64,000 nt of DNA, from contig BDDD01001482.1 of assembly GCA_001972305.1 (NCBI GenBank), forward strand, positions 124,001 to 188,000. The letters run 5' to 3'. Shown here in pieces: positions 1 to 64,000 of this stretch. Under the pieces are notes generated by a model. That model ran no database searches, was not told the DNA's origin, and saw only the letters and a program-made list of their open reading frames with translations. This DNA is from Cephalotus follicularis. Its lineage: Eukaryota > Streptophyta > Magnoliopsida > Oxalidales > Cephalotaceae. A program made the translations under genes and the position numbers. Each line of letters starts with the position of its first letter. Positions within the stretch are counted from its first letter, which is position 1.

Positions 1-2
1 TA

Positions 3-953
3 AAAGACAGTCATTCATTGAGTCAACTAGCCAGCATTTATGAACAAGAGATCATCAGACTACATGGTGTACCAGTATCGATCGTTTCGGATCGAGATCC
101 CCGTTTCACATCACGCTTTTGGAAGAGTTTACAGAATGCTTTGGGTACAAGGTTGAATTTCAGTACGGCGTACCATCCGCAAACAGACGGGCAATCAGAA
201 CGGACTATACAGACATTGGAAGATATGTTATGTGCTTGTGTTATAGATTTCCAAGGGAATTGGGAACAACATGTCACTCTGATTGAGTTTGCTTACAACA
301 ACAGTTTCTAAGCAAGCATACAGATAGCACCTTTTGAAGCTCTTTATGGACGAAGATGTCGAACGCCTATCTGTTGAAAAGAGGTAGGAGAACGGAAGTT
401 ATTGGGACCAGAAATGGTACAAGTAACTACCGAAAAAGTGAAACTGATACGGAAACGCCTCTTAACGGCGCAAAGTAGACAGAAGAGCTATGCGGACAAG
501 AGACGAAGAGAGTTACAGTTGGAAATGGGAGATCGCGTTTTTCTCAAGGTATCTCCATGGAAAGGAGTGATGCGGTTTGGCAAGAAGGGAAAGCTTAGTC
601 CCCGATACATTGGACCATATGAGATTTTGGAAAAGATAGGAGAAGTTGAGTATAGGCTTGCCTTGCCACCCAGTCAATCTCATGTACACAACGTATTCCA
701 TGTATCGCTACTACGGAAATATATGGCCAACCCATCTCATGTTCTAAGAGTTGAGCCTATTCAAGTGCATGAAGACTTGTCATACAATGAGCAACCAGTG
801 GAGATCCTGGATTACAAAGAACAAGTCCTGCGGACCAAGACCATTCTGTTAGTAAAAATTTTATAGAAAAACCACGAAGTTGAAGAAGCCACCTGGGAGT
901 TAGAAGACACCATGAGACAAGAGTACCCTCATCCTTTTAAGTCTAATGTATAA
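3..953 (+). pseudogene. Gypsy A: integrase C-terminal half and chromodomain-like tail
   Basis: This is the end of a Ty3/gypsy pol gene; the start lies left of the window. One frame runs to the TAA at 951-953. It shows the integrase core (SDRDPRF, then [11 protein letters not shown], which holds the expected catalytic Asp and Glu), the motif EFAYNNS, then ALYGRRCRTP, a GPYEI/FHVSLLRKY segment, and a tail with PVEILD and EEATWELED typical of plant chromovirus integrases. Three in-frame stops break it: after YNNSF (309-311), in CRTPIC-stop-KEV (a TGA), and a TAG near 863-866 where family members have Trp. There is no frameshift. The protein would have inserted retrotransposon cDNA into chromatin; this copy cannot make a full product. 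Confidence 0.9.
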
Positions 954-978
954 CAAATTTTGAGGACAAAATTTTTGT

Positions 979-991
979 AAGGAGGGTAGAT
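979..991 (+). other. Polypurine tract of gypsy A
   Basis: A purine-rich run (AAGGAGGGTAGA) sits directly before the TGTAATGACC start of the 3' LTR and follows the GAGGACAAAATTTTT stretch often seen between pol and LTR in plant gypsy elements. It would prime plus-strand DNA synthesis. Confidence 0.75.
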
Positions 992-1080
992 TGTAATGAC
1001 CCAAATTTCCATGTAAGATATTAATTATGGAAAATGATTGCTTGTATGTATTTTGGCAAATAGTTCAAGGGACCTGTAGT

Positions 1081-1192
1081 ATGACCCTATGCTCGGGGGC
1101 TTCGGGGGTTCCGATCCCCGGTGAGCGGACGGGGGCTCCCGCTGACCCGTCAGCAGGCAGGGGCTCGGGGGCTACGCCCCCGGAAGAAAATG
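1081..1192 (+). repeat. GC-rich hairpin block in gypsy A LTR
   Basis: A sharply GC-rich island in an AT-rich LTR with repeated CTCGGGGGCT units and a stem CGGGGGC-TAC-GCCCCCG close to 1170-1187. It is in the U3 part, upstream of the palindrome array. Function unknown. Confidence 0.6.
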
Positions 1193-1228
1193 GAATTTGG
1201 CTAAGTGATGAGAAGGACAAACTATCTT

Positions 1229-1563
1229 AAGCGCCGACAGTTCCACTTCAAGCGTCGACACTTGGGTAGTAACGGATGACGCTTAGACCCCTTCTATCTG
1301 GGCTTTAAACCAGAGCAACGGTAAATTGGTCAAAGCCCTCACACCGGCGACGCTTACGAGAAAGAGTCGACGCTTTGGGCAACGGACGACGCTCTAATTT
1401 TAAACGTCGACGCATTGAAGTCAAGTGTGTTAGTTGACCTGGACGAAAACTTAATGCAGCGACGCTTTGTAAGAAAGCGTCAGCGCTTTAGTCGGGATAG
1501 AAGTGAAAAACTCAGGTCAAGCCCATGACCGGCGACGCTTAGAAAGAAAACGTCGACGCTTTG
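1229..1563 (+). repeat. GTCGACGC palindrome array in gypsy A LTR
   Basis: About ten spaced copies of a motif close to AAGCGTCGACGCTTT, a near-perfect palindrome, alternate with a shorter form GGCGACGCTTA. Copies are 20 to 40 bases apart and degenerate mostly at CG positions (CG to TG or CA). Related arrays occur in other LTRs of this window. Confidence 0.8.
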
Positions 1564-2615
1564 AGCTACAGACAAAATGCAAAATCTGACTTTTTGGCAT
1601 TTTGTGAGTGAAAATCTTTAATTTTGGACACGTGGTAGGCCAGAGGAGGATGATATGGGATGTTATCAGGTGATCTAACAAGTGTCATCACTTGGATTGG
1701 TTGAATTTGAGCACATGGGCTCCCAAGAGAGAGAGTTGAGTTGTGTGAGAAAGGGAGAAGACTTGCCTCCCAAGAAATCCTTCTATTTAATGGCAAAGAG
1801 GGTTGAACTCAGTCACTTTGACTAAGAAAGAAAGTACTCCTGCTGAGAGTGAAGTGGAGAATTCGTGGAGAGCAAGAGAGAAAGAAATTCTAAAGCAAAG
1901 TTAGGAATTCCTATACCCATTTATGTCAATGCTTCCTCTGTTTTGATTCCAATTTTACAGCAGATTGTTCTATTGATATCATGCTCAATTCTTGATTAAT
2001 TTTTGAATGGTTGGATATTCTGGAAATGTTAGGATGTCCTCTTTAAATGTTATGCTTTGCATGTTTTAAGATTTTATCGATTTCTTGATGAAAATCAATG
2101 TTTTAAATTGATGTTTGGGTACTGTTTTATCCCTGGATTATGCAGAAAATTCTTTAAATCATATCTTGCTCGTTTCTTGATGAAAAATTAAATGGTTGGA
2201 TGTTTTGAAAACCTTAAGATGTCCTCTTTAACTATTAAGTTTATGTATCTCGAAATATGTCAATTTCTTGATGATAATCAATGATTCATTTTACTGCTCA
2301 TGCCCTGTTTTCTTATGGAACCATCCACTTTCAAAAATTCATAACGGATTCGATTTTCAACCAATTGTTATGATCTTGAGCTTTATGAATTCTTAAAGAT
2401 GTCTAATTTAATGTTTATGTTTTATGTTTTCTCTGAAAATGCTTATTTCTATATGAATTATCAGTTTTAGTAAAGCTATGCAAAACTATTTTATGAACTC
2501 ATTTGAGTCAATAATTCAAATGAAGAGAAAGGTTATGAATTGTGAAAGAAATGTTATGAAATGATTTTTATGAATGCTTTGAGCTGATCACTCAAAGTAT
2601 ATGATGAATGTACCG

Positions 2616-2637
2616 CCCTTGGATTGCGATCCAAGGG
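2616..2637. repeat. Perfect 9-bp stem hairpin in LTR
   Basis: CCCTTGGAT and its reverse complement ATCCAAGGG flank a TGCG loop. It is followed by a short direct repeat of GGAGCGAGATGCTCA. It lies inside the gypsy A LTR and could be an RNA hairpin in the transcript or a fossil of another insertion. Confidence 0.6.
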
Positions 2638-3334
2638 GAGTGGAGCGAGATGCTCAATGTTAATGGAGCGAGATGCTCACGGACATGCATGTGATGTAAG
2701 AATAGTAGTCGGGGAGTGCACAATGCCCCGGTGAAGCGGTGTAAAGGGTTCAGTAAGGTTTTTATGACTTTCATGTTTACAAAATGATCTAGTTATGATA
2801 TTAACTAGAAAAGTGATATGTTTTTATAAAATGTTCTAGTTATATGTATTGACTAGAAAAATGTTATGATGAAATGTGTTTACAGTAAAAATACCTTACT
2901 GAGCTATTTTGAGCGCATTCCTTTCGATGTTAGTTTTCAAATAAAATGTTTTCAGGAAATAATTGAATGGAGATTACGAGCTTAGAGGGTGCTCTTAAGA
3001 AGGAGTTTTTGTGAAAGAAAGGATATGCAATAATGTTTGCATAAATGTTTTGATATGTAATAAGAACAAAGTTTTTCTGCTGTATTATATGTTTATGTCG
3101 AAGAATGATCCTGTGTAATGTAGACCAACGATATGGTTATGACATCTTTATATAAGATGATTATGTGTAAAGTTTGAATTTAAAATTATGTATTATGTTG
3201 CAAGACATGAGTTTATGATGTAATGTACTTTTGAGAAGAGTACCAAAGGATGTAACAGTTCACACCCAACGTAACGCAACCGATCCTCGGAGTTCACTTT
3301 GAGCTATTAGCGAGCTCGGGTCGGGGGCGTTACA

Positions 3335-4235
3335 TAAGGGATAGATCTAATAGGTTGCTTCGTCTTTCCCAAAATCCAGTACGTCAGCAGGGAGCTGATT
3401 TGGTATGGCGAAAAAGGATTCCATAGATGTCTTACTGCCTGTTAGCCATCTAATTCTTATCTCCGAGAGGATGTCTTTGGGTATATCTAGGAGAGGATGC
3501 GCATGAATAGGAAGCCATAAGCTTCAGCTGTGGACTCCATCATGTATGTCATGCCTTGTACTTGGCATGATGTCGTACATGCCAGATGGGTTGGCTAATT
3601 GATTTTCAGTCCTTATTCTAGTGAGGTGTACTGGGAATAGTCAAGGGGATTGTGATAAACCTGGGAAGAGCTCAGGATCCCTTTTTGACATATGGAGAAT
3701 ATAATCAGAAATGAAACTTAAGGGAATTTTTGTTTCATAAGTGATCTAGAAAATCATGAATTCATTTCATGACATATGGTTTGTCCTGAATGTAAGTGCT
3801 GTGAACTGGAAGAGTTTAAAGCAAAGGTGTGCTACAAACTCCACCAAGTAATATGAGTATGTTCACGACCTATAATACCACATCAGAGTTGTTATTTTGG
3901 AAGCGGAAGTTCAGGGTAGAACTTTTAGTGGTTCCTTCCATTGTTTCATCTAGTTGTGATGTACTAGGATGACAATGGGGACTTTGCACAAGCCAAAGGA
4001 ACAGTGGTCTCATTGTCGCTCCATCATTTTAAACAGCGACGGTATTTCTTGATCTGTTAGATCATATGATCAAGGAGATCATAATACAGAGAATCATCAC
4101 CTATGAGAGATTTGCAAAGGTAGTAAACTTAGTAGACCCAGTTACCCATGCCTTTAGCAATTCAGTTTTTGTGGGAGTCAAGTATGATTTGATTAGGCTA
4201 TAAGGTCTTCGTGGCTGTAAGGCCAAGTGGTAGAT
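3335..4235 (+). pseudogene. Copia B: RT end and RNase H remnant
   Basis: A decayed Ty1/copia pol tail. Reading across several frames, short matches appear in order: an RT-tail block (RSNRLL...LSQNP), a SIMYVMPCT-like block, a VLNVSAVNWKSLKQ block (RNase H), a DNGDFAQAKG block and a VNLVDPVTHA block. They end in a polypurine tract (AAGTGGTAGA) before the LTR at 4236. The order matches copia RT-RNase H, and the region aligns by eye with 41500-42365 of the full-length copia element. Many stops and frameshifts make it non-functional. Its left end is cut by gypsy A. Confidence 0.75.
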
Positions 4236-6400
4236 TGTTCGAATAGGGTGTCCCTGCAAGCCACGAGAGGTTACATGTACACTCTGATTCAACGTTCCTA
4301 GTTTCAGTTATATTCTATCGTGCATATATTTTTTATATTGGCAAGAATATATGGCTCATCCCAATCAACCAAAAGAACAGAATGATTATTCTTAATTAAC
4401 TGTACGCCATATATTGCCGTCTCACATCAAAGGGTTGGATCTCTCACCAGGGAGGCCATGATATTGAGATCCCTATTCCCTGTGACTAAACTTGTTCCAA
4501 GTCATAGGTTCACAATCTTTGGGCCATTGTAGAACTGTGATAAAGACTTGCCACTTTAGGCTTGCTCCCAAGGAGGGAGGATAGATCATCTCATGGACCA
4601 TTCGGTATTATCTTAAACCTAATGTGGGGTGTGTGCCTGGTTGCATGATGCTGAACAGACCCACCAATAGGGTCCCTATTTGGATAGTCTATACCCATGT
4701 CAATTGGGAATCCCTTGGTCTCGCTAGTGTATAGTCTATGGTGACTAGTAGGTCCATGCCTACGTTGTTCCTTTGACCTGAGCTACTAGCATGCATTATG
4801 TGGTGACTGCTTGACTTTGATTTCTGCCTTCCCCAGCACTAGCCACATGCTGGCAAAAGTGTTGTCTTTGGGTTTTGTGGTAGCTGCATTGAGATGTATA
4901 AGCCAGCGCGCAACAAGGGATCGTCACACCCGGGTAGAAGGTGACCAGCTCTATTTGATCTGTGTATGTTGTAGACTTTAAAGTCCTGATCAGACATAGG
5001 TGGACAGGAAAGTAGAGGTTTCTGTGGGATGTCTGCCGTTAGTCTCAGTGAATTCACCGATTTTATAGAATAGCAGAAAAACTAGGGGTGACATTTATCC
5101 AAACCGTAGACCGCGATCAGGGCTAAGTATGACGAGGGATACATGATACATATGCAGATGACTGAGTAAAGCGACTCGCTATTCGATCCCTGATTGATAG
5201 ACATGGTAATATAGGATATGGGGGGTGACTGGAGATCACATAGGGGCTATTTTATTAGTCGGTGACTATGAAAGTGGTCGTACCAGATGACAGGGTGCTC
5301 TGGGAATTTGTCATCATGTTGGAGATCGATAGGCTTTCGGGTCCCGCTTGATTACGGTGAGAAGTTAACATCAAGGAGATGTTACTTTTACCAGGAATGT
5401 TTTATTTGCTAGACATATCACTGGTTGAGATAGTGAGTTCACGCATCATCATAATAAAATATTTCGGCCAAAGGTTTGAGTGTTGGAGAAGTTATTTTGT
5501 CAGGAAAAAGAGAATTTGGGGCGACTAAGGTCTTGCGAGACTTTAGCAATTTGTGCATAAATTAGCCAAATAGTGGTTTATTTAATTTTAGCCAAATATG
5601 CCCTTGCCCATTTATGAGACCATTTTGATTGGTTTCCCTTTTTTGTCTTATGTGCTTCTAAAACTTGAGTGATGGACAATCTTATTTACAACAAATGATG
5701 GGAACATGTCTTACCTTTTAATTAAGACACATGAGTAGACTAGAGGTGGGACCCATTTCATTTTATTAATGAAATGGCTAGCCATTGGGGCGTGCACACG
5801 AGAGAGAGAGAGAGAGAGAGAAAATGAGACATGGGTCTAATTAAACATACAACATCAATTTACAGTTTCTCTCTCCAGCCTTCTTCCTCTCACCCGACTT
5901 CTCCCTCTCTTCTCCTTCTTCTTCACATGCTCTTGATCCTCCATTAATGGTGAACTAAAAAATCTCAGTTTTTCTGGATAGGAAGACAACGTCTCATCCT
6001 CTTCTCACATACATGATCACAAAGGGTGGAGATAACTCATAAAATGTGTTTTATATTGACTCTTTGTTATTGTAGATTTAGTTCAACGTCACAGTAGCCT
6101 TCCTCCTTCAATTATGTTCAAGGCCGGAGCTTGTGGAGCATCTTTGGTGAAGGAAGAAATTTTGGAAGTGAAGAAATCATGAGTTGCCATTTTTGGGTCC
6201 AACATCCAAGCTTGAAGACATGGATTCTTGCTTCACATTTGTTGTTCGTATGGCGTCTGTGAGCATCTTTTTTAAAGACAAATGGCATAAATCTTTGTTT
6301 GGAGGAACACACAAATTTGGAGAATTTGAATGTGGATAGCACAGAATGAGGTATTTGTATTCTATCCATTCCCTTCTTTTTTGTGATGTTTCTATGTGTT
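4236..6400 (+). mobile_element. Copia B 3' LTR (right boundary unclear)
   Basis: The LTR begins TGTTCGAATAGGGTGTCCC after a polypurine tract. It carries blocks shared with the other copia LTRs here, such as GTTCCAAGTCATAGGTTCAC near 4495, a GACTAGTAGGTCC block, GGGATCGTCACACCC and CTAAGTATGACGAGGGATAC, then a TAGTGGTTTATTTAATTTT block near 5570 and a CT-rich leader near 5870. Similarity by eye fades after about 6100. Somewhere before 6805 it gives way to the end of the gypsy C 5' LTR; I could not fix the junction. Confidence 0.65.
5800..5821 (+). repeat. (GA)n microsatellite
   Basis: An uninterrupted run of about eleven GA units inside the copia B LTR, at the place where related LTRs have purine-rich leader sequence. 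Confidence 0.9.
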
Positions 6401-6805
6401 GTTGTGATCGGGCTTGAGGGCTGGGACCCTAGTTTTTGCAGGTGCTGCCCCCTTGCTTTCCAATGGTAATGGGATGCAAGGGGACGGGTTTGTATGGTTT
6501 TGGCATAGGTTTTGTTTTGTGTTTCCTAATTGCCATTTTGTGTAACAATTGTTTGGGCATATGGCTGCCCAAAGCTACAACCCATCCCTGCCATGCTTGG
6601 TTATGGTGGATGGTTTGATTAGATTCTACATTAGAGATCCTTGACCTTAATTGGGACCAATTAAGGACTTAGATTTTGGGGTATACCATTGCTCTATTAT
6701 CAATCAACTGATCGAATTTAAAATTGATCACCCTAAACTCCAAAGTCCCTATTTGTGTGCTTCTGCTACCCTATGAGCCATAGGTTCCCAAGAGGGGGTG
6801 TTACA
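6400..6805 (+). mobile_element. Gypsy C 5' LTR, right end only
   Basis: The sequence ends AGAGGGGGTGTTACA just before a primer-binding site, as expected for a gypsy LTR end. The left part of this LTR (which should start like 11351, TGTAATATCACG) is absent, so the 5' LTR has lost its head. The start given is a rough estimate. Confidence 0.45.
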
Positions 6806-6810
6806 GATTA

Positions 6811-6822
6811 TAGTATCAGATA
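6811..6822 (+). other. Primer-binding site of gypsy C (degenerate)
   Basis: TAGTATCAGATA sits six bases past the LTR end and resembles the initiator tRNA-Met site TGGTATCAGAGC, with three mismatches. It primes minus-strand DNA synthesis in intact elements. Confidence 0.7.
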
Positions 6823-6979
6823 ATAAGTTTTTGTTCGTTAGAAGACCTAACTAGGTTTGACCTGTGAGATTGGGTAGACTTTGGGTTACGGCTATTTCGT
6901 TACGGTCATTTCGATATGTCTTCTGTTTCAGCTTTCTGATTCTTTTTGTCTTTATCTTATCTTGGTCTCTGTTGCGTAG

Positions 6980-8098
6980 ATGGTACGAACAAGGAACACC
7001 GCTCAGAGAACTGAACCAGCTGTGGCTCGGGAAGGAGTAAGAAATGAGCCTACTGTGGATGAAGTGGTGAGACAGGCAGCGGCTAAAGAGGTGAATCGGG
7101 TGATGCACCTACAAAATCCAGGACAAGGATGTCGTGAGCAAGTTGCGGAGGAGAACGTACCAGTTGATGCTCATGCAGATAGGGGAGCTGGGGACCGACC
7201 TGACACTCCAGTTAATGTCTGGCTTGAGAGGTTCCAAAAGCAAAGTCCTCAATCCTTTTTTTTAGTGCCCACACCTGTGGAGGCTGAGTACTGGATTGCT
7301 CATATGGAGAAAATTTTTGATATGCTGGGGTTTAGTGATGATCAGAAAGTGAAATTGGTTGCGCATAAGCTGGAGGACGATGCCCAGACATGGTGGAAGG
7401 CGTTGAAGATAGCTAAGGGTGGAGCTGTAAAGTCTTTTATCAGCAGTATTTTTCCCACTGCTGATAAAGAGGCTTATGCAAGGGAGTTCGTTATCACAAG
7501 AGAGAAGGAGGGTGAGTCAGGCACCGAGTTCTTGGCTCGGTTTAGCAGATTAGAGGGCTTTGCTTGACCTGTAGTGGGGTCAACAGTAGAACAGGCAAAA
7601 AAATTTAAATGGAAGTTGTACTATCACCTCAGAGGAAAGCTGATAAACTCAAGATTTGTTAATGTATCGGAGGTTGCAAATGCTGCAAAGAACTTAGAGA
7701 TGGAGAGGTTAGACTTCCAGGCTGCTCGCCAAGAAAGAGAGAGGAAGCGTAACAAAGGTAATGCTCAGGGCCAAAATTCGGGACAGCAAGGTAAGGGCCA
7801 AAATGGTAAGCAGCAAAGGAAAAATGATAATCGAGGACAACAACGATAGCCTGGTAATGATCAGAGGCAGATACAAGGAGCTGCTGGTGGGGGTAACCCC
7901 AATATTTAAATTACATAGTGTGACACTTGTGGGAAGAGGCATCTGGTTGGAACGTGTTACAAGGCTTCTGGGGCATGCTTTGTGTGTGGAGAGTTGGGTC
8001 ATCGCTTTAGAGACTGTCCGGACCCTCGTGCAAAGGAGAGGAGAAGTAATGGTGGCGATGCGGGACAGCGCAATGTGGGAGGCAGAGTCTTTGCATTG
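6980..8098 (+). pseudogene. Gypsy C gag (capsid and zinc knuckles), broken
   Basis: The frame from the ATG at 6980 shows a Retrotrans_gag domain: EYWIAHMEKIFDMLGFSDD, then AQTWWKAL, and the block FVITREKEGESGTEFLARF. It continues past a TGA at 7565-7567 in the same frame (NVSEVANAAKNLEMERL), then a lysine/glutamine-rich basic tail. Further stops follow at 7847 (TAG), 7907 (TAA) and 7916 (TAG). The same frame then reads two zinc knuckles: CDTCGKRHLVGTC (one residue short of CX2CX4HX4C) and CFVCGELGHRFRDC (a perfect one). Gag packages the RNA in virus-like particles. All decay here is by stops; the frame is kept up to the protease. Confidence 0.9.
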
Positions 8099-8530
8099 AC
8101 AACTCATCAGGCAGCGGATGCTCTAGGTACAGTTTCGGGTTATCTCTCTGTTTGTAATCGTGTTGTTATGTATTGTATGATACTGGATCGACTTACTCTG
8201 TACTAGCAAGGTCTTTTGTTCGGCGTCTTGGGGTGCCATCTAAGTCTCTGGATCCAGTTCTGGTTCTTTCAACCCCATACGGGGACATCTGCTGTGATAT
8301 CTGAGTATTTTAGTTGTTGCCCTATTTCTTCTGATGATAAAGTTCGTGAGGCAAACCTTCTCTCGATTGATATGCATGACTTTGACATGATCCTTGGCCT
8401 GGATTGGTTAGATGGCCATCGTGCCACGATTGATTGTCACGCTCAGACGATTTTGCTTGGAGATGTGGGTTGACCTGATTTTATTTATCAGGGTTCACGG
8501 CCGACCAAGAATGTCAAGGTTATTTCTATA
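8099..8530 (+). pseudogene. Gypsy C protease, frameshifted
   Basis: An aspartic protease follows gag. The active-site block reads YDTGSTYSV with the Asp codon at 8179-8181, one frame off from gag, so a frameshift lies just before it. The frame then returns for HDFDMILGLDWLDGHRATIDC, the conserved C-terminal half, which ends in a TGA at 8471-8473. The catalytic triplet Asp-Thr-Gly is intact but cannot be translated together with the rest. Confidence 0.85.
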
Positions 8531-9340
8531 TTGAAGGCTCAGAAGTTGGTGGCTAAGGGCGCTGACGGATTCTTAGCTGTTGTTAAAGATGTCTCTAAGG
8601 ATGAGCCTCGCCTTGAGGACTATCGTGTTGTTAAAGAGTTTTCAAATGTGTTTCTGAAGGAGTTACCAGGATTGCCACCTCAACGGGAAGTGGAGTTTAC
8701 CATCGAGCTCATTCCTAGGGCGTGACCTATATCCAAAGCGCTATATAGGATGGCAACGCTAGAGTTGCAAGAACTGAAGGAGCAGTTGCAAGAATTGTTG
8801 GATCGGGGTTTCATACAGCCGAGTGTTTCACCGTGGGGTGCTCCGGTTCTGTTTGTGAAGAAGAAGGATGGTTCTATGAAGCTGTGCATAGACTACAGGG
8901 AGCTGAATCGGATTACTGTTAGGAACAAATACCCTTTGACTAGGATTGATGACTTATTTGATCAACTCCAAGGCACACGGTATTTTTCTACGATCGATTT
9001 GAGAGTTGGATATCATCAGCTACGGGTAAAGGATGAAGACATACCTAAGAATGCTTTCTGTACACGGTATGGGCATTACGAGTTTTTAGTGATACCGTTC
9101 AGACTTACCAATGCCCCGGCGATCTTCATGGATTTGATGAATCGGTGGTTTCATGAATTCTTGGATCGGTTTGTAATTGTGATTATAGATGATATCTTGT
9201 TGTATTCCAAGTCAAAGGAAGAACATGAGGAGCAGCTTCGTATAGTGCTGCGGATTTTGAGGAAGAATCAGCTATATGCGAAGTTTTCAAAGTGTGAATT
9301 CCTATTGGTGCAGGTGGCATTCTTAGGCCACGTGGTTACA
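8531..9340 (+). pseudogene. Gypsy C reverse transcriptase
   Basis: Recognised by EFSNVFLKELPGLPP, then after one TGA (8723-8725) by [59 protein letters not shown] and [10 protein letters not shown]. The catalytic Asp-Asp pair is at 8188 plus 1000 (9188-9193); the usual aromatic or Phe before Ile-Asp-Asp is Ile here. From 8726 the frame is open through RT and into RNase H. It is among the best preserved RT segments in the window, yet with the upstream stops it cannot be made as part of Gag-Pol. Confidence 0.9.
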
Positions 9341-9920
9341 GCAGAAGGCATTAGTGTTGATCCTGTAAAGGTTGAGGCTATTACTAAATGGCTGGGAGCT
9401 ACTACAGTAACAAAGGTAAGAAGTTTTCTGAGTTTGGCTGGTTACTATAGGCGGTTTGTGGAAAGCTTTTCCTCGATAGCCTTACCATTGACACAACTCA
9501 TGAGGAAGGGAGCCAAGTTTGTGTGGAATGAAGAACGAGAAGCAAGCTTTGAGCAGTTGAAGAATGGTCTTGTGTTTGCACCAATTCTTCGTTTGCCGTC
9601 TGGGTCAGGTGGTTACCAGATATATAGTGGTGCTTCTAAGAAGGGTTTGGGATGCGTATTGATGCAACACGGTCATGTTATAACTTATGCTTCCAAGCAG
9701 CTTAAGCCTAGCAGCAGTTGTTTTTGCGTTGAAGATATGGAGGCATTATTTGTACGGAGAAACTTGTGACATTTTCACCGATCACAAGAGTCTGCAGTAC
9801 ATTTTCACCCAGAAGGAGCTGAACATGCGGCAGAGGCGGTGGTTGGAGCTTTTGAAGGATTACGATGTTAATATTCAATACCATCCTAGTAAGGCTAATG
9901 CAGTAGCTGATGCTCTTAAT
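9341..9920 (+). pseudogene. Gypsy C RNase H, catalytic Asp lost
   Basis: Follows RT through the connecting block [18 protein letters not shown]. The RNase H start reads [15 protein letters not shown] where the family has YTDAS, so the first catalytic Asp is Gly (codon 9629-9631). A frameshift near 9720 moves the domain to the next frame, which continues with [42 protein letters not shown] and [15 protein letters not shown]. The domain would degrade RNA in the RNA-DNA hybrid; this one is dead on two counts. Confidence 0.88.
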
Positions 9921-10049
9921 AGGAATAGTTCTGGGAGTGTAGTGACTTTGCTTACTCAGCCACAGTTGATATCGGATATGGAGCGGTTGGATTTGAACTT
10001 GTTTGGTCGGGGTTCTGGAGGTTTTGTTGCTGGCTTGAATATTGAACCT

Positions 10050-11325
10050 ACTCTCAAATCTCGGATTAAGGCGGCTCAGAGTGATGATGAGGATTTATGG
10101 GCCTTAGTCCAGAATGTGGATGAAGATAAGCAGTCGAAGTTCCGTGTGGATGATCATGGAGCTATATGGTTGGGTAGACAGTTATGTGTGCCGGCTGATC
10201 CTGAAGTCCGAGAAGCCGTTTTGTTTGAGGCACACAGCTTTCAGTTCTCTATACATCTTGGTTCTACAAAAATGTATAGAGATTTGAAGAGAAATTTGAC
10301 GTAGCTGAATTTGTTGGGAGGTGTTTGGTCTGTTAGCAGGTCAAGATCGAACATCAGTGATCTAGTGGGTTGCTATAGCCCTTGGAGATTCCAGTTTGAA
10401 AATGGGAGAGCATAGCTATGGATTTTGTCACTGGCTTGCCAAGAACATTCAGGAGGAATGATGCCATATGGGTAGTGGTGGATCGATTGACCAAGTCGGC
10501 TCACTTCTTGGCTATTCGAGAGGGCTTCTCTATGGGCCGATTGACGGAGGTTTTCCAACAAGAGATAAGGAGACTTCACGGGAAACCTGTATTTGTGCTT
10601 TAGAGTGGACTGGGAACTGGGATGAGTATTTGAGCTTGGTGGAGTTTGCATATAATAACAGTTGGCATGCTAGCATTCGTATGGCTCCGTTTGAAGCATT
10701 GTATGGGAGGAAGTGTCGTGCTCCGACATGTTGGGATGAGGTTGGAGAAAGAGTTATTTAGGGACCCTAGCTAGTCCAGGTCACTACTGGGAAAGTAGCA
10801 ATAGCAAGGGAAAGACTAAAGGTGGCTCAATACCAACAGAAGAGTTATCGGATAAACATCGGAGGGACATGGAATTTAAAGCAGGTGAACATGTGTTTTT
10901 GAAGGTTTCATTGGAAAGGAGTCCGTCATTTTGGGATGAAAGGGAAGTTGATTCCTTGGTTTATAGGACCATTCGAAGTTCTTGAAACTGTTGGAGCAGT
11001 AGCTTATCGGTTAGCTTTGCCTCCATAGTTAGCACATGTCCATAATGAGTTCCATGTGTCCTTGTGAGGGGTTATCGGCATCATCCCCTTCACGTTGTTC
11101 ACTATCCTTTGGACAAGATCCGGGAGGATTTGTCTTGTGATGAGGAGGCCGAGGCTATTCTGGATCGGCAAGAACGGGTTACTTGTAAGAAGACAATTCC
11201 ATTTGTCGAGGTCTTGTGGAAGAACCATTCAGAGTGAGAAGCTACATGCGAGTTAGAGGATCATATTCGGGAAGAATTCCCTTGTTTGTTTGAGTGAGGT
11301 ATGTGTTTATTTATGATTTCGGGAT
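10050..11325 (+). pseudogene. Gypsy C integrase and chromodomain-like tail, core deleted
   Basis: Begins with the His-His part of the zinc-binding domain ([20 protein letters not shown]) and a damaged Cys part near 10300-10400. The core starts at MDFVTGLPRTF (10418) with VVVDRLTKSAHFLA and RLHGKPVFVL, then jumps straight to GNWDEYLSLVEFAYNNS. Compared with gypsy A, about 55 residues are missing at about 10600, taking the second catalytic Asp and the Glu. Later frames give ALYGRKCRAP, a damaged GPF region, and a chromodomain-like tail (AEAILDRQE, TIPFVEVLWKNHSE, ELEDHIREEF) ending near 11300. Confidence 0.88.
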
Positions 11326-11336
11326 GAAATCCTTTT

Positions 11337-11350
11337 TAAGTGGGGGTGGA
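11337..11350 (+). other. Polypurine tract of gypsy C
   Basis: AAGTGGGGGTGGA directly precedes the 3' LTR start TGTAATATCACG, after the GGGATGAAATCC stretch typical of this position in plant gypsy elements. Confidence 0.8.
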
Positions 11351-11482
11351 TGTAATATCACGATTTGTTGCCTATATCTTTGATGTGTCATATGTTATGT
11401 TTGTTTATGTTATGTGTTTTTCGGAATGTTCGAAATTTGTTTTTGAAAACTCTTATTATTTTATTTTCTTTCTTAGGCATCA

Positions 11483-11610
11483 AAAGCGTCGACGCCATTG
11501 CTTTAGCATCGACGCTTTGATACGTAGATTAAGCGTCGATGCCATTGATTAACCGTCAACGCATTAAGAGTTAAGCGTTGACACCTTCGATTAACTGGTG
11601 ACACTTATGT
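11483..11610 (+). repeat. GTCGACGC palindrome cluster 1 in gypsy C LTR
   Basis: Copies of AAGCGTCGACGCC and degenerate forms (AGCATCGACGCTTTG, AAGCGTCGATGCC, AACCGTCAACGC, AAGCGTTGACACC) about 20 to 25 bases apart. Most changes are CG to CA or TG, as expected from methylated cytosine decay. Confidence 0.8.
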
Positions 11611-12381
11611 CGTCTTCCTTATTTGTTTGGGACGGTGGTTTGTTTTTGAAAAGAGGATTTTTGCAATTAATCTTATTGTCTTCTTTCCATCTGTGATTGG
11701 ACCCGTATCTGCATGAAAGGAAACGTCTTTAAGCCACACGTTTTTCCATTTGAAATCACACATTTTTAGCTCTTCAAAAACAAAATCACTGCATTGTTTC
11801 AAAAAAACCATCACCTACACGTTTTGCAAACCAGAAGGAGCAGCCATTCTCTTGCATTGTTGTTCATCGTTTTTCATCGTTCTTGGTATCATCTAAAGGT
11901 ATATTCTGAACATAAGTTTTAGTTTTCATTATATACTACTGTTATTGATCATTAGGTTGTACAAACCTTGTTGATTAGTCATGAAAATTTCCTTAGAAAT
12001 GCCATACCAAAAAACTGTTTTAAATTGTGTAAAAACCAGAAAATATGTTTTAACAATCGTTATTGCTTCATGTAACCTGTGTATAAGTATGTTTATGCAG
12101 AGAAATGTTATATTGGTACTTTGCAAAGCATATAAGACGTGTTTTAAAACTTGCATACTTCTGTTTTAGGGATGCATGTTGAAGAAAAACTGAGTTTTTC
12201 CAACTAATTTATAAACGTATATTGAAAAGTTTCCTACTGTTGGTTTTAATAAAAAAAAATCATGTATTGCTGCATGTATATCATTGTTTTACATCTTCAT
12301 GTTGAGGATACTGGTTTTTGTACATGTTTTACAATCCAAAACGATGACCCATATGCATATAGAAAACTGTTTTGCATTTGC

Positions 12382-12640
12382 TAAGCGTCGTCTATATTTC
12401 CTTTTTGTCGAATTTTAAGGATTAACTGTCGACGCTTTGGTTGTGTGTTATATGTAAGCATCAAAGCTTTCATAGTTTTTTGTCATGCATACCGTAGACG
12501 CTTAGCTGTGTGTTGTCATGTTACCATCGAAGCTTTAGTCGTGTTTTGCAATGCATTGCTTCGACGCTTTGTGCAGAGCCTTGTGTCAATGTTTAGCCTA
12601 AAAGCGCCAACGCTTTGTGTTAAAACGTTGACGCTTTTGG
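12382..12640 (+). repeat. GTCGACGC palindrome cluster 2 in gypsy C LTR
   Basis: A second group downstream in the same LTR, with forms such as CTGTCGACGCTTTGG, CGTAGACGCTTAG, GCTTCGACGCTTTG, AAGCGCCAACGCTTTG and AACGTTGACGCTTTT. Confidence 0.75.
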
Positions 12641-12940
12641 ACATATACGTTGCATTTTGGCAGCTTGTGTTTTAACGTCTGTTAAATTGTGTATTCCGTT
12701 TGGTTGATCTGTCTAGGTTTCGATAATTTCTGTTGTGGAGGTTAGGGTGTCCCAAGTGTGCTTTTGATTCGTTTTTGGTTTGTTTAGACTTGGACAACTA
12801 AGGTACGGATATTCTCGTTCTTGGCTATTCCCTGATTCTATTGAAATGGATTTTTCATCTTGGATATTCTGTCTTATTTGAATAAAATATGTTTTATTAC
12901 TTTGAGAATAAGTTAGTATTACTGATTTTATAATTATAGT

Positions 12941-13095
12941 ATGACTTCCACTTTCGGGAGTATACTGATTTTGATTAAACGAACATGACTTTCACTATTG
13001 AAGTCTGTTAAACGAGTATGGCTTTCACCTTAGGAAGTATGCTGATTTTATTTAGTCGGACATAACTTTCACTTTTGAAAGCATGTTGATATGAT
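12941..13095 (+). repeat. Degenerate ~45-bp tandem repeat in gypsy C LTR
   Basis: Four copies of a unit with ATGACTTTCACTTT and AAGTATGCTGATTTT, with spacings of roughly 30 to 50 bases. Confidence 0.7.
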
Positions 13096-13754
13096 ATGAT
13101 ATGTTCAGAAATTGGTTAGAAAATCTCTTGATGTTTTAAACTATTTTAGAATAAAAAAATATTTCGGAATACTGACATACAGAGAAAAGCATACCTATGA
13201 GGTCTCGTAGGCATGTTCTTTGGCAGGGGAGACATGACACCTACCATGACGGTGTGATTGGTCTACGACGTCTTTATATATCTATATCCCGAGGGTAGGG
13301 TATGGATCCATTTGAGGCGTAAGAGTCGACTCTAGTTATTATCGGATTCGGATTTTGGGAATTGATTGTGTAGTGCCATACACGTCGTTCGTTTTGGAAT
13401 GTGGGCCTCGCGAATTCCTTGCAGTTACATATATGTAAATCGGATCTCTGTATGGAATTATGAAATCGGATAAAGTTATGAATTTATGTTATTCGGAAAA
13501 TTTGATTTTGTGCTATTTAGAAAGTTATGAATATTTCATAACTGTTTTATTTAAATATTATGTTCTACATTATGAAAGAATATTTAACCATGTTATTTTC
13601 TGATTTTTAAGTTCAGATATTTGTTTACCGTTTACTATTTTATATTCCTTTTTAGTGCTGAGGTTTGCTCAGCCAAGTGTTTGTTTCCATGCGGCAGGTT
13701 TTCAGGAGCATCGGGGAAATGTGTGATGAGAGTTGTCCACCCTTATTTCGGATC

Positions 13755-14008
13755 ATCGGGGAAATGATGGGGCCATTGCACAAGCCAGGGAACTCAGGTA
13801 TCACAAGAAGTCCAAGCATATTCAGTGGCGTTATGACCTGATCAGGGAGATCATGGAACAAGGAGACATAGTATTAGTGTGGGTTGCCGCAGAGGCAAAT
13901 ATAGTAGACCCACTGACCAAAGCACTTGCGAGTTTTGTCCTAGATCAACACTGGGGTGCGATGGGCCTAAATTACAGGTCTTCGTGGCATTTGGGCAGAG
14001 TGGGAGAT
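13755..14008 (+). pseudogene. Copia D: RNase H C-terminal end
   Basis: The frame starting near 13733 reads NDGAIAQARELRYHKKSKHI, then RYDLIREIMEQGDIVL and ANIVDPLTKALA, the well-known end of Ty1/copia RNase H, and stops before the polypurine tract CAGAGTGGGAGAT. Within the part present the frame is intact. The upstream RT and the rest of RNase H are missing, cut by gypsy C. The LTR follows at once. Confidence 0.9.
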
Positions 14009-14155
14009 TGTTTTGTACAGGGTGACCCTGTAAGCCATGAGGTGGCTGTATGTAAATTTAATTCACTCTATATATAACATCTTAGATTCCTTTTATGTTA
14101 TTTTGTGCATATTCCAATCTATTATGGCATGTCATGTGTCATATCCGAGTTAGGT
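14009..14155 (+). mobile_element. Copia D 3' LTR, part 1
   Basis: Starts TGTTTTGTACAGGGTGACCC, with the CCTGTAAGCCATGAGGTGGC block shared with the LTRs at 4236, 34689 and 50926. It is interrupted after TAGGT (14151-14155), which is repeated at 23340-23344 beyond the inserted minus-strand gypsy element, so the LTR continues at 23345. Confidence 0.88.
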
Positions 14156-16953
14156 TGTCAAGCCCTGAACCATGGGAAAACCCCACGATCTGACACGTGA
14201 CATGCCATCCTTACTATTCATTCATATCACCATCCAAAAAATGCCATAAATTAAAATCTTTGAATCAGAATCATGCATGAAAAAATAACCATCAAATATC
14301 ACATGTGGATAAACCCCAGGATATACATCAATGTCTTATATTAGATGCACTGCCACAAGCCGGCAGGTCAATATAGCTGATATACAACATTCTTATACCT
14401 CAAGACTCTCATACAAGGTATTAATAAACAGTAGGAACTGCACTGCTGAGGAAGCCTTGCTCTACGATCCCGCCCATTTGATGAGAGAAGCATCACCTGT
14501 ACTGCCCCTAGTTGTTGCACCCATTATGAGAATGGTTCAGCAAACCATAGCTAAAAACATCTAGGGACACAACAACCACAAGGTGTGACTATGGATACTC
14601 CTCTAATTCGCCTGCTCAAAGCAGCACCTTCAATACAAATCACAGGGTATGAGCAGGTAGGACTTCCATCCTCCTACGCAGTCGAGGTGTCATAGGCAGA
14701 TGAGTCAACAAGCATAAGCGCTTCTCGGCCTCCTCGGCTTGAGGTATCAAAGAAGAGTACCTCAGCCTCCTCGGCTCATGGTAGCAGATTACAGACCTTC
14801 CATAACATTCAAAATCACTTCGTGATACATATGATCTCTCCTCGACCTCCTCGACTCAAGGGAGTATACCACAAACATTTCACAATCATCCATATCCATA
14901 CAATACCGTTCATAGCCATAAAGCATGAGTAGGTGATACTTCCATTTCTATTCTCACTCTTGGTGTTTAGGCAGAGAAGCCGAGATAAAATTTGCCTGGT
15001 AAGGCTAGGTAGACGAGCGGCCTCCTCGGCTTGAACTAGTAGAGAAGCATACCCCGGCCTCCTCTGCTCGATGTAGCATAGAAGCATACCTCAGGCTCCT
15101 AAGCTTGAGGTAACATCACTAATGTCTATGCACCACTAAGCCACAATTGAGCATCACCATTGTCTACGCGCTACTTGTGCTGCAGAGAATGGAGATGAGA
15201 TAACACTGGTCTTGTTGACCTTCCCCTCAATGCTCGTCTCTTTACTACTGAAGCTCACTGGGCAGACGAGGGTGATTCGGAGTCATGCGGGGACCTCCTG
15301 GTCCATTAACAATCGGCGTCCCTTATAGGTCCTGTCCTAAAGTGAGTCACATGGATTATACCTCCGTAAAGTCTCTTTTCAAGACATTGTCCCATAGGAC
15401 AAATCACAATCGGTGTCCCTTGTAGGTCCATCCCTAAAGTGATTCCCTTATGGTCATTTCTTCGAGAATATTCATGGGGACCTCCGAGGTCCATTCACAA
15501 TCGGTGTCCCTCAGGTCCATCTGTAAAGTGGGTCCTGCAAGGTTTCTCCTCACATTCCTCTCACAATTAGTGTCCCATGTATGTCCACCCATAAAGTGAG
15601 TCCCAATAGAGTTAACCTCCATGATACCTGTCTGTTACAACTGGGTCCTCAAGTCCTCTCACAATCGGTGTCCCTCGGGTCCATCCCTAAACTGGGTCCT
15701 GTGAGGGTTCTCCTCACAGTCCTCTCACAATCGGTGTCCCTCGTAGGTCCATCCAAAAAGTGTGTCCTGCAGTCCCTCCGTAAGACTATGAGGCTACCTC
15801 CCTAATCCCTATGACAAAGTGGAGATTGGGAGGGGGCTATCTCATAAGCGCTCGACAATGTCAAGTAAGGTCTGAGACCCTAAGGGTCTTTAACTATAAA
15901 ACCTTTTTGGTCAGAGAAGGGTTCACCTAGGCGTATCAGATGAGGTTCACCCAGGCTACACTGCCTTAGAGCTTCCTAAGTCCTGATGTCAGAAGATTAG
16001 CATTGTCCTCTGACCTATACCTCCGAGGTCTACCTTTAGGCTTGGGTGTCTGAGTACAAGCACGAGGTATGCCTTCGAGTGCGAGGTCTGCCTTCTAGTA
16101 CAAGCTCTGGCTCTAGTACAAGGTCTTCCTCTAAATACTAAGGTTCGCCTTAAAGTAATGAGGTCCGTAGTCATCGATTTCCCTAGGCGTCCACTGCTAT
16201 CGCTTATAGCAGAACGACAAATACAGCTGTTAACCAGCTCATCAAAAACCGGAATCCAATTCAGCCACTCTAACACTCATTCCAAAGTAGCTAGATGCCC
16301 CAGTGCTCGGATACAACACAGAAATGACTTTAAACACTAAGATCCATACTCGTGGATCAAAAATCAACGGAGAGAAGAGATTAGGCTTACAAGCTCAAAA
16401 TTTTCGTTTTCTCTCGAATCTCTATTTTTTCCGTAATTGAGTGAATCTGAGCTCCTAATTGATTCAACTAACCCTGATCTAGCTATTCACAACAACGTAC
16501 ATCATTCAAGGTAGAAATATGCGTAAGTTCAAGCATACAGGTAGAACCTACCTCGATAACGGTTGGGTTTGCAAATTTTGAAGAACTAGCAGTTGAATCC
16601 TAGATTTGATCCCTCCTTAAGGTTCTATGCTCCACTGCAAGTCCAATGATTCGTTCCTTGCTCGAATCCAAGATTTTTCACTTTGGCTCCTTCTCTCACT
16701 GTCTCCCTAGAACTGGAGGCAAAAATGAAAGAGTGAATGGGAGATGAGATATGAAGCGTGTATGTGAAGCTGAACTGTCCATATATCTAGATATTTCTTT
16801 TGGGTGAAATCTCAAAGCTACCCTTTTGGTTATATTGAACCCATACTATCCAAAGATATCCATAGAAAGGAAAATATGACAGTAGCATATACATGCCGTG
16901 TCATAACACAATATCATTTATTATAACAATGTACATAAAACTCAGGGCTTACA
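14156..16953 (-). repeat. 3' LTR of the gag-only element (2.80 kb)
   Basis: On the minus strand it starts TGTAAGCCCTGAGTTTTATG and ends GGTTCAGGGCTTGACA. On the plus strand it shows three kinds of internal repeat: CCTCGGCCTCCTCGGCTCGAG-like units (14705-15110), units with CACAATCGGTGTCCCT (15290-15790) and units with ACGAGGTCTGCCTTCTAGT (16040-16165). No coding sequence is seen. Confidence 0.88.
15295..15790 (-). repeat. Tandem repeat with CACAATCGGTGTCCCT
   Basis: Imperfect units containing CACAATCGGTGTCCCTCG, then TAGGTCCATCCCTAAAGTG, repeated about six to seven times with variable spacers. The same repeat occurs in the other LTR copy (19610-19920 and, beyond the solo LTR insertion, 22135-22265). 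Confidence 0.85.
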
Positions 16954-17085
16954 TCCTCACGTCCTTCAACAAATCGCGTCCCGAGATTCCCTAAGGTCAA
17001 AACAAGTGAGCGTACAATGCTCTTATATCTTCCCCCATGACTTGCTGGGAACCTCCTTAAGATCGAGCCAAACTCTGACCTGGCT
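16954..17085 (-). other. 3' untranslated end and polypurine region of gag-only element
   Basis: Read on the minus strand, the sequence after gag contains GGGACGCGATTTGTTGAAGG then ACGTGAGGA before TGTAAGCCC. This resembles the gypsy stretch between pol and the polypurine tract, but follows gag directly, so pol has been lost cleanly. Confidence 0.65.
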
Positions 17086-18300
17086 GATTCCCTGAACCAT
17101 ACCTACTACGAGGACACTCTACAACCATATGATCCATAGCTCCACAAATTATGCACTTGTTGTTCTTCCACGAACAATTACCTGAAGCATGAATTGTGCT
17201 CCGACAACACACTCAAGGATCAAAAGGAACTTGGCTACTATCAGTGGAAAGCCTAGGGTGACTTCCTTTGATGACATCCTCCTCTGGTGTCTCTGCCGAG
17301 GGCCATGACCTTGACTCCTCAGCCAAGAACCTTGAAACTGCCCTCCTGGTCTTGAGGATCTGGATGGACCACCAATGCTCAGACGAGATCCACCCTGACT
17401 TGGGCTGTTGCTGTTTCCTGACCTCTGGGATTTGTTATTGTTCCCAGAACTCCTCCCTGACTGCCAATCTATAGAAACAGGCCTATTGCTACTTGTCTGG
17501 ATCCTTAAATTCTGTAGCTCTTCTGCCACTATCTCAACATCTCTGGCTCTGCTAGAAAACTCAAAGAAGCATCTCAATCGTAGAGGCACTGGCTTCTGTC
17601 TGATATCAGATCTAAGCACACCAGGAAACCTATTGACCTTCCTTGCTTCCGTACCAACCATGTGAGGAGCTATCCTTGACAACTCAATAAACTGGGCCTC
17701 ATTCTGGGCCACTATCATGCTGCCTTGTTTTAGGCCAAGAAATTCGGCCTCCTTTCAGTCAACCTTTGCCTCGGGCGAATACTTCTCATTGAACTCTGTT
17801 TTGAACATGTCCCAAGAATTTGGTATCCCTGATTCTTCCCAGGAGGCATCAACCATCCTCCACAAATGTTCTGCTTCTCCCTACAGCATATAAGTGGAGA
17901 AAGCAACCTTCCTCGAGTCAAAAAATTCATAGACTCTGAATATCTTCTCTAACCGCATCATCCATCTCTCAGTGACAATAGCATCAGAGTCCCCTGTAAA
18001 AACTGTAGGATTTAATTGGGAAAACTTGACCAAGGAATCCTCCCTATGTGTAGTCCGATCAACTGGTCTCTCAACTGCTTCCGTGCACCTTGCTTGTCTT
18101 GCAGCTGGGGTTTGCTCTGCCTCAGCCGCTTGTCGCTGCATAAATTCATTCATTTGGGTCATCATATCGTGCATCTCCCTCATATAATCTTCGGGCTCCT
18201 CTAAACTAGGAACAACAAATTTACCTTCTTGGGCCACATTCTCTTCTTCTTGATCCTCAACACCTGTATTGGCTCGGGTGCATATAGTCGATGGCCCTGC
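17085..18300 (-). pseudogene. Gag of the gag-only element
   Basis: On the minus strand from about 18237: an N-terminal stretch with MREMHDMMTQMNEFMQRQAA, then a gag capsid block (NPTVFTGDSDAIVTERWMM, LEKIFRVYEF), a stop (TAG at 17881-17883), then GEAEHLWRMVDASWEE, FNEKYSPEAKVD, a second stop, and QNEAQFIELSRIAPHMV. Both open parts are in one frame. A serine/glycine/arginine-rich tail follows. A zinc knuckle CIICGAMDHMVVEC (CX2CX4HX4C) is readable near 17100-17150 but in another frame, so there is also a frameshift. No pol follows. Confidence 0.88.
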
Positions 18301-18483
18301 CCTAACTCTTATTGCAGTTCCTCTTCATCTACCTTCCATACCTACCTTATATAAGAAATTAGGGGTCAGATATCCGGTTGTCATATCCGCAACTCCAAAT
18401 TAATTGAAGCAATCAATACTCATATTCATAATAGTTAATTAAAAAATCAAAGGATCCTATCCTAGCATATTCAGCAAAGCTTA

Positions 18484-18497
18484 TGCTTGGATACCAC
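18484..18497 (-). other. Primer-binding site of gag-only element
   Basis: On the minus strand TGGTATCCAAGC follows a few bases after the 5' LTR end (GGCGTGACA), matching the initiator tRNA-Met site TGGTATCAGAGC except for three bases. Confidence 0.75.
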
Positions 18498-19937
18498 CAA
18501 ACTGTCACGCCCCAAACCATGGAAGAACCCCACTATCCGACACGCGACATGCCGTCCTTACGATACATTTATATAATCATCCAAAATGTGCCACAAATGT
18601 AAAACTTTGAATCAGAATCAGGCATGCGGAAATAACCATCAAATATCTCACGTGGATAAACCCCAATATATACATCAATGTCTTATATCAAATGCACTAC
18701 CACAAGCAGGTAGGTCAATATAGACGATTTACAACATTCTTATACCTCCAGTCTCTCATACAAGATAGGTATAAATAGTAGGAGCTGCAGTGCTGACGAA
18801 GCCTTGCTCTACGATCCGACCCATTTGATCAGACAAGCATCGCCTGTAGTTCCCTAGTTGTTGCAACCATTACGAGAATGGTTCAGTAAACCACGGCTAT
18901 AAAAATCTAAGGACTCATACAACAACAAGGTGTGTGTATGGATGGTCCTCTACCTCGCCTGCTCAAAGAAACACCTTCAATACAAATCACAGTGTATGAG
19001 AAGGCATGACTTCCATCCTCCTAGGCACTCACAGTGTCATAGGAAGAGGATTCAACAAGCATAAGCGCTCCTCGGATCGAGGTAGTAGAGAATCATACCT
19101 CGGCCTCCTAGGCTCGAGGCAGCAGACTACAGACTTTCCATAACATTCAAAATCACTTCAGGATACATATGAGCTCTCCTCGGCATCCTCAGCTCAAGGG
19201 AGTAGACCACAGATATTTCATAATCATCCATATCCATACTATACCATTCATAGCCATAAAGCATGAGAAGGTGATACTTCCATCTGTCTATGCACTCCTT
19301 GTGTCGCAGGCAGATAAGCTAAGGTAAAACTGTCCTAGTCATGCTGGGCAGATGAGCTTTCCTCGGCCTCATTGGCTGAATGTAGCAGAGAAGCATACCT
19401 CGACCTCCTCGGTTCGAGGTAACATCACTAATGTATGTGCACCACCATTTCGCAATTGAGCAAAATCATCTTGTATGCACTACATGTGCTGTAGAGAATG
19501 GAGACGTGATAACACTGGTCTGGTTGACCTTCCCCTCAATGGTAGTCTCTTTAGGACTAAAGCATACTGGGAAGACGTGTGTGATTCAGAGTCATACAGG
19601 GGCCTCCTGGTCCATTCACAATCGGCGTCCCTTATAGGTCCAGCCCTAAAGTAAGTCCCATGGAGTCTACCTCAAAGTCCCTTTTCAAGACATTGTCCCA
19701 TAGGTCCAATCACAATCGATGTCCCTTATAGGTCTATCCCTAAAGTGAGTCCCTTATGATCATTACTCCAACAATATTCATGGGGACCTCCTAGGTCCAT
19801 TCACAATTGGTGTCCCTCGGGTCCATCCCTAAAGTAGGTCCTACAAGGGTACTTCCTCACAATCCTCTGAAAATCGGTGTCCCTCATAGGACCATCCATA
19901 AAGTGAGTCCCAATAGAGTTTACCTTCGTGATACTAG

Positions 19938-22106
19938 TGTTAGATATAGTGAACCGACAAGCCATTAGATGGGTTGTCATGTTATATCTTACCATGTATG
20001 GAACAATCTTATTCTTTTATATAAATGATGTGTACTAAATTTGTTATGGCTATATCACTTGTATTTTATCACATAATTGAAGTAGTTTATTTAATTACCT
20101 ACTTATACTAGTGATGCCCCGACATAAGGTTGGATGCCTGGCATGGAGGCTGTGAGACTGGTTACGTTATTCCTTATGTCAAACTTGTTCCAAGTCATAG
20201 GTTCACTTCGTGGGCATTAGTGAACCGGATAAACTTGCGCGTATGTTGCCTGCTCATGGAATCGGGGGATGGATTCTCTCACTACCATTTGTGTTGGACA
20301 CTAGGGCAAATACGCGGTGCGCACTGGGAGCGTGTACACTGAACTGGACCCGCGTAGGAGACACTGTTTGGATAGTCGCTATTCTCGTGTCAGTAGTGAC
20401 TCCTACTTGTGGCGGTTGTGTATAAGTGATCATCACTTAGCGAGTTCTTTAACTCGTCTGATCCTTAGACCTGAGCGACTACTATATATTGTATGGAGAC
20501 GGTTATGCTTTGATCTCCACCTTACCCAGTCCTCGCGCAGGGCTGGCAATCGGGTGGTCTTTGAGTATGATCGAATCTGTACGAATATAAGTGAGTGCGC
20601 AATAAGGGATTGTCACACCTGAGCGAAGATGATCGGCCCTATTATTGTCTGATTATACTTTGGACTTATGAAATCCTTGGCCAAGGTTAAGGTAGACTGG
20701 AAATTAGATTTCCGGAGAGTTTACCAAAGGTCCTAGTAATGATCATATATTTTAGCCATTGAGGTACTATCTAGGGTTGACACATATCCTTACCCTAGAC
20801 CTCATTCGGAGCCAAGTATGACAAGGGATTATTGTACACGCGAACCGATGACTTAGAAAGTCTGTGGTTATTGAGGTGTTGGGAAAATTAATTAGATTAA
20901 TTTTTTTATCTGAATAATATTAGATATTATTATGATAGCATTTAAATTGGTCGAGGACCATTTAGAATGGCTAGACCGGACCCGAAGGATATTTCGGTAA
21001 TTTATGAACACCTCTCTGATAACAAAGATTTTAAAGGGTCCCTGCCTTATAATGATAGATCTTTGATATGTTAGACATATTAAGTCTTGGTGTCAAATAT
21101 CGATTGTGTGGATTTTACATTTTGTGGAAACACATATGTTTAATCTTACTTAACCAATATTTGAAAGTGACATGAGAACACTAAAGGAGTTAGACTTTTA
21201 TGTGCTTCACTAGCCGGAAGGCGTCGACGTCTTTTATAAAGACATCGACGCGTTTCCATGATAAAGACATCGTTGTTTTTTAGAAAAGGATCGATGTGCT
21301 TTTGTGCCAGGATGCATAGGAGTCGACGTCTTTTGGAAGGAGTCGACGTCTTTGAGCAGAACGTGCATTCCATGCACGAGCTCAAATCGTGGGCACGATC
21401 TCTCCCTCATTTCTAGCATCCAGCTCCCATTCCTACACGTTTTAGAAACGTGAGAATCATGGCTTCGGACTCCAAGGGAGTGAAGGCCATGATTCTGAGT
21501 AAATGGGAGATTGGGAGAGAGAATCAGTGGCTGGTATTAAAAGCATTTTCTGCAAAAGAAAAAAGAGAGTGGTAAGTAGTTGACACTTTTGCTGGGCAAT
21601 TGGACCTCGAAATCTTCTCTGCAAGTGTGTGTTCCCTTTCATTGATATACACCAAGCAAGGCTTATCTAGGGTGGATTGATTACTGACTTCATTAGTCAT
21701 AATCAATACTCCTTTTCTAAGCTTAGTGAGAGAGTGAGTGAGTTCTAGCTCTTGGAGTTTGCTGGAAGATTTACCTGCTGTACCTGAAGCTTGAAGAAGA
21801 TCAAAGGGAATCTACTCAAGCTTGTACCGGCAAAGAAAGAAGGGGCCAACACCCACTGGTATAACCTATGGCCCCCTCTTCTTCTTGCCATGTTTGTGTG
21901 TCACCATTGGATGCAATGGTGATACCAATTCAATTCTGTAGATGTTGTGGTGATCCATGGGATCTGTGGTTTTGCCTTTATGGACTTCCTTTTGTTATAT
22001 AGGGTGTTCTTCCGCTGCATGATTAATTGTTTAAAAAAAATTTTACTATACACTTTTACACCCTATGTCCATTTTGGCACCGGAGTCGGTTTATCCGATT
22101 CCATCA
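19938..22106 (+). mobile_element. Copia solo LTR (2.17 kb) inside the gypsy LTR
   Basis: Starts TGTTAGATATAGTGAACC and ends CCGATTCCATCA. It is flanked by exact ACTAG duplications (19933-19937 and 22107-22111), with no internal region, so two LTRs recombined after insertion. The same family forms both ends of the element at 55944-60210. It carries the copia LTR block TTCCAAGTCATAGGTTCAC near 20190, a run of conserved short blocks to about 20900, and an array of CGTCGACGTC motifs at 21218-21356. Confidence 0.92.
21218..21356 (+). repeat. ACGTCGACGTC palindrome array in copia solo LTR
   Basis: Units such as GGCGTCGACGTCTTT, GACATCGACGCGTTT and GAGTCGACGTCTTT, about 18 to 40 bases apart. Same GTCGAC centre as the arrays in gypsy LTRs, but in a copia family. 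Confidence 0.82.
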
Positions 22107-23344
22107 ACTAGTTTGTTACAACGGGGTCCTCACAGTCCTTTCACAATCGGTGTCCCTCGTGTCCATCCCTCAAGTGGGTCCTGCAAGGGTTCTCCTCATA
22201 GTACTCTCACAATCGGTGTCCCTCATAGATCCATCCATAAAGTTTGTCCTGCGGTCCCTCCGTAAGACTAAGAGACTACCTCCCTAATCCCTTTGATAAA
22301 GTGGAGATTGGGAGTGGGCTATCTCCTCAGAGCTCAATAATGTTGGGTAAGGTCTGAGACCCTATGGGTCTTTAACTATAAAACCCTTTTGGTCAGAGAA
22401 GGGTTCACCTAGGTGTATCATAGGAGGTTGACCTAGGCTACCTTTTAGTATGAGGTCTGCGTCTAGTATGACCTCTGCCCTCTAGTACGAGGTCTGCCTT
22501 TAGTAGGAGGTCTGGCTCTAGTATCAGGTCCGCCTTCAAGTACTGAGGACCGGAGTCGACGTTTACTCTAGGCATCGACTGTTATCTCTTAAGGAAAGTA
22601 TCAATGCTTTGTGGAGTTAGCCGAATGTCAAATACAACTTTTAATCATCTCATCAACAACCAGAATCCAATTTAGTCACTCTAACACTCAATCCAAGGGA
22701 GCTATATCCTCCAGCGGTCGGATACAACTTAAAATTGACTTTAAACACTAAGATCCATACTCATGGATTCAAAATCAGTGGAGAGAAGAGATTAGGCTTA
22801 CAAGCTGAAAATCTCCATTTTCTCTCGAATCTCTATTTTATCTGTTATTGAGGGAATCAGAGCTCCTAATTCAATCATCTAACCCTGATCTAGTGGTTCA
22901 CAACAGCATACATCATTCAAGGCATAAATATAAGTAAGTTCAAGCACATATGTTGAACCTTCCTCGATAACGGTTGTGTTTGCAGATTTGGAAGAACTGG
23001 CAGTTGAATCATAGATCTGATCACTCCTGAAGGTTCTATGCTCTGCCATGAGTCCATAGACTCGTTCCTTATTCCAATCCGAGCTTTCTCTCTGTGGAAC
23101 AACAAGAGAAAATGAAAGAGTGAATGAGAGATGATAGATGAAGCATGTATGAGAAGCTGAACTGTCCATATATCTATAGATTTCTTTGGGGGAAATCTCA
23201 AAGCTAACCTTTTGGTTCTATTGAACCCACAACATCCAAAGATAGCCATAGAAAGGAAAACATGACAGTAGCATAAACATGAGATTTCATAACACAATAT
23301 TATATATTACAACAGTACACATAAAACTCGGGGCTTACATAGGT

Positions 23345-25484
23345 TGTCAGTTTCATAGTTTGAAGTTAACTTAAAGCATATGAGGAGGCCATCACATAAA
23401 AGGGTTGGATGTCGTGCTTAGGTGTTCTGAGAATGACTACCTTACTCTTTGTGACAAATGTTCCAAGTCGTGAGTTAACAGTCTTGGTGTAATAGTATAA
23501 CCGGATAGACTTGCCGTGATTAGCCTCGCATCCCAACAGTGGAGCATCGAGTATCTCATTGCCATATGGCTAGAGCCTAGGGGAAGTTACGGGGTGCATA
23601 CTAGCAGTATATTCACTGAACTGACTCTCCATGGGAAATCTATTTGGATAGACCTACCTGTGTCAATAGGATTCCTATCTGTGTCTGTAGTGCATAGTTA
23701 CAAGGTGAGTAGTAGGCCATACATGACCTGCACAATTCCTTTGACCTGAGCAGTTGCTTGACATTGCGTAGTGACTACTTGACGTTGATTTCAGGCATAC
23801 ACAGCTCCTATAGCTAGCAAATGGATTGTCTTAGATGCCTGGTAGGATTTATGCGCAAGTGTGAGTGAGCACGCGACAAGGAATCCTCACACCCGTAGGG
23901 TTGGGTGACTGACTCTGTACTATATGTGTCCATTGCAGACTTGAAAAAATCTGGACAAGTGCCGGTGGACTGGAAGAAGGTTCTGGGAGGTCCACCGATA
24001 GTCGCAATATGTAACCAGATTTATAGTCATCGCAGCTTTCATATATGGTGACACTTAATCCATACCCTAGACCGTGGTTGGAGCCAAGTATGACGAGGGA
24101 AACACTGCACACATGCTGGCGACAGAAGAAAGTATTGGTTTAACCGGTTATCGATTTATAGACGTCGAAATTAATTAGGAATTTATTCCACGGATCCGAA
24201 AGGTTATAGGATATCATTCCGGGGCCACATGGATAGTCAAAGACTAGTGGGGTGGACGGACCGGAACTTTTGAATGTTCTGGGAAATTTATTATTCGTAC
24301 TGGATTCCAAACTGAACTTTAGTGTCCCACCTGATTATTGGTTTGTTAACATACATGCAAAGCATATGTCATTAGGTAGGAGGTTAGCATGAATGTTACT
24401 TTGCATGAGTAATTTGATTAGCTAAGCTTTTAGCTTCACTATAATCAAATTACTCTAGTCACAGGTCGACTGTATTACAAGTAATCATGTGGGGTGATTA
24501 GAAGAGAGAATGGGGCGGATAGGGATGAACATTAGTGTATGCATGCCATGGCCGAATTTAGGTTGTGAACGGCACAACATATTTGGCCCGATCCCCCTTC
24601 CTAAGCTGCCCCACCATTTGTCTTCAAGTGACGATTGAATGGACCTAAAGTATGAGTGTAGGATATTCAAGCTATATGCCTAATTTTGGGCTTATTTTAG
24701 AGTGCAATTGGGCCATCTTGGGCATGTGTGTATGGAACACACATTGGGCCAAATTTAGCATGCTAAGGAAGCACGTTTCGACCAAGCCCTCTTCATCCCT
24801 CTCTCCTAGCCACCTTCTATTTGACTTCTAGTGAAGATTTAGCATGTGGTCAACGGCTTGAGTGTAGGACACTCAAGCCCATGTGAAGTTATCGCCTAAA
24901 GTAAGGTGTGTATCACATAGGCATGGGATGCCTTACTCTTTTTCACATGATGGCTGGCCTTAGTAGAATTGAATGAGAGACTAAGAGTCTCATGCATTCA
25001 ACTTTCGACGTTCTCTCTTGTGGGTGAAGTCTAACCCGAAGCTCTCGCAACTTCTTCTCTCTTCTACCTTTCTTCATACTCTCTTTTTGGAAGCCATGAA
25101 AGGGAAAAGCTAAGAGCTTCTAAAGAAATATGAATACAGTCGGATGCTCTCTACCCTTTTTTCTAGCCATTATAGGTGGAGGTATACTAAACATTGTAGT
25201 ACACCTTTACTTATTTTGGCTATGAGGTTTAGGAGTTATAACTCTCCTTGCAACTAGGTCACTTGGAGAACCTCGTTATCAAAGGATGACCTTACATGGA
25301 AATTGATGTTAGTTCTAACCTAGTTATTCTGAGTGGGAGAGAGTTAGACACTTTCAGACCCCTCTTGGAGATACTACTAGCCGTTACCTTGGAGCTTTGG
25401 TGGTGGAGTTTGGAGGACAAGCAAAGGACCTAAAATGTAGAGGGAACATACTAGAAGGAAGGAGCCATCACCGGGGGTAACAAA
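23345..25484 (+). mobile_element. Copia D 3' LTR, part 2
   Basis: Continues the LTR begun at 14009 after the TAGGT duplication. It aligns by eye with other copia LTRs: GGGTTGGAT near 23401, a diverged TTCCAAGTCGTGAGTTAAC near 23461, TATCTCATTGCCATATGG, GTATGACGAGGGA near 24087 and GGTTTAACCGGTTATCGA near 24137. The second half (24480-25484) is leader-like with no reading frame of note. It is interrupted at 25484 by the CACTA element. Confidence 0.82.
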
Positions 25485-25507
25485 CACTACTAGAAAAAGA
25501 ACATTTC

Positions 25508-25705
25508 CCGACCGCCATTTTAGCCGACGACTTTGACGACCGCCTTAGCGGTCGGTAAATCCCATCAAGTGAAATCATGTTGCCTTCCCATCGGCAACCG
25601 TTCTTTTGGAATTGAGCGGTCGGCAATTCCAAAATTAACAATATTATTCATTAATTCAATTTAGCAACCACAATTGAAGTTTTACCGACAGCTATAGCGG
25701 TCGGT
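25508..25705. repeat. Left subterminal CCGACCGC repeats
   Basis: Direct and inverted copies such as CCCGACCGCC, CGACCGCC, AGCGGTCGG and GAGCGGTCGG. In CACTA elements such repeats bind the transposase. Confidence 0.85.
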
Positions 25706-26510
25706 ATTTGTCTTATTTTGAATTTGTGCAGATTGCTTTTGATCAGTTCCTTTACACGGTTCTTTTTTTTTACATCTTTATCTCTCTCTCTCTCTATCAT
25801 CTTCATCGCGCTCTGTCTTGAAATCGCTCTCTGTCTTAAAATTTCTCTGTCGTCAACTCTGATCGGTCCAAGCTCGAAGCTTCAAATCCATTGGGTGATG
25901 CTCGAAGCTCCAAATCCATCTGTCCGGTTTGTATTTGATCTGCATATATACATATATAATTATATTTTGACAGATTGAATTAAGGAAACACACAAAATTC
26001 AATAATATGTTTACATAAGATTTTGGGAGTTTGACTATATATTGAAGATGAGTTTGATTATATACATATGCATTAAGGTATTTACTTGCAGCATTAACAT
26101 GATAATTAGTGCTCTATGACCTGATGGATTTTGTGATTGTATCAAATTATTATCCTTTGTAGAATCCCAATTTTTAATGTAGTCAACTGGTTTCTGTTTT
26201 CTTCTTAAGCACTGTCAGGTTCTTGTAAGGTTTAGTGTTTGTGTTTTCTGCTCTTTCTATATGTGTTTGACCTTATTTTTTGCCATGATATAAGCTTATG
26301 GTCATCTTACAATTGTAATGGGCAACTGAATGTTCCTGAAATTTAAAGTAATAATTTATCCTCTGCCAGGAATAGTTTGTATATATATCCGATAAATTTA
26401 TCAGGTATACTATTTATTCTTTGTCTTGTTATGGATCCCTGCTATGAAGGATTAGTGGGAGGTTGCAACGACACAGTGGGTTGGGCCTATGTTTATGTCT
26501 ACTTTTTAAT
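25706..26510. other. CACTA interior, nothing recognised
   Basis: AT-rich sequence with a CT-microsatellite near 25780 and a duplicated GCTCGAAGCT(T/C)CAAATCCAT at 25873-25920. No protein or RNA gene recognised. Confidence 0.6.
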
Positions 26511-26516
26511 GCATTA

Positions 26517-26807
26517 TTATTTCTTTGCTAGACTGTGCTTGTTGTTGTGCATCCACACCTTGAGTACACTTCTCTTGAGACCAATCTCTTGCCAAAACTG
26601 TTGCACCATAGTTTCTTCTTGATTTTGAATCTTCGAACCCACTTTCTCTGCAAAGTTGAGCATTTTGTCTTTCTGTACCTGTGTAAACTTTGTCCTAAAC
26701 CTCTTCTTAACAAGTTGGTGTTGTGGCCTAGCCATTGCTACCCCACCACCACCATCTTCCTGTTCATCTGACTCTGAAGGGAGTGACCCCATGTTGTAGG
26801 ACATCAT
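26517..26807 (-). pseudogene. Captured zinc-finger homeodomain (ZHD) C-terminal fragment
   Basis: A 96-residue open frame on the minus strand reads [16 protein letters not shown], then [40 protein letters not shown] and [15 protein letters not shown] before a stop. This is the homeodomain of plant ZF-HD transcription factors, including the recognition helix KVWMHNNKH. The N-terminal zinc finger is absent. The Trp usually found after EKVG is Ser. It is not disrupted by stops, but is only the DNA-binding half. It is opposite in strand to the other three captured fragments. Confidence 0.9.
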
Positions 26808-28050
26808 GCTTCATGAACATTTTAACGTTACAACTGGGTTTGTTAGCAATGGTAAACTATTGACTCCAAAGCAGTTGTCACTCCTTTTCCTTGTCTCAGA
26901 ACTTCCCTAGTGTATATTCCTTCTTAATGGGTTCCTTGTTAAGTCAAAAACGTTGATTAGTCTTGGTGAAGGACTGCTGTTTAACTCCAAGTAGGGACCA
27001 GGGAATAGAAAGGTGTCTTATTAGACGTATTGAGTTGGTTATCGACACCTAGAAAAGGATGAATTTCTTTCTTTCTATGGAAGGAAATAAAAAAGATAGG
27101 AAGAAAGAAACGCACAGAAAAGAAAAGTTAGCCCTTGAAGTATAAGCATAGAAGGTTCTGCTAATTTCTTCTTCCGCTAAAATGGTGCAGAAATACTTTC
27201 CTCAGTTTTTCTTTCTTTATTTATGCCCAATATTGCAACACACATGTTTCTAATAGGTATCTGAGGGTAGGTATTTCAAAAAGAAATTCCTATGATATGG
27301 TCTTGTTAAAAAATGATGTACCAAACAGAAAAGAAGCAGGCATTGTGGGGTCGCCTTCTAATTTTTCCATGAAGGCCAGGCATAATGTGTAGAAGTAGAC
27401 ATTACTTTGATGAATAGTTATGATCCATATTCCAAGTCTAAAGCTAATGGATGGTGAAAATGTACCTAAAACATTAGGTAAATCGTTGAAGATTTTGTGG
27501 ATTCTTGATTGATACAGGAACCCATCTCCAGTCTACAATTTTTCTTTATTATGGTGACATACAGTTACCTAACAAAGAAATTGTAAACATCATAATTAGC
27601 CTAAGACAGGAGAGAATCAGATGGGACTAAGGTGATTAGATTGAAAGTGGTTGTTTTCTTTAAATAAAAGCTAGGAGTTTTGTTGTTGACAACTGTCCAC
27701 CCTTTAAACATCAACTCTCTTAGAAAGCAATACTCTATCAATTTTTAACACCACACATGAGGGAAAACCTTCTCCAATGCTGATGAGCTACCAACAAAAA
27801 AAGAAAAGAAAAAAAGTATTAACCCCTCTAATGGACTTAAAAATGAATTGCTTGAGGTATATATACTTAAGAAATACTTGCTAAGAGAGAGAGAGCGAGA
27901 GAGAGAGAGAGAAACTATACTTCGCTTTTTATCCTTTTAGTTGAAAAGAGACAAAGCAACAATAGTAAAGGGTCTTAAACCACTCTACACTTTAAATAAA
28001 AAGAAAGAACTTGCAAATTCAGTAACAAACTAATAAGCAAATTGAACCAA
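26808..28050. other. CACTA interior, nothing recognised
   Basis: AT-rich non-coding sequence with a (GA)n run at 27884-27912. It could be the intron or upstream region of the captured ZHD piece, read on the minus strand. No coding blocks recognised. Confidence 0.5.
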
Positions 28051-28319
28051 TTTTTGTATCCACACATTCTTGAAAGTGAGTGAATGCAATAGAGTGACAT
28101 GAAGGTCAACAGTTAAGATTCCCCAAAGAAGAAACTCATAGATGAAGGAAATGGGTAGTAGTAATAAAACTTCTTCATTGTAATTTCCACTGATCATGGA
28201 CATGAAACACCAAAAACAACTTTGAGCTTAAACACACTTCATCATAGCAAAAGACAAATCTTTTGGCTAAGAAGATACAATGGAGAATTAGTTTGAAAAA
28301 GATGCACAAAGTATAACAA

Positions 28320-28500
28320 ATATGTGGTTTAGAGAAGATGTGTGAGAATGAGAGGGGAGAGAGAGAAGAGAAGAGAAGAGAGTTTTGCAAGTGGGTTTTG
28401 CAATGAAGCACTAAACAAGGGCTTATATTTGTAGTGAGGTTAGAAGGAGAGTGGAGAGAGAGTGAGAGAAAAAAGCAGATATCTTTGTTTGACAGACAAA
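28320..28500 (-). promoter_or_regulatory. Possible captured promoter and leader (minus strand)
   Basis: On the minus strand an ACAAATATAAGCCC TATA-like element near 28420-28433 is followed by a CT-rich leader (CTCTTCTCTTCTCTTCTC). This layout fits a plant core promoter reading toward the ZHD fragment about 1.5 kb away. Link to that gene is inferred. Confidence 0.35.
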
Positions 28501-28576
28501 GAGGCATACAGTAATGTCTCTAGTTCAAGGGAGGCAGATTGAAAAAAAAATAAAGGGATTGCTTTGCTTTCACTAT

Positions 28577-31000
28577 CAGCCGGCTGATGCTCGTCTACTT
28601 GAGGGCGACCCATTGAAAATTGACCAGGTGAGTCTACTCTAACCATTTCCCTTCTTAGTATATGTCAAATTGGTTTAATAGCTGCATCACTGATGTTGCT
28701 GTATTTTGGTTTGGCAGTGTGCACTAACTGGTGAGTCCCTTCAAGTGACCAAATCCCCTGGAGATGGTGTATACTCCGGCTCTACTTGCAAACAAGGAGA
28801 GATTGAAGCAGTGATGAGATATGCTAATAATTACTTCATGGATCTATCATAAAGAGAATGACTGCAATTGAAGAGATGGCTGGCATGGACGTGCTTTGCC
28901 CCATTCAAGACCGAAACTCTGACATTGAACAAACTATCTGTTGACAAAAATCTTGTTGAGGTTGGTTGGCTAATGCATATGATTGCCCCTTTCAGATGCA
29001 CTTCTTCCTAGAGGAATATAAGTTCATTTCAATGTTTTACTGCTTAAACTTGTCAGGTTTTTGCAAAAGGAGTAGATCCAGATAGTGTAGTTATGATGGC
29101 AGCTCGAGCCTCTAGAACAGAGAATCAAGATGATATAGATACTGCCATAGTTGGGATGTTGGCTGATCCCAAAGAGGTAGTCATTGACACCAGGAACTTT
29201 TTCCTTGTTTCTAAATAAATGTTAGCTATTTACTAATTCATATGTCAATATGATTTAATCATTTTTATTGCTTGCTTCTAAAAGGCACGTGCTGGCATTC
29301 AAGAAGTACACTTCCTTCCTTTTAATCCTACTGATAAGCGCACAACATTAACTTACATTGATGGTGATGGCAAAATGCATAGAGTTAGCAAAGGTGCACC
29401 AGAGTAGAAAAATTCTCCTCACAACCTTTTTAGTATGTAGTTGTTCATTGAACGCAGAGTTCATGCTGTAATTGATAAGTTTGCAGTGCGAGGCTTACGA
29501 TCTCTTGCTGTAGCATACCAGGTAATTGTACTTCTATTCTCTTTGCCAATTTCTTGGTATTATATGTCCAATATTTACTTTGTTGTGTTTACTTTAAACC
29601 ATATTAGTCCATCCTGATTTGTAATTTCTATTCGATATCCTTGTCATGTTATGCAGGAAGTTCCAGAAGGTACAAAAGACAGTCCTGGTTGGCTGTAAAT
29701 TAGTATTCTCTACTCCTGTTGTGCTGATATTGCTTCTATAGAATGATTACTTGTTCTCATCTGTTTGCCTCCGATGTTAAACATTCATAATTTAGTGATC
29801 AAATCACTAAATTGTTACCTTTTTCAATTTGAGATTAAAGTTATTACATGTATTCTGAATATAAAATTGACATTAGTCATTTATATTTCTAAGACGTTTG
29901 ACTTCTATCAGGCGATCGGCTGGCAATAGGAAAGGAAACTGGACGTCATTTGGGAATGGGAACCAACATGTATCCATCATCTGCTTTGCTAGGACAGGTC
30001 AAGGATGAGTCCATTGTTGCTTTACCAATTGATGAACTGATAGAGAAAGCTAATGGCTTTGTTGGTGTTTTCCCTGGTAATTTTTCTCACCTTTCTCAAT
30101 TGACTAAGAGTTTTTCTAGATTTGCTACATGCTTGACCAAATGTCTGTGAATGCTAATTTTTTTCGCCTTGTATTAATTTTCTTTGTTTAGCTAGATGTA
30201 ATCATTATGTGTATTGTTTCAGAGCACAAATATGAGATAGTCAAATGCCTGCAAGCTCTACATTGTTGTATTAATTTTCTTTGTTTAGCTAGATTTAATC
30301 ATTATGTGTATTGTTTCAAAGCACAAATATGAGATAGTCAAACGCCTGCAAGCTAGGAAACATATCTGCGGGATGACTGGTGATGGAGTCAATGATGCTC
30401 CTGCTCTTAAGAAGGCTAATATTGGGATAGTTGTGGCTGATGCAACTGATGCAGCTCGTAGCGCTTCTGACATTGTCCTTACTGAACCAGGTCTCAGTGT
30501 CATCATCAGCGCTGTGTTGACAAGTCGGGAAATCTTCCAGAGGATGAAAAATTACACAGTAAGCATTCTGTCTGACTTTAACTAGTTTTGATTTTTGAAT
30601 GATAGTTCTTGGAAGTAATGTTACAAATGTGTTATGTAGGCTAGCTCTTATTGTCAACACAATGCATCACTTTGTTTTATTTTTTTTTTCAAATTATCTA
30701 TTTTTTTTTGTTTCTTTTTTATGCAGCTTTATGCAGTTTCCATTATAACCTGTATTGTAGTAAGTTGGAGCTTCCCTGCTTTTTATTTGCTTTCCTCAGT
30801 CCATCTTATCCTTCAAATTTACATCATCTTATTTGTGGCTCATATTTCATGCTTATGCTCTGGTGGTGACAGCTTGGTTTTATGCTTCTGGCCCTCATAT
30901 GGAAGTTTGACTTTCCCCTTTTCATGGTGCTTATCATTGCCATCCTCAATGATGGTTTGTTCTTTATTCTCTTACCTGAAACACATGCTCTTGTATTGTG
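28577..31000 (+). pseudogene. Captured plasma-membrane H+-ATPase gene fragment (multi-exon)
   Basis: Exons and introns of a P3A proton-pump gene in correct order. Pieces: PADARLLEGDPLKIDQ (ends 28627), [16 protein letters not shown] with KQGEIEAV, then after a loss of about 100 residues KRMTAIEEMAGMDVLC to 28960; [18 protein letters not shown] (29057-29176); [15 protein letters not shown] to GAPE (29285-29404), a stop (29405), then VRGLRSLAVAYQ to 29521; EVPEGTKDSPG (29657); [16 protein letters not shown] to 30076; [14 protein letters not shown] to 30558; LYAVSIITCIV (30727-30759); [10 protein letters not shown] to 30954. Introns keep GT/AG borders. The phosphorylation motif DKTGT reads FKTET, so the catalytic Asp is gone. 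N-terminus and C-terminal regulatory domain are missing. Confidence 0.93.
30171..30355 (+). repeat. 97-bp tandem duplication across an intron-exon border
   Basis: The stretch starting GTATTAATTTTCTTTG at 30171 is repeated from 30268, including the intron end and the first codons of the exon (HKYEIVK). In the first copy the acceptor is TTTCAG; in the second it is TTTCAA, so the acceptor next to the long exon is lost. Confidence 0.88.
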
Positions 31001-31199
31001 TGTGGTTGTTTTATAAATGCGCATTCCTAGTTAATATGCACCATGGTACACCACTTTGTGCTTATTATCCTTTGTACAACTTCTTATTGTGGAAATGTTT
31101 TTCTTGATGCCTATTTGTCTTAGCGAGTTTCCTGTATTACTTAAATTTAGTCTCTTCTAAAATTTTGAAATGGCAGTCCTATTCTTGTTTATGTTGCAG

Positions 31200-31473
31200 G
31201 TTGTAGCCCTGAGGGCGGATGGATGCCCCAAAGTTTGGGTTGTTACTTCTGACCGTTGTCAACAGCAAGCGGCATATTGAGCAGTATGTGTTTTCTCATA
31301 AATAATTTAAAACAAGTGATGTGTATCTTTTGCAATTTCTTCACTCAAGTTATATACTTTATCTTTGTTTGGTTGTGCTATATGAATGTCTGGATGTACT
31401 TGGTTATACATTATACTGTCTCAATTATTTCTAGGGTGAATATGTTTGGAGTTCGAAAGGATTGGTAACTGAG
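31200..31473 (+). pseudogene. Captured YacP-like NYN domain fragment
   Basis: Two exon-like blocks. The first (31200-31283) reads ADGCPKVWVVTSDRCQQQAA, then a stop where Gly is expected. The second (31435-31473) reads EYVWSSKGLVTE. They are separated by an intron with GT..TAG borders. VVTSD...QQ..A.GAG..VWSSKGLV matches plant proteins with a YacP-like NYN (putative RNase) domain. Only these two pieces are seen. Assignment rests on recalled family motifs. Confidence 0.65.
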
Positions 31474-31978
31474 GTGAGGCACGAGGATTTGCAATGGCAT
31501 GATGTATGGTTGATGTGTACGTGGTGATAGTGTGCTCTCCCTATAACTTTGTGGAGGGCTGAGCCCAAATATGATTTTCATCAATCCATCATTAATTGAG
31601 ATTAGAATGATATGATTTAGATTTAGGTGTGGTATGCTGAGGGCTGAGCCCAAATATACCAGCTGTGTTTTTCTTTACAGGGGGCATAGTCCGATAAACG
31701 AATACATCATGCCCGATTTTTGGGAGAATTTAAGAGTTAGAATTTATTTGAGTTGATTGTTCTGCTTGCTTGAGTTTGATTTAAATGTTTATATTTATAA
31801 CACTTCTTGGAGTATGACTTATACCGTTATCTTTTTATAGCTTTAATGATAGATCTACTCTTGTGATTGTTTAATTGCCCAACATTGTGATGTTTGCTAA
31901 AGATCTTGGAATCTATTTGTATTTTCAGAGCTAGATATGTAAATGTATGCATGTTTAATTTTTTCAGTTTATATGCAG

Positions 31979-32079
31979 ATGATATTGAAGATGAGAAAAG
32001 AGAGCTAGAACATTCTTCTCTTCAAGAAACATTGGATATGGAGCTCAAAGATCTGGATAAGAGACTTGAACAAAAGGAG
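31979..32079 (+). pseudogene. Captured KIN-4 kinesin exon fragment
   Basis: One exon-like block between an AG and a GT reads DDIEDEKRELEHSSLQETLD, then MELKDLDKRLEQKE. This acidic then coiled-coil stretch resembles the segment after the motor domain of plant KIN-4 (chromokinesin-type) proteins, where EHSLLQ..MD.EL.EL.KRLEQKE is conserved. No motor domain is present. Confidence 0.65.
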
Positions 32080-32469
32080 GTTAATTACTGTCTAGATTGC
32101 AACTGCTAGTGTCATGTATATATTACAGCCTAATTGTACACAAATTGCTATAAATCTGTTTACATATTGTAGATTTTAGGATGTAAATTTTGAATGGATC
32201 ATATTTCCTATAATTATATCAAAAATTTGTATAACAAGTGGTATAAGCTTGTTGAAAAGACTCACTCCTGTCGGTTTTTTTCTAATGAATTGGCATTTTT
32301 TCTTCACGTACTTGCAATCTTTGGATCAGCAAATAGGAATCAAAGAAAATGTTAATTGCAAATCGTCGTAGTGGTTGCTTGTCCACCAAACAATCTAACT
32401 TATAATAGACCAAAAGTGACTGGTCACAACAACGATGGTAGCAAAATTTATATAATTCTCATAATTTAA

Positions 32470-33140
32470 TTTACCGACCGCTTCAAGCTTTCCCGACCTC
32501 AGCAAAATTTATGTAATTCTCATAATCTAACTTACCGACCGCTTCAAGCTTTCTCGACCCCCCAGAGTTGTCGGGAAACCGTTATAAAACTCATTTAATT
32601 TAAAAAATTATGATAATTTCCGACCGCTTAAATATTCCCCGACCGCCATTGCAGTCGGCAAATCCTTATAAAATTAATTTAATTTAAAAATTATTGTTAA
32701 TTGCCGAGCGCTTAGAGATTTCCCGACCGTCTTTGGTGGTTGGGGAACCATTATAAAACTGATTTAATTTCAACAATTATTGTTAATTGCTGACCGCTAA
32801 TTGATTTCCCAACCGTTTATCAAGGTCGGCAAACCCTTATAAAACTAAATTAATTTCACAAATTCCTTTTATTTCCCGGCCACTTACAACATTTGCCGAC
32901 CGTCTCAGCAGTCGGTAAACCCCCATAAAATTTATTTTCTGACACCGATCAACAGCAACCGCTTCCCTTCCCGACCGTTTTAACAGTCGGTTAGTGAAAA
33001 ATGCGGTCGGGAAAACGATCGGGGTATAATCGGCGATCCAATTATAAGCGGCCGCCATTGCGGTCGGCTTGGCGGTCGGGGAAAACTTTCGCTGACCGCT
33101 TTTAAGGTTTTCCTGACCGCCAAAGCGGTCGGGAAATGGT
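32470..33140. repeat. Right subterminal CCGACCGC repeats
   Basis: At least a dozen CCGACCGCT/ GCGGTCGG copies in both orientations; between 32510 and 32850 they ride on a roughly 100-bp unit with TTATAAAACTnATTTAATTT. Denser and longer than the left zone, as is common in CACTA elements. Confidence 0.85.
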
Positions 33141-33158
33141 CTTTTTCTAGTAGTGAAA

Positions 33159-33771
33159 TCACTTTCTCCATCCTCATTTTCATTTAGTTTTTTCACGACC
33201 AAACTACGGTTTCTTGGTGGAAACCCTAACCATGATTCTTTGTGTGTTTTAGTGTTTATGGCTGAAAACCTAAACCCTTTTGTTGGCTTGGAACTTTCGA
33301 CCCTATTAGGGTTCTTTCAAGGCTAACCCTAATTGTCAATTTTGGTGGGATAAAAAAGGTCAATGTTTGAGCCGTGGGTTCCATATTCCAAAATGGTGTT
33401 GTGGTTAAACTGGAATGCTAATTAGTGATCATTGGGTCATTTAGGACATTTATGGAAATATATGTTTAGGATGTTCCCTTGCTTGGAGATCTTTAAATGG
33501 TAAGAAATTAAAATTGACCCTATGGAACACCTATGCCATAAAATGCTCCTAACCCTCTAATGTGTATTCAATAGGAGACTCTCAGTTGCTGTTTCATTTT
33601 CCATTGGATGATTGGACCTTTTACTGCGTTATCATTTATGTATAATTGTTGTGACATGCGTGTAATAAAGTTTTAAGTTTATCCTACTTCGTCATATGTA
33701 TCCTAGGCCCTACTACTATATTGTATTGAATGTAACGCCTTTAGTTTGTCACCCAGACACGGGGTGTTATA
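33159..33771 (+). mobile_element. LTR sequence right of CACTA; ends as gypsy E 5' LTR
   Basis: After the CACTA element and its AAA, the copia D LTR should resume. By 33771 the sequence ends CACGGGGTGTTATA just before a gypsy primer-binding site, so the last part is the gypsy E 5' LTR end (usual TTACA mutated). Where copia stops and gypsy starts could not be fixed. No coding sequence is seen. Confidence 0.5.
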
Positions 33772-33773
33772 GT

Positions 33774-33785
33774 TGGTATCAGAGA
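33774..33785 (+). other. Primer-binding site of gypsy E
   Basis: TGGTATCAGAGA, one base different from the initiator tRNA-Met site TGGTATCAGAGC, two bases after the LTR end. Confidence 0.8.
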
Positions 33786-34030
33786 GAAAGTTGTCCTGCT
33801 AGGTTAAGTATCAAATTGCAGTGATAAGTCCAGTCGAATGATTCCTGCTATGAATCTAACTTTTTTCTTAAATAAGGTACATAATGGATGGTAGAAGAGT
33901 TCATGATTGTAAAGGTAGATGTAATACCTCAACACTTTTTGTAAAGAATGAATCGGTACATTAAAATGCTTTTCCAAAGTATGATCTTGAAGCTCCACCT
34001 TTGAGAGCTGACCCTAAGTTATGGGGGTAG

Positions 34031-34688
34031 ATGTGTGAGACTGTGGGACAAATGAGAGAACTTATGGGGCACAGAGCTGCCAGAGTTGAGCAGAGGCCTC
34101 GAAAAGATAATGCTTGGTACCAGTTCTTGAAACTTCAACCACCAGCCTTTTTGAGACTTCCGGATCCATTCGCAGTTGAGTTTTGGCTTCACCATTTTGA
34201 CAAAATCTTTAAGGTATTGAAGTATGGTGATGAACAGAAGTTGGTCTTAGCTGTGTACATGCTACAGGGTGAAGCTACAGATTGGTGGGCTATGATTAAT
34301 GATGACTAGACAAGGAACGGGATAGTTCACTCTTGGGATGCCTTCTAGATAGGGTTCTATGCATGATATTACCCTCATGATGAAAAGCAAAAAATGGAGA
34401 TTGAGGTTGATAACTTGGCGCATGAGGGTATGTCAGTTTCATAGTATGAGTCTAGGTTTATTCAGATAGCCAGTTATGCTCCATATCTAGTGGAAGGTCA
34501 GGAATTAAGGGAGAGGAGGTTTCTTCGTGGTTCAAGGATTTATCTAAGGAGACAATTGACCCCTCTTGGCTTGACATCTAGTACTGAGATTGCTAGTCAA
34601 GCTAGGCAGCTTGAGAGTCTTACAGAGAAGAAAAGATGGATGAGGCCCATATATAACACTCATCCAGCGCCTATTTCTTGGTAGAGTG
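34031..34688 (+). pseudogene. Gypsy E gag, first part
   Basis: The frame from 34031 reads the Retrotrans_gag domain: FWLHHFDKIFKVLKYGDEQK, LAVYMLQGEATDWWAMI, then stops at 34307 and others, with AHEGMSVS, YESRFIQIASYAPYLVEG, LRERRFLRG and EIASQARQLESL in the same frame. It ends at the copia insertion: GAGTG at 34684-34688 is repeated at 44929-44933 and the gag tail resumes there (GGSGDDSGKSQK). Confidence 0.9.
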
Positions 34689-37233
34689 TGTTAGATTAGG
34701 GGTGTCCCTGCATGCCACGAGGTGGCTCTGCACAAATATATATATATATGTATGAAATGCACTCCTTAACTAGAGATATCTCTATAAGCCGTGGGGCGGC
34801 TACATGTGTGTATATTACACTCTCTATTTATACAATATGAATTCCTTTTTGTGTTTTATAGTGCATATTCAATCAACAATGGCAACCCGCTTTACGTATA
34901 TCCCAAACCATCTTAAATGGATCTGGTGATCACCATGTCATCCGAGTAAACATATAGCGCCCTATCGTTCGAGGGGTTGGATCTCATTCTTGAGAGGTTA
35001 CAAGAATGAGATCCTTACTCCCTTCTGACAGAACGTTCCAAGTCATAGGTTCACGTTCTTAGGGCAATAGATGAACTGCAAAGACTTGCCATATTATGCT
35101 TGCTCCCGGGTTTAGTGGAGGATGGATTATCTCGTTACCATTTGGATTTATCCTAAAGCATAATGCGGGGTTCGTTCTAAGGAGCATGAGACTGAACAAA
35201 CCCACCATAGGAAACCTATTTGGAAAGTCATACCTATGTCAATACGATTCCTATAGTCTCAGTAGTGTATAGTCAATGTTGACTAGTATACCATTTGTGG
35301 AGCTATGTTGTATCGTTAGACTTGAGCGGCTGGCATGCATTGTGTTGTGACTGCTTGGCTTTCATTTCTGCCTTCCCCAGCCCTAGGCACGTGCTGGCAA
35401 AAGGGTTGTCTTTGGGGCTTGTGGGAGCTTCATTGAGATGTATGGGCGAGTTCGCAATAAGGGATCGTCACACCCATATGCAGGGTGATCAGCTCTATAT
35501 TATTTATGTCCGTTGAGATTCTAAAATCCTAATCAGGTATAGGCAGACTGGAAACAGGGTTTCCGGGGATGTTTGTCGAAAGTCTCAATGCGTACATAAA
35601 TTTATAGTTATCGCGGACATTATTCCGAACCATAGGCCGCGGTCAGAGCCAAGTATGACGTAGGATACATGACACATATGCCGATGACTGGATAAAGTAC
35701 TGGTTTAACCGGATGTCGACTTATAGACGTAATTGATTCTACGGATCCGGGGGGTGATGGGAATCACACCTGGGCTGTTTTAATATTCGGGGACTATTGG
35801 GATAGTCGTGATGGGATGTTTTGAGAAATTTATAGTCGTACCGGATACAAACCGGGCTTTCGGGTCTCACCTGATTATGGGAAAAGCGATGCATGATAAA
35901 CACATGCTAGCTTCGCGGGAAATCTTGTTTTAGCTAGTATGTATTAATTTGGCATTAGTGGTTTATTTATTTATTTAAATTTACCACCGTATTATCAAAT
36001 TGATATATTAAGAGAAACCATAGTGGGGGTATGTTTAAGATACTATGTGTAAGGGGACATAACATAAAACAAAGAGAGAAACTTTTTATTGTGTTCTTTT
36101 TGATACAAAAGGAGAAAGAGACTTTGACAAAATAGACTAAGTCTTTTTGGCGTTTTGGACACGCCAAAAATTGCGCCTGGTACGCACAAGAGGGAGAGCG
36201 ACGCACAAGTACATGCCCAGCGCTTGGAGCGTGCTTCAGACCGGAGAAGACAACGTCGCAGGCGTCAGTGGCCAGGGAAAGAGGCCAGCTTTCATCCACG
36301 GTAAGCCTCTCTTTCTTTCTCCCCTATTTTTCTCTTCTTCTCTCTTGGTTTTGCCTGCTCGTTTTTCGTGTCACCCACTGTTGCGGCCTTCTCTTCCGCC
36401 GCCGGTGGTCTTGGTGGGTGGAGCCGCTTTGGCTCTACCTATTTTGGCCTTAGACTAGGTTTGACCGGCGTTGTATGGCCGGGTTTGTGCGCATAGAGTC
36501 GACCTTGGCAACTCAGTGCGTTTTGCACCGTGACACGGCGTTATGCGCCGATTCACGACGAGTCTTGCGGTTGGCAGTGTTGGCCATGCTTTGTAGGTGC
36601 GGGTTGTGGTGGTGCGGTGTCACGGCGATCCTGTTTTTGCCGAGCGGGTAAACTCACCGCCGTCTGTTCGCCATGTTCCAGGCCGAGCCTCACCGAGTCT
36701 CAGCCATCAGTGGCTTTATTGGGGTGTTGACATCCGCATATGTCATCGCCGGTCAATGTCACGTTGATCGAGTCGCACTGAGTCCGAAATCAGTGAGTCG
36801 TCGTCGTTGTTCGCCGTGTTCCAGGGAGCTTCCCGGCACGTCTCTGCCAGAAATGGGTCGAGCTGCTTTTTGGAGTCCGTTGGTATCTTGGTTAAGTTTT
36901 TTTTTGGACTGGCAGGAAACCAGCAGTGGAGCCTATAACCGGTAGTTGCTTCGGTAAGTGCATAGCAGCAAAGTGATGGAGCCGCCAACGTTGGTATGGT
37001 TCCTAATCTTATGTTTTTATTGTTTACCGAATCGGTTTCGGTTAAGTGGATGTATGCTTTACTTTACAGTTTGTTCGATTGAATATTAAACAGGGATCCT
37101 AGGCGCATAGATTTTGGTAGTAAGATGTAATTGTGAACCTTGACTTACAGTCTTGGTGTTTTTGAAAAATTAAATTTATACACACTTGCATCCTAGACCC
37201 AAAATCTACCGGCACCCTTCCCGGGTTCCAACA
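34689..37233 (+). repeat. Copia element 5' LTR (2.55 kb)
   Basis: Includes a CTATTTATACAAT TATA-like element near 34825, the TTCCAAGTCATAGGTTCAC block at 35037, further blocks shared with other copia LTRs to about 35900, a CT-rich stretch after AGAGGCCAGC near 36300, and a GC-rich zone (36250-36900) with no protein recognised. Confidence 0.92.
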
Positions 37234-37235
37234 AG

Positions 37236-37247
37236 TGGTATCAGAGC
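37236..37247 (+). other. Primer-binding site of copia element
   Basis: A perfect TGGTATCAGAGC two bases after the 5' LTR, complementary to the initiator tRNA-Met 3' end. Confidence 0.95.
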
Positions 37248-39240
37248 GATCGTTTTAATATCAATTGGACTTCGATTTTGATTTTTGGTGACTTTTTTGG
37301 AATGATTAAAGTAGCTGAGATTGTAATTTAATTCCATTCTTATTGTTGTTTTATAAAATTAAGTTTTTCTTAAACCGAGGTAAACTAGATTTTAAATAAT
37401 TTAGTGTGAGTTTTATTAGAATATCAACAATCTTGGGATTATTTTGATTGGTCATCGGAAATTGAAATTACTTGTGTTTATTTATTTTTATTGTGGATAT
37501 AGATTTAAATGTATTATGCATGATGGTAGGCAATGGGTAAGAACCTAGGTTTTAGTTTCTTTTGTGGATGGTTTAAATTTGCTTTATTATCATGTACTTT
37601 ATTTGGTCTGTAATATGGTAGCCTGCGAGCACCATTTTTCCTTATTTGTGTTATTCTCTATCTCCCTCCATTTGTATTTTATTCTTTATTTTTTAAAATG
37701 TATTTTGTAAAATTTCATTCTTGTAAATAAAAGAAGAGAGGAATCGCAAAGGAGCTTGAAGAGGAAGATCAAGGAAAATGCAAGACCAAGTGAAGGCCAT
37801 GTATGCATGGTGCATTTTGTAATAAAGTAGTTTTAAATAGTTCGCCTAGGAGACCGAGTAATCACATACGCTCGTGTGATCACTCATAGATTTAATCCCT
37901 AGCTAGGCCATTTTTATTTCTATGTGGATCATCAGATGCATGAGATGGATGTTTACTTTTTGCAAACAATCCAAACACGTCAAGCATAATAAGTCATTTG
38001 AAATGTATTGGAAGATTAAAATTGCTTTAATAAACGACTTTGGTAATTTAAAATTTGATGAGACCTCAAATTCCTCCAATTGTGAAATAATAAGTCCATA
38101 AGCGGTGGGATACAATAGTGTCATGTCGTTGGCCTTCTACACCTTCGTTTACTAGTATGGATATATTGGGGATAGCGCTGCCAAAGCAAAGGTCCCCCGT
38201 ATGACCATTTATACTAAATATCAGTACTGGGGTAGTGCTGGAAGGAAGTAGCCATGTTTCGGTACCGATGGCATGAAAATGGGCGGGTATCAAAATGGGT
38301 CTATTTCTTTGAGGGTAGTGGGTCTGACTTATACCGAGTTCATACTATTGGCAGCGCCAAAGCATTGGATTGTATGGGTCATGAGGCTGAGCTTGTATCG
38401 GATCTTGCATTTCAAGGGCGAGGCCCTAATGCAAATTGATGCTAAATGCCTACCTATTTGGTATTATGGTTTGTCTAGCCATAACGGAGACCATGATATT
38501 GCGAGATAGATTCTGATCCCCATTAGGAAGCGGGTGCTTCCTGAATTCCAAATGGAGGTGTGAGATACGATTAGAATAGTGGGAGGAGCCATAATTACTA
38601 AAGACCAAGAATTATGGTAATAAAATGAAATTGAATAATTTGCTAAATTACTCTCTTGTTTCTTCTAATAGGTTGTTAGATAACATATTCTATATACTCA
38701 AATGGCAGACTGCACCGTTATTTTGGCATGTTTTACTTTTTCCGTAAGCGACATAATCCACGTTTTTTTGAATAGTTGCGCATAGTACTCATGAGCATGA
38801 GAGTTGCTCATGATATGACTGAGATACACCCCACATTAGAGATCAATGCATCTGACCATCACAAGGCCGGGGTGGCTAAGTCGTGGGACGGCGATCATAG
38901 ACCTCAATACATGGTGAGTGTTGCCTTTATGCCAAACCGGCAAACGCTATATATTTCTTCACAGACCTTATATCCGTGTTGATAAAACTTGTGGAGTTGT
39001 TTGGCACACAGTCGAGGACTGATAAGGTAGTTTTGGACCAGTCTGGATCAAAACAATATGTGATACCTATTCATTCTTTTGGAACAACCTCAAGGAGAGG
39101 TGGATCAAGAGGATTCAGTTCCAAGGGCAAGGAGCCCATAAGGAAGAAAGAAAAGGAACCACTTCACGTGGTTTGTCGATGCCATTCATTAGAGGATTAA
39201 ACAACTTATAAAGGAGAAATACTGCTTCTATATGGGAAGT
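37248..39240 (+). pseudogene. Copia element leader and decayed gag
   Basis: The first 1.5 kb shows no protein I can name. From about 38780 short blocks resemble copia gag, and 39085-39280 shows a basic tail (KGKEPIRKKEKEP) and a damaged zinc knuckle (CFYMG...GYWKRNCEQFLAS, read across a frameshift). Gag would form the particle; this copy is dead. Confidence 0.6.
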
Positions 39241-39339
39241 TAGGATACTGGAAGAGAAATTGTGAACAATTTCTTGCTTCCATTGCAGATGGTTCCTTGG
39301 GGTTAGGTATTGTCATATTTATTGTATTCCACTTAGCTT

Positions 39340-39790
39340 ACAATGTAAGTTCAATTTGGGTTGTGTACTCAAGTTGTGAACTAACATTTGTAACTCTTTG
39401 CAGGATGCTAAGAGGAGCTAGGCAGCTGGGAGCTGAGGATGCAATGGACCTATGACATGAAGATCAGGGATCTACTTTTAAATGTTGTAGGAATATATTG
39501 ATTTGTATATATATGTAAAGCAATGTGGCTTTTGTATATAGACTAAACTCTTGTAAACATTGTAAAAGAACTTTTGTTCTAAACTTTGATTAGCATATCC
39601 AATGTATATTTTGTAAAGTTGAGAGCATTTTGTTTATTACAAATGGATAGTGGCTATTATTTTATGGTTGTGTATCAGTCAGCACTGATTAACTAGATAA
39701 TGGGTTTTAAGTCTTAAATACTAATCAAACAATAGCACCAGCTATTGAGCAAGGAATTAATAATAAAAGACTATGAGAGATTTGATATAA
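39340..39790 (+). pseudogene. Copia element protease region, decayed
   Basis: VYSSCELTFVT and GARQLGAEDAMDL correspond to the start of copia protease, where a Asp-Ser-Gly or similar triad is expected but SSC is read. The following 300 bases are AT-rich with nothing recognised. Confidence 0.5.
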
Positions 39791-39879
39791 ATCCTTCACA
39801 ACCTTTTGCATTGTTGAATAGGTCATTCAAGCGAGGCTAGATAAACACGTTTGGTTAAGTATGGACTTTTGGACATCCA

Positions 39880-40450
39880 GGGCAGGGAGTCCCTTCTAAC
39901 GTGTACACCATGTTTCCTTGGTGTAATGACCAAATCTTCTTTTCTCGAAGAATGGAGAGAAGGAAGTGGACATATTGTAATATATCCATACTGACATTTG
40001 TGGTATAATGTCAGACAATGCCCATGAAGGTTTTCACTACTTCATTACCTTCACCTGTGATTTGTCACGGTTTCGGTAAGTGTTTCGAATGAAATACAAA
40101 TCTGAATCTTTTGAATGAGTTAACATATTTAGATATGAAGTAGAAATGCATATAGGTAAACCCATTAGAGCATTACGCTCTGATCGGGGAACCGAATACC
40201 TGTCTGTAGAATTCCTAGGTTATCTAAGAGATAATGGAATTCTCTCTCAATGGATCATTTCTGGAACACCATACTGTGATGATGTTTCCAAACGGAGGAA
40301 GTTGACATTCGTGAATATGTCAAATCCATTATGTCTTTTATTCATCTTCTTATCTCCTTCTGGGATTATGCGTTGCAGCGACAACGTAGTTCCTAATCGG
40401 GATTCCTATGAAATCCGTCCCCTCCATATCTTTCAAGATTTTAAATAAGA
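39880..40450 (+). pseudogene. Copia element integrase fragment
   Basis: Reads HTDICGPM-like sequence then MSDNAHEGFHYFITFTCDLS in shifting frames, then GKPIRALRSDRGTEYLSVEF with LGYLRDNGIL and SGTPYCDDVSKRR. LRSDRGTEY holds the second catalytic Asp; the Glu region (normally NGVSERRN) reads DDVSKRR, so the Glu is Lys. Confidence 0.82.
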
Positions 40451-40929
40451 GGAAACCCAGCCTAAACCAAGAGGGTTAATGGTTGTCCAACTTTTGTAAG
40501 AAGGCGAAAACGTTCTAAGCTGGAGGCACGAGCGGATCGTTGCCGGTTTTGTGGGATATCCTAAGAAGTGCTTAGGATTTCATTTCAACCATCCTAGCAA
40601 ACAAATGATATTTGTTTTGCGTATTGTAAAATTCCATGAGGGAATACCTGTTTACAGGAAGCAGTGGGAGTGAGGTATAACTAAGTGAGTTATTATCTTG
40701 TGAAAGCCCACAGGACAATGAGGAATTAGAGGTGGAACCCTCTAAAGACAATATTTGGGAAAGGATCCCAACTTGAGAAGGGATCTCAGTAAAGCACTCC
40801 TCGTGAAAGGAGATCAGGCAATATTTCAACAGCGTCTGAGAAATATGGTTTTCTCGCAAAAGGCACTGATAAATCTAAAGTCATCGATGATGACGAGCCT
40901 GTCAGCTACAAAGGAAACAGTTAAGAGCA

Positions 40930-41720
40930 CTGTTTTCTAGCCATGGCTGGGAGTCATGAAATCCAAAATGGAGGCCATATACGTCAACAGAGTATGGAAC
41001 TTGGTTAATGCTCCCATAGGCAGGATACCCAATGGTTGCATATATATTTTCAAGAGGAAGATAGGCGTTAATGGAAAAGGTTCAAACCTTTAAATCGTAA
41101 TGATTAAGTCCATTCGGATAGTGCTTGTAATTGCCACTCGTTATGGAAATAACAAATGGCAAAAGGATGTCATGATGACCTTGAAAAAGAACTATCTTGA
41201 AGAGGACATCTTAATGTCCCAAACCCGAGGGGTTTACATCCAAGGAACATTAGCACAGAGTGTGTGCAAGCTCCTAAGGTTTGTGTATGACCTTATACAA
41301 CCATCCCATAGCTGAAACATCTGTTTTTTATTTTATCAAAAACGATGCTATGCCTTAAGTCTACCGGAAATAGGATATCCCAGATATCACTTTCTTAGTA
41401 TTGTACATAGATGACATTCTACACATTGGTAATGTTGTAGGTATGTTATAGTAGAATTAACCAAGAACTTCTCCAAAAGGATTTGGGAGAGACTTCCTGC
41501 ATTTTTTAGAATGAAGATCTTAAGGATATATCAAGTAGGTTGTTTGGACTTTCCCAAAGCCAGTACATCTGCAGGGTGCTGATATAGTATGGACTTCTGA
41601 ATTGCACGCTTGGCTTACTGCCAATTACCCAAGGAATTCATCTTTCCAAGAGGATGTTGAAAGAGACGTCAGAGGAAAGTGTTGCATGAGTACACTACCT
41701 TAAGCTTCGGCTAAAGGCTA
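40930..41720 (+). pseudogene. Copia element reverse transcriptase, decayed
   Basis: MKSKMEAIYVNRVWNLVNAP and GCIYIFKRKIGVNGKG mark the RT start; VLYIDDILHIGN near 41400 holds the catalytic Asp-Asp pair; LSQSTYI near 41555 is an RT-end block. Many stops and frameshifts. Confidence 0.82.
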
Positions 41721-41759
41721 CATCATGCAATATCATAGTATGTACTAGGCCTGACATCG

Positions 41760-42348
41760 TATACAGTTTAATCCATGTGAGAGGCACTGGGTATTGTCAA
41801 AGACATCTGAGAGTGACTCAGGATTTCTTCTTGACATTTGGAGAAGATAGTGAATTAAATAAGAGTTTTGCTAACTTTGATTTCATCTGTGATCTAGATG
41901 ATCACGACATCGTATCAGGATATGTGATTGTCCTGAACGAAGGTGCTATTTGAGTTGAAAGAGTCTATAACTGTGGGATACTGTTGACTCAACCATGCAT
42001 AAGAGTATCTTATAACCTATGATACCGAAAAGCTGTTGTTTGGTAGCGGAAGTTCATTGTGGAACTTTATGTAGTTCCATTTATCGTTCATCCAGTTGTG
42101 TAGAGTGATGACGATGGGGGGCCTTTGCATAGGATATGGAACCCAGGTCTCATTATCGCTTTAAACTTAAGCAACGGTATCATTATATTATATGATTCAT
42201 GAGATCGTATATAGAGGAATCATTATCCTAGAGAGATTTGCAACGATAGTAAATTTTAGCAGACCAACTGACCAATGCCATGAGCATTAGTAGTACTTAA
42301 GCGACAACGGAAGTGCGATTGGCTTAGGCTAAAGGTCTTCGGGGCTTT
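41760..42348 (+). pseudogene. Copia element RNase H, decayed
   Basis: Aligns with copia B at 3600-4230 and copia D at 13755-14008, from VLNEGAI-like sequence through a DDDGGPLHR block to the end before the polypurine tract CAAGTGGGAGAT (42353-42364). Confidence 0.7.
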
Positions 42349-42365
42349 AGGGCCAAGTGGGAGAT

Positions 42366-44928
42366 TGTTAGATTAGGAGTGTCCCTGCATGCCACGAGGT
42401 GGCTTTGTACAAATATATATGTATGTATGAGATGCACTCCTTAACTGGACATATCTCTTTAAGCCGCGGGGCGGTTGCATGTGTGTATATTACACTCTCT
42501 ATTTATACAATCTAAATCCCTTTTTGTGTTTCCTAGTGCATATTAATCAACAATGGCAACCCGCTATATGTATATCCCAAACCATCTTAAATGGATCGGG
42601 TGATCACCATCTCATCCGAGTACACATATAGTGCCCTGTCGTTCGAGGGGTTGGATCTCATGCCTGAGAGGATATGAGAATGCGATCCTTACTCCCTTCT
42701 GATCGAACGTTCCAAGTCATAGGTTCACTTTATTAGGGCAATAGGTGAACCGCAAAGACTTGTCGTATTATGCTTGCTCCCGGGTTTAGTGGAGGATGGA
42801 TTATCTCGTTACCATTTGGATTTATCCTAAAGCATAATGCGGGGTTCGTGCTAAGGAGTATGAGACTGAACAAACCCACCATAGGAAACCTATTTGGAAA
42901 GTCATACCTATGTCAATAGGACTCCTATAGTCTCGGTAGTGTATAGTCTATGGTGACTAGTAGACCATTCTTGGAGCTACGTTGTATCGTTAGACTTGAG
43001 CGGCTGGGATGCATTGTGTTGTGACTGCTTGGGTTTGATTTCTGCCTTATCCAGCAATAGCCATGTGCTGGCAAAAAGGTTGTCTTTGGGCCTTGTGGGA
43101 TCTTCATTGAGATGTATGGGCGAGTTCGCAATAATGGATTGTCACACCCGTATGCGGGGTGATCGGCTCTATATTATTTATGTCCGTTGAGATTCTAAAA
43201 CCCTGATCAGGTATAGGCAGACTGGAAACGGGGTTTCCGGGGATGTTTGCCGAAAGTCTCAATGCGTACGTAAATTTATAGTTATCGCGACTTTACATAG
43301 GGGTGACATTATTCCGAACCCTAGGTCGCGGTCGGAGCCAAGTATGACGTAGGATACATAACACATATGCCGATGACTGGATAAAGTACTAGTTTAACCG
43401 AATGTCGACTTATAGACGGAGTTGATTCTACGAATCCGGGGGGTGGTGGGAATCGCACCGGGGCTGTTTTAATAGTCGGGGACTATTGGGATAGGCGTAC
43501 CAAAACTCATGGGATGTTCTGAGAAATTTATAGTCGTACCGGATTTAAACCGGGCTTTCGGGTCCCACCTGAATATTGGAAAAGCGATGAATACTTCACA
43601 CATGCTAGCTTGGCAGGAAATCTAGTTTTAACTAGTATATATTAATTTGGAATTAGTGGTTTATTTATTTATTTAAATTGACCAGCGTATTGTCAAGTTT
43701 ATTTACTAAGAGAAACCACAGTGGGGGTATGTTTAACATAGAATGTGCAAGGGCACATAACTTAAAACAAAGAGAGAAACTTTTTATTGTGCTATTTTTA
43801 ATACAAAAGGAGAAAGAGACTTTGACAAAATTGACTAAGTCTTTTTGGCGTTTTGGACACGCCAAAAATTGCGCTTGGTACGCGCAAGAGGGAGAGAGAC
43901 ACACAAGTACGTGCACAGCACCTAGAGAGCACTTCCGACCAGAGAAGACGACGCCGCAGGTGCGGTGGCCGGGGAAAGAGGCTGGCTTTCATCCACGATA
44001 AGCCTCTCCCTCTTTCTCTCCTCTTTTTCTCTTCTTCTCTCTTGGTTTTGCCCGACGCGTTTTTCGAATCACCCACTATTGCGGCCTTCTCTTCCGCCAC
44101 CGGTGGTCTTGGTAGGTGGATCCACTTTGGCTCTACCTATTTTGGCCTTAGACTAGGTTTGACCGACGTTGTTTGGCCGGGTTTGTGCGCACAGAGTAGA
44201 CCCTGGCGACTCAGTGCATTTTGCGCCGTGATGCGGTGTTCCGCGCCGATTCACGGCGAGTATTGAGGTTGGTTGTGTTGGCCATGCTTTGTAGGTGAGG
44301 GTTGTCGCGGTGCGGTGTCACGGCGATCCTGTTTTCGCCAGCGGGTTGACATGCCACTGTCAGTTCGCCACGTTCAAGGCTGAGTAATACCGAGTCTCGG
44401 CCACCAATGGCTCTATTGGAGTGTTGACGTCCACATATGTCGTCGCCGGTCAATGTCACGTTTACCAAGTCGCACTGAGTACGAACTCACTGCGTCGCCG
44501 CCGCTGTTCACCGTGTTCCAGTGCGCTTTTCGGCACGTCTCCGCAAGAAATGGGTCGAGCGGATTTTTTTGAGTCTGTTGGTATCTTGGTTGATTTTTTC
44601 ATGGACTGGCAGGAAACCGACCGTGGAGTCGGTAACCGCAGTTGCTTCGGCAATCGCGTAGCGGCAAAGTGATGGAGCTGCAAACGTTGGTATGGTTCCT
44701 AATCTTATGTTTTTGTTGTTTACCAAATCTGTTTCGGTTAAGTTTATGTATCCCTGACTTTACGGTTTGTTCGATTGAATATTAAACGGGGATCCTAGGC
44801 GCATAGATTTTAGTAGTGAGATGTATTTGTGAACCCTCACTTGCAGTCTTGGTGTTTTTGAAAAATTAAATTTATACACACTTGCATCCTAGACCAAAAA
44901 TTGACCGGGACCCTTCTTGGTTCCAACA
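42366..44928 (+). repeat. Copia element 3' LTR (2.56 kb)
   Basis: Matches 34689-37233 throughout, including TTCCAAGTCATAGGTTCAC at 42711 and the GC-rich zone at 43930-44660. Begins TGTTAGATTAGGAG, ends TTGGTTCCAACA. Confidence 0.93.
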
Positions 44929-44933
44929 GAGTG

Positions 44934-45430
44934 GCGGTAGTGGCGACGATAGTGGTAAGTCTCAGAAGATTGACAACAATGATTCTTCTGGTTCTCAAGC
45001 TTGTAGCCCTTCTAGCGTTGGGAATTAGTCCCAGTTCTTAAGGAGGAGAGGCTAGTCGAGGAGCTCTAGTCGGAAGAATTGACCCAGGACCCTTGGCCAG
45101 AGTACACCTTCTAGGTTTTTTGATGCAGGTAGCCAGGGTTCTACATCTCTTTGCATGCAATGTAACAAGTCCATCTACACCTCAGACAATTACAGATGGC
45201 ATTTGGGTCTTTGCTTGAGTTGTGGTGTTGTGGTTCACTTTACCAGGAATTGTCTTTACAGAGTAGCTCAGGCATCATAGCCTCATGCTTCGTATGGACA
45301 GGAATCACAGAAGCTGTATAGTGGTTCACCATCATATTCCTATGGTACTTCTCAGCCCAAGGGGAAGCTGGTTGCAGGTTATGAGTTGTGTCTAACTCCG
45401 TGATTGGTGGTATTCTTTGACTTTTTTAGC
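44934..45430 (+). pseudogene. Gypsy E gag, second part with zinc knuckle
   Basis: Resumes the gag frame (SGGSGDDSGKSQKIDN) directly after the GAGTG duplication. A zinc knuckle CLSCGVVVHFTRNC (CX2CX4HX4C) is readable near 45215-45256, preceded by a Cys-X2-Cys pair at about 45155. Several stops and frame changes. Confidence 0.82.
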
Positions 45431-45940
45431 TTTCAGGTCTTGTTCTTCTAGATCAGGGTTCATCTTACCCTTTTATTGCATCACATATTGTTGTTGACAT
45501 GGGTTTGAGTTCTGATTGGTTACCCTATCTTATGGATGTTAGTACACCTCTCGGTGCGTTAGTGACCACCGATCGAGTGTGTAGAGATTGTGTTTTAAAG
45601 ATTGACGGTCGCCGCTTGAGAGCCGACCTTACTGTTTTCCCTATATAGGACCTTAATGTGATTATTGGAATGGATTGGCTGTCTATACATGATGCCCAGT
45701 TTGATTGCTATCAGATGGTGATAACCTTCTATCCAGTTGGACAATTACCTTTCGGGTTTGTAAGGACCTTGGCGTCGCACAGTGTTCCGAGGATTTTGGC
45801 CTTACATGCAGGTAGGCCTTTTTAAGGTAGGGTTTTAAGGGATAATTAGCACATGTGGTTGACACAGACAGATGGCAGCTGAACTTGGAGGATTTTCCCA
45901 TGGTGTGCGACTTTGGTGATGTGTTCCCTTAAGACTTAAC
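45431..45940 (+). pseudogene. Gypsy E protease
   Basis: VLLDQGSSYPFIASH corresponds to the active-site block, with the Thr/Ser of Asp-Thr/Ser-Gly replaced by Gln. LNVIIGMDWLSIHDAQFDCY is the conserved C-terminal half. Stops interrupt both parts. Confidence 0.85.
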
Positions 45941-46840
45941 ATCATTGCCACCTAACAGAGAGACGAAGTTTGTTATTGATCATCTACCCAGGACTACTCC
46001 AGTTTCTACAGCATCGTACCGTATGGTACCGATTGAATTGAAGGAGGTCAAAGTACGGTTATATGACCTTATTTACAAGGGTTTCATCAGACTCAGTGTT
46101 TCACCTTGGGGAGCACCACTCTTGTTCTTCAAGAAGAAGGATGGACCACTGCGGATGTGCATCAATTATCGGTAGCTGAGTAGGCTGACAGTGAAGAAAA
46201 AGTACCCTCTGTCGCAAATTGATGAGTTGTTTGACCAGCTGCAAGGTGCTAAAGTTTTTTCTAAACTTGATTTGAGGTCGGGTTGTCACTAGTAGAGATT
46301 TAGATAGGGTGAAATTACGAAGGCTGCTTTCAGGTCCAGATATGGACACTATGAGTTTCTAGTTATGCCTTTCGGCATGACTGATGCACCTGCTGCTTTC
46401 ATGGACTTGATTAACCAAGTGTTGAACCTTACTTGGATTAGTTTATATTGGTCATCATTGATGACAACTTGGTCTATTCTAAGACCGATGAGGAGAATGC
46501 CCAACACCTTTATACAGTCTTACATACTTTGAGAGATCGTCGCCTATATGCCACGTTCAACAAGTGTGAATTATGGCTATCAAAGGTTGCTTTTCTTGGG
46601 CATATCATATCCACCAGTGATTTGTCAGTGGATCCATCAAAGATCGAGGCAGTGAAGGATTGGAAATGGCAAGAGAATATGCATGAATTTGGCAGTTCAT
46701 TGGGACTAGCGGGTAACTACCACAGGTTTGTCGAGGTATTATCACGGATTGCCACTCCGTTGACTCAACTTACTCAAAAACATGCACCTTTGTATGGGAT
46801 TCATGCTGTGAATGGAGTTTTCAGGAGCTAAAGGAGCGAT
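45941..46840 (+). pseudogene. Gypsy E reverse transcriptase
   Basis: Reads [45 protein letters not shown]-stop, [45 protein letters not shown]; a frameshift near 46440 is followed by [12 protein letters not shown] with the Asp-Asp pair kept, and FNKCELWLSKVAFLGHIIS. Dead by at least three stops and one frameshift. Confidence 0.9.
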
Positions 46841-47390
46841 TGATTTCGGCATCTATGTTAGATTTTCCTTATGGGAATGAGAATTTTGTGGTATATCGAG
46901 ATGTTTCAGGAAAATGACTTGGATGTGTCCTTATGTAGTATGGGAAAGTAAATACTTCTGCGTCCAGGAAGATCAAACCTCACGAAGAAAACTTCCCGGT
47001 ACATGATCTTGAGCTGGTGGCCATCATCTGTGCTCTCAGGAAATGGCTTCACTACCTTTATGTCACCAAGGTTTTAGTTTATAAGGATCATAAGAGCCTA
47101 AAGCACCTCTTCTCACAAGAAGACTTGAACATGAGAAAGAGGAGATTGTTGAGCTACTTAACAATTACAACAGTGATATTGAGTATTATCCAGGGAAGAC
47201 GAAGGTTATCGCGAATGCTTTGAGTGGTAGGATGGTTTGTATGAAACTTCTGTTTATGCACAGCTGCCTTTGCCTGATCAGATCCTAGATGCTCAGTTTT
47301 CTAATGCAAAGTTATAGAAAGTAGGCACAACCACAAATGGAGCCTGAAACAAGATTTCACCCGGATTATCGATTGTTTGTTGAGGTACCA
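46841..47390 (+). pseudogene. Gypsy E RNase H
   Basis: NFVVYRDVSGK-stop-LGCVLM marks the domain start, with the YTDAS block changed to YRDVS, so Asp remains but the neighbour residues differ. HDLELVAIICALRKWLHYLY, YKDHKSLKHLFSQEDLNM and, in a shifted frame, YYPGKTKVIANALS follow. Confidence 0.86.
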
Positions 47391-48222
47391 AGGCAGAGTT
47401 TGTGTTCCAGCTGGTAGCGAGATGAAGGAAGAACTTCTATCTCAAGCCGACAAATCTCATTTCTCTATTCATCCTAAGGGTACAAAGACGTATCAAGACC
47501 TTAAGCTAGACTATTGGTGGAGCACTATGAAGTGAGAGATTGTAGCATTCATAGAGAGATGCCTAACTTGTCAACTGGTGCAGGCAGAGCACCGGAGGCC
47601 ATCGAGTTTGCTTCAGCACTTGCCTATTCCTGAGTTTAATTGGGAACACTTGTCCATGGATTTTGTCTCTGGATTGTCATTTACACGTAACAAGCATGAT
47701 GATATATGAGTGGTGGTCAATTGAATCACAAAGTTGGCCCACTTCATACCTATTCAGATGACGTATTCTATGGATAGATTGTCTTGGTTGTATGTAAAGG
47801 AGATAATCAGACCTCATGGAGCTCCTGTGAGGTAGTATCGAACAAAGATAGCCGTTTCACTTCTACATTATGGAATAAGCTACAAACAGGTATGGGTATG
47901 CAGTTGAACTTCAGTACTGCTTTTCACCCACAGACCAATGGATTCTCCGAGAGAAACATGCAGACAATGGAAGACATGCTTTGGACATGCGCTATTGACT
48001 TCGGAGGCTGTTGGGATGATGATTTGCCCCTGATCGAGTTCTCTTATAATAACTGTTATGATGAGAGTATTCAGATGGCCCCGTCTGAAGTACTCTATTG
48101 TAGTAAGTGTCGATCGCCAGTTTTTGGGATGAAGTCAGTGAGAAAAGCATTCTCGCACCAGAGATATTTCAGATCACCTCTTACAAGGTGGGGCTTATTC
48201 AAGACCGATTATTGGTGGCATA
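47391..48222 (+). pseudogene. Gypsy E integrase, truncated
   Basis: HFSIHPKGTKTYQDLK and CLTCQLVQAEHRRPSSLL form the zinc-binding domain. The core has MDFVSGLSF, LAHFIPIQMTYS and, in another frame, NKDSRFTST (SDRD changed to NKDS), FHPQTNGFSERNMQTMEDML, EFSYNN and MAPSEVLYCSKCRSPVF. It continues as DEVSEKSILAPEIFQ in a shifted frame and stops being recognisable at about 48222, where a minus-strand LTR fragment begins. The chromodomain end and 3' LTR are absent. Confidence 0.88.
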
Positions 48223-49110
48223 GGATCGAACAGTCGACTGATAGCCTCGAACAGTCAGCTGTCCTAATTGGACAGTCGGTTGGTCCTACGGGCAGTGGAC
48301 AAAAAGCGTAGAAAATACATGCAATATTCAACCCAATCCATTCAAGACAGAGCATTCATCAACAACAATATACATTCATGCTCATACCATAGTCTATTGC
48401 ATGCATTTCATCTATGAACATCCATTATAATTGAACATAAACAACAATTATAAAATCCCCTACCACGAATTTCAAGTTAGGAATTGCAATCCACCTCTTT
48501 AAGTCCCGGATCTGAGGTGTCCAAAGCTCCCAGGTCCGTCCAACAACTCCACCAAGCTTGATTCTTCCACTGGTTCGAGCCTCCAAGCCCCCAGTTGAAG
48601 TATGGAGCATTTGGGCCTCACTTCTCTCTCTCTTTACTCTCCTTTTCCCTTCACAATCTCTCTATCTCTTTTCTCTCTTTGAAATGCTAATGGGAAGAGG
48701 ACAAGAGGGTGTGTTTTTATGGAGAAAACGCATCTCGCTTTCTCTCTCCTCACCTGCCCACATATCATCTCAATCACCTCTCCCTATGCCATGATAGGTC
48801 TGGTGCACATGTTATGTTGTCTAACCACATGGTAGTCAACTGTCTCGTCTTGGCAGTTGATTATCTCTATCGAAGGTTCCAGCCGGTTGTTTCTCCCAGC
48901 AGTCAGCTGGTTCCACTTAAGGGGGTCCAGTTGACTGTCCCTCCCGACAGTCGGCTGTCCGCCCTGTTTCGACACTTCTCGTAATTTCTTTATCTTTTCG
49001 TTCAAGTCTTAACATTACGAAGTGGAGAAAGCCATGATTCTCATTTATTTAAAGCATAGATTACATCAGGAAATACAGCATTACATTCAATGAAAATCCT
49101 GGGCGTTTCC
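48222..49110 (-). mobile_element. Gypsy LTR fragment, minus strand
   Basis: Read on the minus strand it starts AACGCCCAGGATTTTCATTG after GGAAGGGA (possible polypurine tract), like the LTR start at 51100, and contains a leader with CTTAAAGAGGTGGATTGC and GTGGTAGGGGATTTT, shared with 50130 and 52095. It is cut at 48222 by or into gypsy E integrase. It carries CAGTCGACTG-type palindromes at 48230-48300 and 48830-48975 instead of GCGTCGACGC. Confidence 0.75.
48230..48975. repeat. CAGTCGACTG palindrome clusters
   Basis: Two clusters. 48230-48290: ACAGTCGACTG, ACAGTCAGCTGTCC, GACAGTCGGTTGGTCC. 48836-48962: CAACTG, CAGTCAGCTGG, CAGTTGACTGTCC, GACAGTCGGCTGTCC. All are near-palindromes around GTCGAC or GTCGGC. 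Confidence 0.78.
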
Positions 49111-50020
49111 CTTCCAATCACATGCATACATATTCATAGTCCAATTTTCTATCAAAAGCCATTATCAGTTTTTAAGACCATATTACAACCTATACAGATG
49201 CCCAATGACTGATTAACAGATTCGGAAACCATGACAAAATACAATATGGCTGGAATAAAAAAAAATAATTCTAACAACCTTTGTAGACATGCAAAAGGAT
49301 TCATACAACACTAGATAACCATCACATCACAAGAATACTAACCTGCAATGGTGTTAAAGATACAGAAACCGTATGAGAAACACCACAATTTCAATGATCA
49401 CCCGGCTATACAACATGAACAAAAGAGAAGGAAGACGAACATACAAACTCAAGGCCTATCAAAGGAAAGTATAACTAAGACAGAACAGCCAAGGACTGAA
49501 ATTCCAAAGCACAGAATTGATTTTTGATGAATACACTTGCACAAGAACACAGAGGACTCCCAATTGGCAAGACACGACAACAACCAGGAAAGATAGAAAC
49601 GGATGGCATAAAAATAGGTTAACCACATTCTTAAACAGAAAAGGGAGAAGATTTTGGCTAGGATAGGGAAAGAGAGGAAGAAAATGCGCGAGGGAGTTAA
49701 AAGAGGTAGAGAAATGGGTGAGAAGATAAGGGAGATAAAGGAAAAAGGAATTTTAAATAAATAAAAAGTTTTGTTTTCATAAAATTAGAAATTATGAAAG
49801 TTGATTTTTTTAAAAATAAGGTAAAAATAAAGACATAAACATAAATCATTACAAAAACATACACATACTATCATACCCAAAGTTCAAACTGGTATCAGCC
49901 AGCCCAAAACATGTAGGCCCAAAACACGGTAAATGGACTTCATAACAAAAAAAATTAAAAAGCCCAAAAATAGCAGATTAAAAGTTCGTAAAACATGCAT
50001 ACTAGTAAACAAGGTACTGC
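49111..50020. other. AT-rich repeat-like sequence, not recognised
   Basis: No protein blocks on either strand. On the minus strand it has a GGGCCTACATGTTTTGGGC stretch, a CT-rich leader near 49680-49730 and a later GCACCATTGCAGGTTAGT-like block, suggesting another LTR or untranslated leader. A TGGTATCAG at 49892 looks like a primer-binding site but has no LTR end beside it. Confidence 0.4.
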
Positions 50021-50925
50021 AGAGGGGGAGACCATCTTTCTCCATTGTTAAACCTGAGCATGCTTGGTGTCACTGAACCAGCAGGATTGGAACTACCGGC
50101 CGGACCTGGGAAGCTTGGAGAACCACTGATCAAACTTAAAGAGGTGGACTTTTCATTTCTAACTTGAAACCAGACGTAGGGGATTTTAGTGGAATTTATA
50201 CATGCAAGATTAAGATTTAAGTTAGTGTTCTTGCCATTAATGATATGCATGAATTGCATTTTGATTTTGGATTGTTGGAGTTACTGGATTGTTACATGTC
50301 TACTTTTTTGCTTAGACTGTACATGCATGATGAGTTTTATGTGTATACTGGACTGGAATTGCATGTTATATGATTTATTTCCTCTGGTTTGGTTGGGATG
50401 ACGAAGATGGCTGTACTGAACTGCCTAAGCGTCGATGCCCTCATGTGTTAAGGCAATAAACGTCTAAGTGCCTTAATTGAACATTTACAAAACTCTAATG
50501 TTCGCTTGTGGATTGCATGATTGGTTGATGGTTTGATGACTTGGTTACATATGTTGATAACCTGATGTGCGTATTACCCATGATCGGAACGTTTATGGGA
50601 TTTCATGTAAGTTTAGGGGATGGATTCTCCTTTGGATCGTGACTAGATAAAGTTATATTCCCTGCTATCACTTAACCGTCGACGCTATAGGAAAGTGTTG
50701 ACGCATGTGGTTTGCTGCGCCTGGGATTTCAATGCACGATGCGAAGACTCGAAGGTTCCTACCTTAGGAGTCGACGCCTCTGTGATAAATGTCGGCGCTC
50801 AAGGATCCTGGCCTTGAAGCGACGATGCCAATGAAGAAGATCGACGCATTTAGAACTGGTGTAAGCGTTGAAGCCTGATATGAAACGTTGACTCTTAAAG
50901 GGCATAAATGTCAACGCCCAGAGAA
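50021..50925 (+). mobile_element. Gypsy LTR fragment, plus strand
   Basis: Has the leader block CTTAAAGAGGTGGAC and GTAGGGGATTTT near 50130, as in 48222-49110 (reverse) and 52095, then a GTCGACGC palindrome array (50425-50922). Its left start and right end are missing; a copia LTR begins at 50926. Confidence 0.7.
50425..50922 (+). repeat. GTCGACGC palindrome array in LTR fragment
   Basis: Units include AAGCGTCGATGCC, ACCGTCGACGCTATAGG, GAGTCGACGCCTC, GAAGCGACGATGCC and AACGTTGACTCTT, with spacings of 20 to 250 bases. Confidence 0.75.
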
Positions 50926-51099
50926 TGTTAGGTTAGGGGTGTCCCTGTATGCCACGATATGGCTCGTTTGTATATATACACTCTTAATTAATACAATTAT
51001 GAATTCCTTTTATGTTGCATGTGCATATTTCTTTAATGGCAAGGGTATGTGGCATATCCCAACAAACCAACTAATTATACGTAATTAACTGTATGCCAC
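50926..51099 (+). mobile_element. Copia LTR, first 174 bases
   Basis: TGTTAGGTTAGGGGTGTCCC and TGTATGCCACGATATGGC match the start of the LTRs at 34689 and 4236; the end ATTAACTGTATGCCA matches 4400. It stops where the gypsy F LTR begins, so gypsy F probably inserted in it. The rest is expected right of the window. Confidence 0.82.
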
Positions 51100-52374
51100 T
51101 ATAAAGCCCGGGATTTTCATATGTTGTAATTTCACGATGTGAATGTAATTTTATTGTCGAATTAATAAAATGGTGGATTTTCTGACAATGATGATGTTTT
51201 CCAAACTCTAATGATATTGATCTTGGAATAAAAATGTTAAAGAAATGTTAAAAGGGAAATTTGACGTAAACGGCGCAGTTTTGGGAAAAATGCGTCGAAG
51301 CCTTTTTGAACGCATCGATGCCTTCGAAACAAAGAGACGCACGTAACTACATGCGCATGAAAGTTGATGCAAGCGAGAACATCAACGGCCTCATGTAAAA
51401 AGGGAAAGGACGTGGAAGTCCAAAGAAGACGTCGATGCATAACATCGAATGTTAGGCACGTTCTTCTGCTGACAGAATAACGTGTAAAGGGAAACGATTT
51501 AGGGCCTTTTGCAGGCGCCCTAAGGCACGAAACAGGACATGTTGAGCATGCATATGGCTCCCTGACCTGCATGACTGAAGTTGTGAGGGTGAGGGTGACA
51601 CATGTGATAGCATGCAACAAGTGCAAAGAGGAGAGAGACATGTGTGCATGCAATTGACGGTTAGAGGGAGTTTGGCATTTTCTGGTGTGAGAGCTGAGAC
51701 AAGGGCTTAGAAACGAGCTCAGCTATTGCATGCAGGGGTGGGAAGTGTCCTAGACACATGTGACCTGCAAAAACGCATAGGAAGAAAACAACAAAAATTG
51801 GAAAGGGAAGAGAACAGGTGTGTGAGTGTGAGAGTGCCTTCAAGGCAGGGAGGAAGAAAGAGAAGGGAACCATCAGCTTAAAAACACCTTCTCCTTCACC
51901 TCTCTCTTGTTGAAACACTTGTGAAAAGAAAAGGGTGTGAAACCAGTGAGTTTCAAGAGAAACCAGTGAGAGAAGGAAACCTCAAACCACCATTGTTGAG
52001 CAAGTGGAAGCTTGGAGTTGGACAATAGCTATGGGGAAGAACTAGGGAGCTTTCAAGCAGTACATGGGAGCTCAAAGCAACCGTCTGCATACTAAAAGAG
52101 GTAGACTTTCTAGTTCCTAACTTGGAACAAAAAGGTAGGAGAAGCCATAATCGTATTCTTGATATTAATGTTCATGGCTGGACTATGGTTTTGTGTATAG
52201 ATTGCATGATTATCGAACTATTTTGATCACTGGGTAAATGCCACGTTATGCTGGGTAGGTGATATGTATCTGCATGTTGGTTTTTTGGCTTGATTTCATG
52301 TTGTCTTGCATGTATATGGACTATGTTAGCTACTGTTTGTCACGTCGTGAGGAAGAAGACGACTGGTGCTCGAA

Positions 52375-52642
52375 ATATGTCGACGACTTTTAGGAACATC
52401 GATGCCTTTGGGTTATCTGCTTAGATATTGACGTATTATATGTCGACGCCTAAGGTTCCTACCTTAACGCGTCGATGCATTAAGACATACGCTGACATTT
52501 AAGGTTCCATACCTTGAGCGTCGATGTGTATAAAGATGGACATCGACATCTTTGACAGTGGAAAGCGCTGACGCTAAGGACTTGAGCGTCGACGCTGAGG
52601 GACTAAGACATCGACGCCTAATAATGTACATCAACGCCTTCT
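52375..52642 (+). repeat. GTCGACGC palindrome array in gypsy F LTR
   Basis: About eleven units, for example ATGTCGACGCCTAAGG, GCGTCGATGCATT, GAGCGTCGACGCTGAGG, GACATCGACGCC. A smaller group lies at 51288-51440, so this LTR has one group on each side of the leader block. Confidence 0.8.
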
Positions 52643-52949
52643 TTACTGTTTGGAAGTTTTCTTATTTAACGATACGAAATGATCCCGACTTCTGTTAGGA
52701 TGCATTTGAACATTTGTATGCATCGTATATACACTGTTTACTACCTATTTATTGACTGTCTATAAATCGTTTATGATTTCTAAGTTGTGATATTTAGAAA
52801 CATATACGTGAACTTAATTACATATTTTTGAACAAACTGGAAAGCGATTTCCACTACTGAATTGTTTAAAGTATTTTCTATCTATTAGAAATACATATTT
52901 CAAATGTTATCACTTTCAAAAATAATTTGAAATAAACTGTTTGTTGCTG

Positions 52950-53420
52950 ATCTAACGATCATTACTGTACTGTTTACTACACTGTTTACTGTGACTATTC
53001 ACTGTTTGCTCTGTGAATATTATATGGTTGTGCTTGAGCCACTAGTTGCATGGCGGAGACTGCCAGCGCCGGCTAGTGGCAGGGTTGTCCTAGGAGGTAG
53101 GAGTTGGTTGGGTAACTCACTATACTGTACTGTTGTCTTGCTTGGTTGCCTGGAGTAGGGACTGAAGTGGGAGTGTAACGTGGGGCTAGGAGTTGGCGGT
53201 GTTACACATACTGGCTGCCTGTTTGTTAGTCCCTTCGTGGACATACTGTACTGTTTACTGGTCCTATTCGGACATTACTTTGCATGTTGATGTAGCCCTG
53301 GCTGGGCTACCACTGTACTGTTGTTGTATACATATATTTTCATATATATGTCCCTACTATTATTTTACTGTACCGCTAAAGTGTGTATATAATTTTCTAC
53401 TGCACTGCATCATCTACGCA
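52950..53420 (+). repeat. CTGTACTGTTTACT-type short repeats
   Basis: Scattered copies of CTGTACTGTTTACT, ACTGTTTACTG and ATACTGTACTGTT in the late part of the gypsy F LTR. Confidence 0.65.
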
Positions 53421-53900
53421 TACATTTCATGACATACATGTAATGTTGATCCCAAAGTATTCTTATGACTTAGCCAAGTGAGGACAAAGGCTAACCCCCT
53501 ACTTTACAGATTGATGCAGTGAACCAGTTGGACTAGCTTGGACGAAGGACAAGCCTTTCTGTTGTTGTTGTCGGTTTTATATTCTTCTGGATTATAATAA
53601 ACTGGTTTTGTTTTAAGGACTACTGATGTACCGTACTATTGGCTTTGTTTAACGATGGGTTTTAATATTGTATAATGAATCATGCTCCGTTTATGGGCTT
53701 TTAACAATGACAAACTTGTATTGAGTAATGTGCAGTATGGGATGCACGTTACGTGTTTTTCAGTTTATGAGTTTAATGCTTCCGAAACTGATATCTCTTT
53801 TGAAAGTTTAAATTTTATGGTATTTACATAAGCTGAATCTAATGTTAATTGCCTTTACCATCTTTTATGTGTGTTTACCCGAGACCGGGGCGTGACAGAG

Positions 53901-53912
53901 TGGTATCGAGCA
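53901..53912 (+). other. Primer-binding site of gypsy F
   Basis: TGGTATCGAGCA, three bases after the LTR end, close to TGGTATCAGAGC with a one-base loss. Confidence 0.85.
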
Positions 53913-54007
53913 TTTTCCATATATGCTTAACTAGGATATTTTCCTTGGCAATTAATGAATTGTTTTCCTAATGTTATGACAAATCGTCATCCTTCTAATA
54001 GGAACCA

Positions 54008-55126
54008 ATGGACCGAAGGAGAACACGTGCTAGGGCTAGAGCTGTTGGAGCCAATGCCTCTGAGGAAGCGAATGTTCTGCAAGGTATGAATGTCCCCCAA
54101 GATGAGAGAGATCCGATGACCCGAATTGCGGATTATTTTCAGGAACAAATGGCCTTTAATATGGCTAATGCGGAGGAGATGAGCCAATACTACGCGCAAG
54201 CTCGGCCACAACTTACAGCTCCTGACCACTGCCAGGGAGAGGATGGTAACCAGTTTTGGAGGGACATTGAAAGGTTTATGAGACAGAATCAACCCAGTTT
54301 CCGGGGTGAACTCGATGCCACCGTTGCTGAGAGATGGCTGAAGGATTTGGAAAAAATATTTGAAGTGATGGTCTGTACTGACAATCAAAAATTGAAGTTT
54401 GTTGTGTACCGTCTATGGGGTGAGGCCACTCATTGGTGGGAGATGGTCAAAGCAAAGTGGGAATCTCAGAGGTTTGACAACACTTGGGGCAGATTCCAGA
54501 CAGAGTTCTGGGAGACCTATGTTCCACGGATTGAACAAGAGCGACGGGAGACGGAGCTCTTGGAGTTGCGACAAGGAGAGATGACGGTGACAGAGTATCA
54601 AGCAAGGTTCATGGAGCTAGCCAGGCATTCACCCTATCTGGTAGCTGATGATGTGAAGAAGATACGGAGGTTCCTGAGAGGTCTGCGGCTGGATCTTCGA
54701 TCCAGAATAGGAGCTATGGAACTAGGGACTTTTGTGGAAGTTGCTCAGAAAGCGAGACTACTGGAGAGTATATCCAGTGAAGACCGGGCTGAGAGAGCTC
54801 GCGCAAAATAGAATAAACAGAGTCCTACACAATCCAGACCAGCATCGTCGAAATGGCAAGATGGTGGTTCTCCGACGAAGTCGTCCAAGAGCAAATCTCA
54901 GCAGACAGCTTCACAAGGTTCTCCCAGCCAAGGGAGTAATGCTAAATCCGGAGGTTGTTACTATTGTCGTCGCATGGGACACCAACAAAAAGATTGTTGG
55001 AGGTTCAATGACTGGTGCCTGAGGTGCGGGGCACCTGGTCATTCGGTGAAAGACTATCTAAAGAGTTCAACTATAGCACCTACTGGGACAGGAAGTAGTA
55101 GTGGTGCGGTGGTAGGACCGTCATAG
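54008..55126 (+). pseudogene. Gypsy F gag
   Basis: Open from the ATG at 54008 for 267 codons to a TAG at 54809-54811, and then in the same frame to a TAG at 55124. Blocks: FWRDIERFMRQNQPSFRGEL, VAERWLKDLEKIFEVM, KFVVYRLWGEATHWWEMV, RFQTEFWETYVP, LELRQGEMTVTEYQARFMEL, VKKIRRFLRGLRLDLRSR, then a basic tail and zinc knuckle CYYCRRMGHQQKDC (CX2CX4HX4C) and CLRCGAPGHSVKDY (last Cys changed to Tyr). This is the longest open gag in the window. Gag assembles the particle and binds RNA. Confidence 0.93.
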
Positions 55127-55681
55127 AGGAAGGACACCGGCAAGGGCGTCGCAAAAGGTAGAGTTTTTGTACTTCCTCAGACAGAGGTTCCAGAGTCAAC
55201 TTCCGTGGTTGGAGGTACTCTGTATATATATGGTTTTCTTTCTAGAGTGTTGATGGATTCTTGAGCATCGTACTCTTTTATATCTGCACATTTTGCATCT
55301 TGCTTAGATCTCACCCCTGACTGCATGTCATATATGCTCGATGTGAGTACACCGACTGGGACTTCTATGTACACTGATTCGATATATAGCAGTTGTGAGA
55401 TGTCTATGGAAGGCATTTCTTTGTATGCATATTTGATAGTACTGCCTATCCATGACTTCGATGTTATACTGAGGATGGATTGGCTTTCAGCACACTGTGC
55501 TCGCATGGATTGTTATAATAAAACCATGGATTTTTATCTACCCGACGGAACGATATTCCAGTTCAAGGGAGAGAAGAGGTTCTCGATACCGATCATATCC
55601 TTTATTCGAGCATTGAGGTAGCTAGAGAAGTGATGCGAGGGATACCTGGCCTATGTAATTGATCGAAGGAAAGAGAACGGG
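55127..55681 (+). pseudogene. Gypsy F protease
   Basis: Same frame as gag. The active site reads VLMDS-stop-ASYSF: the Gly of Asp-Ser-Gly is a TGA (55262-55264). The rest is open: DLTPDCMSYMLDVSTPTG, LIVLPIHDFDVILRMDWLSA and DCYNKTMDFYLPDG, to stops at 55619 (TAG) and 55631 (TGA). There are no frameshifts. Confidence 0.9.
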
Positions 55682-55943
55682 TTGAGTATGGAAGAAATTC
55701 CAGTTGTGTGTGAATTTCTGGATGTCTTTCCTGATGGCTTGGGGTCCTTACCACTGAGGAGGAGTATGGAGTTCGTTATTGATCTTGTTCCTGTAACTTC
55801 TCCTATCTCTAAATCACCTTATCGGATGGCGCCTGCCGAGTTGCGAGAGCTGAAGTTACAGTTACAAGACCTGATTGATAAAGGTTTTGTTAGACCCAGT
55901 GTTTCTCCGTGCGGTGCGCCTGTGTTATTTGTCAAAAAGAAGG
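55682..55943 (+). pseudogene. Gypsy F reverse transcriptase, part 1
   Basis: Same frame as gag and protease: [64 protein letters not shown]. It is cut by the element at 55944; GAAGG (55939-55943) is repeated at 60211-60215 and the RT resumes there. Confidence 0.93.
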
Positions 55944-56794
55944 TGTTGGAATCGGACAAAACCGAAACCAATGCCAAAATGGAGAAAGGGTGCAAAGGGT
56001 GTAGAATAAAACTTAAACATACAATCATGGTAGCGGAATAACACCCTATATAAAAGAACAAGTCCATTATGGCACGTCCACAGACCACATGGATCACCAC
56101 AACATCGACATAATTGAATTGGTGTCACCATATCAATCTATGGTGACACACAAGCATGGCAAGAAGAAGAGGGACCAAAGGTTATACCAGTGGGTCAAGG
56201 ATCCTTCTTTCTTTGCCGCTACAAGCTTGAGTAGATTCCTCTTGATGTTCTCCAAACCTCAGGAACAGCAAGCAATCCTTCCAGCAAATACAAACTACTA
56301 GAACTCACACTCTCTCTCACTTAGCTTAGAAAAGGAGTATTGATTATGACGAATGAAGTCAACAATCAATCCACCCTAGATAAGCCTTTGCTTGGTGTAT
56401 ATCAGATGAAAGAACACTAAATCTGTAAAGAAATTCGAGTTCTTGCCCTGCAAAAAAAAAATTCATCTCCAACTTTTCCATTTTCTGCAGAAATACTTAA
56501 TACTAGCCTCAATTTCTCTCTCCCAATCTCCCATTCACTTAGGATCATGGCCTTAACTCCCTAGGAGTCCGAAGCCATAATTCCCACGTTTCTAAAATGT
56601 GTAGAATCAAAAGAAACCGGCTAAGGATGTGAGAGAAGTAGTGCCCACGAAGTGAGGTCGTGCATAGGTTGCACGTTCTGCTCAAAGACGTCGACGCCTT
56701 CCGAAAGACGTCGACGCCTATGCAATGTGGCACTAAAGCACATCGATGCTTTCTAAAAGACATCGACGTCTTTATCAGAGATAAGCATCGACGT
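55944..56794 (-). repeat. 3' LTR of copia-type element, U3 lost
   Basis: Matches 58328-59178 and then stops matching after GCATCGACGT at 56794; the missing 1.03 kb is the head of the LTR. It includes three to four CGTCGACGCC motifs (56686-56794). Confidence 0.88.
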
Positions 56795-58304
56795 AATATG
56801 GCCTCAGCTAGGGCATGACAAACCATCAGAATCTTGATAAGTCCAGTACCCACAATTTTCATTGGAATGCACTAGTTTTAACACCCACACGTAGGCGTGT
56901 CCAAGTACTAAAACATAGCCACCCTTTGCGGTGCCCAACACCGATGTTGACATAATATCTCCAAGTCATCAGCCTCAGTTAGGGCATAACAAACCAACAA
57001 CCCAGGAACACTACTCAACGAAAATTGTGGAAGGCCACGGGGAACCACTCCATGGGTTCCTACGTTAAGACTTATTATTGAAGTGAGGGAATTTGCGGTC
57101 TCAAGTTTTAATTACCGAGCCATTAATTAATTCATTGGTTATATTAGCCAATTCCGATTAATTACGGCTGATCATGCAAGACGTGTATCTTATGCACCTT
57201 GGACATATTTCTAAAATATGTCAATGGATCTTGGCAAGGACAATAGTAGTAATGACTTGAGCCCAAAGTCACTACTAGGTCTTCCTAGGTGTAACGATTT
57301 AAATCTATTTATTACAACACATACCATGTATACATGGCCTTCAAAAGTCTTGTACTTCATATCTCCTTTCCCCCATCTCTCCTTGCATAGTCTACTTTTA
57401 CAAAAAGAACAATACATTTTCGAAAAGAAATATACACTTTAAAAATACAAGGAGAATTACAAAAGTAAGAAAAAATAAATGGTGCACGCAGGCACCTTAT
57501 TATAGACCTTTAAAATAATAAATAAATAAATCCATTCACACAAAGAAAACCTTAAACTAGGTCAAAGTCCTTTTCGGGCCATCCATTGTGCATAAGATCT
57601 ATATTATATCCAATATAATAAAACCACAAATAAAACAAATGCCATAAATGATAACCAATTACACAATTTAATTCAATGATTGTTAATTGACCAAACTCCC
57701 ACTAAATCAAGCAATGATTTTTAATCTTCCAAGTGCCAAAATGTTTAGAATCCAATTTTATCAAAAACCAGTTTTTTTTATATAAAAGACGTCGACGCCT
57801 TTCCAAAAGGCATCGACGTGTTTTCTGGAAAAACATGAACAAAACATCGATGCAAAAACAGAGCATCTATGCGTTTCTCAAGAACAGTTGAAAAAGGCAT
57901 CGACATCCTACAAGAACATCGACGCGTTTCACAAATATATGAACAAGACATCGACATCTATCAAGAACGTCGATGTCTTTCCTGGGAATTTGAACATGAC
58001 ATCGACGTCTACCAAGGACGTCGACGTCTATAGCCCCCTGGGCAGTTTCTGCACTTCAAAAAATGCAGAAATTAATGGTTTAGAGTATGGAATACCATAC
58101 TGGCATTCCAAAATGCACTATGCATGTTGCAAACAAAATTCTAAACACACTAAAACAACATTCCCAGCATAAAAACTCAATGAAATCCAATTTCATGCAA
58201 TTTTCATTAAGGCACTTAGAAAATTTAGTTTGATCACAAAACACATCCATTGATTAAACTATTAATCAGTAGATCATCTAAGGCATACATATTCAATTAA
58301 GGAT
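56795..58304 (-). other. Non-coding interior of the copia-type element
   Basis: No protein block on either strand. It has a local repeat CCTCAG(C/T)TAGGGCAT(G/A)ACAAACC at 56803 and 56971 and an array of CATCGACGTC motifs at 57786-58032, the same motif as in its LTRs. The rest is AT-rich. Confidence 0.65.
57786..58032. repeat. CGTCGACG motif array in the interior
   Basis: About ten units such as GACGTCGACGCCTTTCC, GGCATCGACGTG, AACATCGACGCGTTTC, GACATCGACGTCTACC and GACGTCGACGTCTAT, spaced about 20 bases. Unusual in being outside the LTRs. Confidence 0.82.
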
Positions 58305-58326
58305 GATGTGGGACTCTCTGATACCA
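58305..58326 (-). other. Primer-binding site of the copia-type element
   Basis: On the minus strand TGGTATCAGAGAGTCCCAC begins one or two bases after the 5' LTR end, close to the initiator tRNA-Met site. Confidence 0.88.
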
Positions 58327-58327
58327 C

Positions 58328-60210
58328 TGTTGGAATCAGACAAAACCGAAACCAATGCCAAAATTGACAAAGGGTGCAAAGGGTGTAGAATAAAACTTAA
58401 ACATAGAATCATGGCAGCGGAATAACACCCTGTATAAAAGAACAAGTCCATTATGGCACGTCCACAGACCACATGGATCACCACAACATCGACAGAATTG
58501 AATTGGTGTCACCATATCAATCTATGGTGACATACAAGAATGGCAAGAAGAAGAGGGACCAAAGGTTATACCAGTGGGTGAAGGCTCCTTCTTTCTTTGC
58601 CGCTACAAGCTTGAGTAGATTCCTCTTGATGTTCTTAAACCTCAGGAACAGCAAGAAATCATTCCAGCAAATAAAAACAACTAGAACACACACTCTCTCT
58701 CACTTAGCTTAGAAAAGGAGTATTGATTATGACCAATGAAGTCAACAATCAGTCCACCCTAGATAAGCCTTTGCTTGGTGTATATCAGATGAAAGAACAC
58801 TCAATCTATAGAGAAATTCGAGTTCTTGCCCAACAAAAAAAAAATTCATCTCCAACTTTTCCATTTTCTGCAGAAATACTTAATACTAGCCTCAATTTCT
58901 CTCTCCCAATCTCCCATTCACTTAGGATCATGACCTTAACTCCCTAGGAGTCCGAAGCCATGATTCCCACGTTTCTAAAAAGTGTAGAATCAAAAGAAAC
59001 TGGCTAAGGATGTGAGAGAAGTAGTGCCCACGAAGTGAGGTCGTGCACAGGTTGCACGTTCTGCTCAAAGACGTCGACGCCTTCTGAAAGACGTCGACGC
59101 CTATGCAATGTGGTACTAAAGCACATCGATGCTTTCTAAAAGACATCGACCTCTTTATCAGAGATAAGCATCGACGTCTTTCTAAAAGATATCGACGCCT
59201 GTTGGCCAGTGAAGCATAAAGAGTCTAACTCTTTTAGTGATCTCATGCACCCTTCAAATATTGGTTAAGTAAGATCAAGCATACGTGTTTCCACAAAATG
59301 CAAAATCCACATAACCGACATCTGACACCAAGACTTAATATGTCCAACATATTAAAGATCTAATCATTATAAGGCATTGACCCTTTAAAATCTTAGTTAG
59401 TATGAGAGGTGTTCATAAATTACCGAAATACCCCAAGGGTTTGGTTTAGCCATTCTAAATGGTCCTCGACCAATTTAAATGCTATTGGAATAATATCCAA
59501 ATATTATCCATATGGAAAAATTAATCTAATTAATTTTCTCACACCTCAATAACCCTAGATTTTCTAAGTCGTCGGTTCGCGTGTACTATAATCCCTTGTC
59601 ATACTTGGCCCCGATTGAGGTCTAGGGTAAGGATATGTGTCATAACCGTCTCCATACAATATAGAGTAGTCGCTCAGGTCTAAGGATTAGACGAGTTAAA
59701 GAACTCGCTAAGTGATCATCACTTATACACAACCGTAACAAGTAGGAGTCACTACTGACATGAGAATAGCGACTATCCGAACAGTGTCTCCTACGTGGGT
59801 CCTGTTCAGTGTACACGCTCCCAGCGCGCACCCCGTATTTGCCCTAGTGTCCAACACAGATGGTAGTCAGAGAATCCATCCTCCAATTCCACGAGCAGGC
59901 AACATACGCGCAAGTCTATCCGGTTCACTAATGCCCACAAAATGAACCTATGACTTGGAACTAATTTGACATAAGGTATAAGGTAACCAGTCTCACAGCC
60001 TCCATGCTAGGCATCCAACCTTATGTCAGGGCATCATAAGTGTAAGCAGGTAAATAATAAACTACTTCAATTAAGTGATAAAACACAAGTGATATAGCCA
60101 TAACAAAATTAGCACGCATTATATATATACAAGGAATAAGATTGTTTCATACAAGATAAGATATAATGTGACAACCCATCTGATGGCTTGTCGGGTCACT
60201 ATATCTAACA
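58328..60210 (-). repeat. 5' LTR of copia-type element (1.88 kb)
   Basis: Minus-strand start TGTTAGATATAGTGACCCG, minus-strand end GTCTGATTCCAACA. Matches the solo LTR at 19938-22106 over its length, with the copia block complement of TTCCAAGTCATAGGTTC near 59945 and GTCGACGCC motifs at 59066-59202. Confidence 0.9.
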
Positions 60211-60215
60211 GAAGG

Positions 60216-60384
60216 ATGGGTCGATGAGGCTTTGAATCAACTACAGAATGTTGAACAAGGAAACTGTCAAGAAAAAGTATCCTTTACCCCACATCAAGGA
60301 TTTGTTTGACCAGTTGCAAGGATCAAGGGTGTTTTCCAAGCTCAATTTGAGATCGGGTTATCACCAACTGAGAGTAAGGAAAGG
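60216..60384 (+). pseudogene. Gypsy F reverse transcriptase, part 2
   Basis: Continues part 1 after the GAAGG duplication: DGSMRL-stop-INYRMLN, then [20 protein letters not shown] and [15 protein letters not shown]. The single TGA stands where Cys is usual. It is cut by the solo LTR at 60385. Confidence 0.92.
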
Positions 60385-61479
60385 TGTCACACCCCAAACC
60401 GCGAGGGCGAAGCCCCACAATCCGATGCGTGATATATACCATCCATTCAGTCATTTCATCATTATATAATACTCCAATAAGTGCTATATATATAAAGCTT
60501 TAAACAATCAAACAACATCAACGGAATAATCAATCCATATAAAAACTAACTCTTAAAATCTCCCAAAATTCAGGCATGAAGTATTCGTTTATCGGACTAT
60601 ATCCCCCTGTAAAGAAAATCTATAGTTTATATCGACACTCCCGAAGGAGGAATCAGTGGTATCTCACAATATATGGACCCATCCATTTCCTTTACATCAA
60701 GACACATATTAAACAAGCACTGCCAAAACCCGGCAGGTCAATAGCTGAATATAAAACATGTCTCTATTTCAACTTTAGATTTGTCTATTATACAATAACC
60801 AAAAATACATCCATATTCCAATATTTGTTCTTTTACAATATCACATTTATACAAAGTAGGTCGGAGGAGATGTAGATCCTTACCATGCGATTTAACCTAG
60901 TTGGTCACTGCTGCGCGTCACTTGGACCTGAACCTGACCCATTATATTACAATACAATGTAATGGGTCAGCAACCCGAAGGTTGTGTAGAATATACATAT
61001 GCAATGAACATATAGAAGTGCAACAAATATGTGTACAATATGTGAGATATATGCATGACAAGAGATGTATGAATGCCAATTCATAGCAATGTAGCTCATA
61101 ATATAAAGGTCATGCACCATAACCTATAGACCAATAGAACTTACGATCTACCATTCGTATACAACCGTCCCATACCGGCGTATAGGAATGGAATCAAATC
61201 AATCATCACTCTTTAACAAGCCAATCGTCAGACCCCAAAGGTTCTAGCCCACTACAACCATACCCCTAGATTCACATACACTAGTGATTTACCACTCGTA
61301 TACCACTGTCCCATACCGGCGTATAAGAATAGGATGAACAACAACCATCTAGGGATACATACCATGGTCCTACCATAACCATAGTATAGCCATACCATAA
61401 CAATCAGGACCATCATGATCCATAATGATACAGTCCATAACCATATCGTATCCATCCGTAGCCATAACTGTTGTCGTCA

Positions 61480-61630
61480 ATAACCATAACCGTTTACGGT
61501 CCATATCCGGTTACAATTCACATCCATTTACGGTCCATATCTGATAACGGTCCATAACCGTTTACAATTCATATCCGTTTACGGTCCATATCCGATAACA
61601 ATCCATAACCGTTTACAATCCATGACGATT
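61480..61630 (-). repeat. Short repeat CCATAACCGTTTAC / CCATATCCG
   Basis: Seven or eight units of about 17 to 18 bases alternating CCATAACCGTTTAC and CGGTCCATATCCG. Confidence 0.75.
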
Positions 61631-61729
61631 CGATCCATAAAGATTCGGTAATGATATGATACAATCTATAACAATACAATATGATTCAACAATGATACGA
61701 TACGATTCGATAACAATTCGACATGATTC

Positions 61730-62215
61730 CCAGTTCCTCGAAGGTCCTGGTCCAATATACTAGTTCCCAAAGGTCGTAGTTCGATAACGATACGATTACC
61801 CAATTCCCGAAGGTCCTGGTCTGATATACTAGTCCCTCATAGGTCCTAGTCTGATAACGATACAATCCCAGTCCCTCGAATGTCCTGGTCTGATATACTA
61901 GTCCCTCATAGGTCCTAGTCTGATAACGATACAATCCCAGTCCCTCGAAGGTCCTGGTATGATATACTAGTCCCTCATAGGTCCTAGTCCAATAACTATA
62001 CAATCCCAGTCCCTCGAAGGTCCTGGTCCGATATACTAGTCCCTCATAGGTCCTAGTCCGATAACGATACAATCCCAGTCCCTCGAAGGTCCTGGTATGA
62101 TATACTAGTCCCTCATAGGTCCTAGTCCAATAACTATACAATCCCAGTCCCTCGAAGGTCCTGGTCCGATATACTAGTCCCTCATAGGTCCTAGTACAAT
62201 AACGATACAATCCAT
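61730..62215 (-). repeat. 69-bp tandem repeat, about seven copies
   Basis: Each unit has two related halves, AGTCCCTCGAAGGTCCTGGT and AGTCCCTCATAGGTCCTAGT, with spacers ATATACT and ATAACGATACAATCCC. Length 69 is divisible by three and no phase has stops on the minus strand, giving a 23-residue repeat. Later copies are nearly identical; the first two are more diverged. Confidence 0.9.
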
Positions 62216-62349
62216 GACAATCCATAAAGTCCATTCCATTATCTACGCACTCTCCGTGTCGTAGACGAATAGGTCAAGATAACACTGACCACACCGTGCA
62301 TACCTTAGGTCCATGCATACCATATCCATACCATACCATCCATATCAGT

Positions 62350-62450
62350 CCTCCCACGATGTGGGGCAAGCACCATCCATATCGATCCTCCCACGATGTG
62401 GGGTAACATTATCCATATCAGTCCTCCCACGATGTGGGATAAACATTATA
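62350..62450 (-). repeat. ~48-bp repeat with CCTCCCACGATGTGGG
   Basis: Three copies. The core CCCACGATGTGGG is a near-palindrome (CCCAC...GTGGG). Confidence 0.85.
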
Positions 62451-63745
62451 TGATGTGGTCTAACATTCATGACCTTCATGACAGATATGAGGGTCATGAA
62501 TGCGTTACCTTATTTAGTCTCATGCAATACAATCGATCAATCCATACAATAGCCATAACCCATAAACCATTTCCAATATCGTAACCCTTGAATTAAGAGA
62601 AGGTAGAAGCTCAACTTCTCTCAATTCTCCATTTAGTCCATTATACCCGTATGCAGTTCATTAAACCATGAAATCAGTAATCATGCATAACCATAACAAT
62701 CAATTTAGCATACAATCATCAATGAATAGTCATGTCCATACAATCCATTCAAAATGCATGAATGCAAGTAAGGTAGTATAACCGTACTCTAGTGACCTAC
62801 CATTCATCTACCACCGTCCCATACCGACGTGAACGAATGGGATCTAGTCAATAGTCATCTGAGTACGTACCATTGGAGCATATGTATACCTACCTGTTAC
62901 CAATTGAGCTTGCGAGTTGGGAGGGCTTGCAGCAGAATCGACGAACTGCCTCCTCCTCTAAGCTTCACTCGCGATCACAAGCACAACTCCATCTTTTCTC
63001 AACAGAGTTCTCTTTCTATCCTTGTATCACTGCAATAACCATCACACATTTCGTTACGACTTGCGCACATGTAGCAAATACACCTTGTCATCATCGGAGT
63101 TCAGGCCAACACATCGAAACTCCAGCCATGCCATAAACAGGTTATAAATTAGCCGGTCTACACACTGGTAACCGTGAATCGCACAGTCACAGTCGACAGT
63201 GAGTCAACTCACTGTGTTGACTCGCCAGACGTTCAACAGCTCTGGCCACCACCCAAAAACACCACACCATCATCAAATTAACACATTCCCACCTTAAACT
63301 CGTCGAGAATCACCAAGGAACCAGCAGTCACAGCAGGCAGCGAGTCAAACTCGGTGGATTGACTCAGCCTTCACATTATGGCCGATTTCGGTCGAACAAC
63401 GCCTCAGCAGCCACCAAAACGGGTGTAGCTGGTCATCGAGATGAAAACCCGCTCCTCCCGTGACCCAAACAGCGACGGGAAATGGCCTACAGTGGCAAGG
63501 CGTACAAAGAGAAGAAGAGGGGTAGGGGGTTACCAGTGGCTGGAGAAGGACCTGCGCGTACCATCTCCTGCTCCGGCGGCTTTGTCTGGCATCATCTTCT
63601 TCCGGTGCCATCTCTCTCCCACTCTCTAGTTATCTCTCCCGTCTCTCTCTCTCGCATCTCACTCTATTTCTTTTGCGCAAGTGTGATGCGCCTGGTGCAT
63701 TATGCGCCTATTATGTTTTATATATATTCAGGTCACTACAGAAGG

Positions 63746-64000
63746 AGACATTGAGAAGACTACCTTGCATACACGGTATTGTCACTACGAGTTCTTAGTA
63801 ATTTTGTTTGGTGTTACCAATGCACCGGCAGCTTTCATGTCGTTGATGAATGAAGTATTTCGGCCATACCTAGATCAGTTTGTTGTAGTGTTTATTGATG
63901 ACATACTGGTATATTCAAGGAGTGAGGAGGAACACACTCATCATCTGAGGCTGGTATTGCAGGTTCTCAGAGAGCATCGGTTTTACGCCGAGTTCGGCAA
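63746..64000 (+). pseudogene. Gypsy F reverse transcriptase, part 3 (runs off edge)
   Basis: Resumes after the solo [58 protein letters not shown] with the Asp-Asp pair at 63897-63902, then [18 protein letters not shown]. It is open to the window end. RNase H, integrase and the 3' LTR should lie to the right. Confidence 0.93.

Follow-up and report, generated by a model that had tools for sequence, protein, structure and literature searches.

A Pack-CACTA transposon carrying pieces of four or more host genes in Cephalotus follicularis

In the carnivorous plant Cephalotus follicularis (Oxalidales), the element at positions 25485-33155 of the window (the whole analysed stretch of 64,000 nucleotides of contig BDDD01001482.1) is very probably a Pack-CACTA, a non-autonomous DNA transposon of the CACTA (En/Spm) superfamily with host DNA that stems from four genes or more. 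It is 7,671 bp long, and its assignment is based on matching terminal inverted repeats (TIRs), short subterminal repeats confined to the ends, the lack of a detectable transposase, and host DNA with introns between the ends. As in the CACTA superfamily, the TIRs start with CACTA, the target site duplication (TSD) is 3 bp long and the subterminal repeats are both direct and inverted, and, as in Pack-CACTA elements, there is captured host coding DNA, apparently taken up at the DNA level with its introns, without a functional transposase. The initial annotation, which proposed a CACTA transposon with pieces of four host genes, was right in this, since the ends, the TSD, the subterminal repeats and all four fragments were found. 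Multi-gene CACTA elements are already known, and the present one is a new member of an ordinary kind. The DNA around it is rich in repeats.

Element ends and the search for a transposase

The terminal features are as follows (a dot denotes no strand).

25482..25484, dot: left TSD, AAA (sequence inspection)
25485..25515, plus: left TIR, 31 bp, 30/31 identical to the right TIR
25507..25704, dot: subterminal region of the left end, 4 copies of CCGACCG (motif count)
25720..25935, plus: CT-rich stretch adjoining the left end, noted by eye, possibly the leader of the parent CACTA transcript
32440..33155, dot: subterminal region of the right end, 11 copies of CCGACCG; an 86-bp repeat array forms part of it
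33125..33155, minus: right TIR, 31 bp
33156..33158, dot: right TSD, AAA (sequence inspection)

The ends that had been described as matching are TIRs of 31 nt with a single mismatch, and both start with CACTACTAG. When the whole window was scanned for CACTACTAGAAAAAGA with up to three mismatches, it was present only at 25485-25500 (plus) and 33140-33155 (minus), both times exactly, while shuffles gave on average 0.80 matches at the same tolerance; no additional end of the same family was found in the window with this 16-mer at up to three mismatches. The window contains 337 perfect inverted 16-mer pairs (16-mers made of only one or two letters being left out), and the TIR pair is the only one with a first arm starting in 25000-26000, as well as the only one with a second arm starting in 32400-33200. 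Comparison of the end regions with the rest of the window gave a best score of 17, a score that has no control, and no other copy of the element was found in a single scan, which covered viral contigs.

The AAA duplication is present on both sides of the element, but since two 3-mers in the window agree by chance in 1.8% of cases, it is weak evidence when taken alone. A 5-nt TSD is absent, because the five flanking bases disagree and three alone match. The subterminal repeats are confined to the two ends: 15 of the 18 CCGACCG motifs in the window lie in the element, in both orientations, with 4 in 25485-25720, 11 in 32440-33155 and none between, which agrees with the repeats noted in the initial annotation.

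A transposase had been reported as missing, and no Pfam transposase family was matched at E 0.01 by any stop-to-stop frame of at least 50 aa in the element, 44 in all (the Pfam scan covered these frames plus some exon pieces). The weak Pfam matches to RE_HaeII, YebG, ACP_SdgA_C and DUF4533 were taken as chance, and Rfam gave no matches in the window.

Host gene fragments

Between the ends, the following pieces of host genes were recognized.

26517..26810, minus: homeodomain piece of a ZF-HD (ZHD) gene, in a frame that stays open for 97 aa and then ends in a stop (TIGR01565; PDB 1wh5/1wh7)
28578..30954, plus: plasma-membrane H+-ATPase fragment with introns kept (TIGR01647; PDB 5ksd; tblastn with AHA2)
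28578-28627, 28718-28960, 29057-29176, 29285-29521, 29657-29699, plus: H+-ATPase exon pieces 1-5, approximate
29912-30076, 30223-30558 (with the duplication), 30727-30759, 30873-30954, plus: H+-ATPase exon pieces 6-9, approximate
30169..30354, plus: 97-bp tandem duplication within the H+-ATPase fragment (intron end and exon start)
31200..31284, plus: NYN_YacP exon fragment 1, with a stop codon at the relatives' Gly and no GT at the expected donor
31435..31473, plus: NYN_YacP exon fragment 2, weaker
31936..32079, plus: kinesin (probably KIN-4) exon at 31968-32079 with the likely end of the preceding intron at 31936-31967 (Cephalotus match)

The homeodomain on the minus strand exceeds the TIGR01565 cut-off (74.1 bits against 57.45), so this part of the initial annotation holds, with the correction that short signatures in the six frames of the element gave no sign of the zinc-finger half of a ZHD gene in a fitting place. 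It differs from 1wh5 and 1wh7 at positions where those two agree (e.g., with S replacing W and W replacing C), and in Pfam the piece matched only weak, unrelated families. Upstream of it, on the minus strand, the sequence looks promoter- and leader-like (by eye only).

For the H+-ATPase, the plus-strand exons with introns described before were confirmed by TIGR01647, which matched all five exon pieces scanned, and the description is now refined to about nine pieces, in order, with internal deletions. In tblastn, an AHA2 query covers 7/9 pieces; the other two, starting at 29657 and 30727, were positioned by eye. The pieces carry stops and frame breaks, as do those of NYN_YacP. The latter, previously called a YacP-NYN-like exon pair, were matched by all seven candidates at E ≤ 1.3e-7, every one of them a PF05991 protein, with the second piece matched by only four of the seven (E 0.034-0.084); Pfam alone, which recognized few of the host gene pieces, gave no family for either one, and a PDB search gave one unrelated match (E 1.6).

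The KIN-4-like exon on the plus strand was also borne out, as a kinesin that is probably KIN-4. The piece matches a Cephalotus protein with E 5.1e-10 and is identical to the Cephalotus kinesin model at 45/48 residues. The likely intron end is common to the element and the Cephalotus follicularis gene model, which translates through it, and the Erythroxylum kinesin has a different sequence at this position. None of the 13 candidates in a first kinesin search (proteins up to about 1,034 aa) matched at E ≤ 1; the matching proteins found in a later search have 1,249 and 1,266 aa. The PDB search with the kinesin exon gave no match up to E 10.

Capture, decay and alternative explanations

Since introns are kept and the kinesin match runs into a likely intron of the Cephalotus gene model, the data point to capture of the host gene pieces at the DNA level, introns included, and agree with Cephalotus or a close relative as the host. 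The proposal of a gene-shuttling element that joined at least four loci is supported by the tests run, which agree with a non-autonomous CACTA element that bears host gene pieces copied as DNA. At the exon borders, which were placed with AG/GT sites in mind, AG is present at 11/12 left and GT at 10/12 right borders, and because 21/24 borders are thereby kept, the three pieces on the plus strand could be transcribed together. Judging from the joined plus-strand splice model, in which the longest ATG frame has 140 aa, no long protein would come from a transcript with the pieces spliced together.

We suppose that the element would transpose by cut-and-paste, with the transposase supplied by a related autonomous element, and that its host DNA accumulated gradually, the likeliest route being that adjacent copies moved as one unit by their outer ends and took the intervening DNA along. 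Fusion of neighbouring copies might leave internal end remnants at the joins, and the failure to detect any is a point against this reading. The passengers are gene pieces in decay and, if transcribed, their retained splice sites would give chimeric, mostly non-coding RNAs.

It seems unlikely that a composite pseudogene region, or a Helitron/Pack-MULE mosaic, existed beforehand and was enclosed by two CACTA ends in one event. Such an enclosure would agree with joins free of internal CACTA end remnants, none of which were detectable between the fragments (best ungapped end-to-middle score of 16, compared with 13-19 in 30 block shuffles), and with the similar divergence from Cephalotus of the kinesin exon (2/37 residues) and the NYN pieces (5/41), where Fisher's p of 0.44 denotes no clear difference; however, nothing positive speaks for it, Helitron or MULE ends were not noticed incidentally, and multi-locus CACTA elements are reported as common in maize (PMC8903248). 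An expressed chimeric gene under selection, with a spliced plus-strand product or a small DNA-binding protein from the ZHD frame, is very improbable. The AG or GT kept at most exon borders and the homeodomain frame open over 97 aa are in its favor, but the stops and frame breaks of the H+-ATPase and NYN pieces and the deviation of the homeodomain from both PDB structures argue against it, and a fairly recent exon copy would have an open frame anyway. We also give very little credence to the idea that the ZHD piece yields a protein with the homeodomain but no dimerisation half, which competes with intact ZHD factors; if true, the element would carry a regulator ready for use from place to place, with chimeric RNAs coming from its plus strand.

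Chance or an assembly artefact, with unrelated ends around four adjacent ordinary loci, is extremely unlikely. The 3-bp duplication, weak by itself, leaves some room for it, but the 31-bp inverted ends fall at the edges of the clusters of subterminal repeats, the exon pieces are truncated, and the Cephalotus NYN and kinesin proteins are encoded on different contigs (237,285 and 615,316 bp), so that adjacency, a check suggested in the initial annotation, fails for the one pair checked.

Relation to known CACTA elements

The present element is a Pack-CACTA comparable to Tgm-Express1 of soybean and to the Tpn1 family. Tgm-Express1, a CACTA element of 5.7 kb in intron 2 of F3H, carries pieces of five unrelated host genes with exons and introns, and gave 12 distinct spliced transcripts by RT-PCR (PMC1947982). 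Both elements hold unrelated host exons and introns between inverted-repeat ends, and the splice sites of Tgm-Express1 work (PMC1947982), whereas the element reported here measures 7.7 kb and lies in repeat-rich DNA. In the Tpn1 family of Ipomoea nil (3-bp AT-rich TSD, 28-bp TIR, mean length of 7,081 bp), members are mostly non-autonomous, and captured host sequence replaces the interior while the ends are kept (PMC5105172). The TSD is likewise 3 bp in the present element, the likeness being one of overall build; a putative autonomous element, TpnA1, is known there (PMC5105172), while none is known for the present element. Pack-CACTA and Pack-TYPE elements of Arabidopsis, maize and rice are also non-autonomous CACTA elements with coding DNA of several loci, and the maize Pack-CACTAs are reported to have the most distinct loci; unlike the three agreeing bases here, the TSDs of the rice and maize CACTA elements in that source have 5 nt (PMC8903248).

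Judged by titles and abstract openings, the papers listed for Cephalotus with CACTA or transposons contain nothing apparent on such an element. While the known picture of CACTA gene capture is unchanged, the element would add a plant lineage (Cephalotus, Oxalidales) to those with host exons in CACTA elements, and such gene pieces may be taken for genes by annotators.

The element and its neighbourhood

The inverted repeats of the element, a non-autonomous CACTA transposon carrying host gene pieces, start with CACTACTAGAAAAAGA and extend for 31 nt with one mismatch, and a 16-mer of the end has only two sites in the 64-kb window at up to three mismatches, both being the element ends. AAA stands immediately outside each end, and the fourth and fifth flanking bases differ between the sides. 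Of the 18 copies of the heptamer CCGACCG in the window, 15 belong to the element, four within its leftmost 236 bp and 11 within its rightmost 716 bp; its 6.7-kb middle has none, and the other three lie outside it. The matching ends, AAA duplications and subterminal repeats of the initial annotation are thus borne out, as is its lack of a transposase, since none was among the seven families matched in a Pfam scan of all 44 stop-to-stop frames of at least 50 aa (E ≤ 0.01); the credible families were of ATPase type (PF00122, PF00702, PF08282) and kinesin (PF25764).

Features of the element and its surroundings (window coordinates)
25485-33155: CACTA element, 7,671 bp, inverted repeats at both limits
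26517-26810, minus: ZF-HD-class homeodomain fragment, open frame, 97 aa
28578-30954, plus: plasma-membrane H+-ATPase fragment, nine exon pieces, in order
30169-30354: tandem duplication of 97 bp in the ATPase fragment, intron end and exon start copied
31200-31284 and 31435-31473, plus: two NYN_YacP exon pieces (protein comparison)
31968-32079, plus: one kinesin exon (protein search)
378-863, 6980-7564, 8726-9766, 9684-10301, 46442-46828 and 54002-54808: retroelement-domain frames, two of which have sub-threshold Pfam matches only

According to PMC8978399, a CACTA element is marked by terminal inverted repeats, a duplication of 3 bp and, at the ends, subterminal repeats. In the Tpn1 family of morning glory, as described in PMC5105172, host sequence has replaced internal parts, the duplications are AT-rich and 3 bp long, and elements average 7,081 bp, close to the AAA and 7,671 bp found here, while rice and maize CACTA elements in section 8 of PMC8903248 have 5-nt duplications, against the three agreeing bases here. 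Except for that paper's duplication length, the element fits the known class on its testable features. In maize, according to PMC8903248, Pack-TYPE elements with several loci are common, and Pack-CACTAs contain the most; Tgm-Express1 of soybean has pieces of five host genes, compared with four here. The class of multi-gene CACTA carriers is therefore already known, and this individual element is new. One scan of the end sequence against viral contigs, a collection that may omit records near the window's own genome, gave no matches.

As six of the ten long window frames scanned carry retroelement domains (integrase-end, gag, reverse transcriptase, RNase H), the neighbourhood is repeat-rich. A long direct repeat, with copies at 34738-37238 and 42413-44934 some 7.7 kb apart and segments that are 81-93% alike, may be the LTR pair of a single retroelement, and a 203-bp part of it has a further copy at 4769-4971. 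At 61728-62213, a 69-bp unit is repeated seven times (91% matches), spanned by a 195-aa open frame on the minus strand.

Four passenger fragments

All four proposed passengers, i.e., the gene fragments inside the element, were recovered on the expected strands. The homeodomain frame scored 74.1 bits against TIGR01565 (cut-off 57.45) and matched the structures 1wh5 (E 1.7e-19) and 1wh7 (E 2.5e-19); it is open, yet differs from these structural relatives at positions where they agree with each other. No signature of the zinc-finger half typical of the ZF-HD family was present in six reading frames of the element. Upstream on the minus strand, 28178-28577 resembles by eye a promoter and CT-rich leader, with a TATA-like stretch near 28420-28432.

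All five ATPase pieces scanned matched TIGR01647 (profile positions 312-347, 351-389, 467-520, 521-600 and 613-639), one of them also matched 5ksd, plasma-membrane ATPase 2 (E 9.9e-42), and tblastn with an AHA2 query covered seven of the nine; those at 29657 and 30727, both short, were positioned by eye. The fragment starts abruptly near 28578 and has internal deletions and frame breaks, and in its 97-bp duplication the acceptor CAG of the first copy is CAA in the second.

Pfam alone recognised neither NYN_YacP piece. Seven of seven candidate proteins, all with PF05991, matched at E ≤ 1.3e-7, the best being a Cephalotus follicularis protein (E 1.6e-18); searched on the window, all seven found the first piece, and four found the second weakly (E 0.034-0.084). 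A stop codon occupies the position of a glycine in relatives, and the first piece has no GT at its end.

For the kinesin exon, a first protein search over a narrower length range matched none of 13 candidates, and a second, wider one matched two of 16 (E ≤ 10): a Cephalotus kinesin (E 5.1e-10, 95% identity) and one from Erythroxylum (E 0.03). These probably belong to the KIN-4 class, judging from their common KIF21A-like domain PF25764.

Capture at the DNA level

The Cephalotus kinesin model, of low quality according to its source, agrees with the window at 45 of 48 residues (31936-32079). Because the first ten of these precede an AG acceptor, and the Erythroxylum kinesin has a different sequence there, the model seems to read through an intron end, which the element would share. 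Together with the retained ATPase introns, this common intron end shows that the passenger copies were made from DNA, and it points to Cephalotus follicularis or a very near relative as the host. The Cephalotus NYN protein and kinesin lie on separate contigs (237,285 bp and 615,316 bp), so in that record the two parents do not lie close together.

In a model outlined in PMC8903248 and in the review PMC13317346, neighbouring copies are mobilised jointly, intervening DNA included. Such capture might leave inner-end traces at the joins; none above shuffled controls were found at the passenger joins, which is no strong evidence either way, since inner ends are presumed to undergo deletion or mutation.

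Transcription and meaning

AG precedes 11 of the 12 plus-strand exon pieces and GT follows 10, the borders having been chosen with an eye to these sites. The joint transcript proposed earlier is thus possible. Soybean Tgm-Express1 yields joint transcripts from the promoter of the gene in which it is inserted, according to PMC1947982. The joined splice model here is 1,545 nt long, and its longest ATG frame, mostly ATPase, has 140 aa. We regard the element as a mobile vehicle for gene scraps rather than a working gene.
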